A stretch of 64,000 bases of DNA from Alphaproteobacteria bacterium (GTDB lineage Bacteria > Pseudomonadota > Alphaproteobacteria > Rhizobiales > Rhizobiaceae). Under the pieces are notes generated by a model, which was given only the letters and a program-made list of their open reading frames with translations, ran no database searches and had not been told where the DNA came from. Location: NCBI GenBank assembly GCA_024742485.1, contig JANSYK010000002.1, positions 1,612,001 to 1,676,000 of the forward strand, written 5' to 3'. Each line of letters starts with the position of its first letter. Positions within the stretch are counted from its first letter, which is position 1. The position numbers and the translations under genes are program-made. Below, in pieces: positions 1 through 64,000 of this stretch.

Positions 1-90
1 CTGCAGCCGGGCAGCCGGCGTTTCATTGTCAAAAACGGTTTCGACGATCTGCTTCACCAAATGCCAAATCAATTCATCTTCAGGTTGCAT
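1..90 (-). CDS. 5' end of an unidentified gene, cut by the window edge
   Basis: An ATG on the minus strand at 90-88 opens a frame that stays open for 30 codons to the left edge (MQPEDELIWHLVKQIVETVF...). AAGGA lies just upstream, closer to the ATG than is usual, and an AT-rich stretch (TATATAAAG) upstream could be its promoter. The visible residues are acidic and amphipathic and match no family I recognise. It would lie downstream of, and in the same direction as, the decarboxylase at 192-1583. It could be a chance open frame; the coding look and start context make it slightly more likely real than not. Confidence 0.45.
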   Translation of the reverse strand, partial: MQPEDELIWHLVKQIVETVFDNETPAARLQ

Positions 91-191
91 GTTCCTTAAC
101 TTCTTTATATAGAGAGGTCCAGCTCTTTTTTTGAGCCGGCGCAATTTACTGTTTTTTCAAAGACTTGCTCAAGCGGCGATTGCCGTAGCGG

Positions 192-1583
192 TTAACGCTG
201 TGGTGGAGCGATACGGCACTGTCCGAGTGCGGATGTTCGTTCCCCCGCCAGGTGCTGAATATTGTCCGCAAGATGGGCGATGGTTGTCAGGTCCGTATCC
301 TTTTCAATGGCTGATATGCGCAGCACGGTTTCGCCATGCCAGACGGTGGTGCGCACAAATGTCGAAAACTCCGCGTTGAGCCGGTCGGCGAGCATGCAGG
401 TGGCGTGGTCGCATTCATCGACGCGCAGAACGACCTGATTGAGGTCAACACGGTTGCGGATCGCCACCGTGGGGACGGCGGCCAGGCGGTTTTGCAATTC
501 GGCTGCACAGTGACAGTGCCGGCGCACGGTTTCAATGACCCCCTCACGACCGAGAGACCGGATTACCGCCCATGCCGCGAAGCCGCGCGCCCGGCGGGAG
601 AGTTCCGGGTTGAATTCGGTCGGATTGCGACCGTCGCCGGGCGCGCGGTTGAGATAGTCGGCGGTGATGTCCATAGCCCTGCGGTGAGCCGTTTCGTGCC
701 GGACAATGGAAAAGCCCGAATCATAGGGGATCTGCAACCATTTGTGTCCGTCGACGGACCAACTGTCGGCCTGATCAAGCGCCTTGGTCAGATGCGCCTT
801 TTCCGGCAGAACCCTGGCCCACAGACCGAAGGCTCCGTCCACATGGAGCCAGGCATCATGCGCCCGGCAGAGCTGGCCGAGGGCGACGAAATCGTCAAAT
901 CCGCCGGAATTGATGTGTCCGGCGGTGGCAATGACGATTTTCGGACCTCTCCGCGCTGCCATGGCGTCATACAGCCTGTCGGTTTGCATGAGCCCCTGAT
1001 CGTCAGACGGGATGCGGATGAAATTGGCCTCGCCGAAACCAAGATAACGCAGGGCGGCAAAATTGGTGGCGTGAGCATCCTCCCCCAGGAAGATGTGGAT
1101 CAGGGGCGCGGCTTGCAGGCCCTGTTGTGCGATGTCGTGGCCGGCGCGTGCCAGCACCTCACCGCGGGCGGCGGCGAGTCCGACAAATCCGGCCATTGTC
1201 GCACCGGTCACCAGCCCGACAGAGCTATTTCGCGGCAGATCCAGAAGGTCGAGAATCCAGTCGCTGACCGCTTCCTCTGCAATCGCAGCAGCGGGCGAGG
1301 TCTGGAAGATTCCGGCATTTTGACCCCAGATGGAGGTCAGCCAGTCCGCCGCGACCCCGGTGGTATCGGAACCGCCCATGACCCAGGCGAAGAAATTCGG
1401 ATTGGTGGTGGCGACCAGGCCAGGCTCGGCGGCGCTGATCAGTTCACCGATCACAGCAGCGCCGTCCAGGCCCCTTTCGGGAGTCGGAAGACAGAATGTT
1501 CGGCGCAGATCGCCAGCGGTTGCCGTTGCGTCGAGCGCGCGGGTCCGCTGGCGGAAATCGACCGCATAGTCATAGGCGGCCAC
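192..1583 (-). CDS. PLP-dependent group II amino-acid decarboxylase family protein
   Basis: The 463-aa protein has the layout of the group II PLP decarboxylases (aromatic amino-acid, glutamate and related decarboxylases): an N-terminal swapped segment, GATMAGF for phosphate binding, a HVDGAFGLW block holding the Asp that contacts the PLP ring nitrogen, and SVDGHKW with the Schiff-base lysine. Expected role is decarboxylation of an amino acid to an amine and CO2 in the cytoplasm; the substrate cannot be read from sequence. Some relatives act as aldehyde synthases instead. It is followed upstream by the cysteine synthase on the same strand with a 33-bp gap, so the two may be co-transcribed. Confidence 0.88.
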   Translation of the reverse strand: MAAYDYAVDFRQRTRALDATATAGDLRRTFCLPTPERGLDGAAVIGELISAAEPGLVATTNPNFFAWVMGGSDTTGVAADWLTSIWGQNAGIFQTSPAAAIAEEAVSDWILDLLDLPRNSSVGLVTGATMAGFVGLAAARGEVLARAGHDIAQQGLQAAPLIHIFLGEDAHATNFAALRYLGFGEANFIRIPSDDQGLMQTDRLYDAMAARRGPKIVIATAGHINSGGFDDFVALGQLCRAHDAWLHVDGAFGLWARVLPEKAHLTKALDQADSWSVDGHKWLQIPYDSGFSIVRHETAHRRAMDITADYLNRAPGDGRNPTEFNPELSRRARGFAAWAVIRSLGREGVIETVRRHCHCAAELQNRLAAVPTVAIRNRVDLNQVVLRVDECDHATCMLADRLNAEFSTFVRTTVWHGETVLRISAIEKDTDLTTIAHLADNIQHLAGERTSALGQCRIAPPQR

Positions 1584-1616
1584 CAGCGCCGGATCCGTTG
1601 GGTTTCATGACGGAAC

Positions 1617-3119
1617 TCATCGCGGGTGCAGCCATGTTGGAAGAAAACTATAGGCATCGCGATTCATGGTCGCATCGAATGCGACACCACTTTGCGCCAA
1701 CATGGTTTTCAGCGATCCGTCATTGAACGCATCGAATGTTTCAGTCGCACCGCCAACATGCTTGCCGCCGATGAAAATCTGCGGAATGGTCGGGACACCG
1801 GTCATCTGGTGCAAAACGGTGCGGATATGCCCACCGCGATTGTCTTTTTGGTAGGCAACGGAATCAAGATCGATGGATTGGAATGCGATCCCGGCTTCGG
1901 CAAACATCTTGCGCACCGACCAGCAGAATTCGCACCATTCCAGGGCAAACATGACGACGGGTTGCTCCGGATTGTCCAGCACGTCTTTTACATAGGCCTC
2001 GGCTTTGGGCTGGAGGTCATCAACCGTCGCCCTGGCCGCGGCAGCAGGTTTGGCGCTGACATCAAAGCGGTAGCCCGGCGTCGTGGCAGCAAGTGCGGTT
2101 TCCTCGGCAGACATTTCAGTAGCCACATTGTCGAAAAGAACGGTGGACATGTAGCGCTCGCCGGTATCGGGCAGCATGGCCAGGATACGCGCACCTTCGG
2201 GCGCTGTCTCGGCGATCTCGAGGGCGGCGGCAAAGGTTGCGCCGCTGGTGATTCCGCAGAAAATGCCTTCCTTCGCCGCCAGATCCCGGGCGCATTCCAG
2301 CGCGGCGTTGCCGGCAACAGGCCGATACATGTCGATCAGGCCGTCGGCGAGGACGTCATCGGCGAGTTTTGGAATGAAATCCGGCGACCAGCCCTGCATC
2401 AGATGTGGCCGGAAATTCGGATGGCTCGCCGAGATGCCGCCATCGGCGTTTCGCGGCTGTTCGATGCCGCTCGACAGCAATGGCGAATTGTCCGGTTCCA
2501 CCGCGACAATGGTCGTTTGCGGGCTGCGCGCTTTCAACACCCGGGAGACACCTTTCAACGTGCCGCCCGTACCAAAACCGGTGACCCAATAGTCAAGCGG
2601 TGCATCGGCAAAATCGTCCAGGATTTCCACCGCCGTCGTATCGGAATGCGCATCGGCGTTGGCTTCATTTTCGAATTGGCGGGTAAAGAACCAACCATGT
2701 TCTCGAGCCAGTTCCTCGGCCTTGGCGACCATGCCGCTGCCCTTTTCGGAGGCCGGGGTCAAAATAACCTTTGCTCCCAAAAAGCGCATCATCCGACGGC
2801 GCTCGACACTGAAATTTTCCGCCATTGTGATGACCAGCGGATAGCCCTTCTGGGCGCAAACCATGGCAAGACCGATGCCCGTATTGCCAGACGTGGCTTC
2901 TATAACCGTCTGGCCAGGTTTCAGGGAACCATCGCGCTCCGCCGCTTCGATGACATTGAGCGCCAGCCGGTCTTTCACCGATCCAAGCGGGTTGAAGGCT
3001 TCGATCTTGACAAACAACTCGACGTGCTTCGGTCCGAGATTGTTGATGCGGACGATCGGCGTCTGTCCGACGGTTTCCAGAATGGATTGCTTGATCCCGG
3101 TCACTGCGCTTTTCCTCAT
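1617..3119 (-). CDS. cysK: cysteine synthase fused to a C-terminal glutaredoxin-like domain
   Basis: Residues 1 to about 320 are a full O-acetylserine (thiol)-lyase: NPLGSVKDR with the PLP lysine at K49, the substrate loop TSGNTG at 76-81, GFGTGGT for phosphate binding and SGAT near the end. After a linker of about 60 residues with an Ala-rich stretch, residues from about 380 form a thioredoxin-fold domain with the dithiol WCEFC (C396, C399) and the GVPTIPQIFI cis-proline segment typical of glutaredoxins. The enzyme should make cysteine from O-acetylserine and sulfide. The attached redox domain may serve delivery of reduced sulfur, repair or redox control; that part is inference. Single CysK proteins are about 310-330 aa, so this is a genuine in-frame fusion of 500 aa. 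Confidence 0.9.
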   Translation of the reverse strand: MRKSAVTGIKQSILETVGQTPIVRINNLGPKHVELFVKIEAFNPLGSVKDRLALNVIEAAERDGSLKPGQTVIEATSGNTGIGLAMVCAQKGYPLVITMAENFSVERRRMMRFLGAKVILTPASEKGSGMVAKAEELAREHGWFFTRQFENEANADAHSDTTAVEILDDFADAPLDYWVTGFGTGGTLKGVSRVLKARSPQTTIVAVEPDNSPLLSSGIEQPRNADGGISASHPNFRPHLMQGWSPDFIPKLADDVLADGLIDMYRPVAGNAALECARDLAAKEGIFCGITSGATFAAALEIAETAPEGARILAMLPDTGERYMSTVLFDNVATEMSAEETALAATTPGYRFDVSAKPAAAARATVDDLQPKAEAYVKDVLDNPEQPVVMFALEWCEFCWSVRKMFAEAGIAFQSIDLDSVAYQKDNRGGHIRTVLHQMTGVPTIPQIFIGGKHVGGATETFDAFNDGSLKTMLAQSGVAFDATMNRDAYSFLPTWLHPR

Positions 3120-3474
3120 TCACTTGACGCGGCGGCGCTGCATGGCATGCCGCTGGCGATGGATATGAGGTCCGCAGGTTTCAGAGTGTTTTCAGCAGTC
3201 GCGAATTCCGGTTTCAATTGTTTCAGCCGCATGGACAGTTTGATTCTGTCGCGCAGAACATGTTTCTGCGACCACAGGGCCGATCAAATGACATGGTCCC
3301 GTTGCGAAACCCACCTGTCACGGCATCGAAAATTTCGCTTCGGTTATGACGAGATCAATGTGAAGAGCATCATCCGCCCGGAAACGTCCGCGTTCCCGGC
3401 AGACCATCCTGAATTGATCGACAAAACCCTGGCCCACAAGGCACGCGCCAGGATGATGTGATAACCATCATCAA
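3120..3474. other. intergenic region upstream of the cysK fusion
   Basis: 355 bases between the start of the cysK fusion (minus strand) and the stop of the next minus-strand gene. A plus-strand open frame crosses it but has no recognisable family, has arginine- and cysteine-rich composition, and continues antisense into cysK, so I treat it as non-coding. The promoter of the cysK fusion must lie here; I see no convincing consensus boxes or strong hairpin. Confidence 0.5.
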
Positions 3475-4617
3475 CTATCTTTCGATCATGTTTCCATTTC
3501 GGTCGAATAGATAAGTGCACTCCTGATGCTGCAGATCGTTCATCTGCATGTCCATCAAAAACCAGACCACCTCAATCTGATCGTCTCCGACCGATCTTAC
3601 ATATCCTTCCTGCGTGCTGACCGTAACGGGCGGGCTAAGATAGGTGCGGTCCCAAATCACACGGCCATCCTGATGAAATCGTATCAGCCAAAAGCGATTT
3701 GTGGTGCTTCCGTCTTTCCCCGTCACCCGGCTTGTACCCGATACCATGAACGAACCCTCGGGCGGCGTTGGTGTGATTGCAATGAAATTGTCGCCAATAT
3801 CGTGGCCAAGTCGCTCGAGGAGCAGGATCTCACCGGCTGTATCGAGCCTTGCAATGCCCGCGGTATCGATGAGGCCACCATTTTCCCGAACCCAGCCATT
3901 TCCGATTATCACGACAGTCCCATCCGGTTGTTCCAACGCTGCAACCGGATAGTCCAGGAAGCCGTCATTGAATTCCGTTCGCCACAATACACCGGCCGAC
4001 CCCGTGACTTTGATCGCAAATGCGCTTGAATCGTCGGACCTCTCGCTGTGAGATTGATTTCCAACCAGCAATTGCGAACCATCTGACAGAGCGAGAATGG
4101 TTTCGATAGACGCCCAATATTCCAACCCGGGACGTGGATCCTCATGCTCAATGGCGCCATCGGCGGTCAGGACAAGGACACTGTTTTCCCCCAGAGCCAT
4201 GAATCTCCCGTCAGGGAGCGGCGCTGACGCTGAAAATGGAGTTCGGTCCACAAAATCCTTTTTTGAAAGGACTGTCCCGTCCGGGCGAAAACGTGTGAGC
4301 CGGGTAAAGTTGTCCCCACTTGAACCGCCGCGCTGTATCTGCTCGGTGGACACGATACTCCCATCGGACAGGGTCAGCGAGGAATCCTGGTCTTCTTCCC
4401 GTTCCTCTTCCGCCTGCCAGTTTTCGCTGTAGTCGACAAAGACAGACGCGATGGCCCGCTCCCCGCAGATCATCGGGTCACGGACGATGGTTTGCGCCTG
4501 GGCTGGCACCACCACGGCGCACAGGAAACCCAGTCCGATGGCACCGAGAACTGCGGGGCCGGTATTGCGCGTCAGAGAGTGAATAAAACGCAGTTTCAAT
4601 ATTGCCGCACCGATCAT
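3475..4617 (-). CDS. exported beta-propeller-like protein of unknown function
   Basis: 380 aa with an N-terminal signal peptide (hydrophobic stretch ending VVPAQAQ, residues about 20-42), so periplasmic or outer-membrane associated. The mature part consists of repeated strand pairs with recurring DGS/DGT turns (LSDGSIVSTE, RPDGTVLSKK, LPDGRFMALG, TADGAIEHED, QPDGTVVIIG, HQDGRVIWDR), the pattern of delta-60/beta-propeller repeat proteins. No catalytic motif is visible. Its ATG overlaps the stop of the upstream 1568-aa gene by four bases (ATGA), so the two are translationally coupled and probably act together at the cell envelope. Function is not known. Confidence 0.75.
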   Translation of the reverse strand: MIGAAILKLRFIHSLTRNTGPAVLGAIGLGFLCAVVVPAQAQTIVRDPMICGERAIASVFVDYSENWQAEEEREEDQDSSLTLSDGSIVSTEQIQRGGSSGDNFTRLTRFRPDGTVLSKKDFVDRTPFSASAPLPDGRFMALGENSVLVLTADGAIEHEDPRPGLEYWASIETILALSDGSQLLVGNQSHSERSDDSSAFAIKVTGSAGVLWRTEFNDGFLDYPVAALEQPDGTVVIIGNGWVRENGGLIDTAGIARLDTAGEILLLERLGHDIGDNFIAITPTPPEGSFMVSGTSRVTGKDGSTTNRFWLIRFHQDGRVIWDRTYLSPPVTVSTQEGYVRSVGDDQIEVVWFLMDMQMNDLQHQECTYLFDRNGNMIER

Positions 4618-7600
4618 AGCTTCACATCACTTTGATCGTCCGCAGGGGCATCGCCAGCAGTCCCGACGCCTTCCTTGATCATGGCTTCACTTTGATAGAA
4701 ATGCGTCTGATAGAGGCTCTTGTCGTAGATTCTCTGGTAAAGGCGATCCCACTCATCATTGTTTCTGGTGTCAAACATTGCCATGACGCCGACCGAACAG
4801 TCCTTGCCGAATTCAACACTGCGTTTTTCATCGTTGTCGGGCACCGGAATGCCGTAAAATCCGAGTTTGCGCATGTCCCAGTCGGTGCTTTTGCCATTGG
4901 CGTCACGCCAGATGTCTCTGTTGGAATAGGGAATATTGACCAATGAGCAACTGATGTCCGTTTCGCCCCATCTTATAGCACCGTTGGATTGATCGTCGGC
5001 GCGGCCATACTTCTTGACGAGGCTCTGATAGAGCGATGCCGGCTTGACGGCTCCTTTCTTCAGGCTCGACATGCGCGTAATGCTGATGACGACATCCGTG
5101 GCTGACGGCGCTTCGTCAAACAGCACAATCCGCTCTCCGCCATCCGCCGATTCATAGAGCCGTCCGGATGAGAAGGGGAACAGGTCGCCGAAGGCCGATG
5201 AGCTGGACCAATCCCGATTGGCATACAGAACCGTACCGACATCCATGTGTTCGCGGATGATCCGGTCGGCATCGTCGAATGTCATGCCGATCTGCAAGCC
5301 GATGATGTCAGGTCCATATGGCTCTTTTGGCGCCGCAATCGAGACCGGTTCGACGGGTTCGATCAACGCGCGATCCGGACGGGCCGAATGGGGTTGAATA
5401 TCCAGCGTGTGATGGATTTCACCGGTGCGGCTGTCATAGACTTCCGCCGAGATCACATTCAAACGGAACAAGTTGGCTGGTCCGGTGGTGTACTTTGAAG
5501 TCGACCATTCGCTGCGGTCTCTTTCACTGATCAGGTTCTGTGACAACAGGAAAGCGTCCACATCCTCAACAGCCTGACGAAAATGGGGCGTGGGAACCGA
5601 CGTCAGTTGCTCCACGGATTCAATCTCCACAATCAATCGAGTATAGAACGAACCGCGATTGAGCAGTTTGTCCATCTTTGCAGCTGTTGCTTCGCTGATT
5701 TCGACACTGCTGTCGAATGCAAAAACATCGTCCAGAACGTGGTTTCCGGAGGACAAGGCATCGCCAACCAGCTCATCATGCATTCCCTCGCAATAGGCAT
5801 CACGCCAATCCGAGCGGGTACGGCATGCGGCACGAATGCCGACCGTCCCGGCCGGGGAGTATCGCTGGCGGATCTCGTAGGCGCCATGGTTCGAATTTCT
5901 GTTCTTGGCCTCGAGCAGGTCAGGGCCTCCGAAATGGGAGATGCCTCCCATGTGCTTTGCGGCCGCATCAAGATAGGCGCAGGCATTGGTCAGCATTTGC
6001 AACTGATGTTCGCGTGTCTGCACCTTGCCCTGGGCAAGCTGAATGCGGTAGCCGCAGGAGTTTACGACATTCTGAACCATGCCCGGATCAACGCCGGGTT
6101 GGCCAATGCGGTAACGTCCGGGCGAACGAAGCAGGAATGCCATCTTGTCCAGAACGAAGCGCCGTGGAAGTGTTTTTGAGCGCTTGCCGACCCATTCGCG
6201 ATATCGCGCGGTCAGGGATTCGAGATCTGCCGAAGGTTTGGCTTGTCCAAATTCGAAGAACCGTCCGCCCTCTGGTCGCTGATCCACGCCCTGAAATTTT
6301 TGTTCGTAGTGCCAGCGGGCAAGCAGCATGCGGCGATAATCGTCAGTGCCCAAACCGTCTGCCAGTTCCCGCACGAGGATCAGGTCGGTCACTTCTGCAT
6401 TCAGCGTGACCGGTGCGGTATTGGCGGGTACCACATCAATTCCGGCGTAACTGCTCACTTCTGTTGGTCCCGCGAGTGGGATTTCGATGGTTCTTCCCTG
6501 ATCCAAAAAAACCGCCTTGACCGGTTTGGCGTCAAAAACGACGACCTTTGTGGTCCGACTATGGCGTGGTTTGATGTCGGTCGCCTCTCGCGGAGTGCTG
6601 AGTTCCATGACAACATGACCATGCATCATGTTTTCAGGGAAATGATCCGGGAAAGGCGCCGCAACCTGATAGGCATCCGCATGACCCTCTGTCACAATAT
6701 TGCCAGCGACAGTGAGGGGAGGGATGTCAGCGATGTCTTTTTTGGCGATCGACAGATAGACTTCGACAAATTCATCGCCAGCTCCGGTCGGCAGCGAGCC
6801 GATCTGGTAGCTGATCGACGCATCACCGTCCTTGCCGTGGGTCACGGCGCCATTGGTGCGAAAGTACTGGCTGAACGCCCGGTCACCGGTGCTAGCCGCC
6901 AGAACATTTTCAATGAATTCGATCGGCTTGCTCGGATAGAGTTCATTTGCAGACCGTACGCTGATCCCGGTCGGAAAGACGACCGTGCCGCTGACACCTG
7001 CGCGGGCCTGCCCATTCAGAATGGATAGAAACTGCTGCCGATCCTGAGACGTGGGCTTGCGTTCGCCACTCTTGATTTCAGGCCGGATTGCTTCCTTCAG
7101 GGTTCCATCGGGCAGGGCATGAAGTGCCGCTCCGGCATTCTCAATCGCGACGCGCCGCTCGAAAAGCCAGTCAACGAAGCGCGAGTTTTCGGTAATCTTC
7201 GGAAAATCATTGGCCAAGGCCGCCACCAGATATTCCTGGCCAAATAACGTCACCGGCTTGCCGGCTGCCTTTGTCTCGATGGTGGCCAATTGCTCGGCCG
7301 ACACTTTTTGAACCGGTTGGCTATAAACAACCGTTTGGCCGATTGCGTCCAGCCAGAACTCGAAGCGGTCGATCTCCAGATGCGCAAGCAATTCCGATGA
7401 TGATCCGGCCCCGACCGTTCCTGACATCTTTGTCAGACCGCCAAATACGGCGAGGAAGATAGAACGGTGATCATCGCCCCGGTGTTCAGCCAGTCGCTCG
7501 ACAAATGCCTTCGCATCGGTGGGTGCCATTGGCAGCAACAGTGGCATTTCCTCGACATCGCTGACGACACGAACCTTTGGTCTGATGGTCGGCATGCTCT

Positions 7601-9320
7601 CGTAAATGGCCTTGATGATGTTCGTTGTAGCTGGACTGGTGACAGGAGAACCCCCGGCACCCAAAACGGTGTTGATACCGAAGCCCTGCTTTTCGAAATC
7701 ATATTCACCGAGATACAATTCATAGATTTGCACTGTCTTCAGGGGCAGCTGTGAACGTGACTTGGCAATTGTGTCCTCAAGGGCACCTTTCAGGGCTGAC
7801 TCGAAACTCGGCAGCGTGAACTCGTCGAGAACCTTGTGAATTACTTGATTTGCACTCCCGGCGATGCCGCGGTTGCGCTCCCGCAGAGCAATGGAGAGAC
7901 GCTTTTGGTAGTCTGCGGCGTCCAGGTTCCGCTGTGCCGTCGCGACGGACTCCCGGTCGTCGTAAAACAAAGGCGCACTCAGACCCGTATCGCGTTGCAG
8001 GCTGGTCTTGCTTTCATCGGATAGCATGGAATGCGCAAAGACGAGATTGCCGGCAAGCGAATGTTCCAGCATCGACGGGACAGCCGTGGGAACCTGATTG
8101 CGCATCCAGTCAACCCAGGCCCAGAAATGCGCCTGCATGGAGACCGGTGCGGCATAAGGTTGTTCGTAAATGACGACATGATCCCTGATTGTTGCAAACT
8201 GATGGTCGGGGAATGGTGTCTCGAAACTCTGATTGGCAACCAGATCCACTGAGACCGGTTCGGCTTGTGAACTCGCGACAGCGACTGGGTCATCGGTGCC
8301 TGTTGACCGTGCGCTATCGGTAGTGTCTCCTGCCGATGGCTCTTGAACACCGCTGCTCGCCCGTTTGGCCTGCGCAAGCGCTCGCAGAACACTAAACTGC
8401 TCGTCGGTCAGATCATCGCTCGGCGTTAGACCATAGGCACTCTGAAAGGCGGCAATTGCGGCGGCTCGTTCGTCATGGTTGAAAGGGCCGTCTGGAACCT
8501 TGAATCCGAGAACGTTCAGACTGGCAATAATTTCCTTCCGACGGGTGCGCTGGCGGGTCAGTTCTTCTTCATAACCTTCCGCCTTGGCGGTGGGCGTAAA
8601 GTCTGTCGCCGCTTTGAGTTCAGCAACATCACGATTCGACAACCGGCCTGTTGCGCGTCGTCCCACGCCTCTTTGAAACGCCTTGATGGCCTCCCGGGTC
8701 AACGGACCGGATTCGCCGTCCAATTCCCCCCTGTAGTAGCCGAGTGCCGAAAGGCGTTCCTGAATATCAAGGAGACCGGGATCAGATTTACTATTGTCGA
8801 TCCCGGCAACAACCGACGAGGAAGCGATGGTGACATCGTTGAACGCCAATTGCCTGGCTCTTGACAGGAAGAAGCCGTTACCTTCTGCATTGGTGCATTC
8901 AAATCCGCGTTTGTAGGAGGAGCAACGGATAGCGCCGAACCCAGTCGCGGTGTCATATTGTATGATCGTTGCAGAGCCGCCACGCGATCGCGGGTTGGCG
9001 CACACCATCGAAACCGGACCGCGCTCGGCAAGGGCAAACACATGACCCCATCCCGCGGCGCAAGTGCGTGGTTTGGACACAGCGGGTGCACCGCGCTTCT
9101 TGAATATTGTGCACTCGACAATATTCGTGCCGCGATCGACTGCCGCAACGCACTGAATATTCTGCGAAGGTGATTGGAACCGTTGTTCTGCAGAGCCGGG
9201 TGTTGCGGCTCCGGCCAGCAAGGGGATTGCCATCATTGCACTGGCAAACGCACGCGTTATCGTTTTTGTCCTGGTTGCGGTGCGCCCACCAATTGCATTC
9301 AAAAATTCGATTCCAGTCAT
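4614..9320 (-). CDS. giant exported protein with DUF6636-like and peptidoglycan-binding domains
   Basis: The frame is open up to 9542, but I choose the ATG at 9320 because the upstream part is AT-rich, overlaps the divergent gene, and residues after 9320 (MTGIEFLN...) give a good signal peptide ending in TPGSAEQ. That leaves 1568 aa. First comes a cysteine-rich domain of about 100 residues (IQCVAAV, VECTIF, GFGAIRCSS, RGFECTN) resembling DUF6636. Next is a PG_binding_1 repeat (IQERLSALGYYRGELDG ... AIKAFQR) and a second, weaker one (ASLNVLGFKVPDGPFNHDE ... AIAAFQS). About 1000 residues follow without a domain I know, and the C-terminus begins with GLQIGMTFDDADRII, a motif seen in small exported repeat domains. 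It is likely anchored to the cell wall. First gene of a two-gene operon. Confidence 0.75.
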   Translation of the reverse strand: MTGIEFLNAIGGRTATRTKTITRAFASAMMAIPLLAGAATPGSAEQRFQSPSQNIQCVAAVDRGTNIVECTIFKKRGAPAVSKPRTCAAGWGHVFALAERGPVSMVCANPRSRGGSATIIQYDTATGFGAIRCSSYKRGFECTNAEGNGFFLSRARQLAFNDVTIASSSVVAGIDNSKSDPGLLDIQERLSALGYYRGELDGESGPLTREAIKAFQRGVGRRATGRLSNRDVAELKAATDFTPTAKAEGYEEELTRQRTRRKEIIASLNVLGFKVPDGPFNHDERAAAIAAFQSAYGLTPSDDLTDEQFSVLRALAQAKRASSGVQEPSAGDTTDSARSTGTDDPVAVASSQAEPVSVDLVANQSFETPFPDHQFATIRDHVVIYEQPYAAPVSMQAHFWAWVDWMRNQVPTAVPSMLEHSLAGNLVFAHSMLSDESKTSLQRDTGLSAPLFYDDRESVATAQRNLDAADYQKRLSIALRERNRGIAGSANQVIHKVLDEFTLPSFESALKGALEDTIAKSRSQLPLKTVQIYELYLGEYDFEKQGFGINTVLGAGGSPVTSPATTNIIKAIYESMPTIRPKVRVVSDVEEMPLLLPMAPTDAKAFVERLAEHRGDDHRSIFLAVFGGLTKMSGTVGAGSSSELLAHLEIDRFEFWLDAIGQTVVYSQPVQKVSAEQLATIETKAAGKPVTLFGQEYLVAALANDFPKITENSRFVDWLFERRVAIENAGAALHALPDGTLKEAIRPEIKSGERKPTSQDRQQFLSILNGQARAGVSGTVVFPTGISVRSANELYPSKPIEFIENVLAASTGDRAFSQYFRTNGAVTHGKDGDASISYQIGSLPTGAGDEFVEVYLSIAKKDIADIPPLTVAGNIVTEGHADAYQVAAPFPDHFPENMMHGHVVMELSTPREATDIKPRHSRTTKVVVFDAKPVKAVFLDQGRTIEIPLAGPTEVSSYAGIDVVPANTAPVTLNAEVTDLILVRELADGLGTDDYRRMLLARWHYEQKFQGVDQRPEGGRFFEFGQAKPSADLESLTARYREWVGKRSKTLPRRFVLDKMAFLLRSPGRYRIGQPGVDPGMVQNVVNSCGYRIQLAQGKVQTREHQLQMLTNACAYLDAAAKHMGGISHFGGPDLLEAKNRNSNHGAYEIRQRYSPAGTVGIRAACRTRSDWRDAYCEGMHDELVGDALSSGNHVLDDVFAFDSSVEISEATAAKMDKLLNRGSFYTRLIVEIESVEQLTSVPTPHFRQAVEDVDAFLLSQNLISERDRSEWSTSKYTTGPANLFRLNVISAEVYDSRTGEIHHTLDIQPHSARPDRALIEPVEPVSIAAPKEPYGPDIIGLQIGMTFDDADRIIREHMDVGTVLYANRDWSSSSAFGDLFPFSSGRLYESADGGERIVLFDEAPSATDVVISITRMSSLKKGAVKPASLYQSLVKKYGRADDQSNGAIRWGETDISCSLVNIPYSNRDIWRDANGKSTDWDMRKLGFYGIPVPDNDEKRSVEFGKDCSVGVMAMFDTRNNDEWDRLYQRIYDKSLYQTHFYQSEAMIKEGVGTAGDAPADDQSDVKL

Positions 9321-9496
9321 CTCAATACGCCCTGTTGATTGACCCACATGTTTAATCAGAAGTTGCATAAAGAGCATAACGGTTTGCGGGTTGGAAGTGT
9401 TCCACAGGAGATTGGTGGCCAATTGGCCGCAATTTCCAAATTTCCAATTATTAATGTTAATTATCAAATTCTTATTGGTGGTGGGGTGCAGGTGAA
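9321..9496. promoter_or_regulatory. divergent promoter region with a 12-bp perfect palindrome
   Basis: This AT-rich gap separates two divergent start codons, that of the 1568-aa exported protein and that of the YARHG-domain protein. It holds the perfect palindrome GGCCAATTGGCC at 9417-9428 and an AT-rich tract (about 9431-9478) that could carry a -10 element for the rightward gene. The palindrome is a candidate operator, possibly for the HTH-containing product of the rightward gene; this is inference. Confidence 0.4.
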
Positions 9497-10288
9497 ATGG
9501 AGCCATCCGAAGAGCTGTCCTTTGGCGATGCATTGAATTCAATCATTGCAAGACGGCTGTTGAAATCAGATGAGCAGATCGCAAGGTTGGCAATGGCCCG
9601 TCAGTCCCATGACGGGCGGCGCATCAATGTGCAAAGGAAGACCATCAACAATTGGCGAAACAACCGGAGCACACCAAGAAGCCTGTCTGATCCGCAATTC
9701 CTGCTCGTCATGGCGGCGCTTGAGCCGACCGATGAGGAATGGCGTGCACTGGAGGCCACTTTTTCGAGTGGCACCAGGTCTAATACGAGCGATGCCGCCG
9801 AACCACCGGTGACATCTCGGACACTTCTGTCCCGGCATTGGGTTATGGCGGGATTCGCCACACTGTGTGTGACAGCAATCGTGTTCATGCTCATTCTTAG
9901 AGACAGTGGCAGGAATGCGGCCTACTTTGAGACGATACCCGATGGTGCCCTGACGCTTTCCGGTGAAGGATTTGTCCTGCCCGAGTCCGCCAGCCGGCCG
10001 CTGACCGCAGAAGAACTTGGCAAACTGTCCGATTGGGAGCTCTATGTCGCCCGAAATGAAATCTATGCGCGCAAGGGGTGGCAATTTGTGCAGCGATCAT
10101 CCGTCTGCCTGCAAAATCACTTCGACGCCTTGAAACGTTCGAGTTCAGGCGGCTGGTATGTCGCCAAACCGGAAAGAGCGGAACTGACCAATCTCGAAGC
10201 AGCAAATGCGGCGGCCATTCGCCAGCACGAATGCGCCACACAGGGTGGTCAGTTGCGGTGCGACGGCAATCTCCATGCCTGCCAGTAG
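9497..10288 (+). CDS. HTH-like, single-TM protein with a C-terminal YARHG domain
   Basis: 263 aa in three parts. Residues 1-90 look like a helix-turn-helix-type domain (LLKSDEQIARLAMAR ... RKTINNWRNNRSTPR). A transmembrane segment follows at about 116-134 (WVMAGFATLCVTAIVFMLI). The exported part carries a YARHG domain, whose signature is ELYVARNEIYARKGWQF. YARHG domains are extracytoplasmic and often paired with peptidoglycan-associated modules; they are thought to bind cell-wall or peptide ligands. A cytoplasmic DNA-binding head joined through the membrane to a wall-sensing tail would make a one-component regulator, and the divergent peptidoglycan-binding protein is the obvious candidate target. 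The DNA-binding assignment is the weakest point. Confidence 0.75.
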   Translation: MEPSEELSFGDALNSIIARRLLKSDEQIARLAMARQSHDGRRINVQRKTINNWRNNRSTPRSLSDPQFLLVMAALEPTDEEWRALEATFSSGTRSNTSDAAEPPVTSRTLLSRHWVMAGFATLCVTAIVFMLILRDSGRNAAYFETIPDGALTLSGEGFVLPESASRPLTAEELGKLSDWELYVARNEIYARKGWQFVQRSSVCLQNHFDALKRSSSGGWYVAKPERAELTNLEAANAAAIRQHECATQGGQLRCDGNLHACQ

Positions 10289-10406
10289 GAGGCAGGTTTT
10301 GTAGGGGCGCGGAACGGGCGAGGGCGACGGTCCGCGGTTTCCTTGCGTCAACGTCAAGTCGTAAGGCGGGCCGATACGCACCAAGGTTGCGCATGGCCCA
10401 CACCTC

Positions 10407-10829
10407 TCAGGCCGCGATTTGTTCCAGATTGGCCAGGATGGCGGTCCAGCCACCCTCATGATTGTTTCGGTTTTCTTCATCGGGAAACTTCACATGGGTG
10501 AGTGTCACATCGGTGCCGCCATGGGCTTCGACCAGGTCGATCGTCACCGTTGAGTCCGGAACAGAAAACGGGCTTTCCCAGGTAAACACCAGTCGCGAAT
10601 GAGGCGATATTTCCTTGTAGGTGCCTGAATGCGGGATTTCGTTGTCACCGGCCTTCATGACAATGTCGAACCGGCCACCTTCCACCGGGTCGGTCTTGGC
10701 GGTCGGTACGGTCATGCCGGGGCCGGGGGCCATGAATTTTGCCAGCATCGCCGGGTCCAGCCAGGCGTTGAAGACGGTTTCTACCGGCGCGGAAATGTTT
10801 CTCGATACGGTCAAGGACAGGTCAGTCAT
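10407..10829 (-). CDS. SRPBCC / AHSA1-family protein
   Basis: 140 aa with the START-like fold signature of the AHSA1 (Hsp90 ATPase activator homologue) family: opening strand SLTVSRNISAPVETVFNAWLDP, central GGRFDIVM and GTYKEISPHSRLVFTWE, and the C-terminal long helix NNHEGGWTAILANLEQIA. Bacterial members bind small hydrophobic ligands in the cytoplasm; the ligand is unknown. The gene starts inside the end of the upstream ArsR-type gene (8-bp overlap). This ArsR-AHSA1 pairing is very common and suggests the regulator controls its partner. Confidence 0.88.
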   Translation of the reverse strand: MTDLSLTVSRNISAPVETVFNAWLDPAMLAKFMAPGPGMTVPTAKTDPVEGGRFDIVMKAGDNEIPHSGTYKEISPHSRLVFTWESPFSVPDSTVTIDLVEAHGGTDVTLTHVKFPDEENRNNHEGGWTAILANLEQIAA

Positions 10830-11166
10830 GGTCAGTCTCCTTATTCAAAACCTCATTGAGAACCTCCAGACGCATGTCCCAGATCGAGCGAAGCTCGGAA
10901 AACCAGCGGTCGATTTCGTTCACCGGTTCCAGATTGGCTTCGATCAGATGCTCGCGCCAGGCGGTCCTGCGGCTGACAAGGCCGGCCCTTTCCAAAATCT
11001 TGATGTGTTTCGACACGGCATTGAGGCTCATGTCGAAATGCGCGGCCAGATCAGTAACCCGCGTGGCGCCATGCTGCACCAGCAGGGTGAGCAGTTCGCG
11101 GCGGGTCGGATCGCTGACGGCCTTCAGGATTTCGGTCAGACAGTCGGTCTCTCCTCGTTCAACCAT
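10822..11166 (-). CDS. ArsR-family winged-helix regulator
   Basis: 114 aa. The winged helix spans residues about 8-90: ILKAVSDPTRRELLTLL, then the recognition region AAHFDMSLNAVSKHIKILERAGLV, then the wing containing RRTAWREHLIEAN. No cysteine pair of the metal-sensing ArsR members is present, so it is more likely one of the SdpR/AHSA1-partner type regulators that sense something other than metals. It precedes and overlaps the AHSA1-family gene and should repress the pair. Confidence 0.88.
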   Translation of the reverse strand: MVERGETDCLTEILKAVSDPTRRELLTLLVQHGATRVTDLAAHFDMSLNAVSKHIKILERAGLVSRRTAWREHLIEANLEPVNEIDRWFSELRSIWDMRLEVLNEVLNKETDHD

Positions 11167-11269
11167 ATTGGTGAATTACCATGGCTTGCTCCTTCAATCA
11201 ACTAAAAAGATGAATGATAGATTTGTGTTGCGCGGGCAGCGTGCCCGGAAACGGTGTTGAAATCGCGCG

Positions 11270-11860
11270 TCACCCATTTGCCAGTCCGTTGAGCAGGGTG
11301 GTGAGGGCGGCCTTGTAGGGCCCGGCCTTTGCGCCCATGGCGATGGCCAGCGCCGCGCGATCGAACATCGCCGACAGAAGATCGGCTGTGGCCGATATCT
11401 GGGCGGTGTTGGCGTCTGGCCCGAAGACATGGGCAAGGCCCTGGCGCAATTCTTCGCCGCCTGTCTGCTGGTCGATTGCGCTGATTTCCGCATGGCCAAG
11501 AATGGCTGGACCGTCGATCAGCATGAGCTGCGCCCGTCCGGGGGCCGACATGGCGTCGAAATAGGCCTCTGCGCCCTGGATCATTGCCTCAAGTGGCGCC
11601 ATTTCGGTGGACGTTCTGGCCTCGATCTCGTCGGCAACGGTTTCTGCCTCCGAAAGAATGACGGAGCGGAAAAGATCGATCTTGTCGTCGAAATGATGGT
11701 AGAGGGCGCCGCGCGTCACCTGCGCCGCCTTGACGATCTCCGGCGTGCTGGTTTCGGCAAATCCCTTTTCAAGAAACAGCGACCGCGCCGCAACGATCAG
11801 GGCGGCGCGCGTTTGCCGGGTGCGCTCTTCATTGGAACGCCGTTCATTTTTCACTTGCAT
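11270..11860 (-). CDS. TetR-family repressor
   Basis: The frame is open further upstream, but the ATG at 11860 starts a standard TetR protein of 196 aa (MQVKNERRSNEERTRQTRAAL...), and the upstream extension would overlap the divergent VOC gene. The HTH covers residues about 10-57 (ARSLFLEKGFAETSTPEIVKAA, then GALYHHFDDKIDLFRSV). The C-terminal helical domain is the ligand-binding and dimer part. The neighbouring VOC gene is divergent with a 69-bp gap that holds a palindrome suited to a TetR dimer, so this protein probably represses both genes and is released by a small molecule. Confidence 0.9.
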   Translation of the reverse strand: MQVKNERRSNEERTRQTRAALIVAARSLFLEKGFAETSTPEIVKAAQVTRGALYHHFDDKIDLFRSVILSEAETVADEIEARTSTEMAPLEAMIQGAEAYFDAMSAPGRAQLMLIDGPAILGHAEISAIDQQTGGEELRQGLAHVFGPDANTAQISATADLLSAMFDRAALAIAMGAKAGPYKAALTTLLNGLANG

Positions 11861-11884
11861 ACATACAGCCTGTTTGTTTATAAC

Positions 11885-11907
11885 AACATACATACAGAGT
11901 GTATGTT
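11885..11907. promoter_or_regulatory. candidate TetR operator
   Basis: The inverted repeat AACATAC-N9-GTATGTT has perfect 7-bp arms and sits between the divergent TetR and VOC genes. A further partial copy of the half-site (CATACATACAG) lies at 11858-11868, at the start of the TetR gene. Spacing and position fit a TetR-dimer operator controlling both directions. Confidence 0.65.
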
Positions 11908-11929
11908 GATTCGAGAGGAGTGAAAACCC

Positions 11930-12355
11930 ATGAAATGCACGCAGTATTATCCGGTCATCATGACCGATGACGTCGCCGGAACCGCCGCCTTCTACCGCAC
12001 TCATTTCGGCTTCGCGCCGGCCTTTGACAGCGACTGGTATGTGCATCTGCAGTCCGAGGAAGACCCGAAGGTCAACGTCGCTATCCTGCAGGGCGATCAT
12101 GAAACGGTCCCTGCACAGGCCCGCGGCAAGGTCTCCGGCCTCATTTTGAATTTCGAGGTTGAAGATGTCGATGCCGTTTACGACCAGGCCAGGCAGAACG
12201 ACCTGCCGATCCTCCTGCCGGTGCGCGACGAAGAGTTCGGCCAACGCCACTTCATCACCCAGGACCCCAATGGTGTGCTCATTGACGTGATCAAGCCGAT
12301 CCCGCCCAGCGAAGCATTCCTTTCACAGTTCCGCGAAGACGCCGTGCCCGTATAA
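11930..12355 (+). CDS. VOC-family (glyoxalase/bleomycin-resistance type) protein
   Basis: 141 aa with the paired beta-alpha-beta-beta-beta modules of the vicinal oxygen chelate fold: [22 protein letters not shown] at the start of module one, [17 protein letters not shown] at the start of module two, and the end motif [19 protein letters not shown]. These proteins bind or convert small molecules and often give resistance to electrophiles or drugs. SD sequence GAGAGGAG lies upstream of the ATG. Control by the divergent TetR is suggested by the operator between them. Confidence 0.85.
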
Positions 12356-12422
12356 GGGGCACGGGGCGGGTATGCGCACGAATTCGGGTTGACCTGACCC
12401 GCAGGCTTGCCAGACTGCCCGG

Positions 12423-13607
12423 ATGAGTTTTTCGAGCGATACGGACATCATCGAAGACATTGTGCTGCGAAGGGATGCGGCGTTTGCCGTGGTCGATCAG
12501 CGCCGTATCACGCCGAAACTGGACGTGCTGCGGACGCTGGAAGATCGCGCAGATATCGATGCCTATGTGTTGGCCGCCATGGAACTGATGGCGTTGCCGG
12601 GAAACGGTCACACCCGCCTGATTCCGAATGCGGCCATCAACATCCTGCCGGTGCGGATTGTTGCCATCGGTTCGTCCTTTGTAGTCACGAATGGCGCGAT
12701 GGAGGCTGCCGCCAACCGGAACACGAAGCTGATTGCGGTCAATGGTGTTCCGGTCGAGGAGATGTTCAACAGGGCGCGGACGCATCTTGCCGGGGTTCCT
12801 GCCCGGCAAAAGGCGGTCGGCGCAATCCTGTTTGCATGGCCTGCTGCATTGCGCGCGTTTGGCGCAGGATCGCAGACCGGTCGCGTGACCTACTCCGTGA
12901 ATACACCCGGTTGCGGGTACGCTGAATTTGCACTTGACGAGAAGGATTGTGTTCGAGCCGGGCTGTATTATCCGGACCGTGAACATGGTGTTCCTCAGCA
13001 TCCGAAACAGAAAGACGCCTGGGCGATCTGCACGAAATCGGGCACCGCGGCCATCCATGTCAGGCTCCCTGACTTCCATTGCCCGGACAGTGATGCTCTC
13101 GAGTCTGATCTGTCCCGTGCGGCCGACACCATTCTTGACGAGCCGGATATCGGCCTCGTGTTCGATCTGCGCGGCAATCGGGGCGGCGATTTCCTGCGCA
13201 CGATCGGATTGATCGACACGCTGGCGGCGCGATGGCGCGGTGAACGATACGCCATCCTTGTCGACAAGTTCACATTCTCCGCGGCGATCGTTTTTGTCGC
13301 CATCCTGAAGCGCAGACTGCGCGGCAGCGGCCAGCTCATCGGCGAGCCCATGGGAGACGGAACTCGTTTTTACGCCGAAGGCGGAACCCGGGAGCTGCCG
13401 CAATCTGGTGCGGCGGTTCGCTATTCAACGGCCTATCATGACTGGCACGATGGCCGCGCCGCACCCTCGACCCCGTCCGACATCGTGCCACACCTTGTGG
13501 CTGCCGGCGGGCTGATGCCTGACCGTTCCGTCGAGATCACCGTGTCTGACCTCCAGTCGGGATCGGACCCACCGCTCGCGGCTGCGTTGGAGTATCTGCG
13601 GGGCTGA
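12423..13607 (+). CDS. S41 (tail-specific) peptidase-like protein
   Basis: 394 aa. The C-terminal half has the S41 fold signature: IGLVFDLRGNRGGD (about residues 240-253), then DKFTFSAAIVF with the likely nucleophilic serine, and GEPMGDGTRFYAEGG. The N-terminal part has an all-helical start and a PDZ-like middle. No signal peptide is visible and no clear SD precedes the ATG; an in-frame stop lies shortly upstream, so either the protein is cytoplasmic or the gene has lost its original 5' end. A lysine general base is not obvious. Substrate unknown. Confidence 0.75.
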   Translation: MSFSSDTDIIEDIVLRRDAAFAVVDQRRITPKLDVLRTLEDRADIDAYVLAAMELMALPGNGHTRLIPNAAINILPVRIVAIGSSFVVTNGAMEAAANRNTKLIAVNGVPVEEMFNRARTHLAGVPARQKAVGAILFAWPAALRAFGAGSQTGRVTYSVNTPGCGYAEFALDEKDCVRAGLYYPDREHGVPQHPKQKDAWAICTKSGTAAIHVRLPDFHCPDSDALESDLSRAADTILDEPDIGLVFDLRGNRGGDFLRTIGLIDTLAARWRGERYAILVDKFTFSAAIVFVAILKRRLRGSGQLIGEPMGDGTRFYAEGGTRELPQSGAAVRYSTAYHDWHDGRAAPSTPSDIVPHLVAAGGLMPDRSVEITVSDLQSGSDPPLAAALEYLRG

Positions 13608-13660
13608 GCACCCGAGGGATGGATTCATTGCGCCGGTGAGACGTCCGTCTGCGCCCGGCA

Positions 13661-14692
13661 TCACGATCGCGAAAAGAAGTCCACGACAGCCTCGATGATC
13701 ATCCTGTGCTTGGCCGCCCGTTCCTCACCACCGCCCATACAGATGATTTCATCGCCGGGTTCTTCGCGTGCCAGGATCTCCAGGCCGCCCTTCCTGCATT
13801 GACCCAGAAAGTCGAAATGCGACAGGGTCTGCGGCTCGATATAGAGAGTCTTGTCCTGTGGCAGGGTGTCAACAAGGGCGCGCGATTCAATGTCCAGTGT
13901 CAGGCCCGAATTCATGATCGGCGCGCCGAAGACCAGCATGGGCCGGTCGATCTGGCCAAGGCTCTCGGCGGAAAAGCTCTGGGTGCCGCCAAGATCGAAC
14001 ACCGCCAAGGCGCGGATGCGCGGGTCGGACAGGTCAGCCTCCATTTTCGCCCGGTCGGCGGGCGTTTGCGCGATCTTCCAATCGTTCAGGATGCCACAGG
14101 CGAGTTCTCCCGGCACGACGCTGCAGAAACGTTTCAGTTTCGCTGCGTCATAGCGCCCGCCGGCCAGCGCCACAGCGGTAAACCCGCCCAGCGAATGCCC
14201 GGCCATGAAGATCCGGTCCGGGTCCACGTGTTCACCCAGCCCTGTTGCGATCAGCGCATGGTCGATGACCCGGGAGATGTCGCCTGGCCGCTCCCACAAT
14301 TCGCGTCTCTGGTCCGGATCCCGCGACCAGGTCGAGGTGCCCGGATGGTTGATTGCCACGACGACATGGCCGCGCCCGGCCAGGGCGGCCGCAAGCCACG
14401 CCTGGTTAAAGGCGTTGCCGAACATGCCATGAGACAAGACCACGAGCGGGAACCGGCCATGCGCAAATTCCGCATTTTTCACGACCCGGGTGCCCTGCCA
14501 AACCTTGCTGTCGAAATCCAGTTGCAACGGACCGTTGGCCTCCGTGGGATACCAGACGAACCCTTCGAGGTTCCGGTTGCCACTCGGGTCGGAAACGGCA
14601 AGTGCTGCCATCGCGGGCCGGTATGTTTCAGCGCGCGCGACAAGTGGGATGGCGACAAGAAGTGTTGCAAGCAGGAACAAAAGTGTTTTCAT
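13661..14692 (-). CDS. exported alpha/beta hydrolase
   Basis: I choose the ATG at 14692 (343 aa), which begins a clean signal peptide (MKTLLFLLATLLVAIPLVARA). The fold is alpha/beta hydrolase of the dienelactone hydrolase/PAF-acetylhydrolase-like type: oxyanion region VVLSHGMFGN, nucleophile elbow GHSLGGF, and a late histidine in LSHFDFLGQC. It should hydrolyse an ester or lipid outside the cytoplasm. It is divergent from the AraC-type regulator, which may control it. Confidence 0.85.
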   Translation of the reverse strand: MKTLLFLLATLLVAIPLVARAETYRPAMAALAVSDPSGNRNLEGFVWYPTEANGPLQLDFDSKVWQGTRVVKNAEFAHGRFPLVVLSHGMFGNAFNQAWLAAALAGRGHVVVAINHPGTSTWSRDPDQRRELWERPGDISRVIDHALIATGLGEHVDPDRIFMAGHSLGGFTAVALAGGRYDAAKLKRFCSVVPGELACGILNDWKIAQTPADRAKMEADLSDPRIRALAVFDLGGTQSFSAESLGQIDRPMLVFGAPIMNSGLTLDIESRALVDTLPQDKTLYIEPQTLSHFDFLGQCRKGGLEILAREEPGDEIICMGGGEERAAKHRMIIEAVVDFFSRS

Positions 14693-14841
14693 CGAAGGCT
14701 CCAATGATTGGGAATAGTCTCTCGACAGTGGGCGGCCCGCGAAATTGAAACAAGCACCGGCCCTGTCTATACCTGTCCTCGATCCTGATGCAGGACAGAT
14801 CCGCCGCAAAACGGACAGCCATAGGAAAGCCAGAGCAAAAA

Positions 14842-15903
14842 ATGGGTGCCCCGACATTGGTCAGTTTTCCACTGCCGATCCTGACCGCGCTTTTGTGCGG
14901 TGTGGTTGCTGTGCTGATCGGGCGGTTGGATCTCGGCGTGGCTCGGGCGGGAGCCATGTTTTCCACCCTCTTTGCGCTTTGCGCCCTTGAAGCGCTGCTC
15001 GTCGGCCTGCGCTTTGGCTACGGCGTCACCACATTGATCCCGTTGCAGCGTGTGCTGCCGCTCTTTCTCGGTCCGGTGCTGTATCTGGGCTTTGCCGCCA
15101 TGGCGGTTGGGCCACGCGCCTTCCGTCGACAGCTCCTGTTCCATCTGGCGGCGCCTGTTCTGGCCATGGCCCTGTTCTGGTGGCTGGTGGATGATCTGCG
15201 GCTGCTCGACTGGCTGATCAGCGCCAGCTATCTGCTCTACATCGCCGCCCTTTTTCTGCTGTGGCGAAAGGGCGCCGATGCGTTGGCCTTTGCCCGGATC
15301 GATGTCACCCGCCGTATGTCTACCTGGGTTTTACGCGCAATCGGCCTGCTGGTCTTCATCCTGCTGCTCGACAGCGCCATAGCGCTCGACTTCGCCATCA
15401 ACCGGGGCGCCAACGCTACGCGGCTGATTTCCTATGGCACGATTCCGCTGATCCTCCTTCTGCTGGCGGTCCTCATCGCTCTGCCAGCCATGCTCGTCCG
15501 CACCCGTCCAACAGCAACGCCGGCCGGACAATTCGGTGCGGAGGACGCACGAATGGAAGAAACCACTCGGGCGCTGATGGAAAAGGACCGGCTGTATCTT
15601 GATCCGGACCTGACCGTCCAGCGCCTGGCCAGACGCCTCCATGTTCCGGCGCGCGCGCTGTCGGGTGCCATCAATCGAACGCGCGGCATGAATGTCTCGC
15701 AATATGTCAATTCGTTCCGCCTGGCCCATGCCGCCGATCTGCTGGTGCAATCTGATGACAGCGTCAGCAAAATAGCCGAACGATCCGGCTTTCTGACCCG
15801 CTCGAATTTCTATCGCGAGTTCCAGCGGGTCCATGGTTGCTCGCCGACCGAATTCAGGCAGGCTGGCGGATCGGTACATTCTGCTCGCCCCGGTGCCACG
15901 TAA
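14842..15903 (+). CDS. AraC-family regulator with N-terminal membrane domain
   Basis: The frame opens at 14788, but MGAPTLVSF at 14842 is the better start for a membrane protein (353 aa). About seven hydrophobic segments fill residues 1-225, and the C-terminal 100 residues are an AraC-type double HTH (LTVQRLARRLHVPARALSGAINR and DSVSKIAERSGFLTRSNFYREFQRVHGCSP). The build matches membrane-bound AraC regulators that sit in the inner membrane and bind DNA on the cytoplasmic side. The divergent exported hydrolase is the likely target. The signal sensed is unknown. Confidence 0.87.
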   Translation: MGAPTLVSFPLPILTALLCGVVAVLIGRLDLGVARAGAMFSTLFALCALEALLVGLRFGYGVTTLIPLQRVLPLFLGPVLYLGFAAMAVGPRAFRRQLLFHLAAPVLAMALFWWLVDDLRLLDWLISASYLLYIAALFLLWRKGADALAFARIDVTRRMSTWVLRAIGLLVFILLLDSAIALDFAINRGANATRLISYGTIPLILLLLAVLIALPAMLVRTRPTATPAGQFGAEDARMEETTRALMEKDRLYLDPDLTVQRLARRLHVPARALSGAINRTRGMNVSQYVNSFRLAHAADLLVQSDDSVSKIAERSGFLTRSNFYREFQRVHGCSPTEFRQAGGSVHSARPGAT

Positions 15904-16016
15904 AGCGTGGTGCAGCGACCCTCAGCCGATGGTCACACCACTCGTGAGCGATGGGGACCACTCTATCATTTCGGGGCCGACTGGCCGATGATGCGACCGA
16001 ATTGGGTGGATGTGGC

Positions 16017-17232
16017 ATGACAGAAACGAGTGAATCCCTGCGGGCGATGTCAGGCTGGCTGGTTGAGTGCGCGGTGGTCGAGCGGCCGATCGGCGAAATT
16101 CTCGGTCAGTTTGCCGAAAAACTGCGGCAAACGGGTATCCCGGTGGACCGGATCAACTGCTCCACCTTTCAGCGCCATCAGATCATGGGCGCGGTGGACA
16201 CCACCTGGGACTCCGACACCGGTGTGCAGGAAACCGAATTTGTTCCCAAGGCCATTGTCTCCAATGTCAATATCCACACGACACCGGTCGGCGTGTTGGC
16301 GCTGAACGAACAGACATTTGTGCGCCACGATCTTTTGCAGGAACGGGTTCGTACCCGCTTTGAAATGCTGGAAGGCCTGCATGCGCGTGGTTTCACCGAT
16401 TACTTCATTCTCAAGAAATCCTATGGCCACAAATGGTCAAGCGGGGATTTCAATTCGGGTTCAGAGGGCGTCTATGGCGCCTTTGCCACCCGGCGGGCTG
16501 GCGGGTTTTCCGAAGCTGATATTGAGTCCATCCGATCGGTCTGGTCTCATTTTGCACTGTTTTTGAAAAGCTCGACCGAGCGCATGCTGTCGGCCAATCT
16601 GCTGGAGGTCTATGTCGGCAAACTGCCGGCCGAGCAAATCCTCTCCGGCATGATCGAGCATGGTGACGGACGACCGATCAATTGCGCCCTGTGGTATTGC
16701 GATCTCAGAAGCTCCACCCGGTTGTCCACCAGCCTGCCGAGCGAGCAATATCTTGCCCTGCTCAATCACTATTTCGTCTGCACGGCTGGTGCGGTGATCG
16801 CCAAGGGCGGCGAGGTGTTGAAACTCATCGGTGACGCGGTGATGGCGATCTTTCCGTTCGAACCGGGCCATGAAGCAACGGCCTGTGCCAATGCCTTGTC
16901 CGCCACGCGCGAAGCGCTGGCACGGGCAAGGGCGCTTCAGTTGGGTGACAATGACGACATTGTTGCCCATCTCCAGTTTGGTTTCGGCCTGCATATGGGA
17001 AAAGTTGTGCTCGGCAATGTGGGCATCCCCGAACGCCTGGACATGACCGTCACCGGCCCCTCGGCCAACCATGTCACACGCCTGGAAGCGCTGACCAAGC
17101 CACTGGCCCTTGTCAGTGCTTGCCTCACCTCAATTCGCCGCAGCCCACCCGGAGAGCCTCCAATCGGTCGGGCGATATCCGGTGCCCGATCTTGGTGGCA
17201 TGACGGAGATATTCACGTTGGTGGACGGGTAG
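16017..17232 (+). CDS. class III adenylate/guanylate cyclase with a frameshift near the 3' end
   Basis: The N-terminal 210 residues form a sensor-like region similar to that of other rhizobial cyclases. The cyclase domain follows: CALWYCDLRSSTRLS with the first metal-binding Asp, GGEVLKLIGDAVMAIF with the second, and LGNVGIPERLDMTVTG. The reading frame from the ATG stays aligned up to about 17120. It then continues with unrelated sequence to 17396, whereas the +1 frame from 17122 encodes the expected cyclase ending (ASPQFAAAHPESLQ ... GRYPVPDLGGMTEIFTLVDG) and stops at 17232. One extra base around 17109-17121 explains this. It is either a sequencing error or a real mutation that replaces the last 36 residues. 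Confidence 0.82.
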
Positions 17233-17302
17233 GGGCAGGGGACAATGGGTGCTGCGCATTCGCCGTGCAAAACGCGCAGACCGCAGCGCAACACCACTCG
17301 CC

Positions 17303-18259
17303 CTATTCGAACCAGCCGTCGACAATCGCCTTGTTCTGTTCCACCCACTCTGCCGCAAATTCGGCCGGATCCTTCTTTTCGACGGCAAGCGCATAGGTCA
17401 TGGCCGTCAGTGTGTCGGTGCTCAGGGTAACATTTGCCAAGGCTGCTGCGGCCTTTGGCTGATCTTTTTCCAGTGACGTCGCGTAGCTGACATGCAGATG
17501 CGCTGTGTCCCAGCCAACGGGCGCGCTCGATTTTTCCAGCCAGCCCGGTGTCGGAGAGGGCGGCACGATGATCCACTTGGTCGCGTCATGGGCCGGTTCC
17601 TCCAGAACCACCAGATCGTGGGACGCAAAGATGTGGTGCGGCGAATAACAAAAGAACACGATGTCCTTGTCCTGTTTCACCGCAGCATCGACTTCAGCAA
17701 GTGCATCGACTTCTTCCATGACGCGCAGATTCATGGTCTTGTCATATCCGTAGGAACGGGCACGCACCTGCTCGATGGGTGTCGAGCCCCACCCTTCCGC
17801 CCCGATCCAGACGTCGCCTTTGCCATCACCGTTGATGTCGAATTTTTTGGCCATGTCAGGATCGCGCAGATCCTTGAGCGCCTTGATGCCGGTCCGCTCC
17901 GCGGTGCCCTTGGTGACACACATTCCCTGCTCGCCGGTCGCGCCGCTCGGGTGCATTTTCACCGATTTGGCGCCAATGACATATTTGCGTCTGAGATGAT
18001 CCACATTGGGCAGCCAGGCTTCCGGATGCACATGCATCGTTCCGGCATTCATTGCGTCGAACACCTGCGTGTTCGATCCGTCTTTCAGTTCAACCTCGAG
18101 ACCCAACTTGTTCTCGAGCGCGACCTTCAAAATATGTGCTGTCGCCTGCACGGACGGCCAGTTGGGGACACCGATAACGATATCCGCCGCCGATGCCGCA
18201 GATCCGAATGCCGACATTGCGGTGGCGCAGCACAGCGCCAGAAGCTTTTTTGAAACCAT
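17303..18259 (-). CDS. glycine betaine/proline ABC substrate-binding protein (ProX/OpuAC type)
   Basis: 318 aa with a signal peptide (MVSKKLLALCCATAMSAFGSAASA). The mature part is an OpuAC domain: IVIGVPNWPSVQATAHILK, the hinge GSNTQVFDAMNAG, and an HPEAWLP segment typical of quaternary-amine binders with tryptophans for cation-pi contacts. It would bind glycine betaine or a related compound in the periplasm. No permease or ATPase gene is beside it; the neighbour is a BCCT carrier, which does not need a binding protein. It may serve an ABC transporter encoded elsewhere. Confidence 0.85.
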   Translation of the reverse strand: MVSKKLLALCCATAMSAFGSAASAADIVIGVPNWPSVQATAHILKVALENKLGLEVELKDGSNTQVFDAMNAGTMHVHPEAWLPNVDHLRRKYVIGAKSVKMHPSGATGEQGMCVTKGTAERTGIKALKDLRDPDMAKKFDINGDGKGDVWIGAEGWGSTPIEQVRARSYGYDKTMNLRVMEEVDALAEVDAAVKQDKDIVFFCYSPHHIFASHDLVVLEEPAHDATKWIIVPPSPTPGWLEKSSAPVGWDTAHLHVSYATSLEKDQPKAAAALANVTLSTDTLTAMTYALAVEKKDPAEFAAEWVEQNKAIVDGWFE

Positions 18260-18368
18260 GCCTGTCTCCTTTGCGAATGAGCAATGACAGCCGCTCGGCG
18301 ACGCTGATCGATGCTCTTCCGGTCAAACCCACACTACAGGGCCGAACCTGTTGTTCGTTTCTGGGCGA

Positions 18369-20060
18369 TCACTCTGCCGCCTCCGGGGAAGACGTCGTGG
18401 CCATTCCGGCCTTTACGCGTCGTCCGTCATTGTAGATGGCTTTGATGATTGCGATACACTGCAGAACCATCACCACCGAGAACGGTAGCGCACCGATGAC
18501 CATCGCAGTCTGGATGGCTTTCAGGCCGCCAACCAGCAGAAGCGCCGCCACAACCGCACCGAGGGCAACGCCCCAGAAAATGATGTGCGGACGGGCCTTC
18601 GGTCCTTCATCGCCCGCCGCGTTGATCGTATTGACGATCAGCACGGCCGAGTCGGCGGTTGTCACCAGATAGGTCATCAACAGGACAACAATCATGAAGG
18701 CCATGGCCCAGGCGAGCCAGCTTGCAATCGGAGCAAGCATCAGATTGGTCATGGCGAAGATCTTGTCGCCATCCGGAACGGAGAAGATCTCGCCATCCTT
18801 GACGGTGTCGACTGCGCCGGATGCAACCTGGCCCAGGGTCAGGTCAATGGCGGTGCCACCGGCCCATGTGAACCAGACAAAACACATCAGCGAGGGAACA
18901 ATCATCGCGCCCAGGACAAACTCCCGGATGGTCCGGCCTTTGGATATGCGGGCCAGGAACAGCCCGACGAAAGGCGCAAATGCGATCCACCAGGCCCAGT
19001 AGAACACCGACCAGCCGCCCTGCCAGGCTTCCAGTTTTGTCGCGACACTGTCGGGATTGCCGTCGCCGCGCCAGACCTGGAAACTCATCTCCGGCAATGC
19101 GATCACATAGTCCCACAGACCGACAAACAGTGCTTTCAGGCCAAAGAAGGTCGACCCGAACAACAGGAAGAACGTCAACAGGGCGATGCTGAGCCCCATG
19201 TTCAGATTGGACAGCCATTTGATGCCCTTGCCGACGCCTGAAAGGGCGGACAGGGTCGAAGCCACCATGATGACCACAATCGCCACAAGAACCCCGGCCG
19301 TGTTTGCGGTGCCGGCTTCGTTGGTCAGGCCGCCAATCCCGATACGGGTCAGGCCTGACACGAACTGCTCGACACCGAATCCCAGCGTCTGCGCGACACC
19401 CAGGATTGTCGCGACGACAGCAACGATGTCGACCAGGTTGCCGGTTGACCCGGAGAGCTTGTCGCCAAACAACGGCGTCAGCGAAGAGCGCATCGTCAGG
19501 GGCAGTCCGCGGCGGTAACTGAAGAAGCCGAGCGCAAGTCCGGCGATCGCGTAGCACGCCCAGGCACCCAGGCCCCAATGAAGGAACGACCATTTATACG
19601 CCATGCGTATATTGTCGATATTGCCCGCATTGGTAATCCCCTGGATGACCTCCGGATTGTTGTTGAAATGATAGACAGGTTCGGCAACCGACCATGTCAG
19701 CATGCCGACGCCGATACCCGCTCCGAACATCATGGAGAACCAGGAAAAGTTGGAAAACTCCGGCTCGTCCGAATCCAGACCCAGTTTCAATCGGCCGCCG
19801 GCCGGCCAGATCGCCAGACCAATGCACACAAGAACAAACAGTGTGACCGTCCAGATGTACCAGGCGCCGAAGGACGACAGGATAAAGCTGTTGATACCGT
19901 TCAGAACCGCACCGGATTGTTCGGGAAAGGCGATGGCCCAGACCACGAGGCCCCCAATGAGGACCTTCGAGCAGATGGTCACGATATGGCTGAATCCCCG
20001 ATAGAATCCGCTATCCGCCGTTGCGATAGGTAGCTCTGTTAATGCAGGTTTGACAGCCAT
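18369..20060 (-). CDS. BCCT-family betaine/choline/carnitine transporter
   Basis: The open frame reaches 20135, but ATG 20060 has a strong SD (GGAGGGG six bases upstream) and gives 563 aa. About 12 transmembrane helices are visible, with the family's glycine stretch GAGIGVGMLTWSVAEP and the tryptophan-rich WAWWIAFAPFVGLFLARISKGRTIREF. It should import a quaternary ammonium compound with Na+ or H+. The divergent LysR gene and the downstream ProX-type gene form a betaine or osmolyte locus. There is no long cytoplasmic C-terminal extension of the osmosensing type. Confidence 0.92.
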   Translation of the reverse strand: MAVKPALTELPIATADSGFYRGFSHIVTICSKVLIGGLVVWAIAFPEQSGAVLNGINSFILSSFGAWYIWTVTLFVLVCIGLAIWPAGGRLKLGLDSDEPEFSNFSWFSMMFGAGIGVGMLTWSVAEPVYHFNNNPEVIQGITNAGNIDNIRMAYKWSFLHWGLGAWACYAIAGLALGFFSYRRGLPLTMRSSLTPLFGDKLSGSTGNLVDIVAVVATILGVAQTLGFGVEQFVSGLTRIGIGGLTNEAGTANTAGVLVAIVVIMVASTLSALSGVGKGIKWLSNLNMGLSIALLTFFLLFGSTFFGLKALFVGLWDYVIALPEMSFQVWRGDGNPDSVATKLEAWQGGWSVFYWAWWIAFAPFVGLFLARISKGRTIREFVLGAMIVPSLMCFVWFTWAGGTAIDLTLGQVASGAVDTVKDGEIFSVPDGDKIFAMTNLMLAPIASWLAWAMAFMIVVLLMTYLVTTADSAVLIVNTINAAGDEGPKARPHIIFWGVALGAVVAALLLVGGLKAIQTAMVIGALPFSVVMVLQCIAIIKAIYNDGRRVKAGMATTSSPEAAE

Positions 20061-20178
20061 CAGCCCCTCCCAAGGCGCAGTTCGTGCCATTCGCAAATTT
20101 GCGATGACATTCGGTAGAGTAATCCCAGATGACACAGTATGTTATGGTTTCCTCAAAGTTTGCAGGGGCTGATTTGTA

Positions 20179-21123
20179 ATGAATGATATTAGTGTGTCTA
20201 ATGCCAAATTTTATCAAAACCTTTCAGGGCTCTATGTTTTTCATCTTGTTGCCCGTCACGGCAATTTCACCGATGCCGCCGAGGCAATGGGTCAGACACA
20301 GTCATCGATATCGCAACGAATCAAGGGACTGGAAACGGAATTGGGGGTCGTTCTGTTCAAGCGCGAACATCGCGGCGTGGCGCTGACAAATGAGGGCATG
20401 CGTTTGCTCAATACCGTTTCTCCGGCGATGGCACAGATGCAGAATTCCGTGTCTGCTCTCCTCGATCGCAAACTCAAGCCAAAAGTGCGGATATCCGCGG
20501 ATTTTGCCTTTTCCACATTCTGGCTTCTGCCGCGTCTGTCCCAGTTGCGATCCGAATTGAATGACGAGGTGGAGATTCAGATTTTGGCCTCACTGGTTCC
20601 GCCGCAGGACAATGCCGATGATTGTGACATCACCATTCATGTCGGGCCCAGTGACCTCCTGAAGAAGGGAGACACCATGTTGTTGCAGGAGCAGGTGGTG
20701 GCCGTTTGCAGTCCTGATTTCCTGCAGAAAAATGGTCCGTTTTCCTCGTCCAGGGATTTGCTGAACACGCAACTGATCAGCCTGTCTCGCCCGCCATCCG
20801 CGGAGTGGCAAACCTGGCAAGGCTGGTTTGGCAGCCTTGGTATTGAGGACCATCGAACCCACAATTACATGAGCTTCAACAACTACGACATGGTAACCCA
20901 GGCTGCGGTCGCGGGCGAGGGTGTCGCACTGGGGTGGCTCGGACTGATCGATGGTCTGTTGACCCGAGGGTCGCTGGTTCAGGCCACTGAAGACGTTGTT
21001 GCCAGCGATGCCGGTTACATCATGTCGCGGGACCAGGACAGCATGCGACCGGCGCCGCACAGTGTCTTCGACTGGATCGCACGGCAGGTTGATGTCTCGG
21101 CGCTCAGATGGCTGACCGTCTGA
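20179..21123 (+). CDS. LysR-family transcriptional regulator
   Basis: 314 aa. The N-terminal winged HTH is clear (LYVFHLVARHGNFTDAAEAMGQTQSSISQRIKGLETELGVVLFKREHRG), followed by a periplasmic-binding-protein-like effector domain. The domain layout and closing segment resemble the GcvA-like subgroup. It is divergent from the BCCT gene with about 118 bp between them, the usual arrangement for a LysR regulator and its target. The inducer is unknown, perhaps a betaine metabolite. Confidence 0.9.
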   Translation: MNDISVSNAKFYQNLSGLYVFHLVARHGNFTDAAEAMGQTQSSISQRIKGLETELGVVLFKREHRGVALTNEGMRLLNTVSPAMAQMQNSVSALLDRKLKPKVRISADFAFSTFWLLPRLSQLRSELNDEVEIQILASLVPPQDNADDCDITIHVGPSDLLKKGDTMLLQEQVVAVCSPDFLQKNGPFSSSRDLLNTQLISLSRPPSAEWQTWQGWFGSLGIEDHRTHNYMSFNNYDMVTQAAVAGEGVALGWLGLIDGLLTRGSLVQATEDVVASDAGYIMSRDQDSMRPAPHSVFDWIARQVDVSALRWLTV

Positions 21124-21157
21124 TCATACGGCAATGAAGATCTGGTCCGTCACCGGT

Positions 21158-21592
21158 TCACTTTACCGTCATGCAGGTGCACATTGCCCGATGACTGACC
21201 TTTTGGGAAACGCTGCCCATCAGCAGACCGGCCACGCTACCCAACCCGCGACGGCCCATGACCACCATATCGGCCTTAACGGTTTCAATCAGATCCAGGA
21301 TGTCGGTCGCAGGGTCATGGCTGCCAACAACACTCTGCGCCGGTTTGCAACCTTCAGCCGCCGCAATATTTTCCGCTTCCTCGATCACTTTGCGACCCGC
21401 CTCGGCGATCTTGTCGGCATCCGGCTTGATCTCGACAGCGCCAGAGCCGACGGCAATGGCGGTCGTTTCAAGTTGCGGCGAGTGGACCAGGTGGATTTCG
21501 GATCCATATTTGCCCGCCAGATCACAGGCCAAAGACAAGGCGTGCTTGGCAGGCTCTGACCCGTCCACGGCAACAACAATACGTTCGAACAT
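21158..21592 (-). CDS. universal stress protein (UspA family)
   Basis: 144 aa from ATG 21592; upstream codons in the same frame do not look coding. The fold markers are the first strand and Asp (MFERIVVAVDGSEPAKHAL), the motif DMVVMGRRGLGSVAGLLMGSVSQKV with the G-x2-G-x9-G-S ATP-binding pattern, and the closing strand. ATP-binding Usp proteins are cytoplasmic stress proteins of unclear biochemical role. It is convergent with the LysR gene. Confidence 0.92.
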   Translation of the reverse strand: MFERIVVAVDGSEPAKHALSLACDLAGKYGSEIHLVHSPQLETTAIAVGSGAVEIKPDADKIAEAGRKVIEEAENIAAAEGCKPAQSVVGSHDPATDILDLIETVKADMVVMGRRGLGSVAGLLMGSVSQKVSHRAMCTCMTVK

Positions 21593-21913
21593 AGCAGTCA
21601 GCCTTTCTCGTGATGATGCACCAGTCTGGCATGGCGGCAGTGGCATCGGCTTGACGAAGGTCAATTCGCGGCGGCGGGTTTTGGCCGCAGAATTCAGGCG
21701 TTCCAGATCGTTTCACGTTGTGTCAGAAACGGGAAAACGGTGTTGGCCTTTGTTTTTGCTGATGCATACAGATTTCGCCGATTCCGTCAAAACCTGAAGT
21801 GCTCTGGTGAACGCCTGATGTCTCCTCTTGTCGATGGGCAAGGCCATGTTCTGTTTGCAAAATGCGCAAGAATGGACGTGTAGACGCATGGGGCATTTAT
21901 TCCCTGACACCCT

Positions 21914-21933
21914 CCTGACAGAACGTTGTCAGG
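21914..21933. repeat. inverted repeat, 7-bp arms
   Basis: CCTGACA-N6-TGTCAGG is a perfect inverted repeat in the intergenic region. No T-run follows on either side, so an operator is more likely than a terminator. Confidence 0.45.
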
Positions 21934-21972
21934 ATACCCTCGGATGGTGCCTTTACCCGCGTCCCGGCTTCC

Positions 21973-21996
21973 TCAATGTTACGAGCATAACATTGA
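21973..21996. repeat. inverted repeat, 9-bp arms
   Basis: TCAATGTTA-N6-TAACATTGA is a perfect 24-bp dyad. The symmetry and length suit a dimeric regulator; no T-run follows. It lies about 195 bp before the EgtB-EgtD start. Confidence 0.5.
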
Positions 21997-22002
21997 AGTG
22001 AT

Positions 22003-22025
22003 GGGACGCCGCCGTGCGGGCGCCC
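22003..22025 (+). terminator. possible terminator hairpin
   Basis: GGG-A-CGCC and GGCG-CCC form a GC-rich stem with a one-base bulge and an eight-base loop, followed by TATTTCC. It could end a short plus-strand transcript starting near 21930-21970. The T-tract is weak. Confidence 0.3.
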
Positions 22026-22080
22026 TATTTCCTGCCCATGCTGATCCGCGGCAAATCGTTCTTAATGTAAATGAATCAAA

Positions 22081-22111
22081 GACTCAGCCACTACGCGTAA
22101 GCGTCTGAGTC
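22081..22111 (+). repeat. bulged hairpin with a GTAA tetraloop upstream of egtB-egtD
   Basis: GACTCAG (22081-22087) pairs with CTGAGTC (22105-22111); inside it ACGC (22093-22096) pairs with GCGT (22101-22104) around the GNRA-type loop GTAA, leaving a five-base bulge CCACT. It ends 80 bases before the egtB-egtD ATG and is followed by an A-rich single-stranded stretch. It may be a leader structure or an operator. Confidence 0.4.
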
Positions 22112-22191
22112 AAAACCAAAAATATGGAGAGGTGATTCAAATCAAAACGGCCTGACACCCTGAACAGGAATTTGATCGAGGATATCAACCC

Positions 22192-24435
22192 ATGACGCCC
22201 CAACGACATGCCGCCACTGCCGTTCAAGGCAAAATCGAATTTTATGACGTCACCCGCGCCCGCAGCGAGGCGCTGGTCAAAGGGCTGACGCCCGAGGACA
22301 TGACGCTGCAATCCATGGAGGATGCCAGCCCCGCAAAATGGCACCTGGCCCACACGAGCTGGTTCTTCGAGGAATTCATTTTGAAGCCGCGCGTTGCCGG
22401 CTATGTCTCGCCGGACGAGCGCTTCGCCTTCCTCTTCAACTCCTATTATGTCCAGGCCGGTCCGCGCCACATGCGCTCCAAGCGCGGCATGATTTCGCGG
22501 CCGGATGTCACGGAGGTGCACGCCTATCGCACTCATGTGGACTCGGCCATGCGCAGCCTGCTGGCGGAGATCCGGGACGATGCTGAGGAGATCGGCGACC
22601 TTGCCGAACTCGGTTGCCATCACGAGATGCAGCATCAGGAATTGCTGGTCACGGACCTGCTGCATGCGTTGTCCCATAATCCGCTGATGCCGGCCTATCG
22701 CGCACCGGAGCCGATCAAGCTTTCGGTCGAACAACCCCTAGGGTGGATCGACCATGAGGGCGGGCTGGTTGAGACCGGTCATGGCGGCGATGGCTTTGCC
22801 TATGATTGCGAGGGACCGCGTCACAAGAGCTGGCTCGATCCGTTCCGGCTGGCCTCGCGGCCGGTAAGCAATCGCGACTGGATCGGTTTCATCGAGGATG
22901 GCGGTTATGACACCGCCACACTCTGGCTTTCCGATGGCTGGTCCCGCAGCCAGCGCGAGGGCTGGGATGCGCCGCTTTACTGGTGGCGGCAGGACGACCA
23001 GTGGTGGAGCTATTCGTTGCGCGGCCCGCAGCCAGTCAATCTCGACGCACCGGTCGTTCATGTCAGCTATTACGAGGCCGATGCTTTCGCCCGCTGGGCC
23101 GGCAAGCGGCTGCCCAGTGAAGCCGAATGGGAAGTGGTGGCGCGCGAGCGACCGATTCGCGGCAATTTCCTTGAGGATGGAAACTACCGTCCGATGCCTG
23201 CCGACATCCGGTCAAAGAAAGCTGACGCCGAGACCGGCGAACAGTTTTGGGGCGACGTCTGGGAATGGACCCAGAGCCCGTTCACGCCCTATCCCGGGTT
23301 CCGTCCACCGGAAGGGGCGATCGGCGAATACAATGGCAAGTTCATGGCCAACCAGTACGTTTTGCGCGGCGGGTCGTGCGCCACGCCCCTGGCGCAGATG
23401 CGTGCCTCCTACCGCACCTTTTTCTACCCCCATCAGCGCTGGCAGATGCTGGGGCTGCGGCTGGCAGATGACGGCCCGGGCGGCGGTGGCGGCAAGGCCA
23501 CCGCGAGCGCAATGGCAACAGGCGAGGGCGGTTTCGCCGGATCGATCCTTGCCGGGCTGAAGGCCGAGCAGAAGACCATCGAAAGCAAATGGTTCTATGA
23601 CGCCGCCGGATCACAGCTATTCGACCGGATCACCGCGCTGGAGGAATATTACCCGACCCGCACGGAAACCGGCATCTTGAAGAACCGGGCGGCGGAACTG
23701 GCGGAGCGAACACCGGAAGGAGCCGCGCTGGTCGAGATTGGCAGCGGCTCGTCGGTCAAGACACGACTGCTGCTCGATACACTGCCGCATCTGTCCACCT
23801 ATGTGCCGGTCGATATCTCCGCCGAACATCTGAACGCGGCGGCCGGTCGGTTGGCAGACGATTATGACGCGTTGGATGTGCAGCCATTGGTGGCTGATTT
23901 CACGCAGGATTTCGCCTTGCCCGAGGCGACGCGAGCCGTGCCGAAACTGCTGTTCTTTCCCGGATCGACCCTGGGCAACTTCGAAGTCGATGCGGGGATT
24001 GCATTGATGAAACGGTTGCGGCGCATCGACAATGTGAGTGCGTTCATTATCGGCTTTGATCTCGTCAAGCAGCGCGATGTGCTGCTCAAGGCCTATGATG
24101 ACAGCGAAGGCGTGACGGCGGCGTTCAACCTCAACCTGTTGACCCGCATCAACCGTGAACTCGGTGCCGATTTCGATCTCGACGGTTTCCGCCACAAGGC
24201 GCGCTGGCGGGAGCCCGAAAGCCGCATCGAGATGCATCTTGTCAGCCGCACCAGTCAGCAGGTGACGATTGCCGGCGAAACGATCGATTTTGCCGAGGGC
24301 GAGACGATCCACACGGAGAATTCGCACAAATACACGCCGGAGCGCTTTGAAAAGCTCGCCGCCGACGCCGGCTGGACCATGGCCGAGCTGTGGACCGATG
24401 CAAAAAGCCATTTTGGTGTGGCGGTGCTGACCTGA
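22192..24435 (+). CDS. egtB-egtD: ergothioneine biosynthesis fusion: EgtB sulfoxide synthase + EgtD histidine methyltransferase
   Basis: 747 aa that join two usually separate enzymes. Residues about 15-160 are the DinB-type domain of EgtB with iron-ligand histidines (HLAHTSW with H51/H54 and GCHHEMQHQE with H144-x3-H148-x-E150). Residues about 185-425 are the formylglycine-enzyme-like domain (VSYYEADAFARWAGKRLPSEAEWE, ending LRGGSC ... RWQMLGLRLA). After a short Gly/Ala linker (GPGGGGGKATASA), residues about 450-747 are EgtD: YDAAGSQLFDRITALEEYYPTRTE, the SAM motif LVEIGSGSSVKT and a C-terminal substrate lid. EgtD makes hercynine from histidine and SAM; EgtB then adds the sulfur with O2 and a thiol. 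Fungal Egt1 has the opposite domain order. No egtA, egtC or egtE is nearby. Confidence 0.93.
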   Translation: MTPQRHAATAVQGKIEFYDVTRARSEALVKGLTPEDMTLQSMEDASPAKWHLAHTSWFFEEFILKPRVAGYVSPDERFAFLFNSYYVQAGPRHMRSKRGMISRPDVTEVHAYRTHVDSAMRSLLAEIRDDAEEIGDLAELGCHHEMQHQELLVTDLLHALSHNPLMPAYRAPEPIKLSVEQPLGWIDHEGGLVETGHGGDGFAYDCEGPRHKSWLDPFRLASRPVSNRDWIGFIEDGGYDTATLWLSDGWSRSQREGWDAPLYWWRQDDQWWSYSLRGPQPVNLDAPVVHVSYYEADAFARWAGKRLPSEAEWEVVARERPIRGNFLEDGNYRPMPADIRSKKADAETGEQFWGDVWEWTQSPFTPYPGFRPPEGAIGEYNGKFMANQYVLRGGSCATPLAQMRASYRTFFYPHQRWQMLGLRLADDGPGGGGGKATASAMATGEGGFAGSILAGLKAEQKTIESKWFYDAAGSQLFDRITALEEYYPTRTETGILKNRAAELAERTPEGAALVEIGSGSSVKTRLLLDTLPHLSTYVPVDISAEHLNAAAGRLADDYDALDVQPLVADFTQDFALPEATRAVPKLLFFPGSTLGNFEVDAGIALMKRLRRIDNVSAFIIGFDLVKQRDVLLKAYDDSEGVTAAFNLNLLTRINRELGADFDLDGFRHKARWREPESRIEMHLVSRTSQQVTIAGETIDFAEGETIHTENSHKYTPERFEKLAADAGWTMAELWTDAKSHFGVAVLT

Positions 24436-24471
24436 CTTGTAACGTTTGACGGGGTTGGTACCGTCTTGTAT

Positions 24472-24507
24472 GCCGGCGATCCGCAGGGGTCGCCGGTGTT
24501 TTCGTTT
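24472..24507 (+). terminator. rho-independent terminator after egtB-egtD
   Basis: CCGGCGA (24473-24479) and TCGCCGG (24490-24496) form a perfect 7-bp stem with a 10-base loop, followed by TGTTTTCGTTTT. It lies 37 bases after the egtB-egtD stop. Confidence 0.75.
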
Positions 24508-24560
24508 TCCGGCGTCCGAAACCATGTGCGCCTCCAAACGCGTCTGATTGCTTGACTACC

Positions 24561-24588
24561 GTTAGTTAGTGATTAATTACTAACTAAC
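24561..24588. promoter_or_regulatory. palindromic operator of the cytochrome c'-like/TetR operon
   Basis: GTTAGTTAGT-N8-ACTAACTAAC is a perfect inverted repeat with 10-bp arms, 25 bp before the first gene. A possible -35 box TTGACT lies at 24552-24557, so the palindrome overlaps the -10 region. Since the third gene of the operon encodes a TetR protein, this is very likely its own operator and the operon is autorepressed. Confidence 0.75.
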
Positions 24589-24613
24589 AGATCATTGTGA
24601 GAAGGATGCAATC

Positions 24614-25093
24614 ATGTACAGGCTCGGTTGGTTGCTTAGCGGCGTGTTGGCTGTGGTCATTGCGGCGATGACCTATTTCTTAGTCTTGCCCGGCGGAACC
24701 AAAAAGGCTGAAGACGGACGCGCCATCATCGTGCTCGCACCTTCGGAACGGGACTTTGTCCTGGCCGAAATGCGGGGCTTTCTGGAAACCCTGGAAACCC
24801 TGGAGGCCATGACCATCGGGCTCGCCGATCGGGATATGCCGAAAGTGGCCACCAGCGCGCGCAGCCGCGGCCTGGAGAACGAGGGCGATGCACCGGCATC
24901 GATCGTTGCAAAGCTGCCATGGGCCTTCAAATCGCTGGCGATGGACACCCATCGGGCCTTCGATACGCTTGCCGCACAGGCCGAGCAGGGCGCCGACCGG
25001 CAGGCCATTCTGTCCGGGCTGGGCGGCCTGATGAACAAATGCACCACCTGCCACGCCGGTTACCGGTTCGATGTTGAAAGCGAGGTGAAATGA
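24614..25093 (+). CDS. membrane-anchored cytochrome c'-like protein
   Basis: 159 aa. Residues 5-26 are an uncleaved or cleavable membrane anchor (LGWLLSGVLAVVIAAMTYFLVL). The exported part is helical and ends with one c-type haem site, KCTTCHAGYRF (C143, C146, H147), at the very C-terminus, the hallmark of the four-helix cytochrome c' type. Such cytochromes bind gases like NO or take part in electron transfer. First gene of a three-gene operon with four-base overlaps; its regulation by the TetR gene downstream is supported by the palindrome upstream. Confidence 0.75.
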   Translation: MYRLGWLLSGVLAVVIAAMTYFLVLPGGTKKAEDGRAIIVLAPSERDFVLAEMRGFLETLETLEAMTIGLADRDMPKVATSARSRGLENEGDAPASIVAKLPWAFKSLAMDTHRAFDTLAAQAEQGADRQAILSGLGGLMNKCTTCHAGYRFDVESEVK

Positions 25094-25509
25094 CGGACTT
25101 GACCAAACCATCCGGCGCCCGGCCGCGACTGGCCACAGCCGCCGCCATCATTGCCCTCCTGTTCGGTGCACTCACGGTAATGTCCGGCGGCGCGGTGATT
25201 TTCAACCTGGGCCAGGCGCAGCAGGCGGCTGGTCAATATCTGCCCTTCGTGGTGTGGTTCAACTTCCTTGCGGGCTTTGCCTATATTCTGGCCGGCATCG
25301 GGCTTTTCATGTGGCGGCGCTGGGCGGTGATCCTGTCGATGATCATCGCCATGGCAACGTTGGTGACCTTCGCCGTGTTCGGCCTGCAGGTACTCATGGG
25401 TGCGGCTTACGAACCGCGCACCATCGGCGCCATGGTTCTACGAAGCGGCCTGTGGGTGATCATCGCCTTGCTTGCGCGGGCATCATGGAAAAAACAGGCA
25501 GGCCAATGA
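25090..25509 (+). CDS. small four-helix membrane protein of unknown function
   Basis: 139 aa with four predicted transmembrane helices (about residues 14-37, 50-70, 76-98 and 113-132). No functional motif is seen. Its start overlaps the stop of the cytochrome c'-like gene (ATGA) and its stop overlaps the TetR start, so it is tightly coupled to both. It may be a membrane partner of the cytochrome. Confidence 0.72.
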   Translation: MTDLTKPSGARPRLATAAAIIALLFGALTVMSGGAVIFNLGQAQQAAGQYLPFVVWFNFLAGFAYILAGIGLFMWRRWAVILSMIIAMATLVTFAVFGLQVLMGAAYEPRTIGAMVLRSGLWVIIALLARASWKKQAGQ

Positions 25510-26114
25510 AGCAAGCACGAACCCGAAAGAGCGCCGAGGCCCGACGGGTGGAAATCGTCGATGCCGCGCTGCGCCTGACGGCCGAGATCGGCCCGGACCG
25601 GCTGACGACGGAAAGGCTGGCGGCCGAAATCGGCCTGTCGCAGCCCGGCATCTTTCGCCATTTCCCCACCAAGGCGGATATCTGGAAAGCGGTGGCCGCG
25701 CACATTGCCGAGATGCTGCGCGAAAACGCTGTGCGTCATACCGGTGACGAGGCGGAACCGGCCGAACGCGTGCAAAACCTGGTCGTCAGGCAACTGACGT
25801 TCCTTGCAGCCACACCTGCGATACCGGCCATCCTGTTTTCCCGGGAGCTGCATGCGGATAATGAGGAGTTGCGGTCTTTTTTTGTCGGACTGATGGCAAA
25901 TCTGCACCAGCATTTTTCCGCCCTGATCGCAGCGGAAATTGAGGCTGGCCGATTCGACGAAAACCTTGATCCCGATGACGCGGCAATGCTTGTTCTGGCA
26001 CTCATTCAGGGCCTTGCAATGCGGTGGTCGCTCAACGCCCGTGACTTCGATCTGGCCAGGGAGGGCGCACGGTTGCTGAAAATCCAGCTGGACGGGTTCC
26101 GGCCGAAACGCTGA
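25506..26114 (+). CDS. TetR-family repressor, third gene of the cytochrome c'-like operon
   Basis: ATG 25506 gives 202 aa and overlaps the upstream stop by four bases. The HTH is at residues about 16-60 (DAALRLTAEIGPDRLTTERLAAEIGLSQPGIFRHFPTKADIWKAV). The C-terminal domain resembles that of TetR proteins with a TetR_C_11-like ending. It is the likely ligand of the 10-bp-arm palindrome at 24561-24588 and so represses its own operon. Confidence 0.9.
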   Translation: MKQARTRKSAEARRVEIVDAALRLTAEIGPDRLTTERLAAEIGLSQPGIFRHFPTKADIWKAVAAHIAEMLRENAVRHTGDEAEPAERVQNLVVRQLTFLAATPAIPAILFSRELHADNEELRSFFVGLMANLHQHFSALIAAEIEAGRFDENLDPDDAAMLVLALIQGLAMRWSLNARDFDLAREGARLLKIQLDGFRPKR

Positions 26115-26403
26115 CACATGTCATAGTGAGCGAAATGCCGCAGCGCCGAGCGACCCGTGGCTGTTGCAATACGCCGGGCCTCTGTTACAAGCACCCCATG
26201 CGACTTCACGCCCACCGGGCAGACAATCCACGACCCCCACCGCCGATCGCCCATTGAGAGTGCACAGCGCTGTCCCGATGATGCCGCGCGGCGGGTCGTT
26301 GGATGTATTGCGCCTGTCATCAATCATGCCCCAATTCGCTCTGCAGTCGCGGCGAACTTGCGGACAGATGCGATGCGGTGAAAGAGAAACGAGGAATGAA
26401 ACG

Positions 26404-26802
26404 ATGAGTAACACGCAATCACCGGCCAGGGACCTTGACGCACCGGCAACATTTGGCGCCCGGGTGCTCGCGGCGCGAAGGGCGCAGGGTTTTGACCGGG
26501 AGAGGCTGGCCACCAAGCTCGGCGTCACGCCCAAAACCATCGCCGGCTGGGAAGCCGACCGCGCGATGCCGCGGTCCAACAAGACGCAGATGCTGGCGGC
26601 GATGCTCAATGTGTCGCTGCGCTGGCTGTTGAGTGGGCGCAGCGAACTGGAAAGTGAAGGCATAACGGTTCCGCTTTCGGACAATGAGAGCAATCAGAGC
26701 ATTCGAACCATTTTGTCCGAGATGCGCGATCTGAAGAGTGAACTCACCGATTCCGCCCAGAAACTCACGCGTCTGGAACGGCGCCTGCAGGCGGCACTTT
26801 AG
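26404..26802 (+). CDS. XRE-family HTH protein with C-terminal coiled coil
   Basis: 132 aa. An HTH_3-type domain covers residues about 15-80 (GARVLAARRAQGFDRERLATKLGVTPKTIAGWEADRAMPRSNKTQMLAAMLNVSLRWLLSG), and the last 35 residues are a heptad-patterned coiled coil (ILSEMRDLKSELTDSAQKLTRLERRLQ) for dimerisation. SD GAGGAA precedes the ATG. The 289-bp gap upstream (26115-26403) shows nothing I can name. Target unknown. Confidence 0.85.
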   Translation: MSNTQSPARDLDAPATFGARVLAARRAQGFDRERLATKLGVTPKTIAGWEADRAMPRSNKTQMLAAMLNVSLRWLLSGRSELESEGITVPLSDNESNQSIRTILSEMRDLKSELTDSAQKLTRLERRLQAAL

Positions 26803-26811
26803 GCCCGAACA

Positions 26812-26833
26812 CTGTCCGGAACAGGCTTTTTTT
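26812..26833 (+). terminator. weak terminator after the XRE gene
   Basis: CTGT and ACAG form a short hairpin followed by GGC and seven T residues. The stem is short, but the T-run ten bases after the stop codon region makes a terminator plausible. Confidence 0.4.
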
Positions 26834-27022
26834 GCCTGGCGTCATTGTGGCCGCCCCAACCATGCGCTAGAACCGCGCCTGGTTGGCAGTCACCGAGGCG
26901 TCGCTGTCCCGAACGGGAAGCTAAAACTGCCATTGAAACCGACAGCATTTGACAGATCAGTCCAGTGCCGCGTCGTAAGTCAGCGACCAACGACAGTTCC
27001 GGCGGCACGTTGAGGACATGAC

Positions 27023-27589
27023 ATGTCGAAAACACCCATCCCGCTGACCGCGCCGGATCTCTCCCAATTCGCCCGGAACTTGACCCGGCAATTGAGGAAC
27101 CAGGCCGAACCGCCCTCTCATCTGAGCGTCATGAATATGCTTGCCCGCGCGACCGGGTTTCGAAACTATCAACATATGAAGGCCGCTCACGCGGCCCATG
27201 AAAGGCTGGCCAAAGAGCCTTGTTCGCAGGCCGCCGATTTCCGGCTGGTCGAACGCACGCTCAACCAGTTCGATTCAGAGGGCCGGCTGACCCAATGGCC
27301 GTCCCGCAGGCCGGTGCAGGAGCTGTGCCTGTGGAGTTTCTGGTCGGTATTGCCGTCGGCCACGCTGCTGCATGAGAAACAGGTCAATGCACTGCTCGAT
27401 GCGGCACATCTTTTCGGTGACGCGGCGATCCTGCGGCGCAGCCTGGTCGGGCTTGGCCTGGTGACGCGCAAACGCGACGGTTCGGATTATCTGCGTCAGG
27501 AAAAACGGCCGCCGGTGGAGGCCCGCGAGGTCATCCGCCGAGTCAAGGCTCGCCGCAAAACAAGCGCCGCGCCTGATCGCGCGGCGTAA
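27023..27589 (+). CDS. DUF2087-domain protein
   Basis: 188 aa. The C-terminal part from about residue 78 matches DUF2087 (LNQFDSEGRLTQWPSRRPVQELCLWSFWSVLP ... EKQVNALLDAAHLFGDAAILRRSLVGLGLVTRKRDGSDYLR), a winged-helix-like domain often found attached to regulators. The N-terminal 75 residues contain a short module (LSVMNMLARATGFRNYQHMKAAH) seen in glyoxalase-associated proteins. It probably has a regulatory role, but no function is established. SD is weak. Confidence 0.75.
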   Translation: MSKTPIPLTAPDLSQFARNLTRQLRNQAEPPSHLSVMNMLARATGFRNYQHMKAAHAAHERLAKEPCSQAADFRLVERTLNQFDSEGRLTQWPSRRPVQELCLWSFWSVLPSATLLHEKQVNALLDAAHLFGDAAILRRSLVGLGLVTRKRDGSDYLRQEKRPPVEAREVIRRVKARRKTSAAPDRAA

Positions 27590-27601
27590 GCGGCCCCTGC
27601 G

Positions 27602-28261
27602 CTATTCCGGCTGGCCCAGCATGAGGTCAGCCGGATCATAGACATGTCGTCCGGTGTCCGAAGGCTTCTGGATCTTCAGCGCCCAGACCCGGCGGACGTC
27701 ATCCATCCCGAGTTCCGGATTGTCCGCCAGAAAGTCACGTGTGTACTGGTTGAACTGATTGTGGTCCTTGATCGTGGTCTGAAACCCCGGCGTCTTCGCC
27801 TGATCCTGGAATGTGCGATAGGCGGTGCAGGCATCCTCCAGCGTCTTGCCAGTGTTGGAGCGCATCCATTCCATGAAAGCGATGTTGAATTTGAAGCCGT
27901 CGCCGATAGCCGCCTTGAAAAACCGACGTACATTCTGCGTATTCCTGTAGCTGTCTGTGATAACCGTGTCCTTCGACAGCGGCTCGCTGTGCCAGTCGAA
28001 TGAGGAGCGCGGTCGGGTTGTCTGATCGCCGGGAAAAATCTTGTCACCGCTGTCGAGATAATGCGCGATGCGGTCGAGAAGTTCGAATTTTCCCGATGTC
28101 GCCTTGAGTCCGAGATTCCTGGCGTGGACCGTCAGCTCGTCCTTGCGCCAATACCAGCGCCGCAATTCAGCACCCGTGTTGATGGTTCCGATTTCCGGGC
28201 GCCCGTCGTCATCCTCTTGTGGTTTGGTCAATCTCTGTTGCTCTCCGTTTCTCCTTGGCAT
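27602..28261 (-). CDS. SAP-domain / DUF6434 protein
   Basis: I choose ATG 28261 (219 aa, MPRRNGEQQRL...). Residues about 40-75 look like a SAP motif, which binds nucleic acids (DELTVHARNLGLKATSGKFELLDRIAHYLD). The rest matches DUF6434 (SFDWHSEPLSKDTVITDSYRNTQNVRRFFKAAIG and HNQFNQYTRDFLADNPELGMDDVRRVWALK). The combination suggests a DNA-associated protein of unknown function. It is convergent with the DUF2087 gene, with a 12-bp gap. Confidence 0.72.
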   Translation of the reverse strand: MPRRNGEQQRLTKPQEDDDGRPEIGTINTGAELRRWYWRKDELTVHARNLGLKATSGKFELLDRIAHYLDSGDKIFPGDQTTRPRSSFDWHSEPLSKDTVITDSYRNTQNVRRFFKAAIGDGFKFNIAFMEWMRSNTGKTLEDACTAYRTFQDQAKTPGFQTTIKDHNQFNQYTRDFLADNPELGMDDVRRVWALKIQKPSDTGRHVYDPADLMLGQPE

Positions 28262-28412
28262 GGGCCACTGGTGATCCGAAAATCCTATCACGAAACGCCT
28301 CCCAAATATGTCAGCAGCGTTTCGTTGCAAGCACAGCGTAAAGTCGGATAAACATGAAACACACCGAAGGGGAGTGAGTTTCGGGCCGTGCCATCAGGGG
28401 TTGTGGGGGCGG

Positions 28413-29048
28413 ATGGACAAGGAAGACAAGCGCAAGCAGGATATACTGGACGGTGCCTTTTCATATCTGATGAAACACGGCCTGCCGACGCTGTCCTACA
28501 ATGCGATCGCGCGGAAGGCAGGTGTTTCGCGCCAGCTCATTCGTTATTATTATGCCGAGCCCGAGGACCTGATGGTCGCCCTTTGCGATCATCTGGCCTC
28601 GCTTTACCGCGATGGGCTGGTCAATGGCGTTCTGGAAGTGCAGCCGGAAGACCGCTTGAAGTTCTTTTTCGATTTCTACTTCGACCTTCTGGAGAACGCA
28701 CCCAAGCCGCGCGACGACCAGGTCTATGACGCCATGATGTCTCTCGCGGCCGGGAGTCCGGTGGTCCGCACCAATCTGCAGAAACAGTACGGTCTGATCG
28801 GTCAGGTCGTTGCCCATGAAATCCATCTCAAATACCCGCAGATCGGCAGTGAGGGGGCGGATGAACTGTCTTATCTCTTTGTCTGCCTGATGTATGGACA
28901 CTGGAAGATGGTCGCATCGCTTGGCCTGGACGAAGTCCACAAGCATGTGACCCGCCGGGCCATTGACCGGCTGATCGAATCCTATGGTGTTGATTCTGCA
29001 CCAGCACAGGGCAAGGTCAAAATCTGGAATGCAGGTCCGGAAAACTGA
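28413..29048 (+). CDS. TetR-family regulator
   Basis: From ATG 28413 the protein is 211 aa. The HTH is at residues about 9-52 (ILDGAFSYLMKHGLPTLSYNAIARKAGVSRQLIRYYYAEPEDLMVAL), followed by a helical ligand domain. The sequence GGGGGCGG lies upstream in place of a standard SD. It is divergent from the SAP/DUF6434 gene, which is a possible target. Ligand unknown. Confidence 0.87.
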   Translation: MDKEDKRKQDILDGAFSYLMKHGLPTLSYNAIARKAGVSRQLIRYYYAEPEDLMVALCDHLASLYRDGLVNGVLEVQPEDRLKFFFDFYFDLLENAPKPRDDQVYDAMMSLAAGSPVVRTNLQKQYGLIGQVVAHEIHLKYPQIGSEGADELSYLFVCLMYGHWKMVASLGLDEVHKHVTRRAIDRLIESYGVDSAPAQGKVKIWNAGPEN

Positions 29049-29368
29049 TTTTTCAAATGGAAAAATTTGGGCTGGATATCCACAGGTCCATATTGAAGAC
29101 TTGGTAGGGTCATGCCTCTGTTGGTTGTAAATTCCCGTTCAAATTCAAAACTATAAAATGCACGCGAAACGAGTAATGTCGTCTCTCGAATGTGTCGCGC
29201 CAAGTATTCGTCAATTCTCTATTTTTTCATATCGAAAAACGACGATTTTCCACTTTGACAGAACCGGAATCTGCTGCCCTAAACTCCGCCATTGGTGTTT
29301 GTTCTGTGTTTCCCAGCGGTGTGTGTGAGCGCTGTCGGGAGCCTGTCAGCAGTCCGGGAGCAGTGTGC
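29049..29368. other. intergenic region before the autotransporter
   Basis: 320 bases. Just after the TetR stop, ATTTTTC and GAAAAAT form an AT-only 7-bp hairpin (29048-29066) without a following T-run. TATAAAAT at 29152-29159 is a good -10 candidate but lacks a matching -35. A GTG at 29192 opens the autotransporter frame, but the residues encoded there do not look like a signal peptide, so I treat this part as leader. Confidence 0.45.
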
Positions 29369-32300
29369 ATGGGGAAGGTTTCGCGGCAACCGCGTGGCGT
29401 GATGTGGAAGGCTGGTTCCTGCCGCAGAATGATCGACTGGCGTCGATGGGGGCAGGCCGGATCCATCTGGGCTCTCATGGCCACGTGTCCGGTGTTTTTC
29501 TTCAGCCCGGCAACTCCTGCCGGGGCTGCCTGTACCAATACGGCGCCGGCCAGCAATGAAATTGTGAATTGCTTCTTCCTGACCGACCCGGTGACCGGCG
29601 ATGGCATTGATCTCTCAACACCAATCATCGCGCCGGGCTCCACCAATGTCACGGTCAATATTGATGACACCATTCCGCGCACCGATGTGGACAATGACGG
29701 CGTCATCTCCGGCGGCACGTTGAATGTGCCCGGTGCACCGGCCATCAGCCTCGGTGGCGGCTCGACCATTAATCTCAAGGACGCGGCCATTGCCGATTTT
29801 GATTTCAACGCCATCGAACTCGCGCTGGCCGAAGCGCTGCAGCTGGATTTCGATGAGGTCAACTCACAGGGCGATTTCGATGCCCTGTTCGACCGCCTGG
29901 CGGCCATCAGCCCACCGCTTGCAACGCCGTCCGATCCAACCGTGAGTTTTGGCGGCACCGGTGGCATTTTCAACGCCATGGAAGGGCTTTTTCTTTCGGC
30001 AGGGGCCGCAGGCGTTTCCGTGGGTAACAACAGCGCGCTGACGATCGATTTTGCTGACAGCGCGTTTTTGATGCTCACGGCAAATGCACCGGCCATCCGT
30101 ATCGGCGATGCCTCCGCCCTGGACGTCATGCTGACCGATTTTACGACGCTCTTTACACTGTTTGACGGATCACCCGGCATCGAGTCCGGCAACACGGGTG
30201 CGGCCGTTTCGGTTCAACTTGACGAATCAAGTATCCTCACAGCCGGCGACGATTCACCCGGAATCATTGCGCCGGGCGCCTCGTCGGTTTTCAACCTGGA
30301 AGTGACCGCCACAAATCTTGAAGGACCGGCCCTTGTCACCCATGGCGATAATTCGGCTGGCGTCATTGCCAATCGGACCAATAGCGGTTCGACAGCCACG
30401 ATCGACATTGTCGATGCAGTGACCACTGAATTCGGGCCCGGTTTCCAGACGGCTGGCAAGAAGTCGCCGCTCTTCTTTCTCGATCTTGGCAACATGTCCA
30501 GCAGCAGTTTTTCGGCTGCCAATTCGACCTTCCAGACCCGCGGTGACGAATCGCCGGTTATCCATTTGAAAAATGGCGACGAAGGTGACGCCCTGGCGTT
30601 CTTTGACGGAGTGACAGCAAGCTCGGTTGGCAAGGATTCCACCGTGATCAGTGTCAGCAGCGCGGAAAACAACGCTAACCAGAATTTTGTTGCGACGTCA
30701 CTCACCGTCATGGCCGGGCAGGACGGCTCCGCCGGCATTTTTACGCAAAGCGCAAACAATTCCGGTGTGATGACGACATTCCTGTCTGAAACGACGGTAA
30801 CCACGAAAGGCAAGGATGCACCCGCATACTTCTCCGTGGATGCGGGCGCGCAAAAGGGGACAAACGGCGTTGACACCGTGACGATCCTGGACAGCCAGTT
30901 CAACACGATGGGGGACAACAGCCCCGGTATCCGCGTTGCCCAGTTGAACAACAGCTCGACATCCACCCTGACACTCGACACGGTGACGGTTGAAACGGAA
31001 GGCGACATGTCGCCGGGCATTGAGGTTGTCGGTGTTGGCAGCAATGACTCCGCCAATTCCATCGCCGCCACCGGTCTCGACATTACCACCAGGGGCAAAG
31101 GATCCAATGCACTGGTGTTCAATGCCGCGGCGCTGGATGATACAGTTACCAGCGCATCGGTGAAGTCCTCCAAGATCCGAACCGAGGGAGACAACTCGGT
31201 CGGCCTGCGCACCCATCTCGGCGCCGAGGACAACTCGACCTACGTGTTTCTGCTGGAGAGCCTTGAAGCGACCACCACCGGCGATGACGCCAATGGAATC
31301 GAGATCCTCAGCGGCGTGACGCCAGGCGATGCCACCGCAGGCCGGTCTGGCAGTGAAGTCCGGACGACGACATCCAACGTCACCGGCGCCCGTTCGAACG
31401 CGCTGGTCATTGGTGCCGATGTAATCGCAACCAATCCATCGGGTGCCGGCGATGCGCCGACCGATGGCACCGCCGTTGTGAACTTTGACAGTTTTGACGG
31501 ATTTGTGGCGACCGGCATTCGTGGGCGGTCGATCCAGAACAACGGCACCATTCTCGGCGGGTCGACCGGGTTGGTTCTCACGCCGGGACTCGGACTGGTC
31601 GGCAATATCGCCAACAACGGATTGATTCAGGGAACGGCCGGCACAGCCATCACCTATGATGTAACCGCCGACACGGCCGACATATTCGAATTGCAGCCCA
31701 TGGGCACCGTCACGGGCACGGTCAATGCCGGGCTCGGCAGCGACACCTTCATTCTCGGCGGCGAGGGAATCCAGACCTTCGACCAGACACTGATCGGCAC
31801 GCAATATAACGGCTTTGATATTTTCGAGAAGGAAGACGGCTCCACATGGACGCTGTCCAACCTGTCCATGTTCCCGCTCTGGGAAGTGATCGAGGGAACA
31901 TTGGTGGTTCAAAACGAGCTGATCGATCCGATCGCGATCGGTTTTACCGTCCACAATGGCGCGACACTCAGGCTGAGCAATGCGGTGCCCGCATCGGCCG
32001 ATGTGGCGCGGGAAAACCGGGTGGAACTGCAGCCCGGTGGCATCATTTTCGGGGATGTCGATGCCGGCAATGGAAGCGATACATTTGTGCTGGGCGGCCC
32101 TGGCACCGGTGCCTTTGACCACGCCCTGATCGGCACCCAGTTCCATGATTTCGAGAATTTCCTGAAGGAAGATGAGTCGATCTGGACACTGTTCGGCACA
32201 GACAGCTCCAGGCCTTTCCTGCCCGGCACCATTACGGGAGGCACTTTGGTGGTCAACACCAACCTGTCTGGCTTTACCCTGGTCAATGAGGCCGGTGGTC

Positions 32301-33730
32301 GCCTGGAAGGCACAGGCGGCGTTCTGGATCTGACGAATGGCGGCACATTCGCCCCCGGAAACTCCATCGGGACATTTGCCGTCGCCGGGGATTTGACCCT
32401 TCTGTCCACCGGCATCTTGGAAGTCGAGATCGCAGCCGACGGCACATCCGATCTGGTCACCGTCGAAGGCGACACGACCCTCGCAGGCACTGTTGCCGTC
32501 AATGCCATCAATTATCCGACCAATTATCCGCTGGCGCAGGATTATGTGGTCATCAGAACGCCCAACGAAATTGCCGGCAATTTCGATACCATCACCGACA
32601 ATCTGCCCGATGTGGATGCAACCGTCACCATCAATCAGCCCACCGGCCCGGATGACGACATTCCCAACCAGGATGGAACGGTGGTGATCGGCTATGAGCG
32701 TGGCAGCGAGCAATCGGACAAATCCATCCTGCCCAATGCGGTGCAGGCGGGCGGCCATTCCGGCCGGTTGTTTGCCGGTACGCTTCTTGGCCAGGCATCA
32801 TCAACGCCAACGCCTGCCGGCAATGAAGCCAGTTTCGCTTTTGCCGCCGCATCCGACACCGGTCGGCGACGGCGGGGTTGGGCTGCTCTGATGGGCAGCG
32901 CCGCTGATATGGACAGCACCGGTGGTGTCACAGGATATGATGCCGACACCAGCGGAATTGCCGCTGGCACGCAATTCGGCTTTGACACGAACGGCACCGC
33001 TGCCATCGATGCCGGTCTTGGTTTTGGCTACAGCGCTACCAATGTGACCAACAATCCGTCCTCGGCTGACATCGACACATGGTCACTCGGCGCCTATGGG
33101 CGCTTTCACAAGGGGCCGCTGAAACTTGCCGGAGCCATGAGCTACGGCTTTCAGGACTACACGATCAATCGGGTGATTCCGCTCTTCGGAGCCACTCCAA
33201 TGAACGCAAGCGGCAAGACCGATGGCGGTGTGTTCGCCCTGTCCGCCGTGGCCTATTATGATATCGCTCCACGGCTCGGATTGATGCAGGCGCACGGCCT
33301 CAGCCTGTCGCCGCTGATCCGCCTGGATTACGTCAATGTGCATAGGGACGGGTATACGGAAACCGGCGCGGGTATTCTCAATCAAGCCGTTGGCAGCGAC
33401 ACTTGGGACCGCACCTGGTTCGGTGTCGGCGTGAAGCTCGTCAAGACCATTCGCACACAGTCCGGGGCCACCATCCGGCCGGAACTGGAACTGCGGTATG
33501 ACCATGCATTCGGCGATGCGCAGTCGGTGACCAATTCGGTGATCCCGGTGGCCGCCGGCGCGAGCTTTACCACGGCCGGCGTGGCCGAGGGCCGCGATGC
33601 CTTCTCATTGGGCGCCGGAGTGTCGTTCAGGATTTCGAAGAATGTGTCCGGTCGGCTGCGGTACGATGGAACCTTCTCCGGCAGCAGCAGTGTACACCGC
33701 GCCGGCGCGAAGATTGGGTTCAGATTCTAG
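29369..33730 (+). CDS. autotransporter with a repeat-rich passenger
   Basis: ATG 29369 is preceded by GGGAG at eight-base spacing and gives 1453 aa. An extended signal peptide ends near FFFSPATPAGAA. The passenger is a parallel beta-helix built from about ten degenerate repeats with the core GD(D/N/M/E)SPGI. Further on, two copies of a roughly 40-residue block (SDTFILGGEGIQTFDQTLIGTQ and SDTFVLGGPGTGAFDHALIGTQ) end in WTL. A PEP-like AFAPGNSIGTF autochaperone-type segment precedes the C-terminal 280-residue beta-barrel (RRRGWAALMGSAADMDST to the final GAKIGFRF, ending in Phe). It should be secreted through the outer membrane and displayed as an adhesin or biofilm factor. No protease triad is visible. 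Confidence 0.9.
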   Translation: MGKVSRQPRGVMWKAGSCRRMIDWRRWGQAGSIWALMATCPVFFFSPATPAGAACTNTAPASNEIVNCFFLTDPVTGDGIDLSTPIIAPGSTNVTVNIDDTIPRTDVDNDGVISGGTLNVPGAPAISLGGGSTINLKDAAIADFDFNAIELALAEALQLDFDEVNSQGDFDALFDRLAAISPPLATPSDPTVSFGGTGGIFNAMEGLFLSAGAAGVSVGNNSALTIDFADSAFLMLTANAPAIRIGDASALDVMLTDFTTLFTLFDGSPGIESGNTGAAVSVQLDESSILTAGDDSPGIIAPGASSVFNLEVTATNLEGPALVTHGDNSAGVIANRTNSGSTATIDIVDAVTTEFGPGFQTAGKKSPLFFLDLGNMSSSSFSAANSTFQTRGDESPVIHLKNGDEGDALAFFDGVTASSVGKDSTVISVSSAENNANQNFVATSLTVMAGQDGSAGIFTQSANNSGVMTTFLSETTVTTKGKDAPAYFSVDAGAQKGTNGVDTVTILDSQFNTMGDNSPGIRVAQLNNSSTSTLTLDTVTVETEGDMSPGIEVVGVGSNDSANSIAATGLDITTRGKGSNALVFNAAALDDTVTSASVKSSKIRTEGDNSVGLRTHLGAEDNSTYVFLLESLEATTTGDDANGIEILSGVTPGDATAGRSGSEVRTTTSNVTGARSNALVIGADVIATNPSGAGDAPTDGTAVVNFDSFDGFVATGIRGRSIQNNGTILGGSTGLVLTPGLGLVGNIANNGLIQGTAGTAITYDVTADTADIFELQPMGTVTGTVNAGLGSDTFILGGEGIQTFDQTLIGTQYNGFDIFEKEDGSTWTLSNLSMFPLWEVIEGTLVVQNELIDPIAIGFTVHNGATLRLSNAVPASADVARENRVELQPGGIIFGDVDAGNGSDTFVLGGPGTGAFDHALIGTQFHDFENFLKEDESIWTLFGTDSSRPFLPGTITGGTLVVNTNLSGFTLVNEAGGRLEGTGGVLDLTNGGTFAPGNSIGTFAVAGDLTLLSTGILEVEIAADGTSDLVTVEGDTTLAGTVAVNAINYPTNYPLAQDYVVIRTPNEIAGNFDTITDNLPDVDATVTINQPTGPDDDIPNQDGTVVIGYERGSEQSDKSILPNAVQAGGHSGRLFAGTLLGQASSTPTPAGNEASFAFAAASDTGRRRRGWAALMGSAADMDSTGGVTGYDADTSGIAAGTQFGFDTNGTAAIDAGLGFGYSATNVTNNPSSADIDTWSLGAYGRFHKGPLKLAGAMSYGFQDYTINRVIPLFGATPMNASGKTDGGVFALSAVAYYDIAPRLGLMQAHGLSLSPLIRLDYVNVHRDGYTETGAGILNQAVGSDTWDRTWFGVGVKLVKTIRTQSGATIRPELELRYDHAFGDAQSVTNSVIPVAAGASFTTAGVAEGRDAFSLGAGVSFRISKNVSGRLRYDGTFSGSSSVHRAGAKIGFRF

Positions 33731-33736
33731 TGCGGG

Positions 33737-34270
33737 TCAGAACCAGGGGCGAACGGTGGATTTGTAATCCAGGTAGGCCGCACCGAACTTGGCTTCCAGA
33801 TAGTTCTCCTCGCGGGCGATCACATGGAACTGAATGAACAGCACCGCCGGTACGATCATCATTAGTGCACCCAGACTGCCGGCGCAGATCGCCAGACCGA
33901 GTTGCGTCACCGCCATGCCGAGATAAATCGGGTTGCGAGAATAACCGTATACGCCGGTTTTGACGATGGCCGTTGTCGGCTGCCAGGGCTCCAGATTGGT
34001 GCCCGCCCGCCGGTGACCGAGCGCGGCAATGATGATCAGACCCACACCGGCCAGCGCGATGATCGCGCCGACCACCGTCGGTACCGGTCCGGCGGAACTG
34101 CCCGACAGCCACGGCGAATCCCACCACAGACCGATCAGCATGGCGACGAGGAAGACCAGTGGCGGCGGCACCTTGACGCCGGCATTGTCAGGCCCCGTTG
34201 AATTGGTTTCGGTGGATCTGTCCAAAAGCCTCGCGCCTCCTTTCGGCCATGAAATAGCTTCTCCGGCCAT
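33737..34270 (-). CDS. isoprenylcysteine carboxyl methyltransferase-like membrane protein
   Basis: 177 aa with about four membrane helices. The C-terminal part has the ICMT/PEMT-type signature (TGVYGYSRNPIYLGMAVTQLG and REENYLEAKFGAAYLDYKSTVRPW), which forms the SAM site at the membrane face. Bacterial members methylate lipids or small molecules; true substrate unknown. It is convergent with the autotransporter (6-bp gap) and divergent from the beta-propeller gene. Confidence 0.82.
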   Translation of the reverse strand: MAGEAISWPKGGARLLDRSTETNSTGPDNAGVKVPPPLVFLVAMLIGLWWDSPWLSGSSAGPVPTVVGAIIALAGVGLIIIAALGHRRAGTNLEPWQPTTAIVKTGVYGYSRNPIYLGMAVTQLGLAICAGSLGALMMIVPAVLFIQFHVIAREENYLEAKFGAAYLDYKSTVRPWF

Positions 34271-34408
34271 ATGTTCAAGTTATCGGCGGCGCCGACCGCC
34301 GCAGAAAAGCCTGAAACGGTACCACACATGGTGTGCAACAGACCTTGCGCATGGTGCGGATGTGCGGGGGCGACAATGCAATGGATGGTAGCCATGAAAG
34401 GAACCACA

Positions 34409-35398
34409 ATGCGCCTGCTGCTCGTAACCTTGTCCGCCCTGGCGGGCTTCACTTATCCCGCTTTGGCCGACACGCTCATGGTTGGCAACAAATTTGAGGG
34501 CACGGTGAGCTTCATTGATCTGGGCACGGGCAAGGAAGTGTTCCGCCCGCAATCAGGCGGGTCGCCCCATGAGCTGGCACTATCCCCGGATGGGAAAACG
34601 GTTGTTGTCGTCTCCTATCTGGAAGACGGATATATTGGCAGGGAACTGAATGTCTTTGATGTCGCTTCCGCCGCGCTGACAAAAACCATATCCATTGAGC
34701 CACATCTGGCACCACACGGCATAGGTTGGATCGGGCAGACCGACAGTGTCATCACCACGACGGAAGAAACCCGCGATGTCACCCGTGTCGATATTGAGAG
34801 CGGTTCTGTAACCGGTGCGGTATCAACGGATCAGATCGGTTCGCATTTGCTGGCGCTGTCACCGGACAGCAGGACCGGATATGTGACGAGCAGGGGATCC
34901 GACACACTGAGCGTGATCGATGTCGATACCATGACCTTGAAAAAGACGATTGCTGCCGGTACCGGGCCGGAAGCTGTTGATGTCAGCCCGGACGGCGCGA
35001 CGCTTTGGGTCGGCAACAATCAATCCGAGGATATTTATGTCTTCGATACGGCCACAATGGACATATCGGCGCGGATCGAGGTCGGCTTTCTGCCGATCCG
35101 GGTCCGGTTTCATCCCGATGGCAAGGCAGTGGCGGTTGCGGATCTGCGCAATGACAGGATCGTCGTCTATGATTCCCAATCCCACGAGCCGGTCGCGGAA
35201 ATCGACCTCAATGCAATTGGCGCGCAAACGCCGGCCTCGCTTCTGTTCTCACCCGATGGCGCATCGCTGTTTGTTGGTGCGCAAAGAAGTGGCAATGTTG
35301 TCGAGATCGAATCCGAGGGCTGGTCGGTCAAGCGCGTGATCGAAGCGGGACATGGTGCTGACGGACTGGCCTATAGTACCATACAAATGAACCTCTGA
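34409..35398 (+). CDS. exported YncE-like beta-propeller protein
   Basis: ATG 34409 has AAAGG seven bases upstream and starts a signal peptide (MRLLLVTLSALAGFTYPALA); 329 aa in all. The mature part has seven or so YVTN/NHL-type blades with LSPDG/FHPDG turns (ELALSPDGKTVVVVSYL, LLALSPDSRTGYVTSRGSDTLSVIDVDT, AVDVSPDGATLWVGNNQSEDIYVFDTAT). Such periplasmic propellers accompany quinoprotein, metal or surface systems. There is no such partner next to it, so its role is open. Confidence 0.85.
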   Translation: MRLLLVTLSALAGFTYPALADTLMVGNKFEGTVSFIDLGTGKEVFRPQSGGSPHELALSPDGKTVVVVSYLEDGYIGRELNVFDVASAALTKTISIEPHLAPHGIGWIGQTDSVITTTEETRDVTRVDIESGSVTGAVSTDQIGSHLLALSPDSRTGYVTSRGSDTLSVIDVDTMTLKKTIAAGTGPEAVDVSPDGATLWVGNNQSEDIYVFDTATMDISARIEVGFLPIRVRFHPDGKAVAVADLRNDRIVVYDSQSHEPVAEIDLNAIGAQTPASLLFSPDGASLFVGAQRSGNVVEIESEGWSVKRVIEAGHGADGLAYSTIQMNL

Positions 35399-35423
35399 GC
35401 CCGGTTTCAGATCCGGTCACAAA

Positions 35424-35448
35424 GCAATCCGGCGACAAACCGGATTGC
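35424..35448 (+). terminator. terminator after the beta-propeller gene
   Basis: GCAATCCGG (35424-35432) and CCGGATTGC (35440-35448) form a perfect 9-bp stem with a seven-base loop, followed by ATTGTTT. It lies 26 bases after the stop codon. Confidence 0.7.
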
Positions 35449-35552
35449 ATTGTTTACAAGCTCAACACGCGCAGGATTGCGCGATGCAACGTGCTGCTAT
35501 TTTGACGGTCGATTGAAAATGACGTCAGACTGGTCGCGGTCGCGCACTGACC

Positions 35553-35822
35553 CTAGGCCTTCGCCTTGCCCTTGGCCACCTTCGCGGGCGCGCGTTTCTT
35601 TTTTGGCTTCGGTGCGGCGGCTTTTGCGGCTTTTTCCGCTTCCAGACGTTCGGCTTCGTCCCGCGCTAGGCGCAGGGCGCGCAATCTGGCAGTCTTGGCG
35701 TCGCGCGCCTTTGCTTCTGCCTGATACTCGCTCATCGCCTCATTGCGCTCAGCGTTCTTTTTCTGAGTGGCAAGAAAGCGGGCTTGTGACTTGTCCAAGA
35801 TACTAATGGTTTCTTCGGCCAT
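35553..35822 (-). CDS. small Lys/Ala-rich coiled-coil protein
   Basis: 89 aa. Residues 1-65 are a charged, heptad-patterned helix (LDKSQARFLATQKKNAERNEAMSE and on), and the last 22 residues are a basic Lys/Ala/Pro tail (AAAPKPKKKRAPAKVAKGKA) of the histone H1-like or nucleoid-associated kind. It may bind DNA or RNA through the tail. Low-complexity composition prevents a family call. AGGGCCC lies near the start as a possible SD. Confidence 0.6.
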   Translation of the reverse strand: MAEETISILDKSQARFLATQKKNAERNEAMSEYQAEAKARDAKTARLRALRLARDEAERLEAEKAAKAAAPKPKKKRAPAKVAKGKAKA

Positions 35823-36125
35823 ATTTTCAGGGCCCTTTTTTATTAAAACTGATGGAAGTGAGTACCTTTATATAAGGTTTTTTGTTTCAAAATCAATGCC
35901 ATGCGTTTTTGCGGCGTTAAAACTACCGATTATCATTAACGCTGTTGGCGATGATTTTGGATCATCCAGGACAATATTTCAGCGGTCTGGAGGCCGGGCC
36001 CATTCAAGACATGCAATTCTATCTGGCCAGGATGCGCAAAGTGATTGGGTCCTGGCCTTGAACAAAGCCTTTCACTGCCGCCGGGGCAAAGAACCACCAA
36101 TGGTCGGCACAGAATTCGTCACGCG
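35823..36125. other. intergenic region with a short AT hairpin
   Basis: 303 bases between the Lys/Ala-rich gene and the end of usg, both on the minus strand. It contains ACCTT-TATAT-AAGGT at 35864-35878 followed by TTTTT on the plus strand, which looks like a weak terminator; on the minus strand the same AT-rich stretch could be the promoter of the Lys/Ala-rich gene. Nothing else seen. Confidence 0.4.
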
Positions 36126-36395
36126 TCAGTTGACCCGGAACTCCCCGTCAATCTTGTGCCACTCACCGGGTTTGATGAGGTGCTGATGGGTATAGGCGAC
36201 CGAATGGATCGGCCCATCGAGTTTTTCCTGCCAGAAATCAAGAAATCCGAACAGTTTGGGAAAATCCGGCGCCAGATCGTAATCCTGCCAAAGATAGGTC
36301 TGCAGCATCCCTTTGAAATCCGGCATGCGATAGTAAATCTGTGCAGTGGTCAGGCCATGACCAGCCAGCATCAACTCGATGTCTTTCTTTCTCAT
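36126..36395 (-). CDS. usg: Usg-family protein
   Basis: 89 aa from ATG 36395 (MRKKDIELMLAGHGLTTAQIYYRMPD). The sequence matches the Usg-like family, first noticed beside trp genes in alphaproteobacteria: LQTYLWQDYDLAPDFPKLFGFLDFWQEKLDG and VAYTHQHLIKPGEW are its conserved core. The function of the family is unknown. Here it stands alone, without trpF, and divergent from the CHAT operon; the CIRCE-like operator between them could act on either gene. Confidence 0.85.
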   Translation of the reverse strand: MRKKDIELMLAGHGLTTAQIYYRMPDFKGMLQTYLWQDYDLAPDFPKLFGFLDFWQEKLDGPIHSVAYTHQHLIKPGEWHKIDGEFRVN

Positions 36396-36488
36396 GCGAT
36401 CCTCATTTTCCATTGCGGTTGGAATGATGCCAGATTCGAGCGGAATCTCAAAATGATATCAAGTTGAATCCCAAGTGATAACAATATG

Positions 36489-36515
36489 TTAGCACTCGAA
36501 ATTGGCGAGTGCTGA
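36489..36515. promoter_or_regulatory. CIRCE element (HrcA operator) upstream of the CHAT operon
   Basis: TTAGCACTC-N9-GAGTGCTGA matches the CIRCE consensus TTAGCACTC-N9-GAGTGCTAA at 17 of 18 positions with exact spacing. A -10-like TATGTT (36485-36490) overlaps its left end and TTGAAT lies at 36464-36469, so the element would sit at the transcription start, its usual place in HrcA-controlled promoters. CIRCE normally controls groESL or dnaK; here the first downstream gene (115 bp away) is a CHAT-like protein. On the other side usg starts 94 bp away. Confidence 0.82.
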
Positions 36516-36629
36516 TTGCTATTGGCGCCACTTGTCGTCGGACCGCGACAGGACCGTCGCGGATCAGGGTGGAGGTTGAACCACCGGTCACCGCGCAGTA
36601 TCGTGATTATTCGGTGTCAGGAGATAATC

Positions 36630-38090
36630 ATGGCGCAGCAGCTTCGCATTCAACACAATCTCGTCACGCTGCGATGCGGTTGGCATCCCGGATCGGCCGG
36701 CGCGCAGGTGTCGGTCCGGCTGATGGATGGCCGCGAACATGTTGATGAACTGATTGTACCGGCAACTGAGTTCGGATTTGAGGAGGACCTTTCTCCGCGG
36801 GTCTATCGCGGGGCCAGTCTGAGACTGCCTGACATCCTGGACAAATTGCTGCATGAAGCGATGGCTCGGATCGGTCCGGATGTGCCTTTGTGGATCCACA
36901 TTGCCCGCGATGCCGGAACCCTGGCCATCCTGCCATGGGAATTGCTGCTGCGCCAACGTCCGATTCTGGATGGGATCTCGATCCTTCGAATTCCCAATTT
37001 TCTAACCGATCCATTCTCGCTGAGCGAACGCACCACCGTCGCGGTTTGTATATCGTCTCCAAATGCCAAAATGCCGTTCCCGGCGGCTGAATATGCCCGC
37101 AGGCTTGTCGAAGCATTCTCGTTTCTGGCAACGCGCCCGGTATCGCTGCACCTCTTTGCCGATCTCGATTCCCACTACGATCTTTCCGGCCTGACCGGCA
37201 GTGGTCATTGCAATGTCGTCGTCCACGATCCGTCCGGCTATGCGTTTGACGAGAGGGTCACAATTGACCGTGAACTGGAGGCGAGGGATCACCGGCTTCA
37301 AAATCCTTGGATGTTGTGGATGGCGGAAACATTGCGCGGTAACCCCGTCGATGCTGTTCACTTCATCTGCCCCGGCTATTTCAAGGGCGATCGCGGTTCG
37401 CTGGCGCTCGCTGAAACGCCTGCGAAAAACTATGATTCCCATTGGTCGCGCTTTGTCGGTTCGGAAGAGATCCATGCGCTGCTCGACGCGCTGGGCGCTC
37501 ATACGGTCGGATTCAGCGCACCCTTTGTCGACGTGTGGGCAATGGGCCTTCGGCTGCTTGCTTTCAACCTGTCCTGGAGGCGGCCTGGTCCGATCATCGT
37601 TCATGACGGCGGAACGGAAACATTTGACGATGTACCGCGCAACTACGCCTTTCTCTTTCGTTGGTTGCCGGATTATGAACCGGTTCCAGCACTGCGAACG
37701 GAATTCTACTGCCACCCGACCCTGGCGGTCAGTGGCGATCGGCAGGACCTGCCGTTCGAGGATCGCCTCAGCGTCTCGGGAGATATGCTGGCACTGGCGC
37801 AGGAACCGGCTGAGCATCAACAGGACATGCTTGTCGATCCGCCGGGCAGCTTTGAGCGCGTAAAGGTGCAAGGCGAGACATCCTGGGCAGAGCTTGCAAC
37901 CCGTCATTTCGATCTTCATGAAGCCAGCCTGAGCGCGATCGAACAGGATACCGCGGCGAGCCCGTCCGAGAAGGAGGGCAGTCTGGAAGCCATCCGTTTC
38001 ATGCGGCACGCACTGGAGGCGTCAACCGCGCCGGGCGATTCCGCAGCCATGCCATCTGTCGCCATTGACGATGCGGAGAGTGAGGCATGA
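36630..38090 (+). CDS. CHAT-like protein that appears catalytically dead
   Basis: 486 aa from ATG 36630 with SD GGAG at seven-base spacing. The N-terminal 130 residues carry the domain usual before CHAT (LWIHIARDAGTLAILPWELLLRQRPIL), and the rest follows the CHAT plan: DAVHFICPGYFKGDRGSLAL at 241-260 and HTVGFSAPFVDVWAMGLRLLAF at 291-312. The places of the catalytic His and Cys seem to hold Pro248 and Ser296, so it should be a pseudo-protease, perhaps a sensor or scaffold. Its stop overlaps the next start by four bases. The C-terminus (residues 430-486) is helical and acidic. Family assignment rests on motif layout only. Confidence 0.65.
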   Translation: MAQQLRIQHNLVTLRCGWHPGSAGAQVSVRLMDGREHVDELIVPATEFGFEEDLSPRVYRGASLRLPDILDKLLHEAMARIGPDVPLWIHIARDAGTLAILPWELLLRQRPILDGISILRIPNFLTDPFSLSERTTVAVCISSPNAKMPFPAAEYARRLVEAFSFLATRPVSLHLFADLDSHYDLSGLTGSGHCNVVVHDPSGYAFDERVTIDRELEARDHRLQNPWMLWMAETLRGNPVDAVHFICPGYFKGDRGSLALAETPAKNYDSHWSRFVGSEEIHALLDALGAHTVGFSAPFVDVWAMGLRLLAFNLSWRRPGPIIVHDGGTETFDDVPRNYAFLFRWLPDYEPVPALRTEFYCHPTLAVSGDRQDLPFEDRLSVSGDMLALAQEPAEHQQDMLVDPPGSFERVKVQGETSWAELATRHFDLHEASLSAIEQDTAASPSEKEGSLEAIRFMRHALEASTAPGDSAAMPSVAIDDAESEA

Positions 38091-39451
38091 GCCATACCCT
38101 GATTGCCGTCCGCGGAGTTGCAAATATCGAAGATGACAGCCCGATTGTCGCACGGTTCGAAATTCCGGCTCCGCCCGGCGTGCCGAATGGAGGAATGTCG
38201 GCTGATCTGAACTGTGACGTTGCCGATGGACCGTTTCTTGGACTGACAGCTGGCGACCCCATCGGCGGCGATCAGATCGTTCAGCAGTCCGGAGCGGAGC
38301 TCTGGGGTCGGCTGACGGTGCACCCTGCCTTTGTCAACGCCATTGCAACCTCTGTAGCAGCGGCGGCCGAGGACCGACCGAGCCCGATCCGCGTAGAGAT
38401 CGATGAATCGGCGCCGCACGCCGAAATGCTGCCGTGGGAGACGCTGTATCATCCTCAGGAAGGATTTCTCGGGCTGGAAAACCGGTTGTCCATCGTTCGC
38501 ACCGCGCGCTGTGCAAAGGATCCGAAAACCTGGTCGCTGCGCGGTCCCCTGCGCATTGTCGCCGTTCTCGGTGCTGCAGGCGTTTCTGCGCTGGACGAAT
38601 GGCGATCCCTGCGCGAATCGCTGGCCGAATTGCAATGCGACTACCACCTGGTGGTGCTCACCTGCGAGCAATCTGTCCATGACGAGGTGTCACAGGCCGA
38701 TCCAGACCGGATCAGCGCCGACTGGATTCCGAGCGACGGGCAGGCTCTTACGAACAGCCTGAAGGATTACAAAGCCCATCTGATCCATCTCTTCGCCCAT
38801 GGTTCGTCGGATCATGAGGGTTATCTGGAGGTTACGGACCCGATCGTCCATGAGGCTGGAGGGGATCCGATGTATCTGGCGGCGGATGATCTGGCGATCA
38901 AGCTCCGCGGCACCTGGCTGATCACACTCAATGCCTGTCAGACCGGCGGCGCAACAAATGCCACCAATTCGCTGGCCTATGAATTGGTAGCACAGGGCGT
39001 TGCGGCAGCCATTGGCATGCGCGAACGGGTCACACCGGAAACCGCCAACGCCTTCACATTGACGCTCTACCGGGAGGTCTTTCGGCATCTGAACGACCAA
39101 CTGCACCAGGGTGAAATTGCGCTCGACTGGGCCGAGGCAATGGTCAAGGCGCGGGCTGCCCTGTGCAGTGCAACCACACCCGGTCCCGTGAAATCCACCG
39201 CCAACCGTGCCAAGATCTGGACACTGCCGGCGCTTTATATGCAAGATCGACCGGCAACCGCGCCTGTGCTCGCGCAGGATTCGCAGCTATCGGATGAAAG
39301 GGTTCTGCAATTGCGCAGGACAATTGCCGACCTGCGACATCATCTGGACGCCATAGACCAGATGGGGTTTCCGGAGCATATTCTGGCCAATATGCGCACC
39401 ATGGTTGAGGCCGAGATCGCGGCACGAGAAGCCGAATTTTCGGCCGGATGA
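38087..39451 (+). CDS. CHAT-domain cysteine protease
   Basis: 454 aa. An N-terminal domain ends in the CHAT-associated motif MLPWETLYHPQEGFLG (114-129). The CHAT fold follows with the expected catalytic dyad: H238 in AHLIHLFAHGSSDHEGYL and C284 in WLITLNACQTGG, then ATNSLAYELVAQGVAAAIGM, which closes the active site. The last 55 residues are helical. CHAT proteases are bacterial caspase relatives (clan CD) that cut a partner protein when activated, as in type III CRISPR Csx29 and in gasdermin systems. Second gene of a coupled trio; its substrate may be the membrane protein or the nuclease encoded next door. Confidence 0.87.
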   Translation: MSHTLIAVRGVANIEDDSPIVARFEIPAPPGVPNGGMSADLNCDVADGPFLGLTAGDPIGGDQIVQQSGAELWGRLTVHPAFVNAIATSVAAAAEDRPSPIRVEIDESAPHAEMLPWETLYHPQEGFLGLENRLSIVRTARCAKDPKTWSLRGPLRIVAVLGAAGVSALDEWRSLRESLAELQCDYHLVVLTCEQSVHDEVSQADPDRISADWIPSDGQALTNSLKDYKAHLIHLFAHGSSDHEGYLEVTDPIVHEAGGDPMYLAADDLAIKLRGTWLITLNACQTGGATNATNSLAYELVAQGVAAAIGMRERVTPETANAFTLTLYREVFRHLNDQLHQGEIALDWAEAMVKARAALCSATTPGPVKSTANRAKIWTLPALYMQDRPATAPVLAQDSQLSDERVLQLRRTIADLRHHLDAIDQMGFPEHILANMRTMVEAEIAAREAEFSAG

Positions 39452-40845
39452 ACTGGCCGGCCAAACTCCAGACCAATGGCTGGACCGGCAGCACGGCGGC
39501 CGCCGAGCCCGTGGGTGACGAAACGCGCAGGTGGCTGTTTCGCGACCGGATCGACCGGCCGGAGCAGCATCTTCTGCCTGGCGATCCACCCGACGAACGC
39601 AATTGGGCCGATGCGCGGGTGGGCTGGGGCCTGGTGATGCGCGACGATCCGGATGTCCCGGCAGAGACCAAGGCCCGCGCAGGCGATGCACCACTGATCG
39701 TCCAGCAGCTTGTCGAAGCCCGCGATAACGCACCCGTGCTGCGCTGGGACCCGGCATTGCCATTGGGCACCTTGCGCTGCTATCGCCGGGACGGCACCGA
39801 TGAGTTGCTGCAGCTTGCCAATCTGCACCACGGCACCGGATCCGGCGCCATACCCAAATACCTGCTGTTGCTCGGATCGCCGGACCGGCTTCCCTGGAGC
39901 CTGCAATATGAGTTGCAGACATCCCAATATGTGGGCCGCCTGGCGCTGTCTGGAAGCGGTCTGGACCACTATGTTACAGCCCTGATGAATGGGTGGTCCG
40001 GTACAGTGACAGAAGCGCTCAAAACGGTGATCTGGGCGGTTGACCATGGCAGTGATGACATCACTGAACTGATGCGTGACGCCATCGCGAAACCCCTTCA
40101 CCTGCGCTTTTCAGCGGATGGTGATCTGAACAGTGGCTGCCGGTTTATCGACGGGCGGGCCGAGACCGCCACGGCCGGAAAACTTCTGGAGGCGTTGGAA
40201 GCGGCACACCCATCACTGATCGTCAGCACCAGCCACGGGATGACGGGGCCGCTGGCGGATCCCGATGCCATGTCGGCGTCCCTGGGCATCCCCGTGGATC
40301 AGGCTGAAGGGCTTCTCCCAATGGATGATCTGCTCGGCCCGGCCATGCCTGGCGGTGCGATCTGGTACGCCCATGCCTGCTGTTCGGCAGGCGGTGACGC
40401 CCAGACCGCCTATTCCGGCCTGCTTCCGGAAGGTGGCGATGTGGATCGACTGCTGAAGGCGGTCGCCGGGCTCGGCGCACGCACCGCACCCATGCCGGAC
40501 CGATTGCTTGGAACGGCCAACCCGATCCGCGCCTTCATCGGTCATGTCGAGCCGACATTCGACTGGAGCGTGAAATCGCCCCTTGCCGGCACACCCATGA
40601 CGAAGGCCATTGAAGCTGCACTCTATGAAGGCCTCTTTGTGGGCAATCCGGTGGGAATGGCGTTGAAATCCTGCCGTGATGTCGCCAGCAGCCTGGGATC
40701 GACGGTTGCCGAGGCCCGCCGGCGCTATGGGCGCCGGGACACCAGCCTGAATGGCGAGGCGCTTGCGTGCCGACTGATGTGGTCGGACTGGCGCAGTCTT
40801 GTCCTTCTGGGTGATCCGACCGCCAGGATCCCGCTGCCGGGGTGA
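39448..40845 (+). CDS. caspase/gingipain-like (clan CD) cysteine protease
   Basis: 465 aa. It shares an LPWSLQYEL motif (148-156) with CHAT-type proteins and a likely catalytic pair, H263 in SLIVSTSHGMTGPLAD and C311 or C312 in GGAIWYAHACCSAGGD, which fits the His-Gly and Ala-Cys spacing of clan CD peptidases such as caspases and gingipains. The N-terminal 130 residues are of unknown type; the C-terminal 100 are helical and end with a conserved LLGDPTARIPLPG, as seen after gingipain-type domains. Its start overlaps the CHAT gene by four bases. Specificity cannot be read from sequence. Confidence 0.72.
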   Translation: MNWPAKLQTNGWTGSTAAAEPVGDETRRWLFRDRIDRPEQHLLPGDPPDERNWADARVGWGLVMRDDPDVPAETKARAGDAPLIVQQLVEARDNAPVLRWDPALPLGTLRCYRRDGTDELLQLANLHHGTGSGAIPKYLLLLGSPDRLPWSLQYELQTSQYVGRLALSGSGLDHYVTALMNGWSGTVTEALKTVIWAVDHGSDDITELMRDAIAKPLHLRFSADGDLNSGCRFIDGRAETATAGKLLEALEAAHPSLIVSTSHGMTGPLADPDAMSASLGIPVDQAEGLLPMDDLLGPAMPGGAIWYAHACCSAGGDAQTAYSGLLPEGGDVDRLLKAVAGLGARTAPMPDRLLGTANPIRAFIGHVEPTFDWSVKSPLAGTPMTKAIEAALYEGLFVGNPVGMALKSCRDVASSLGSTVAEARRRYGRRDTSLNGEALACRLMWSDWRSLVLLGDPTARIPLPG

Positions 40846-40905
40846 GGTCGCTTGCAGCTTGGGGTGAGTGATGCCCGACGCCGGGACGGCAAGGGGAGGT
40901 GGCTG

Positions 40906-43176
40906 CTACTGAACCTTGGCTTTTGCCCGCTCCAGCAGCGTTCCGACTCCGGCATCGGTGGTAAATCCCCAAAGGAAAACCTTGATATAATCCTGATAGG
41001 TGCCGACAAAACTGTCGCCAAAAATGAACAGGGCCACCACCGTCAGGCCCACCCAGGCAACGCCCGTCTGCAGCATTTCCCGCCGGGCGATCTGGAGAGC
41101 TGTTTCAGCCTTCTCCAGCTTCAGCCGCGCAATCTGAGCCGCACGGTAATCAACCGAATGAGCGCGGCGCAGCGCTGGTTCGCGGGTGTCGACCCAATTG
41201 GCGTGCAGTGATCCGACATACATCCCGGCTACATCGCCATCCTGTAGAAGATCAGCGCCGCCTGCGCCGGCGGTCCGAGGGCCAGTTCGCAGCGACTCCG
41301 TTAATTCGATCCGTGGCTTGACCGCTTCCAAAGCCGCTTTGCGATACTCTCCCCTGGCCAGATGGTCTTCTGTCTCATCGGCAACCGGTTCTTGCACGGA
41401 GCGAACAGCTTGCGTCATGGCCGCAGTGACGCCGGATACAACCTGCTCCAATTCGGCATTCCCACTGTCCGGCTGCTCGGTCCAGTTTTCCGGTTTCATG
41501 GCGGCGAGTTGCTCGCGCGCGGTCTCCAGATCGGCCGCGGCATCGGAACTCAGTTTCGTGTCGAGAATGCGCGTCACGCGTGCGGCAGTTGCATCGATGT
41601 CTCGGCGCAAGCTGTAGAGCAACCGGTTGGCTGCATTCAGCGCGACATGACTCGCCTTGAGGATCGTCTTCATACTCTCATTGGGGTCGTCGCCGGCCTG
41701 TGTTTCAACCGGTCCAACGGCTGTTTGCAAGGCGGACCCAATTGGCGTGAAATCCGAATTCGTCTCGTCGGGAAGCGGCTTGTCCAGGCTGTGCTCAAGC
41801 GCCGCCATGGCATCGCCGACCGCAACGCGCCATGCCTCTATGGACGTGACCATGGACCGGTGCAAACCGATCTGGACGGTCTCAAGCTGCTGTGTGGCGT
41901 CATCATATTGACGATCGCGGATTTGTTGCCGAATGACTTCCAGATCTGTCAGGCTGGACTCCAGGGCATCCCGAACATCCAGTGGGACCGTCCAGTTTGC
42001 ACGGGCAAGATCCTGCAGCGTTTCCAGCGCGGTTTCTGTTGCGGCGGCATCCGCGGCGGATTTGTCCAATGCGGCTTTCAGCGCTGTTTCCCATCCCGTC
42101 ACCAGTGTCTTGAGCGCATCATCGTCTACGCCGGCATGATCGCTGATTCGGTTTTCGATGGCTGATGCGATTTCATTCAGACTGTTCTGAAGTGCTTTAT
42201 CGCCAACACCTTCGCCGCTCTCGATAACCCGCTGCAGCAGAGTTTTCAGCTTCAATTCACGCCGCCCGCGCTGCAGCTCCTTCTCCAGATTGGTCCGCAA
42301 CGCGAATCCTGCGATCAACCCGATCACCACGACAATACCGAGAGCGAATAGCCCGTCATGTCGCACGACCTTGTAGTCCACATTCATGCGCTCGATTTCC
42401 GGTGACGAAATCCTCAGCGTTCCGGTTGTTTCGCCCTTCGGAAACGGAACAGAGACCTTAACGGCCAGTTTGTGAAGTGTATCGCGGCCGCTGGGTGTTT
42501 GGACTTCCAAGGTTCCTGAAACGCGCTTGTCGCCATGCAGGGCGTTGCGTGCTTGAACGATGCGCAAATCTGTCGGCCCGATGCTGCCCTTGGTCTCCAG
42601 GTTCAGCATTGTCGCCGCCGTTGTGCAATTCATTCCGAAAACACAGGTCTGCTCGACGAACAAGGCGTGCGGGGTCTCGAATTCGACTTTCGGATAGGTC
42701 ACCGTGACGTCGAAAGTCTCTGATATCTCTGTCGGCGGGTCGTTGGCTTCGGCACCGGGAAGACTGGCTGATGCGATGAGTGTCACAACATAACTGCCGT
42801 AGACGGGTCCGGTGATCGCGGACGTATCAAGAACCGGCTCTATGAAGTACAGGCCGTTTTCATCAGCCTTCACACTTTCGGCGATCGTGATGCCACCATT
42901 GGGGATCGACAAGGTCACACCGTCATGGCTGACCTCGGCCACGGCAAGTCCGATCGTTTCCGTTTTCTTGGCATTTGCTCCGGGGACCAGTCTGATACGG
43001 GTTTTGGCCTCCTTTTCGCCGGCCGTGAAAAGGTAGGGATCGTCACGCACGGTGAGCAATGTGTTGTCATCGGCTGCCAGAACAGCACCAGGCGATCCGT
43101 AAAAACCAAGGAGAACAAGAACGAGAAGAATATATCTCAAGGTGGCGTCCTCAGAACTTAAGGGGTGGTTCAACAT
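40906..43176 (-). CDS. large membrane protein with helical cytoplasmic region, candidate effector or substrate of the CHAT trio
   Basis: 756 aa if ATG 43176 is used. A TTG at 43140 with GAGG eight bases upstream would give a tighter signal peptide (RYILLVLVLLGFYG ... AVLAA) and may be the true start. Residues 35-272 are an exported beta-rich, Ig-like part with one Cys pair (C178, C184). A transmembrane helix lies at about 275-294. The region 297-700 is almost all helical (coiled-coil-like, likely cytoplasmic). Near the C-terminus comes a second membrane helix (about 703-721), then a short hydrophobic stretch (IKVFLWGFTTDAGVG). No family is recognised. It is convergent with the CHAT trio. A membrane protein beside caspase-like proteases invites comparison with protease-activated pore formers, but this is inference. 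Confidence 0.72.
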   Translation of the reverse strand: MLNHPLSSEDATLRYILLVLVLLGFYGSPGAVLAADDNTLLTVRDDPYLFTAGEKEAKTRIRLVPGANAKKTETIGLAVAEVSHDGVTLSIPNGGITIAESVKADENGLYFIEPVLDTSAITGPVYGSYVVTLIASASLPGAEANDPPTEISETFDVTVTYPKVEFETPHALFVEQTCVFGMNCTTAATMLNLETKGSIGPTDLRIVQARNALHGDKRVSGTLEVQTPSGRDTLHKLAVKVSVPFPKGETTGTLRISSPEIERMNVDYKVVRHDGLFALGIVVVIGLIAGFALRTNLEKELQRGRRELKLKTLLQRVIESGEGVGDKALQNSLNEIASAIENRISDHAGVDDDALKTLVTGWETALKAALDKSAADAAATETALETLQDLARANWTVPLDVRDALESSLTDLEVIRQQIRDRQYDDATQQLETVQIGLHRSMVTSIEAWRVAVGDAMAALEHSLDKPLPDETNSDFTPIGSALQTAVGPVETQAGDDPNESMKTILKASHVALNAANRLLYSLRRDIDATAARVTRILDTKLSSDAAADLETAREQLAAMKPENWTEQPDSGNAELEQVVSGVTAAMTQAVRSVQEPVADETEDHLARGEYRKAALEAVKPRIELTESLRTGPRTAGAGGADLLQDGDVAGMYVGSLHANWVDTREPALRRAHSVDYRAAQIARLKLEKAETALQIARREMLQTGVAWVGLTVVALFIFGDSFVGTYQDYIKVFLWGFTTDAGVGTLLERAKAKVQ

Positions 43177-43474
43177 ACACTCTGGTTGCTTGAATCACCA
43201 GTCACAGGGAGGCGCCGTGGTCGGTCACCCGTTACGTCGGAATGAACCACCGGCATGTCCATCGATTGTTCCGGGCACCGGTAAATAGGGGCAGAAAGGG
43301 CTTGGGGCAGTGAAAGTCCGGAATGTGTCAGTCAGGCAGAATGAGCCCGGACAACAAATATAGTTTGCGGACTGGATCAATTTTATTGAATTGTTTTGCA
43401 AAAATTTCATCGTCCGGAGAATTGTCTGTGTCGTGGATGTGTTAAAATGCACAATAGACTTGGAGGGCCCCGTG
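43177..43474. promoter_or_regulatory. divergent promoter region between the membrane protein and the protease-nuclease
   Basis: 298 bases. For the rightward gene an extended -10, TGTGTTAAAAT (43438-43448), lies 26 bases before the start codon with a weak -35 TTGTCT at 43422-43427; SD GGAGGG is at 43462-43467. A long AT-rich tract at 43358-43410 could hold the leftward promoter. No CIRCE copy is present here, so this pair is not visibly under the same control as the CHAT trio. Confidence 0.4.
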
Positions 43475-45679
43475 ATGAACCGCTTGAACGAAATCACCGA
43501 AAAACGCCTGGAGCTCGGCAAGAAGGCTGCAGCCCGCTGGGCCGAAAGAAGCGCCGAACGGGAGGCCTCAAGGAGATCAACAGACAGGGGAGACATCCGC
43601 GCCGGCAATTCTCCGGAAGCGCTGACTGATTTCCTGGCGCGCAATCATCTGCGTGCCGGTCGCGTGCGCACCCTGGGTGTCGTTCGTGCATCGTTTGCCG
43701 AGCGGATTATCGGGACCAACGATCTGCGAGACGACCCGGTCACGCCGGAAGAAATGCTGGCGGGTCAGCCGGTGGGAAGAGTTGTCGAGAACCTGGACAC
43801 GCCCAACCGGCTATCAGGATTTGGTACCGGATTCATGATTGCTCCGGGTCTGCTGATGACCAATCACCATGTCTTGGAAACCGCGGGGGATGCCCGGGGC
43901 TGCGGCATCCAATTCGGATATGAAACGCTGGGTCCAGGCGCGACCGAGGGAGAAACATTCGAACTGGATGCCGACACGTTCTTCACGGCGGACGAGGCGC
44001 TCGACTATGCTGTTGTCGCCGTCCGGTCAAGAAGCCTGTCGCAAACCGATCTGGCCAAATGGGGGCATCACAAGCTGGTGGATCAGACCGGCAAGGTCCT
44101 GAAGGGACATGCTGTCACGATCGTCCAGCATCCCGGCGGTGGAACGAAGAAATACGCCCGGGTCAACAATGAGATCGTCGATATCCTGGAAGACTATCTG
44201 CATTATCTGGCCGATACGGAGCCCGGATCATCGGGATCTCCTGCATTCAATACGGAGTTTGAAGTGGTTGCGCTGCACCACAGCGGTGTTCCTGCAATGG
44301 ATGGGGATGTCGTTTTGAACCGCGACAACAAACCCTGGCGCCGTCATCAGGGCGATGATGCCATTCAATGGATTGCCAATGAGGGTGTGCGCATATCGCG
44401 CATCCTGACCCATCTGGCCAATGCCGCATTCGACACACCGGAAAAAGCCGCATTGCGGGATTCAATTACCGGCACCACCACCGACATACTGGATATCGAA
44501 TTGCTGGATCCGCAGGATTGCGTTCCCATTGAGCCCGCAGGGCAGGAGGCAGCCGGCCTGGGCACCATCGTCTCATCGTCGGGTGGTTTGCAAACAACCG
44601 CCGCCAGGGGTGTAGGCGCCGGCCAACCGGTCATCAATGTTGCCGGTGACGCTCATGTCTATTTTGCCCCGGTCCACCAGCAGGCATCTGCCGGTCTGCA
44701 TGAATCGAAGCCGATGCTGGCGACAGAAAGCACACCGGCGGTGCTGGAAAGGAAACTGAAGCGCGATGCCGACTATGCCCGCCGCCGCGGCTATGACGAA
44801 GATTTTCTGACGGGATATTCCGTCCCCCTGCCGACGGTGTCCGGCGATCGGATGGATGAGCTGATCAGGGACCGGTATGGCAATCCGCTCATTCTGGATT
44901 ATCACCATTTTTCGCTGGTGATGAACCAGGACTGGATGTTGCAGATGTGGTCGGCGGTTAATGTCGATTACAGTCCGGAGGTTCGGTATGATCTGACACG
45001 GGCTGAACTGGGTCGGGACGAGTGGATTGAAGATCCGAGGATTCCGGGGTCGCTCCAAATCGATGATCCGGAGCTCTACAAACCGGCCAGGAAATTTGAC
45101 CGCGGCCATGTGGTGCGGCGCGATGACAATGCCTGGGGACGGACACAGGAAGAAATGGAATATGCCAATTCGGACACGTTCCACTGGACCAATTGCACAC
45201 CGCAGCATGAGCACTTCAATCGCGCGATCGGTCCTTATAAGGGGATTTGGGGCAAGCTCGAACAACACATTACCCGGCAATCCAGATCGGTGGGCAACCG
45301 CCTGACCATTTTCTCCGGCCCCGTGCTTGATGAGAACCGGGCCATTCCCCATGATTTCGGTGGCGGGACCTTCAATGTGCCCTACGACTACTGGAAAGTG
45401 ATCATCGTTGCTGAGCGAAGCCGGCGGCGACGCACGCCGAAACTCAAGTCCTATGGATTTCTGCTGGAACAGAAATCAACAATCGACCGCAGAGGGCTGG
45501 AAAGACTGCGGCCCGAAAAACGGTTCGAGATTGGAGAATTCGAAGAACAGCATCGCTCTCTCGCCCAGATCACCGATCTGACCGGGGTCGTGTTCCCTGA
45601 CATCGTCCACGAGGCGGATGCAAAACGCGGCGATGACGGGCACATCATTCTCGAAGGTCTTGAGAAGCTGAAACTCTGA
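43475..45679 (+). CDS. trypsin-like protease fused to a DNA/RNA non-specific (NUC) endonuclease
   Basis: 734 aa from ATG 43475 with SD GGAGGG. After a charged helical start, residues about 115-310 are a trypsin-like domain with triad H132 (MTNHHVL), D178 (ALDYAVVAV) and S253 (PGSSGSPAF). Residues about 330-420 are a linker with an AAR-rich loop. Residues about 465-725 are a NUC endonuclease: FDRGHVVRRDD with D542-R543-G544-H545 and the metal-binding Asn stretch NCTPQHEHFNR (573-583). No signal peptide is seen, so it likely acts in the cytoplasm, where a nuclease would be toxic unless held inactive. The protease may release the nuclease by self-cleavage, or cut other targets. Confidence 0.88.
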   Translation: MNRLNEITEKRLELGKKAAARWAERSAEREASRRSTDRGDIRAGNSPEALTDFLARNHLRAGRVRTLGVVRASFAERIIGTNDLRDDPVTPEEMLAGQPVGRVVENLDTPNRLSGFGTGFMIAPGLLMTNHHVLETAGDARGCGIQFGYETLGPGATEGETFELDADTFFTADEALDYAVVAVRSRSLSQTDLAKWGHHKLVDQTGKVLKGHAVTIVQHPGGGTKKYARVNNEIVDILEDYLHYLADTEPGSSGSPAFNTEFEVVALHHSGVPAMDGDVVLNRDNKPWRRHQGDDAIQWIANEGVRISRILTHLANAAFDTPEKAALRDSITGTTTDILDIELLDPQDCVPIEPAGQEAAGLGTIVSSSGGLQTTAARGVGAGQPVINVAGDAHVYFAPVHQQASAGLHESKPMLATESTPAVLERKLKRDADYARRRGYDEDFLTGYSVPLPTVSGDRMDELIRDRYGNPLILDYHHFSLVMNQDWMLQMWSAVNVDYSPEVRYDLTRAELGRDEWIEDPRIPGSLQIDDPELYKPARKFDRGHVVRRDDNAWGRTQEEMEYANSDTFHWTNCTPQHEHFNRAIGPYKGIWGKLEQHITRQSRSVGNRLTIFSGPVLDENRAIPHDFGGGTFNVPYDYWKVIIVAERSRRRRTPKLKSYGFLLEQKSTIDRRGLERLRPEKRFEIGEFEEQHRSLAQITDLTGVVFPDIVHEADAKRGDDGHIILEGLEKLKL

Positions 45680-46001
45680 ACCGCAAAAAACAGGCGGTTG
45701 TCACCTCACGCTTGGGCATCAGGTCTCTGCCGTAAATCATATGGATGTGCGTCTTGGGAGCTGACCATCCGGGCTGCATTGAATGCGCGGCTGTGACGCC
45801 CGCATGGACTTGCTCACGTTTCATCTCGCAGATCCAAAACCGTTCTGGTTTCGTCGGAACCGGATGCGTCCCCGCAGCTTTACACTTCTTTACGTCCCCG
45901 AAAACGGCCTGAAACAAGAGGACCCCACATGATGAATTATGGGGCGCCGGAGATGTTCAAAACGGTCCAGCGCACCGACACGACAACACGGGAGCCAGGA
46001 A
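45680..46001. other. intergenic region before the first Spy/CpxP-like gene
   Basis: 322 bases. Six-bp arms AACCGC (45679-45684) and GCGGTT (45694-45699) just after the nuclease stop form a hairpin without a T-run. Further on the CpxR-like box at 45879-45893 is the clearest signal; its product start is at 46002. No gene was found. Confidence 0.45.
45879..45893 (-). promoter_or_regulatory. CpxR-box-like direct repeat, copy 1
   Basis: TTTAC-N5-TTTAC on the plus strand equals GTAAA-N5-GTAAA on the minus strand, the consensus bound by CpxR-type OmpR regulators. It lies about 109 bp before the start of the small exported protein at 46002. Confidence 0.65.
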
Positions 46002-46397
46002 ATGAAACCAAACCTTTCACAACCCTTCGTGCGAGCCTTGTCTGCCGGAGGGATATTTCTCCTGTCGCTGACGGTGATGACAACGCTGGCCGAAGCCCAG
46101 ATGGCACCGGACAGAACCGAGATCAAACAGGTTGCCGGGCAATTGCACCTGAACACCGCTCAACAACAGGCATTTGTGCGCATTGTTGATGAGTTTCAGA
46201 TGTCGGTCGAAACAATTCTGGAACGCTACGGAGTTGATCCCTTCGAAAGCAGACCACCGCCGACGGTCCGTTTCGCACTTCGATCCGATGTGCAGGAAAG
46301 CGTGAGCCTTATGGATAAGCAATTGTCGGTCATCCTGACGGCCGATCAATTGCGCGAATTCAGGCAGATCCGCCGGCAGCGGATACGAATGCGCTAG
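46002..46397 (+). CDS. small exported helical protein, Spy/CpxP-like
   Basis: 131 aa from ATG 46002 (GGAG at seven-base spacing). Signal peptide: GGIFLLSLTVMTTLAEA. The mature part is a short helical bundle with LNTAQQQAFVRIVDEFQMSVETILE and the ending LTADQLREFRQIRRQRI, which recalls the LTxxQ repeats of CpxP/Spy-type periplasmic proteins. It probably senses or buffers envelope stress. It lies just before the two-component operon and carries the same type of box upstream as that operon. Confidence 0.7.
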   Translation: MKPNLSQPFVRALSAGGIFLLSLTVMTTLAEAQMAPDRTEIKQVAGQLHLNTAQQQAFVRIVDEFQMSVETILERYGVDPFESRPPPTVRFALRSDVQESVSLMDKQLSVILTADQLREFRQIRRQRIRMR

Positions 46398-46410
46398 GTC
46401 GACCGGCAAC

Positions 46411-46425
46411 TTTACCTTTCTTTAC
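46411..46425 (-). promoter_or_regulatory. CpxR-box-like direct repeat, copy 2
   Basis: A second perfect TTTAC-N5-TTTAC, 86 bp before the next gene (46511), the first of a Spy-like/regulator/kinase operon. Two identical boxes at two related genes make a shared regulator very likely, most simply the response regulator encoded in this operon. Confidence 0.7.
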
Positions 46426-46510
46426 AGAGCTGAAAGACGCCCGAAACGAGCAATTCATAGATTGAGATGGAGGCGGAACGGGCCGCCGCCACGAACATTG
46501 GAGAAGAACG

Positions 46511-47122
46511 ATGACAGAAGACAAGAATCCCAAGAAGACCGGCTGGCTGAGTACGGGCAATCGCAAGGCGACCGCACTTGTTGTCGGGATCGGTATCGTT
46601 GCCGGTAGCGCCTTCGCCGTGCAGGCGGTGGCCCAGAGCAAGACCTACGCCCATCTGAAACTGTATACCAGTGAGTCGATCAGTGAAAACGGTGGAAATG
46701 TGTATGATGTGTCCTGGCGTGGCCACAAACGCGGCGGCTTTGCCAAAATGAGCGACTCGGAGATCGAGGCCATGATCACGCGCTTCGTTCGCCATGCCGG
46801 CATCGAGATCGATGCGACCCCCGAACAGGAAGCACAGATCGTGTCGCTTTTGACGCCGGTGGCACTCAACATGAAGGCGAAACGCGGCGAGATGCGGGCC
46901 ACTGGCGAGGAGCTTCATGCGTTGCTGTCCGCGCCGACAATCGACCGCGCGGCAATCGAGGAACTGCGCGTCGAAAAGCTTGCGGAAGCTGACGAGATCA
47001 GCAAAGAATGGGTCGATGCCATTGTCGATGTGGCCATGGTGCTGACAGCGGAACAACGCAAGGTGGTTGATGAGCGTATTGAGCAGTTCCGGTCGATGCG
47101 GGGTGGCTGGCATCGCCGCTGA
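46511..47122 (+). CDS. Spy/CpxP-family periplasmic protein
   Basis: 203 aa with an N-terminal signal anchor (about residues 20-42, ALVVGIGIVAGSAFAVQAVAQ). The mature part is a helical hairpin: ITRFVRHAGIEIDATPEQEAQIVSLLTPVALNMKAKRGEM and MVLTAEQRKVVDERIEQF, the second carrying an LTxxQR motif. This is the layout of Spy/CpxP proteins, periplasmic chaperones or inhibitors of the sensor kinase. It is followed after 18 bp by the response regulator gene, as cpxP neighbours cpxRA in enterobacteria. Confidence 0.82.
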   Translation: MTEDKNPKKTGWLSTGNRKATALVVGIGIVAGSAFAVQAVAQSKTYAHLKLYTSESISENGGNVYDVSWRGHKRGGFAKMSDSEIEAMITRFVRHAGIEIDATPEQEAQIVSLLTPVALNMKAKRGEMRATGEELHALLSAPTIDRAAIEELRVEKLAEADEISKEWVDAIVDVAMVLTAEQRKVVDERIEQFRSMRGGWHRR

Positions 47123-47140
47123 CCCGGATTGCGGGGTGAC

Positions 47141-47827
47141 ATGACCCAGCGCATTCTTCTCATTGAAGATGACAACCGGCTCGCCGAGATGGTCAGGGAC
47201 TATCTCGGCGAGTCCGATTTTGCCGTCACCATCGCGCCAACTGGCCAACAGGGGCTGACCTTGCAGCAGGAAGGCCATTTCGATGCCGTGCTCCTCGACC
47301 TTATGCTCCCCGATATTGACGGGCTGGATGTCTGCCGGACACTGCGCGCGCGGGACCGGGTGCCGATCATGATGTTGACGGCCAAGGGTGAGCCGCTGGA
47401 TCGCATCGTTGGTCTGGAACTGGGTGCCGATGATTATCTGCCGAAGCCATTCGAACCGCGCGAGTTGCTGGCCCGCCTGCGGGCGATCCTGCGCCGCGGG
47501 CGCGATGATGACCAGTCCGGCCTGATGCGCTTCGGTACTCTGGAAATCGACCCCTACGCCATGGAAGCGCGGGTTGATGGCCGTGTGTGCGCACTGACGG
47601 CCCACCAGTTCAAGCTGCTTGAAGTGTTTGCGGGCAGGGCCGGTCGCGTGCTTAGCCGTGATACCATCATGAATGCGCTGAAGGGCGAAAACCTGTCGGC
47701 CTTTGATCGGTCCATCGATGTCCATGTATCGAGGATCCGGGCGGAAATCGAAGAGGACCCCAATCATCCGCGCCGGCTGATCACCGTTCGCGGCGCCGGC
47801 TACGTGTTTGCGCGGTCGCAGGACTGA
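47141..47827 (+). CDS. OmpR-family response regulator, CpxR-like
   Basis: 228 aa from ATG 47141. Receiver domain: acidic pair IEDDNRL, phosphoacceptor D53 in DAVLLDLMLPDIDG, MLTAKG and the conserved lysine in PKPFEP. The C-terminal winged helix (from about residue 130) has the OmpR recognition region SIDVHVSRIRAEIEEDP and closing VRGAGYVF. It should bind direct repeats such as the two TTTAC-N5-TTTAC boxes upstream. The kinase gene follows after 3 bp. Confidence 0.92.
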   Translation: MTQRILLIEDDNRLAEMVRDYLGESDFAVTIAPTGQQGLTLQQEGHFDAVLLDLMLPDIDGLDVCRTLRARDRVPIMMLTAKGEPLDRIVGLELGADDYLPKPFEPRELLARLRAILRRGRDDDQSGLMRFGTLEIDPYAMEARVDGRVCALTAHQFKLLEVFAGRAGRVLSRDTIMNALKGENLSAFDRSIDVHVSRIRAEIEEDPNHPRRLITVRGAGYVFARSQD

Positions 47828-47830
47828 CAA

Positions 47831-49099
47831 ATGCTCCGACGGCGTCTCTATCTGCAGATCTACCTGACGATCATTGCCAGTCTTGTGCTGGTGGTCGTCC
47901 TGTCTGCCGTGCTGTGGGATTTGGTCGGCCGCGGCCGTGTGGACCGGGACTACTTGTCGGCCGCCAGCAATTTCGTTTCGCTTGTTCTGCCGCCATCCGA
48001 GGCCCCGGCGGATGAACAGAGCGAGATGATCACCAGACTTGGGCAGGACCTCGATATCGATATCCGCCTGTTTGACAGTGACGGGCAGGAGATCGCCGCC
48101 CATGGAGACGCGGCCATGCCTCCACCGCGCAAATATGGAGAGCCGGGATGGATTCGAACCCGCAACGGTCCGGTTCTGTCACTGGTTCTGCCGGACGGCC
48201 GATGGCTGGTCGTCGATCCTCACCACAATGATGGACCGGGAGCACTGGTCAGTCTTCTTTTGATGCTGGGTCTTGTCGCTGTCTGCGTCGGTCTTGCCGC
48301 GTTGCCGCTGGTACGGCGTCTGACCAAGCGTCTGGAACAGTTGCAGCGCGGCGTGGAGCGCATCGGCGAGGGTGATCTTTCTGCGCGTGTGGCCGTCAAG
48401 GGACGCGATGAGATTGCCCAACTCGCCGAAAGTTTCAACAATGCGGCGGAAAAAATCGAGAAACTGGTGGGCGCACACCGGCTGTTGCTGGCCAATGCAT
48501 CGCATGAATTGCGCACGCCGCTTTCACGTATCCGCCTCGGGCTGGAAATGAGCGAGGGCAGCCCGACACCCGAAAGACGCGCTGCCCTAAAGCAGGATAT
48601 CGCCGAACTCGATGCACTGATCGACGAGATCCTTTTGATGAGCCGGCTGGATGCCAATGAGCGGGTTGACGGATCGCAATGCGTCGACCTGGTGGCTTTG
48701 GCCGCCGAGGAATGTGTTCGTTATGAAGAGGCCAGCCTGACCGGTTCAGCACCGGACGTTCCCGGTGATCCACGGCTGTTGCACAGGCTGCTGCGTAATC
48801 TCCTCGAAAACGCCAAAAAACACGGAGCGCCGCCGGTCGAGGTCGAGATCGGGTGCGCTGACGGTATGGCAACAATGATCGTACGCGATCAGGGCGCTGG
48901 GATTGCCGACAAGGATCGTGACAAGGTGTTTCAGCCCTTCTACCGGGCATCCGACCGACAGAACGTCAAGGGCTATGGCCTCGGTCTGCCGCTGGTGCGT
49001 CAGATTGCCGAGGCCCATGGCGGCTCGGTGACGCTGGTCGACCGCGCAATGGAACGCTCAGCAATCCGTGTCAGCCTGCCTTTGGCGCGGCCAGACTGA
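47831..49099 (+). CDS. sensor histidine kinase, partner of the adjacent regulator
   Basis: 422 aa. TM1 at about residues 8-32, a periplasmic loop of about 100 residues, TM2 at about 136-161, then HAMP (RRLTKRLEQLQRGVERIGEGDLSARV), the H-box LLANASHELRTPLSRIRLG, N-box RLLRNLLENAKKHG, and G-boxes DQGAGIADKDRDKVFQPFYR and GYGLGLPLV. The CpxA-like domain order and neighbouring Spy-like gene suggest it responds to envelope misfolding, with the Spy-like protein as a likely signal modulator; this is inference. Confidence 0.92.
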   Translation: MLRRRLYLQIYLTIIASLVLVVVLSAVLWDLVGRGRVDRDYLSAASNFVSLVLPPSEAPADEQSEMITRLGQDLDIDIRLFDSDGQEIAAHGDAAMPPPRKYGEPGWIRTRNGPVLSLVLPDGRWLVVDPHHNDGPGALVSLLLMLGLVAVCVGLAALPLVRRLTKRLEQLQRGVERIGEGDLSARVAVKGRDEIAQLAESFNNAAEKIEKLVGAHRLLLANASHELRTPLSRIRLGLEMSEGSPTPERRAALKQDIAELDALIDEILLMSRLDANERVDGSQCVDLVALAAEECVRYEEASLTGSAPDVPGDPRLLHRLLRNLLENAKKHGAPPVEVEIGCADGMATMIVRDQGAGIADKDRDKVFQPFYRASDRQNVKGYGLGLPLVRQIAEAHGGSVTLVDRAMERSAIRVSLPLARPD

Positions 49100-49185
49100 A
49101 ACCGGCGAACCGGTAGAATAACCATGGGACGCTGAGCGGTCTCGTTAAAACGGCGCCGCAGCACGTTCTCATGGCACCCGACACG

Positions 49186-49533
49186 TCAGCTCAATTCTAT
49201 TGTGCCTTTCATATGCGGATGGAACGCGCAAAAATAGCTGGTATCCATTCCTTCGGTAACTTTCACCGACCGTGTTTCGCCTCTGACAATCTTCCCGGTA
49301 TCCCAATCTGCGCTTATCGCTGTTGCTGTATGAGGTGCCAGGTCCTCATTGGTCCAACCTATCGTATCGCCGACTTTGACGACGATGTGCTGTGGCTCGA
49401 ACTTGAATGACTTGATGGTGATGTCGTGGTTTTCTGGTGATATCGCAAAACCGGTGTTGCTGCTGATAGCCAGAGCGCCAGCACATGCTGCCGCCCCGGC
49501 CAAAACATCTCTACGGATGACTTTTGATGCCAT
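49186..49533 (-). CDS. cupredoxin (amicyanin/plastocyanin-like)
   Basis: 115 aa. An N-terminal signal with a twin-arginine look (VIRRDVLAGAAACAGALA) points to export, possibly folded, by Tat. The rest is a type I copper domain with ligands H68 (APHTAT), C102, H105 and M108 (YFCAFHPHM, the C-x2-H-x2-M loop of amicyanin/pseudoazurin type). It would carry electrons in the periplasm, and could feed the nitrous oxide reductase encoded nearby. It starts right at the stop of the DUF4142 gene and belongs to that operon. Confidence 0.88.
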   Translation of the reverse strand: MASKVIRRDVLAGAAACAGALAISSNTGFAISPENHDITIKSFKFEPQHIVVKVGDTIGWTNEDLAPHTATAISADWDTGKIVRGETRSVKVTEGMDTSYFCAFHPHMKGTIELS

Positions 49534-50057
49534 CAGTTCAGGGCCTTGACCATCATCTCGGCATGCGCCTCGTGTGCCTTGAAGATTTTCAGCCCTTCTT
49601 CGAAAAGCGCCTTGACCTCAGCATTTTCGATATTCGGAATGAACACATCGCCGACGAGAGCGTTGACAGCCTGGTGATAGGCGAGTTCGTTTTCGGCATA
49701 GGCCCTGTCAAACTCAGCACCGTTGAGCGCACTGAACTTAACGATGATTGCATCGCCGTCCTGGTTCAGTTGTTGGCTCAGGAAATTGTCCTTGGCTTCG
49801 ACTCCAAGTTTCTCCAGCAAAGCCAACGCTTGCACATTGACCGCTTCATGGTCACGGATCATGGTTTTCGCGAATTTGTGAATCTCGGGGTTCTTCGACT
49901 TCGCAAGCGCCAGATGGGCGTAGCGGATGTCGAGATTGTCAGCGGTGTAGGCAACGTGCGCGATTTCCACATCGCTCAATTCCGCGGGGTCGTTGGCAGC
50001 GGCTTGCGATGCAATCAACACTCCAATGACGGCAAGTCCAGCGAATAGCTTTCTCAT
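49533..50057 (-). CDS. DUF4142 periplasmic protein
   Basis: 174 aa from ATG 50057. Signal peptide MRKLFAGLAVIGVLIASQAAA, then the DUF4142 (ferritin-like four-helix) body: DVEIAHVAYTADNLDIRYAHLALAKSKNPEIHKFAKTMIRDHEAVN and ENELAYHQAVNALVGDVFI. Histidine and glutamate residues on the helices suggest metal or redox chemistry, but the family has no settled function. First gene of a pair with the cupredoxin; TGATG coupling joins them. Confidence 0.85.
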   Translation of the reverse strand: MRKLFAGLAVIGVLIASQAAANDPAELSDVEIAHVAYTADNLDIRYAHLALAKSKNPEIHKFAKTMIRDHEAVNVQALALLEKLGVEAKDNFLSQQLNQDGDAIIVKFSALNGAEFDRAYAENELAYHQAVNALVGDVFIPNIENAEVKALFEEGLKIFKAHEAHAEMMVKALN

Positions 50058-50191
50058 GATTTTCTCCGGTTTGATTTTGACCACTCCTGGATACAACCGG
50101 ACAAGATTGTCAGATATGTCAGATCATGCGGATTTTTGTGCAGATCGTTCAAGGCTCTGTACAATTACAGATTTCTATATATTCCTTTTGC

Positions 50192-51148
50192 ATGCTTGAT
50201 CTTCTCAGTGACATCCTCACCAATCTTTCCGTGCGTGGAACACTTTATTTCCGCACCTCTCTCACCACACCATGGGGAATCGAGGTTCCGCCATTTGAAA
50301 ATGTCGTACGGTTCCATTTTGCTCATCGCGGAAATTGTCTCATTGAAGTTGAGGGGAGCGAAAAGCCAATTGCAATGGCGCAAGGAGACCTCCTTCTCAT
50401 CCCGCACGGCGCCTCGCACAAACTCTATTGCGCACCTGAAACAAGGGATAGTGTCCTTCCGCTCGATACCGTCATCGAAAGGTCGGGGTTCACCGGATCA
50501 GGGGTCTTGGTCTATGGAGGCGATGAGGATGATCACGACACTCAGCTCATTTGTGGTCACTTCTCATTCGAACCACATGCAAAACATGTCCTGATGGAGC
50601 GATTGCCTCCATACATTCACCTCAAGAACTATGGTGAAGCCGCAGGCAAATGGATGGAGGCGACACTTCGGGTCATCGGTGATGAGGCCGGTGGTCAACG
50701 GATGGGGGGCGATCTGATCGCCCTCAAGATGTCTGAAGCGATCCTGGCACAAGCCATTCGCAGTTTCATTGAGAGCAACGAGGCTCCCGAATGGGGGCTC
50801 GATGCGTTCTCCCATGACAATCTGAGATGGGCTCTGGATGCCTTTCACAAATCACCAAACGAGCACTGGACTGTGGAAGCTCTGGCACGGGCTGCCGGCA
50901 TGTCGCGAACCAGTTTTGCGGTTCTGTTTCAAAAGAAAATGGCGATGACCCCAATGGAATATGTCACCGTATGGCGCATCGAAATCGCCAAGAAATTGCT
51001 CATGGTTCCAAAGAACACACTGACAGACGCGGCAGAAGGCGCCGGCTATGCCTCCGATTCAGCCTTTGCTCGTGTGTTCAAAAAGGAGACCGGTATGACC
51101 CCGGCCGGCTTCAGAAGGTCATTCAGCGCTGTTCATTCAAGCATGTGA
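50192..51148 (+). CDS. AraC-family regulator with cupin-like sensor domain
   Basis: 318 aa from ATG 50192. Residues 1-190 match the AraC cupin_6 sensor (MLDLLSDILTNLSVRGTLYF ... AMAQGDLLLIPHGASH), and the C-terminal 100 residues are the double HTH (HWTVEALARAAGMSRTSFAVLFQKKMAMTPMEYVTVWRIEIAKKLL and DAAEGAGYASDSAFARVFKKETGMTP). It is divergent from the DUF4142-cupredoxin pair and followed after 107 bp by a small membrane protein; either may be its target. Confidence 0.9.
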   Translation: MLDLLSDILTNLSVRGTLYFRTSLTTPWGIEVPPFENVVRFHFAHRGNCLIEVEGSEKPIAMAQGDLLLIPHGASHKLYCAPETRDSVLPLDTVIERSGFTGSGVLVYGGDEDDHDTQLICGHFSFEPHAKHVLMERLPPYIHLKNYGEAAGKWMEATLRVIGDEAGGQRMGGDLIALKMSEAILAQAIRSFIESNEAPEWGLDAFSHDNLRWALDAFHKSPNEHWTVEALARAAGMSRTSFAVLFQKKMAMTPMEYVTVWRIEIAKKLLMVPKNTLTDAAEGAGYASDSAFARVFKKETGMTPAGFRRSFSAVHSSM

Positions 51149-51255
51149 ACGATCTGCACATAATTGGGAACGTGTGCGCATAGTTTGCACGAACAATACT
51201 CCATATTTCTCTTTCATCGCTGCGAGCCAGCTCAACTGCAAAGGGAAGAGAAATC

Positions 51256-51624
51256 ATGTTTCCACGTTTCATCACAAAATCAATTCATGCCTACCTCGAC
51301 TATCCGGTTGCGATTGGCCTTGTGGCAATGCCGGTTTTGTTTGGTCTTGGTCAGGGCAATATTCTGGCGTTTTGGCTGTCAATCGCGACGGGCATCGCGG
51401 CCTTCCTGTTGACGGTGCTCACGGACCACCATCTCGGTGTCTTCAAGGTTCTGCCCTACAGTGTGCACCTCGCCGTGGACGGTCTCGTTGGAGTTGCTTT
51501 CGTTGTCGCACCATTGGCGCTGGGCTTCACGGGAATTGAGTTCTGGTACTACATGGTGCTCGGCGTCACTGTCCTTGCTGTGGTCGGATTGCACCAGCCC
51601 GATAACAGCGTTGTGGCGGCATAG
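51256..51624 (+). CDS. small four-helix membrane protein (SPW-repeat-like)
   Basis: 122 aa with four membrane helices (about 18-35, 37-57, 71-90 and 94-113). The second half (HLAVDGLVGVAFVVAPLALGFTGIEFWYYMVLGVTVLAVVGLH) resembles the SPW repeat found in small bacterial membrane proteins. Function unknown. SD GGAAGAG precedes the ATG. Confidence 0.7.
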   Translation: MFPRFITKSIHAYLDYPVAIGLVAMPVLFGLGQGNILAFWLSIATGIAAFLLTVLTDHHLGVFKVLPYSVHLAVDGLVGVAFVVAPLALGFTGIEFWYYMVLGVTVLAVVGLHQPDNSVVAA

Positions 51625-51896
51625 GCCAGATATCGCGAAGCGGACGGGCTGCAGTTAATCTGCGGCCCAACGCATTTGAAGTTATGCAGCGACGGTGTCA
51701 GATAGCATCGGTCGAGTTGTTCAAACTGGAATTCGATGACGAATTCGGGGAACTGTTGGATCTGGAGTTTTCTCGGCCTCAATTGCGATTCGCCAAAGGA
51801 ATCGCCATGGCCGCATCAACGGGTTACGGCAGGAACCAGCCGCTATTCACACGACAGGATAGCATCGGACGGCGCAGGAAGCCGGTCGGGATTTGA

Positions 51897-51910
51897 TTGA
51901 TAAATATCAA
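51897..51910. promoter_or_regulatory. FNR-type box 1 upstream of nosR
   Basis: TTGAT-AAAT-ATCAA is a perfect match to the FNR/FnrL consensus TTGAT-N4-ATCAA. It lies 334 bp before the nosR start. Crp/Fnr proteins of the FNR, DNR or NnrR type would bind here under low oxygen or with NO. Confidence 0.8.
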
Positions 51911-52032
51911 TATGTAAATTGACAAATTTTTTGTTTGGATTTCTCCGATCCTCGCTAGTCGCTTGATCTCTGCAGCCGGTTTGATCAACCACATTCGCCC
52001 CGCTGCTTGTTTCTTCATCCTTCGCGAAATCC

Positions 52033-52046
52033 TTGATTCAGATCAA
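52033..52046. promoter_or_regulatory. FNR-type box 2 upstream of nosR
   Basis: TTGAT-TCAG-ATCAA, again perfect, 198 bp before nosR and 136 bp after box 1. It may serve a second promoter, or cooperate with box 1. Confidence 0.8.
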
Positions 52047-52243
52047 CCCGGATAGACGTCCCCCTCTGTCATCTGCAGGGAAACGGGCGGCATCTTTGCC
52101 GTCGGTCAACATGGGGGAAGATCGAAAACCGAATAGTCACAAGCAGTCGAGAGCCCGCGCCGGACCATCGAGCGGCGCGCAACCATACAAACAGACATTG
52201 ATCAGAATCCGGTCGACGAATGTGTCTTCCGGTCGGGGTATTC

Positions 52244-54493
52244 ATGACGACCAAATTCAACTCAAGATTGGTGAGAACCGGAATGTTCCATGCCTTCCTG
52301 CTGCTTGCGTTGCTGGTGGCAGGCGGCATTGACCGGGCTTATGCGCAATCCAGGGCGCCCGTCCTGCAGAAGTTCCTGGTGGAAATCCCGGCCGGTGAGT
52401 TGGTTGAGGGCGCGACGGCGTATGGGCCCATCAGAACGGATATCCCGGTTGCACCGGTCCTGAAGGGCGGATCGGTGATGGGTTATGCCTTCGTGACCTC
52501 TGATTTTGTCGGCACCACAGGCTACTCCGGCAAGCCGATCCATGTGATGGCGGCGATCGCGTCCGACGGGAAGCTGTTGTACGCCGAATTGGTGGAACAC
52601 TCTGAGCCGATCGTTCTGATCGGAATTCCCAACAGCAAGATCAAGGCGCTGACCGAGAGTTATGCCGGGTTGGATATTGTTGCCGAAGCCGCCGCCGGCG
52701 GTGCCGGCCATGAGCTCGATATCATATCCGGCGCAACGGTGACGATCATGATCATTGACGACTCGATCGTCCGGTCCGGCATCAAGGTCGCGCGCGCGTT
52801 GGGTCTTGGTGGTCTGGCGCCCGACACCGCCAACACCGGTCCACGCTATGTTCTTAACGGCGATCTGAATGAAATCAATGACTGGCAGACCATGGCCGGC
52901 GACGGGTCGACGCGAAGGATGACTCTCGATATCGGCCAGATCAATCGCGCCTTTGAAGAGGCCGGAGACGCTCGAGCCATCAAGCGGCCCGAGCCGGGTG
53001 AGCCGGACGAGACCTATATCGATCTGCACGCCGCTCTTGTGTCCGTGCCATCCATTGGCCGCAGCCTGCTGGGCGAAGCGGAATACCAGAATCTTGAAAA
53101 ATGGCTGGACGAGGGGGAGCACGCCATTTTGCTGGCCGGACGCGGACGGTATTCCTTCAAGGGCTCGGGCTATGTGCGTGGTGGCATATTCGATCGCATC
53201 CAGCTGATCCACGGTGACAATTCGGTCCGATTTCGCGATCGCGGACATCGCAGGCTTGGCGAGATCGCCGCGGATGGTGCGCCCACTTTCAGCGAGCTGG
53301 ATCTGTTCAAGGTGCCGGCGGATTCGGAGTTCGATCCCACACAGCCCTGGCGAATCCAGCTTCTGGCCAATCGGGAGGTCGGCCCGGTCGAAAAGACCTT
53401 CCTGACCTTCGATCTGGGATACAATCTGCCGGAACGCTACCGCACGCTGGTGTCGCCTGAACCGGTGGCCATGGCCGTGGCGCAATCGGACGACGATGCG
53501 GCAGCACGTGCCGAATTGTGGCAGCGGATCTGGCGTGAAAAACAGATCGAGATCGCTGGCTTGCTGGTGATGCTCGGTGTCTTGAGCGGTGTGTTCTTCT
53601 TCCAGAAACAGGTGACCCGCAATGAACGGGCGTTTTTCTGGTTCCGCATGGCATTCCTGGCCGTCACGCTGGTGTTTCTCGGTTGGAGCCAGAACGCGCA
53701 ATTGTCGATCGTCAATTTGATGGCGCTCGGCGCATCGATGACCAATGGATTTACCTGGGACGCGTTTCTGCTCGATCCGCTGGTCTTCATTCTCTGGTTC
53801 TCTGTCGCCGCCGCATTGCTGTTCTGGGGCCGCGGTGCCTATTGCGGCTGGTTGTGTCCCTTCGGTGCCATGCAGGAGCTTTCAAACCGCATCGCGCGGT
53901 TTTTCAAGGTGCCCCAATGGACACTGCCATGGGGGCTTCACGAGAGGCTCTGGCCGCTGAAATACGTCATCTTTTTGAGCCTGTTCGGCTTGTCACTGGT
54001 CTCGATCCCGATGGCGGAACGCTACGCCGAAATCGAGCCGTTCAAGACAGCGATTATTCTCAAGTTTCAGCGTGGCTGGCCCTATATCCTGTTTGCTGTT
54101 GCCCTGCTGGGTGCCGGCCTGTTCATCGAACGTTTCTACTGTCGCTATCTGTGCCCGCTGGGTGCCGCGCTTGCCGTCCCCGGCCGGATGCGCATGTTCG
54201 ACTGGCTCAAGCGCTACCGCCAATGCGGTGATCCGTGTCAGCTCTGTGCCAATGAATGCATGGTCCAGGCCATCCACCCGACCGGCGAAATCAATCCCAA
54301 TGAATGTCTGTCCTGTCTGCATTGCCAGGTTCTCTATCAGGACGACCAGAAATGTCCCGTCTGCATCAAGAAACGCAAATGGCGGGAAAAACTGGCCCGT
54401 AGCACAGCTCAATCGGCTGCTGCCATGGACCGAATGATGGGCCAACCGGCCCAAGGCGAAAAGGAGAATGCACATGTCCAAGGACAATCATGA
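52244..54493 (+). CDS. nosR: NosR, membrane flavo-iron-sulfur protein for N2O reduction
   Basis: 749 aa from ATG 52244. A signal-type N-terminus is followed by the periplasmic FMN-binding domain ([23 protein letters not shown] ... [11 protein letters not shown], the covalent-FMN site SGATVT). Five or six membrane helices follow, then cytoplasmic polyferredoxin motifs: [29 protein letters not shown], and two 4Fe-4S clusters ([17 protein letters not shown] and [20 protein letters not shown]). NosR supplies electrons to NosZ and is needed for its expression and activity. It heads the nos operon and overlaps nosZ by 20 bases. Confidence 0.97.
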
Positions 54494-56372
54494 GAGGGAA
54501 GGGGTCTCACGTCGGGACCTTCTTGCGGGTACGGCGGCGGGGGCTGTGCTGGCCGGAGCCGTCGTGGCTGGTGGCAGCACCGTGGTGGCCACACCGGCCG
54601 CAGCCGCCGGCAACAGTGTTCTGAAACCTGGTGAGCTCGACGAGTATTACGGTTTCTGGTCATCCGGACAGGCGGGCGAAATGCGTATTCTGGGCATTCC
54701 GTCAATGCGTGAACTGATGCGCGTTCCGGTGTTCAACCGCTGCTCGGCGACCGGTTGGGGCGATACCAATGAATCGAAGAAGGTCCTGACGGAAGGTCTG
54801 CTTCCTGAGTCCAAGGAGTTTCTGGCAAAGCGGGGGCAGGAAACCTATCACAATGGCGACCTCCATCACCCGCATATGTCCTTTACCGATGGCACCTATG
54901 ACGGCCGCTACCTGTTCATGAATGACAAGGCCAACACGCGGGTGGCCCGCGTTCGTTGCGATGTCATGAAATGTGACAAGATCATCGAAATTCCGAACGC
55001 GTCGGATATCCACGGCCTGCGGCCACAGAAGTATCCGCGCACGGGCTATGTCTTTGCCAATGGCGAGCATCGCATTCCGCTGGTCAATGATGGCACCATT
55101 CTGGACAGTCCGGAGGATTATGTGGCGATCTTCACCGCCATCGACGGCGACACGATGGAAATCGCATGGCAGGTGATTGTCGACGGCAATCTGGACAATG
55201 TCGATGCCGACTACCAGGGCAAATATGCCGTGTCCTCCTGCTACAATTCGGAAAATGGCGTCTCTCTGGCGGACATGACCGAGGCGGAAATGGATCACGC
55301 GGTGGTCTTCAACATTGCCCGCATCGAGGCTGCCGTCGAAGCCGGCGACTATCAGACCCTCAACGGTGTGAAGGTTCTGGACGGGCGCAAGGGATCTGAG
55401 CTGACCGCCTATATTCCGATCCCGAACAGTCCGCATGGCGTGAACTCCTCGCCGGACGGCAAATATGTCATGGTCAACGGCAAATTGTCGCCGACCGTGT
55501 CAGTGATCGAATATGACAAGCTGGAAGCCGTGTTCAATGGCGCCGACCCCCGGTCCTGCATCGTTGCCGAACCGGAACTCGGTCTTGGGCCGCTCCACAC
55601 GGCGTTCGACGGCAAGGGCAACGCCCACACGACGTTGTTCCTCGATAGCCAGAGCTGCAAATGGAACATCGACAAGGCCATTCGCAAATACAATGGCGAG
55701 GATGTCGATCCGATCATCTCCAAGACCGATGTCCAGTATCAGCCCGGCCACAACCACTCAACCATGGGCGAAACCAAGGAGGCCGATGGCAAGTGGTTGA
55801 TTTCACTCAATAAATTCTCGAAGGATCGGTTCCTAAATGTCGGTCCGCTGAAGCCCGAGAACGAACAGCTGCTTGATATCTCCACCGATACGCCCGCGGT
55901 GGTTCATGATGGCCCGACCTTTGCCGAGCCGCATGACTGCATCCTTGTGCATCGTTCCAAGGTCAATCCGGTCAATGTCTGGGACCGTAATGACCCGATG
56001 TGGGAAGATGCCCGCAAGCAGGCCGCTGCCGATGGGGTCGATCTCGAAGATGGCCATGACGAGGTCATTCGCGATGGCAACAAGGTGCGTGTCTATATGT
56101 ACTCTGCTGCGCCGACCTTCTCCCTGGAGAAGTTTACCGTCAAGCAGGGCGATGAGGTGACCCTCTATCTCACCAACATCGACGATGTCGACGACCTGAC
56201 CCACGGCTTCACTCTGGGCAATCATGGGATTGCCTTTGAAGTCGGCCCGCAGGCCACGGCATCGGTGACATTCACCGCCGACCGGCCAGGTGTCCACTGG
56301 TATTATTGCCAGTGGTTCTGCCATGCGCTGCACATGGAAATGCGCGGCCGCATGCTGGTTGAGCCTGCATAG
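54474..56372 (+). CDS. nosZ: nitrous oxide reductase NosZ (clade I, Tat-exported)
   Basis: 632 aa from ATG 54474, chosen because AAGGAG lies eight bases upstream; the in-frame ATG at 54468 is too close to it. A Tat signal ([17 protein letters not shown]) marks the clade I enzyme. The seven-bladed propeller carries the CuZ histidines ([36 protein letters not shown]), and the C-terminal cupredoxin domain carries CuA (C-x3-C-x3-H-x2-M in [12 protein letters not shown]). It reduces N2O to N2 in the periplasm. No interruption or missing ligand was noticed. Confidence 0.98.
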
Positions 56373-56383
56373 GAGACGCTGCC

Positions 56384-57658
56384 ATGTTGCTCCGCCTGTT
56401 GCTGTTGATCGTTTTGTTGTTTCCGGCCTGCCTTGCCGGAGCAAAGGAACGCGTCGTGCCGGCCGCGGACGGAGCGCTTGCGGATGCACTGAAATCGGCG
56501 GAGGCGGGAGACCGCCTCCGCCTTCTGCCCGGCACCCATAAGGGGCCGGTTCTCATCGACAAGGCTGTTACGCTCGACGGTCAGGGTGAGGCGACCATTG
56601 AAGGGGACGGCACTGGCTCGGTGATCAATGTAACTGTACCCGATGTCATCATCCGCGGCTTGACCGTCATCGGTTCCGGCTCCAAGGGAGATGGGCGCGA
56701 TGCCGGCATATCCTTGGGAAAGAAAGCTGCTGGGGCGGTCGTCGAGAACAATCGCATCGTCGGCAATCTCGTCGGGGTCGACATTCGCGGCTCGAAGGGT
56801 GCTCGCGTTTCGGGCAATGTGATCGAAGGCCGTCGTGGCCACCGCATGAATGACCGCGGTAATGGCGTTTATGTCTGGAACGCACCCGGCGCGACCGTTA
56901 CCGGAAACGACATCCGCTGGGGACGCGACGGAATATTCGTCAACACATCAAAGGACAATGTGTTTTCCGGCAACCGGTTTCGCGATCTGCGCTTTGCCGT
57001 CCACTACATGTATGCCCACGACAGTGTGGTTTCCGGCAACATCTCGCTCGGCAATCATCTGGGCTATGCGATCATGTATTCCGACAATGTGCGCATCGAA
57101 GGCAATCTGTCCCGCGGTGACCGCGACCACGGCATCATGATGAACTACACCAACAAGAGCTTCGTCTCCGGCAACCGGATTGAAGCGGTTGGCGATAAAT
57201 GTGTGTTTATCTACAACGCCCACAAAAACCGCCTGCGGGACAATCTGTTCGAGGGATGCCGTATCGGCGTGCATTTCACCGCCGGTTCAGAAAAAAATGA
57301 AATCGTCGGCAATGCCTTTGTCGGCAACCGGACGCAGGTCAAATATGTCGGCTCCCGCTGGCTGGACTGGAGCGTGGACGGTCGCGGCAATTACTGGTCT
57401 GACCATGCCGCCTTCGATCTTGACGGCAATGGCATTGCCGATCAGGTCTACCGGCCGAATGATGTCATGGATCATGTGTTGTGGACCCAGCCGGCGGCCA
57501 AGACGCTTTTGGGGTCGCCGGCGGTCCAGCTGATCCGTTGGTCCCAATCGGCCTTTCCGGCGCTGCTGCCGGGCGGCGTGATGGATCAGGCGCCGCTGAT
57601 GCGGCCTTCGATCCCGGCGGCGGCATTCTGGGCCAGCGCACAGGAGGCTTCGCAATGA
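56384..57658 (+). CDS. nosD: NosD, periplasmic beta-helix protein for CuZ assembly
   Basis: 424 aa with signal peptide MLLRLLLLIVLLFPACLAGA. The body is a right-handed beta-helix of CASH/NosD type with many N-x-(I/V)-x-G-N turns (NNRIVGNLVGVDIRGSKG, HDSVVSGNISLGNHLGYAIMYSDN). NosD acts with the NosFY ABC transporter to deliver sulfur species for the CuZ cluster of NosZ. It begins 11 bp after nosZ. Confidence 0.96.
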   Translation: MLLRLLLLIVLLFPACLAGAKERVVPAADGALADALKSAEAGDRLRLLPGTHKGPVLIDKAVTLDGQGEATIEGDGTGSVINVTVPDVIIRGLTVIGSGSKGDGRDAGISLGKKAAGAVVENNRIVGNLVGVDIRGSKGARVSGNVIEGRRGHRMNDRGNGVYVWNAPGATVTGNDIRWGRDGIFVNTSKDNVFSGNRFRDLRFAVHYMYAHDSVVSGNISLGNHLGYAIMYSDNVRIEGNLSRGDRDHGIMMNYTNKSFVSGNRIEAVGDKCVFIYNAHKNRLRDNLFEGCRIGVHFTAGSEKNEIVGNAFVGNRTQVKYVGSRWLDWSVDGRGNYWSDHAAFDLDGNGIADQVYRPNDVMDHVLWTQPAAKTLLGSPAVQLIRWSQSAFPALLPGGVMDQAPLMRPSIPAAAFWASAQEASQ

Positions 57659-58554
57659 CTGCTCTTGCCATCAGCAATGTCGTCAAGCGATACGGCGCCA
57701 CGGAAACGGTGTGCGGCGTCAGTCTTGAGGTGGAGGCGGGCCAACGGGTTGCGCTGCTGGGGCACAACGGCGCCGGCAAGACCACCTTGATGAAGATGGT
57801 TCTTGGACTGACGCCGGTGTCAGCGGGATCCATAGAGGTACTGGGCAGTCAGCCCGGCTCACGCACGGCCCGCACGGCCACGGGCTTTCTGCCTGAAAAT
57901 GCGGCCTTTCACGGTGCCCTGACCGGGCGTGAACAGCTGCACCATTTTGCCCGCCTCAAATCCGTTGCGCTCAGCGCCGCTGATGACATGCTGACACGGG
58001 TTGGACTGGCAGCGGCGGCGGACCGCAGGATTCGAACCTATTCCAAGGGAATGCGACAACGGGTAGGTTTGGCGCAGGCACTGCTCGGACGCCCGCAAAT
58101 TGCCCTTCTGGATGAGCCGACAAGCGGGCTTGATCCTGTCTCCCGTCACGAATTTTACGATATTGTCGATGAGCTTGCGCAATCGGGAACAACTGTCCTG
58201 ATTTCGTCCCACGCCCTGACGGAACTGGAAACCCGGTGCGACCGGATTGCAATCCTCAGCGCCGGTCAGCTGGTTGCCGATGGCGATCTGGCAGGGTTGC
58301 GCAAGGCAGCTCGCTTGCCGGTTCGTTTCAATGTCACGGCAACCATGGAGATGGCCGACAGCGTCGCCGCGCATTTGCAGGGCAAGCGGGTCAACGGGCA
58401 TTCCGTGGCGTTGACCTGCCAGGAAAACGAAAAGATCGAACTGCTTGGCCGGATTGCGGCATTGGGGCAGGCGATCACGGACTTCGATGTTGAACCGCCG
58501 AGCCTGGAAGAGCTTTACCGGCACTATTCGGCGATTGATCGGGGGGGATTATGA
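57655..58554 (+). CDS. nosF: NosF, ABC transporter ATPase
   Basis: 299 aa from ATG 57655, overlapping the nosD stop by four bases. Walker A GHNGAGKTT, signature YSKGMRQRVGLAQALLG, Walker B IALLDEPTSGLDPVS and the H-loop SSHAL are all intact. With NosY it powers the transport step needed to mature NosZ. Confidence 0.96.
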   Translation: MTALAISNVVKRYGATETVCGVSLEVEAGQRVALLGHNGAGKTTLMKMVLGLTPVSAGSIEVLGSQPGSRTARTATGFLPENAAFHGALTGREQLHHFARLKSVALSAADDMLTRVGLAAAADRRIRTYSKGMRQRVGLAQALLGRPQIALLDEPTSGLDPVSRHEFYDIVDELAQSGTTVLISSHALTELETRCDRIAILSAGQLVADGDLAGLRKAARLPVRFNVTATMEMADSVAAHLQGKRVNGHSVALTCQENEKIELLGRIAALGQAITDFDVEPPSLEELYRHYSAIDRGGL

Positions 58555-59372
58555 TGCCTGTTTTCCATGTAACCCGACTTGAGCTCATGATCGCGCGCCG
58601 CAATTGGTGGGTCGCGACATCGGTCATCCTGATGGCCATATTCAGCGTCGTGTTGACCCTGGCGGGCGGCGCTCCCACGGGATCGCTGGGCGTTGCGCCG
58701 GTGCTGGTTGCGACCACATCGATCACAACGCTTTCGGTCTATCTGGTTCCGCTGATCGCATTGCTGTTGTCCCACGATGCCATCGCTGGCGAGGTGGAGC
58801 GCGGAACCTTGGCGCTGAGCCTGTCCTATCCACTGTCCCGGGCGGAAATCCTGATTGGCAAGTTTCTCGCCCATCTTCTTGTCCTGGCTTTTGCCATTGC
58901 GGTGGGCCTGGTTCTCGCTGCGGCGCTGATTGCCTTTCGATTTGGTCTTCCCGAACTGTCCATACCACCCCTACTGCGGCTGTTTTTGACATCGCTGACG
59001 CTGGGCGCGGCCTTTTTGGGCATGGGCTACTGCGTGTCCGGCCTTGTCCGGCAACCGTCGGTCGCAACCGGTATGGTGATCGTCATCTGGCTGATCAGCG
59101 TTGTGCTTTATGATCTCGGTCTTCTTGGCGCGCTGGTGGCCGACAATGGCGGGACATTCACCCGGTCGGTCTTCCCGTGGCTGCTGGTGGCCAACCCGGC
59201 CGATGCCTTCCGCATGCTCAATATGCCCGATGTTTCCGTTGCGGTTCTGGCATCGGGCCTCAGCGCCGCCGGATCCGTTTCGGGAACCACCGGACAACTC
59301 GTTTCACTGCTGAGCTGGCCGGTCCTGACGCTTGTGTTCGCGTGGACGGCTTTCAGAAAGGTCGAGCTATGA
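58551..59372 (+). CDS. nosY: NosY, ABC transporter permease
   Basis: 273 aa with six predicted membrane helices and the ABC-2 type block HDAIAGEVERGTLALSLSYPLSRAEILIGKF, which contacts the ATPase. Partner of NosF and NosD in CuZ biogenesis. Two adjacent ATGs (58551, 58554) are possible starts; the first overlaps the nosF stop. Confidence 0.95.
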   Translation: MMPVFHVTRLELMIARRNWWVATSVILMAIFSVVLTLAGGAPTGSLGVAPVLVATTSITTLSVYLVPLIALLLSHDAIAGEVERGTLALSLSYPLSRAEILIGKFLAHLLVLAFAIAVGLVLAAALIAFRFGLPELSIPPLLRLFLTSLTLGAAFLGMGYCVSGLVRQPSVATGMVIVIWLISVVLYDLGLLGALVADNGGTFTRSVFPWLLVANPADAFRMLNMPDVSVAVLASGLSAAGSVSGTTGQLVSLLSWPVLTLVFAWTAFRKVEL

Positions 59373-59905
59373 AAACCAATTTGCTGATTGTCCTGGGGGC
59401 ATCACTTGCCCTGGCAGCCGGGTGCACGCAGGACACCTCGCAGGCGGAAAAACCCGAGGCGATTGCCTTGACCGAAGAAGCAGCCGGTCATTATTGCCAG
59501 ATGGTCATCCTGGAACATGACGGACCGAAAGCCCAGGCGCATCTTGCCGGATTGCCGGAACCGCTTTGGTTCTCTCAGGTTCGTGACGGTATCGCCTATC
59601 TGAAATCGCCTGAGCAATCGGCTGAACTGCTGGTTCTCTACGTCAATGACATGGGTGAGGCCAAAAGCTGGAGCGATCCGGGCCAGGACAATTGGATCGA
59701 CGCACAAACGGCCTATTTTGTTGTCGGGTCCGACGCCATCGGCGGCATGGGCGCTCCGGAACTGGCACCGTTCTCCGATCAGGAAAAGGCCGAGGCGTTC
59801 GCTGGCCGACGCGGTGGCAAGGTCCTGCGTCTGGAAGACATTCCCGCCGAGACCGTTCTGTCACCCGTCGAGTTGATGCCGTCGCCGCAAGGAGGCAATT
59901 CATGA
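59369..59905 (+). CDS. nosL: NosL, copper-binding lipoprotein
   Basis: 178 aa from ATG 59369, four-base overlap with nosY. The lipobox LALAAGC makes it a lipoprotein, and the Cu(I) site is HYCQMVILEHDGPKAQ (Cys and Met of the C-x-M motif). NosL supplies copper to NosZ. The rest, with QTAYFVVGSDAIGGMGAPELAPF, fits the NosL family. Confidence 0.95.
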   Translation: MKTNLLIVLGASLALAAGCTQDTSQAEKPEAIALTEEAAGHYCQMVILEHDGPKAQAHLAGLPEPLWFSQVRDGIAYLKSPEQSAELLVLYVNDMGEAKSWSDPGQDNWIDAQTAYFVVGSDAIGGMGAPELAPFSDQEKAEAFAGRRGGKVLRLEDIPAETVLSPVELMPSPQGGNS

Positions 59906-60804
59906 TCACCCGCCGTCGCGTTTTGACCGTTTTGGCAGGAGCTGCAGCCTCCTCGGTGGCCGGTGCACGCGCGGCCGTCGCACCGGCCCAGTGGCGTGGC
60001 ATCGCATTGGGGGCATCGGCACGGATCATTCTGGATCATCCGGATGCCGCCGGTCTGTTGCGCCGGTCAGTGGCCGAGATCAAACGGCTGGAGAACATTT
60101 TCAGTCTCTACCGGGCCGACAGTGAATTGTCGCGTCTCAACCGTGAAGGCCTGCTGGTTGATCCGGCATTCGAGCTGGTCGAACTGATGTCCCGATGCTC
60201 GGTTCTGCATCAACGGACCGGTGGTGCCTTCGATCCAACGGTCCAGGCGCTTTGGGCGCTCTATGCCGACCACCATTCGAAGGGGCGACGGCCGGATATT
60301 GAGCAGATAAAAAAAGCCAGATCAAAAACCGGATGGAACCTTGTCGACTATTCTCCGCAGAAAATTGCCTATCGCCGCACCGGTATGGCCTTGACCTTCA
60401 ACGGGGTCGCCCAGGGCTATATCGCCGACAAGGTTGCCGACCTCTTGCGCGCTTCCGGTGTTCGGGACGTATTGGTCAACACGGGTGAAATCAATGCACT
60501 GGGAATGGCGCCTGACGGGTCGCCCTGGCAAGTGGCTCTTCAAGGCAAAAGTGGGGAAACACTGCCGTTGAGTAACCGGGCGATTGCGACATCCGCACCG
60601 CTCGGCACCACTTTCGATGCCGGTGAAACCGTTGGCCATATTATCGATCCGCGGTCCGGTTATCCGGGAGGGCGATGGACGTCGGTAACTGTCATTGCGC
60701 AGTCGGCCACTGACGCGGACGGGCTATCGACCGGTTTTGCCCTGATGGGTCGATCGGAGATTGAGGCCGCGCGAGGCGACAGCAAAGTTTTGCTCAGCGG
60801 CTGA
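59902..60804 (+). CDS. nosX: NosX, ApbE-type FAD:protein FMN transferase
   Basis: 300 aa, starting with a Tat-like signal (MITRRRVLTVLAGAAASSVAGA). The ApbE fold is recognised by SLYRADSELSRLNREG, GGAFDPTVQALW, LTFNGVAQGYIADKVADLL, VLVNTGEINALG and the metal-binding GHIIDPRSGYP. It should attach FMN covalently to the threonine of NosR in the periplasm. Its start overlaps nosL by four bases; it closes the operon. Confidence 0.95.
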   Translation: MITRRRVLTVLAGAAASSVAGARAAVAPAQWRGIALGASARIILDHPDAAGLLRRSVAEIKRLENIFSLYRADSELSRLNREGLLVDPAFELVELMSRCSVLHQRTGGAFDPTVQALWALYADHHSKGRRPDIEQIKKARSKTGWNLVDYSPQKIAYRRTGMALTFNGVAQGYIADKVADLLRASGVRDVLVNTGEINALGMAPDGSPWQVALQGKSGETLPLSNRAIATSAPLGTTFDAGETVGHIIDPRSGYPGGRWTSVTVIAQSATDADGLSTGFALMGRSEIEAARGDSKVLLSG

Positions 60805-60812
60805 GCCGACGC

Positions 60813-61460
60813 TTATCCGTTGAGTTCGGCAACCATGGATGCCACATCCTGATCGCTTACCGGGTCGAAATCCCGATAGAAAGTGCCAACAGCATAGAAG
60901 GGCTCCGGTGTTTGAAGGCACAGGAGTTCATCCACCTCGTCGCCGAGGGATTTGAGTGTCTCGGCGGGTGCAACCGGAACGGCGAGCACGAGTTTGGCGG
61001 GGCGCAGACTGCGCAAGGCCTGCAGGGCAACGCGCGCGGTCGCACCGGTTGCGACACCGTCATCGACAACGATGGCCGTTTTCCCCACTATGTGGACCCT
61101 TTCCCTCCCGCGCAGATAGAGCGCGCGACGCCGGTCGATTTCAGCGAATTGAGCCTGCTTTGCCCTTTCCAGTTCAACGTCGCTGACACCGGCCTGCTCT
61201 TTGACGCTCTCATTGACGACGCAATGCGGTGTCTCGCCGTCGACAACAGCGCCGAGAGCCAGTTCCGGCTGTCCCGGTGTACCGATTTTTCTGACGAGGA
61301 TCAGGTCCATTGGTGCGTTGATGACCCGCGCCACTTCAGCGGCGATCGGAACGCCGCCGCGTGGCAAGGCGAGGACAACCGGATCCTTGAAGTGCCGCTC
61401 GGCAATGAGTCGGGCGAGTAACCGGCCTGCTTCGGTTCTGTCGGCAAACACTCGGGTCAT
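60813..61460 (-). CDS. phosphoribosyltransferase family protein
   Basis: 215 aa with a type I PRTase fold: VVLALPRGGVPIAAEVARVI near the N-terminus and the PRPP-binding signature TAIVVDDGVATGATARVAL. Members of this stand-alone group are often annotated as putative phosphoribosyltransferases and stand beside hydrolases of the dienelactone type; substrate unknown. Convergent with nosX, with only 8 bp between the stops. Confidence 0.87.
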   Translation of the reverse strand: MTRVFADRTEAGRLLARLIAERHFKDPVVLALPRGGVPIAAEVARVINAPMDLILVRKIGTPGQPELALGAVVDGETPHCVVNESVKEQAGVSDVELERAKQAQFAEIDRRRALYLRGRERVHIVGKTAIVVDDGVATGATARVALQALRSLRPAKLVLAVPVAPAETLKSLGDEVDELLCLQTPEPFYAVGTFYRDFDPVSDQDVASMVAELNG

Positions 61461-61531
61461 CGGCAGCCTCCAATCAGGATAAATTCAGATTTGCAGCTTC
61501 ACCATTTTCGGGCAAGCCCGCCATGGCGGGC

Positions 61532-61545
61532 TTGATGCCGATCAA
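61532..61545. promoter_or_regulatory. FNR-type box upstream of the small cytochrome c gene
   Basis: TTGAT-GCCG-ATCAA is a third perfect FNR box in the window. Its centre is about 61.5 bases before the ATG at 61600; a class II start at +41.5 would fall near 61580, and TTAGAGT at 61567-61573 fits the -10 element. Confidence 0.8.
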
Positions 61546-61599
61546 TTGGCGCGATGGCAAACGTCGTTAGAGTCTGGAAAAGGATAGAGGACAGTCTTG

Positions 61600-61920
61600 A
61601 TGCGGACATATTTTGCCGGGTTAATCGCCATTGTTGCAAGCCTGTTGATCATGTCGGAAGCCGGTGCTGATGACTCGGCAATCAGAGGGCAGGCGGTGGT
61701 GGAACAATGGTGCCGTACCTGCCATGTGCGACCGACGGATCGCGCAAATGCCGACATGGCGCCGCCATTCGAGGCGATTGTTCAAAGGCCGGGGCGCGAC
61801 CGCGCCTATTTCGAGAAATTCTTGTGGGAAGATCATTTCCCGATGACCACATATCGCCTGTTCGACAGCGAAAGATTCGACGTTGTTGCCTATCTGATGT
61901 TTCTTCAGGAATCGAATTGA
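61600..61920 (+). CDS. small periplasmic c-type cytochrome
   Basis: 106 aa from ATG 61600 (GAGG upstream). Signal peptide ends ASLLIMSEAGA. One haem site, QWCRTCH (C38, C41, H42), and a likely axial Met at M82 (FPMTTY) make it a class I-type monohaem cytochrome. The FNR box 55 bp upstream places it under anaerobic control, so it may carry electrons to NosZ or another denitrification enzyme. Not part of the nos operon itself: the phosphoribosyltransferase gene lies between on the other strand. Confidence 0.85.
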   Translation: MRTYFAGLIAIVASLLIMSEAGADDSAIRGQAVVEQWCRTCHVRPTDRANADMAPPFEAIVQRPGRDRAYFEKFLWEDHFPMTTYRLFDSERFDVVAYLMFLQESN

Positions 61921-61927
61921 TCGAGGT

Positions 61928-62920
61928 CTATATCTGAACCTGGCGCTGCAGGGCGATGATTTGATCGAACAGATTGTCAAAGTCATCGGACGGTCTGGCC
62001 GCCTCCGGGCCGCCCTTGGCCAGCCAGTGTTCCCGTGGTTCCCGCAAGAGCGTATCGAGATCATGCTCGCAGGAAAATTCACCGACAACGGATTTGATTT
62101 TTGCATTGTCGAACTGGACGGAATAGGCCTTGTCCCCTTTCAGAAATCCCACCCAGTCAGGATGAAACTGCACCAGATTGTCGGTCGGTACGTGAACAAG
62201 GTCAGGCCGTGCTCCCACCGCTCTGCCGATGGCCTGGTAAATCGCGTCCCACGGATAGGCGTGATCCGAGGTCAGGTGAAAGGCCTCGCCGACGGCCTCC
62301 GATTTGCCGAACAGGCCGACAAATGGCGGCGCAAAATCTTCTGCGCGTGTCAATGTCCACAGTGCCTTGCCGTCGCCCGGAACGATGATTGGCAGATCGC
62401 GTAGCATGCGCGAAACGGCGGTGTCGCCCTCGCCAAAGGCCGTCGGGAATTTCGTGCGGATCGTGTGGCTCGGTCGCACGATGGTGACCGGCAGGCGGTC
62501 CTGTTCCAACAGCAGTTTCTCGCAGGCCGCCTTCTGTCGGCTGTAGTGCCAATAGGGATTGTCCAGAGGGACGGATTCGGTAATCGGAAAATCCGTCACG
62601 GGTTTTCGGTAGGCCGAGGCGGATGAAATGAATATGTACTGTTTTGTCTTGCCGGTGAATTGAGCGATGTCCCGCATGGCCTGTGCCGGTTCAAAAACAA
62701 GAAACTGACACACCACATCATAAGTGCCGTCCACAGCCGCAGCGTAGGATTGATGGTCATCCATGTCACCGATCTTTCTGCTGACCGATGTCGGCAGGTC
62801 GACATCCGAAATGCCCCGATTGACAATCGTGACGTCATGGCCGGCCGCCACCGCCTGAATCACACATGGCAGGGAAATCTGGCCCGAACCGCCGACAAAC
62901 AGAACACGAAGCGTCATCAA
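61928..62920 (-). CDS. NAD-dependent epimerase/dehydratase (extended SDR)
   Basis: 330 aa. The nucleotide site LFVGGSGQISLPCVIQAVAAGHDVTIVNRG opens the Rossmann fold; the active-site tyrosine segment is YSRQKAACEKLLLEQ. The sequence is like that of atypical SDRs (5 or NmrA-like sugar epimerases, e.g. chloroplast CSP41-type). The substrate is unknown. It is convergent with the cytochrome gene (7-bp gap) and divergent from the ThuA-like gene, with which it could form a sugar-related locus. Confidence 0.83.
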   Translation of the reverse strand: MMTLRVLFVGGSGQISLPCVIQAVAAGHDVTIVNRGISDVDLPTSVSRKIGDMDDHQSYAAAVDGTYDVVCQFLVFEPAQAMRDIAQFTGKTKQYIFISSASAYRKPVTDFPITESVPLDNPYWHYSRQKAACEKLLLEQDRLPVTIVRPSHTIRTKFPTAFGEGDTAVSRMLRDLPIIVPGDGKALWTLTRAEDFAPPFVGLFGKSEAVGEAFHLTSDHAYPWDAIYQAIGRAVGARPDLVHVPTDNLVQFHPDWVGFLKGDKAYSVQFDNAKIKSVVGEFSCEHDLDTLLREPREHWLAKGGPEAARPSDDFDNLFDQIIALQRQVQI

Positions 62921-63221
62921 TCATCCAATCTGCAGAACGCCGAAAAACGGTCTCGGCGCAGTGTAGGATCAGGACCCGTCAAAGTCATCTGTTCTGAGGC
63001 GCGCCATTGCTTGAGACGGATGGATCTAGACCTCCGGATGACCAGTATGAAGAATTTGGATGTGGACCCGGTCCTGATGCCGCAATCATTGGTCTTGCAA
63101 CCGCAATTCGGCTGTGGTGTGTTAGAGGTCCTGACCGGCGTGTTCTGCGCGGGTATTGGGCATTCCAAAAAACCCGAAAACAATGTGCACCAGATTGTGT
63201 GTCGATCGAAGGGGTATCGAT
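62921..63221. promoter_or_regulatory. divergent intergenic region before the ThuA-like gene
   Basis: 301 bases between the SDR gene and the ThuA-like gene. A short hairpin GCCGA/TCGGC lies at about 62940-62958. I saw no clear operator or promoter consensus; AAGGGG at 63210-63215 is the probable SD of the ThuA-like gene. Confidence 0.4.
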
Positions 63222-64000
63222 ATGACGACCAAAGTTATCGTGTGGGGTGAAAACGTCCACGAGCAGAAAAGCGAGACCGTTCGCGGGATCTACCCTTCGG
63301 GCATGCATGGTTGCATCGCATCGGCGCTGAATGATGATCCGGACATTTCTGCCGAAACAGCCATTTTGCAGGATCCCGAGCACGGCCTGTCCGCCGAGCG
63401 TCTCGACGGCACGGATGTTCTGATCTGGTGGGGACATGCGGCCCATGGCGAGGTCGACGATGCCGTTGTCGAACGCGTGGTTGAACGGGTCTGGCATGGA
63501 ATGGGCCTGATCGTGTTGCATTCGGCTCACTTTGCCAAGGTGTTCATGCGGCTGATGGGGTCCCCCTGCAATTTGACCTGGCGCGAAGCGGGCGAGCGTG
63601 AACGGCTGTGGGTGACGGCACCGGGCCATCCGATCGCCGCCGGTTTGCCGGATCATTTCGAGCTGGAAAACGAGGAAATGTACGGGGAGCCGTTTGGTGT
63701 TCCTGAACCGCTCGAGACAATTTTCATCAGTTGGTTCCAGGGTGGCGAAGCCTTCCGCTCGGGACTGACATATCGTCGTGGAGCCGGCAACATTTTCTAT
63801 TTCCGACCCGGCCATGAGACCTATCCGACCTATCATGACGCCAATGTCCAACGGGTTTTGAAGAACGCGGTCAAATGGGCGCATTCGGTCCGTCGGGCTG
63901 AGGGCAGTGCAATCGACGCGCCCAATCGGCCCGTCAAGGAAGCGCTGGAACCGATCGAAGAGCGCGGCCCACGGCTGCACAAGGATGGCGAAGAAGGTCT
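63222..64000 (+). CDS. ThuA-like protein, 3' end outside the window
   Basis: ATG 63222 opens a frame without stop to the right edge (259 codons visible). The product starts [20 protein letters not shown] and contains [34 protein letters not shown], a [19 protein letters not shown] block and [20 protein letters not shown], the features of the ThuA (trehalose utilisation) glutamine-amidotransferase-like family. ThuA acts in trehalose or related sugar oxidation in rhizobia, usually beside dehydrogenases. Whether the neighbours to the right complete such a locus cannot be seen. Confidence 0.85.

Follow-up and report, generated by a model that had tools for sequence, protein, structure and literature searches.

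A coupled trio of pseudo-CHAT, CHAT and clan CD proteins as the possible protease part of a widespread conflict module

What might three coupled protease-like genes, one of them without catalytic residues, be doing together in a bacterial genome, and what would they act on? The genes lie in a 64,000-nucleotide stretch of alphaproteobacterial DNA (hereafter, the window), where they form part of a single five-gene insertion. The relevant features, with the evidence for each, are:

36126-36413, minus strand: left flank gene, bounding the insertion
36414-45938, no strand: insertion of about 9.5 kb between two divergent genes (flank comparison with genome G001)
36630-38090, plus strand: gene 1, pseudo-CHAT protein, 486 aa (open reading frame; hhalign to gene 2; residue counts; model and fold search)
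38087-39451, plus strand: gene 2, CHAT cysteine protease, 454 aa (Pfam CHAT; dyad counts)
39448-40845, plus strand: gene 3, clan CD (C25-like) protease, 465 aa (dyad counts; Pfam C25 in distant relatives; model and fold search)
40906-43176, minus strand: membrane protein, 756 aa (hydropathy; homologue in genome G003)
43391-45679, plus strand: trypsin-like protease fused to NucA (Endonuclease_NS), 762 aa (Pfam; homologue in G003)
45939-46397, plus strand: right flank gene, bounding the insertion

The three trio reading frames are intact, all on the plus strand, with ATGA at both junctions (38087 and 39448), in agreement with the four-base overlaps given in a preliminary description of this DNA. 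Gene 2 scores above the gathering cut-off of the Pfam CHAT profile (5.8e-16; 59.2 bits versus a cut-off of 24), and the full dyad previously proposed for it, His238 (38798-38800) and Cys284 (38936-38938), is kept at each position in 46 of 46 homologues. PADLOC added a weak SAVED_CHAT match (6e-5) over residues 168-371, which correspond to the CHAT region. Gene 2 is apparently a working CHAT protease.

Gene 1 is, by profile comparison, a paralogue of gene 2 that lacks both catalytic residues. The two families were joined by hhalign using cleaned alignments (Prob 97.1, E 6.1e-11); matches to gene 1 from the iterated gene 2 profile were not taken as evidence, because that profile may include other CHAT proteins. 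A Foldseek search with the gene 1 model returned the SAVED-CHAT structure 8tl0 as the top match (E 9.4e-4, with a low TM-score of 0.24), followed by weaker matches to MALT1, separase and caspase-11 as well as to unrelated folds. Profile and structure comparisons both left the proposed kinship with clan CD standing, and a PWE motif is present at 36933-36941. Pfam assigned no family to the window protein; of 43 members, 2 gave a weak CHAT match (best 0.03). Pro and Ser had been placed at the expected His and Cys positions; the profile alignment retains Pro at the His position (P248, 37371-37373) but puts P298 (37521-37523) at the Cys position, with Ser296 two residues earlier. Among homologues, the His is found in 13 of 46, the Cys in 1 of 46 and both in 0 of 46, and gene 1 looks catalytically dead across its family. 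An alternative nucleophile was considered and rejected, with no Ser, Thr, Cys or Asp kept at a level of at least 85% across the 46 homologues.

For gene 3, the proposed dyad has the His-Gly and Ala-Cys form: His263 (40234-40236) is kept in 54 of 55 homologues and Cys311 (40378-40380) in 55 of 55. Either C311 or C312 had been suggested as the partner of H263; when three distant relatives were added, C311 was present in 8 of 8 aligned sequences, whereas C312 was not kept in those relatives, and C311 is the likely nucleophile. The motifs LPWE, LPWE and LPWS do occur at residues 101 (gene 1), 115 (gene 2) and 148 (gene 3), but the last does not look like the PWE motif of CHAT proteins, as the same three relatives carry PYSF, PFEF and PYEF in its place. 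Peptidase_C25 was not detected by Pfam in the window protein and only weakly in 1 of 52 members (0.034), and was found above the cut-off in two distant relatives (7.9e-10 in L012 and 9.6e-6 in L013), a result that does not refute the clan CD assignment. A profile comparison did not join gene 3 to gene 2 (Prob 11.6), and Foldseek with the gene 3 model gave nothing under E 0.001, the best sub-threshold match being 7x8a_D, which may be a Craspase-series entry. Gene 3 is apparently a working clan CD protease near family C25. The original idea of a pseudo-protease coupled to two active ones holds as far as sequence can carry it, with gene 1 a family-wide pseudo-CHAT and both dyads kept.

Homologues of the three genes occur together far beyond the genus. 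The order gene 1-gene 2-gene 3 was found in 47 of 60 loci (including L062, in which genes 1 and 2 are frame-broken), where gene 3 was the bait for every locus and the counts are thus uninformative on gene 1 or gene 2 without gene 3. Gene 1 is present in 47 loci with a called gene 2 beside it in 46, the exception being L062 with its broken gene 2; gene 2 without gene 1 was seen only in L036, at a contig edge. Before counting, the window's and G003's own stretches (L001-L008) and partial loci under the score limit (L068-L070) were set aside. Residue counts omit fragments (L062 for gene 1, its gene 2 also having failed; L036 for gene 2; L043 and L066 for gene 3; L058 for the hydrolase described below) and the distant loci L012-L014. 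Alignments A5-A7 comprise the window and loci from L015 onward, with L047 left out of A7. Start codons in the survey were chosen by rule, so that outside the window some starts and gaps are approximate.

Gene order across the survey indicates that the commonest form of the module is a quartet, with a gene for a lipase-like alpha/beta hydrolase in front. This gene heads the trio in 43 of the 60 loci recovered with gene 3 (L062 included), and its Ser-Asp-His triad (S273/D337/H415) is present in 49 of 49 aligned hydrolases, preceded by a variable stretch of 135-164 residues ahead of the nucleophile. The earlier three-gene view was right that the trio is real, but it had not seen this usual fourth gene, which reshapes the model. 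Divergences of the four proteins correlate across 39 loci (r 0.80-0.89; 0 of 999 permutations as high), a pattern that common ancestry would yield too. Mean identity over these loci is lowest for gene 1 (25%) and gene 2 (28%), compared to 42% for gene 3 and 39% for the hydrolase. PADLOC hit two families among 45 hydrolases, with one member each (best 0.0016), and a sequence search of solved structures with genes 1, 2 and 3 and the hydrolase gave a best E of 0.011. A fifth core gene was rejected: no neighbour cluster spans more than 6 loci (the one that does so includes CHAT proteins), and the next spans 5. A viral origin was likewise rejected, as 19 pattern matches yielded 0 relatives in viral_contigs and the trio had no PHROG match at 0.01.

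Gene 3 and the hydrolase also occur in other settings. They are fused as a single open reading frame in L047, adjoin CHAT-nSTAND1 proteins in L012, lie near a CHAT-AAA protein on the opposite strand in L013, and neighbour Hsp70 and a clostripain (C11) in L059; in L030 and L054, the scanned neighbours of the pair look metabolic or peptidase-like, with no switch among them. In L051, the genes after gene 3 encode a different hydrolase (Pfam LCAT), a caspase carrying VMAP-C and an AAA protein similar to MoxR, and a homologous locus in G313 (82% DNA identity) has gene 3 with the same series. The trio occurs without the hydrolase in the window, L015, L056 and L065. Immediately upstream of gene 1, L056 and L065 carry a papain-like gene (Peptidase_C1, 6.3e-11 in L056; the L065 copy is 93% identical). 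No hydrolase was found in the window genome, either upstream of gene 1 or genome-wide, and a copy hidden in either place was rejected on those searches. The genome-wide search did match all three control genomes (3 of 3), although the query alignment contained the hydrolases of these controls. The sister species G003 also lacks it, and the absence from both is apparently, and most simply, a derived loss.

The window trio shares its insertion with two genes that the preliminary description had not connected to it. Genome G001, of the same genus, has homologues of the flank genes, at 82% and 37% protein identity, with 419 bp between them (L102), and none of the five insertion genes has a match there. 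G003 has all five, on contigs C40 and C95, with protein identities to the window of 66%, 74% and 71% for genes 1, 2 and 3; this conservation and the recurring gene order go beyond a chance arrangement of the trio. The 756-aa protein has an N-terminal hydrophobic segment, a transmembrane segment at about residues 275-293, a long middle region and a C-terminal transmembrane segment; the region between the N-terminal segment and the first transmembrane segment may be periplasmic. Pfam gives it no family above the cut-off, and its G003 homologue (58%) is on a contig whose start holds the end of gene 3. This protein is a candidate sensor or anchor. The 762-aa protein matches Trypsin_2 (1.2e-18) and Endonuclease_NS (8.2e-35), is 79% identical in G003, and may have been assigned too early a start at its TTG; it is a candidate effector in this lineage. 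In G083, a trypsin-NucA gene occurs with none of genes 1, 2 and 3 or the hydrolase in the surrounding 12 kb. Within the phylum, 2 of 398 genomes carry the module, one being the window's own, and within the genus 2 of 8, again counting the window's own; some copies elsewhere are on plasmids. Right-flank genes gave no left flank in G005, and a beta-propeller gene used as a flank marker had no clear orthologue outside G000. The window copy is set among ordinary genes, with a two-component system nearby and a nos cluster further off.

Our best explanation, on which we are evenly poised, is that these genes supply the proteases of a widespread conflict module without a name of its own. In it, a pseudo-CHAT/CHAT pair would set off an executioner protease, and this protease would switch on an effector. 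The role of such a module is probably defence, and the usual effector looks to have been lost or swapped in the window lineage. Separase and cFLIP/caspase-8 offer analogies for the pair. On this reading, genes 1 and 2 would associate in an inactive state that ends when gene 1 or some other partner detects infection or damage to the envelope. Gene 2, once active, would cleave or release gene 3, which would turn on the effector by proteolysis, and the infected cell would be likely to stop growing or die. For most of the organisms recovered, the effector role would fall to the hydrolase, with the variable stretch before its nucleophile as a candidate gating lid. Because the window has no hydrolase, its own effector is a guess: the trypsin-NucA protein may fill the role, and the membrane protein may serve as anchor or sensor. 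More tentatively, we suggest a three-tier cascade of separate, co-evolving genes, from a pseudo-caspase/CHAT initiator heterodimer through an executioner protease to a lipid-attacking pro-hydrolase, with an effector slot open to different occupants (hydrolase, papain-like protease or perhaps trypsin-NucA), as a prokaryotic counterpart of the cFLIP/caspase-8-to-executioner logic.

Regulated proteolysis outside defence, for which HetF and separase are models, would instead have the module act on proteins of the cell during stress, development or upkeep of the envelope, and the hydrolase would be a partner with a metabolic role. We consider this rather unlikely: the ordinary surroundings of the window copy and the absence of any other gene family in more than six loci around the module speak for it, but the very patchy phylum distribution, the insertion in G000 and G003 that is absent from G001, the plasmid copies and the coupling of gene 3 to STAND and VMAP switches do not fit. 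Still less probable is a self-sufficient toxic unit, in which gene 3 (or gene 2) degrades essential host proteins directly and the hydrolase is an accessory, neither it nor a nuclease being needed. The hydrolase-free trios and the intact window frames, 66-74% conserved between two species, would be expected of such a unit, yet a hydrolase with an invariant triad comes first in most loci and the papain-like gene stands before gene 1 in L056 and L065 as though the slot needs filling.

Could the window copy be a decaying remnant heading for loss? The missing hydrolase, in a search that its controls passed, is what such decay would leave, but three intact reading frames with four-base overlaps, kept dyads in genes 2 and 3, and conservation of the same five genes in a second species make this very improbable. 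A different control step is somewhat unlikely, with gene 1 as a substrate-binding decoy or inhibitor that holds gene 2 off, in dominant-negative fashion, and is itself removed by a phage factor. Related systems offer a precedent: roughly 70% of their vWA-fused caspases are inactive and, in section 12 of PMC7159879, are proposed to be dominant-negative regulators or peptide binders. No observation here contradicts the decoy model, and the sequences fit it and the activating-partner model equally. If the conflict-module reading is true, the four genes offer a compact system for testing in vitro how a pseudo-protease controls an initiator caspase and how the signal passes to an executioner. The published pairing of caspases with alpha/beta hydrolases, a genomic correlation in large NTPase systems, would take the form of a small module whose active sites are conserved and whose natural variants have the effector lost, fused or replaced.

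Among known systems, the type III CRISPR proteases SAVED-CHAT and TPR-CHAT (Craspase) resemble the proposed module in using a CHAT protease as a gated initiator, and SAVED-CHAT is the nearest solved fold to gene 1; no SAVED or TPR domain or Cas family appeared in the Pfam matches of 18 window proteins. In bacterial gasdermin operons, too, caspase-like proteases feed an effector; here, the effector slot is usually filled by a hydrolase. Such operons are cited in the accessible part of PMC12799240, and Pfam and PADLOC gave no gasdermin match for 9 window proteins, using libraries not confirmed to hold a gasdermin model. The canu system and nuclease-protease pairs share the logic of a protease-activated pro-effector: as the same excerpt describes it, the caspase CanA, in complex with CanB, activates a pro-nuclease (PMC12799240). 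Its effector is an MBL-fold nuclease rather than an alpha/beta hydrolase (or perhaps the NucA nuclease in the window), CanB is not described in that excerpt as a pseudo-caspase, and Pfam found no MBL match among the 18 window proteins.

System 3 NucA-trypsin, mostly found in alphaproteobacteria according to the text seen of PMC7159879, has the two core domains that the 43391-45679 protein carries in fused form (trypsin and Endonuclease_NS). It differs in that the window gene shares its insertion with a CHAT trio, and neither EAD1 nor STAND partners were seen among the 18 window proteins scanned. A further parallel is with the VMAP MoxR-vWA ternary conflict systems (Kaur et al. 2020), where, in the sections of PMC7159879 at hand, the caspase always has a neighbouring alpha/beta hydrolase, many caspases are inactive, and the caspase is fused to VMAP or vWA or, on occasion, stands alone beside VMAP. 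This pairing is absent from the window genome and present as the quartet in 43 of 60 loci, and gene 3 itself adjoins caspase-VMAP-C and MoxR-like genes in L051 and the G313 locus. Unlike in those systems, the switch of the quartet or trio is an unfused pseudo-CHAT and CHAT pair; Pfam scans of the 18 window proteins, among them the products of all five insertion genes, found no MoxR, vWA or VMAP-C, and none is annotated near the L009 and L010 quartets, whose neighbours include many hypothetical proteins. The pairing of caspase with alpha/beta hydrolase and the existence of inactive caspases were thus already known from the MoxR-vWA systems in 2020, and the trio and quartet are a variant on that principle.

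The window, a 64-kb part of a 1.9-Mb contig in the Rhizobiaceae genome G000, carries a trio of genes whose g1/g2 and g2/g3 junctions are both ATGA:

36630-38090, + strand: g1, pseudo-CHAT (ORF call)
38087-39451, + strand: g2, CHAT protease (ORF call; Pfam CHAT, 5.8e-16)
39448-40845, + strand: g3, putative clan CD (C25-like) protease (ORF call)

Neither g1 nor g3 of the window matched a Pfam, NCBIfam or PADLOC family at E 0.1. Searching each gene in 101 genomes, we found full matches only in G000 and its sister species G003 (66%, 74% and 71% identity between the two for g1, g2 and g3), and the trio was present in 2 of 8 genomes searched of the window's genus. One G003 contig is base-identical to that of locus L015 across the 10,399 bases compared. 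Elsewhere in the window are a large autotransporter (29192-33730) followed by a YncE-like beta-propeller protein (34271-35398), a nos-type cluster (52220-60804: FMN_bind/4Fe-4S protein, nitrous oxide reductase propeller protein, NosD, ABC ATPase, permease and ApbE) and a single protein joining DinB_2, FGE-sulfatase and histidine-specific methyltransferase domains (22192-24435), which we take to resemble an EgtB/EgtD or ovothiol-type fusion.

Using the g3 alignment, we scanned genome_contigs (one genome per species, 84,980 species) and recovered 56 loci from Pseudomonadota, Actinomycetota, Chloroflexota, Acidobacteriota and Gemmatimonadota, while tblastn with g3 against 72,556 plasmid records gave 8 matches. 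On the Gemmobacter and Bradyrhizobium plasmids inspected, the g1-CHAT-g3 set is headed by a 432- or 444-aa gene, an alpha/beta hydrolase scoring barely over the DUF900 cut-off. Gene order was counted by profile searches at 60 loci (the window, 6 plasmid and 53 genome loci, with 3 partial loci dropped). The commonest arrangement of the module is the quartet hydrolase-g1-g2-g3, found at 43 of the 60 (42 plus L062, whose g1 and g2 are frame-broken; other split genes occur in the quartets L043, L066 and L058). The remainder were hydrolase-g3 (n = 7), g1-g2-g3 without hydrolase (n = 4; the window, L015, L056 and L065), g3 alone (n = 3), g3-hydrolase-g3 (n = 2) and g2-g3 at a contig edge (n = 1). 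Because g3 was the bait throughout, these counts are uninformative on g1 or g2 without g3. Based on called starts, which are approximate, the gap was zero or negative in 33 of 47 g2-g3 pairs and 22 of 46 g1-g2 pairs. The module is rare: g3 was present in 2 of 398 genomes sampled from the phylum, one being G000.

Putative active sites are conserved in three of the four proteins. All 46 g2 homologues retain H238 and C284, and all 49 hydrolases retain S273 (within GHSxG), D337 and H415 (L009 numbering), a catalytic triad predicted from the fold class. In g3, H263 is kept in 54 of 55 homologues, C311 in all 55 and C312 in 53, with three distant relatives retaining C311 and not C312. Although g3 was modelled with high confidence (pLDDT 93.0), its solved-structure matches are weak (best 7x8a_D, E 2.9e-3; others appear unrelated). 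Its putative placement in clan CD therefore leans on the dyad, together with the C25 scores that distant relatives obtained.

Profile-profile alignment related g1 to g2 (Prob 97.1, E 6.1e-11). W103, E104 and W227 are present in all 46 g1 homologues. None of the 46 has both catalytic residues: the His place holds His in 13 and Pro in 11, and the Cys place holds Cys in 1 and Pro in 30. These counts argue that the missing site is a trait of the whole family, not an accident of G000. The AlphaFold2 model of g1 (pLDDT 83.3) had a single solved match below 0.001, SAVED-CHAT 8tl0 (E 9.4e-4), at a low TM-score of 0.24; weaker matches included MALT1, separase and caspase-11, plus unrelated folds.

Across the 39 loci having all four proteins, pairwise divergences were correlated (r = 0.80-0.89; 0 of 999 permutations as high), with shared ancestry contributing, and mean identity was 42% for g3, 39% for the hydrolase, 28% for g2 and 25% for g1. 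Phylum labels change 8 times on the g3 tree against a minimum of 4, but many forks are weak, so the tree hints at horizontal transfer without proving it.

The hydrolase-g3 pair behaves like a cassette. It adjoins two CHAT-nSTAND1 proteins in Nostoc (L012). In Sinorhizobium (L013) a CHAT protein that matches AAA weakly lies opposite the pair, as does a TPR-CHAT in a Chloroflexota MAG (L047), where hydrolase and g3 form a single ORF (5774-8599). In L024 the pair comes after an ATPase of histidine-kinase type and a protein kinase. In L059 (4588-10455), Hsp70, clostripain (C11), hydrolase and g3 stand in series, the clostripain being a different clan CD protease at the initiator position. A weak caspase-domain protein lies near the pair in L055, with 1.2 kb from hydrolase to g3. 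Counting against cassette-like behaviour, we found no switch among the four neighbours scanned in L030 and L054 (weak AMP-binding match, thiolase, FAD oxidoreductase, S15 peptidase). Downstream of g3 in L051 and in a homologous locus from the phylum sample (G313) come a further alpha/beta hydrolase (assigned to Pfam LCAT in L051), a caspase-VMAP-C protein and an AAA protein of MoxR-like type. At the hydrolase-free loci L056 and L065, a papain-like gene is immediately upstream of g1. Separately, L047 and L045 carry a second, divergent g3 upstream, and in L055 (3116-6366) the weak caspase-domain ORF and, after it, one of 606 aa whose C-terminus carries a ribosomal S5 domain both precede hydrolase and g3.

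We detected no hydrolase in G000, whereas all 3 control genomes gave a match, their own hydrolases being in the query alignment; G003 gave one weak 57-residue match. Since the window and L015 group with the quartets L028, L018 and L049 in the midpoint-rooted g3 tree (support 96/83), loss in the window lineage is the simplest reading. The trio shares an interval between two divergent genes with a 756-aa membrane protein (40906-43176, - strand) and a trypsin-Endonuclease_NS (trypsin-NucA) fusion (43391-45679, + strand). In G001, of the same genus, homologues of the flanking genes (82% and 37% protein identity) lie 419 bp apart, and beside them is the same pair of response regulator and histidine kinase. 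G001 gave no match to any of the five genes; in G005 the right flank alone was found. In G003 the five genes are on two contigs, C40 and C95, which we infer to adjoin, with the break near the g3 end. The G003 trypsin-NucA match (C95, 2788-5001; L076) has one in-frame TGA and may be broken or misassembled. Because G083 has a trypsin-NucA gene without the trio, the link between the two in the window lineage may be chance.

Pseudo-CHAT and CHAT could form a sensor/initiator front, g3 would act as executioner protease and the hydrolase as effector; beyond the active-site evidence, every step is one that we infer. Such a chain fits the faster evolution of g1 and g2 relative to g3 and the hydrolase, and the loci where STAND/VMAP switches or further clan CD proteases replace that front. 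Before its nucleophile, between P104 and M240, the hydrolase has a less conserved stretch (135-164 residues) that, on the model of the gated nucleases described in PMC12799240, is a candidate lid for gating the enzyme.

We found no description of the quartet in the open-access library searched; supplementary and source data, outside the search, may list some members. Precedents appear in PMC7159879, which describes a trypsin-NucA System 3, inactivity of ~70% of vWA-fused caspases and VMAP caspases whose neighbouring alpha/beta hydrolase is always present.
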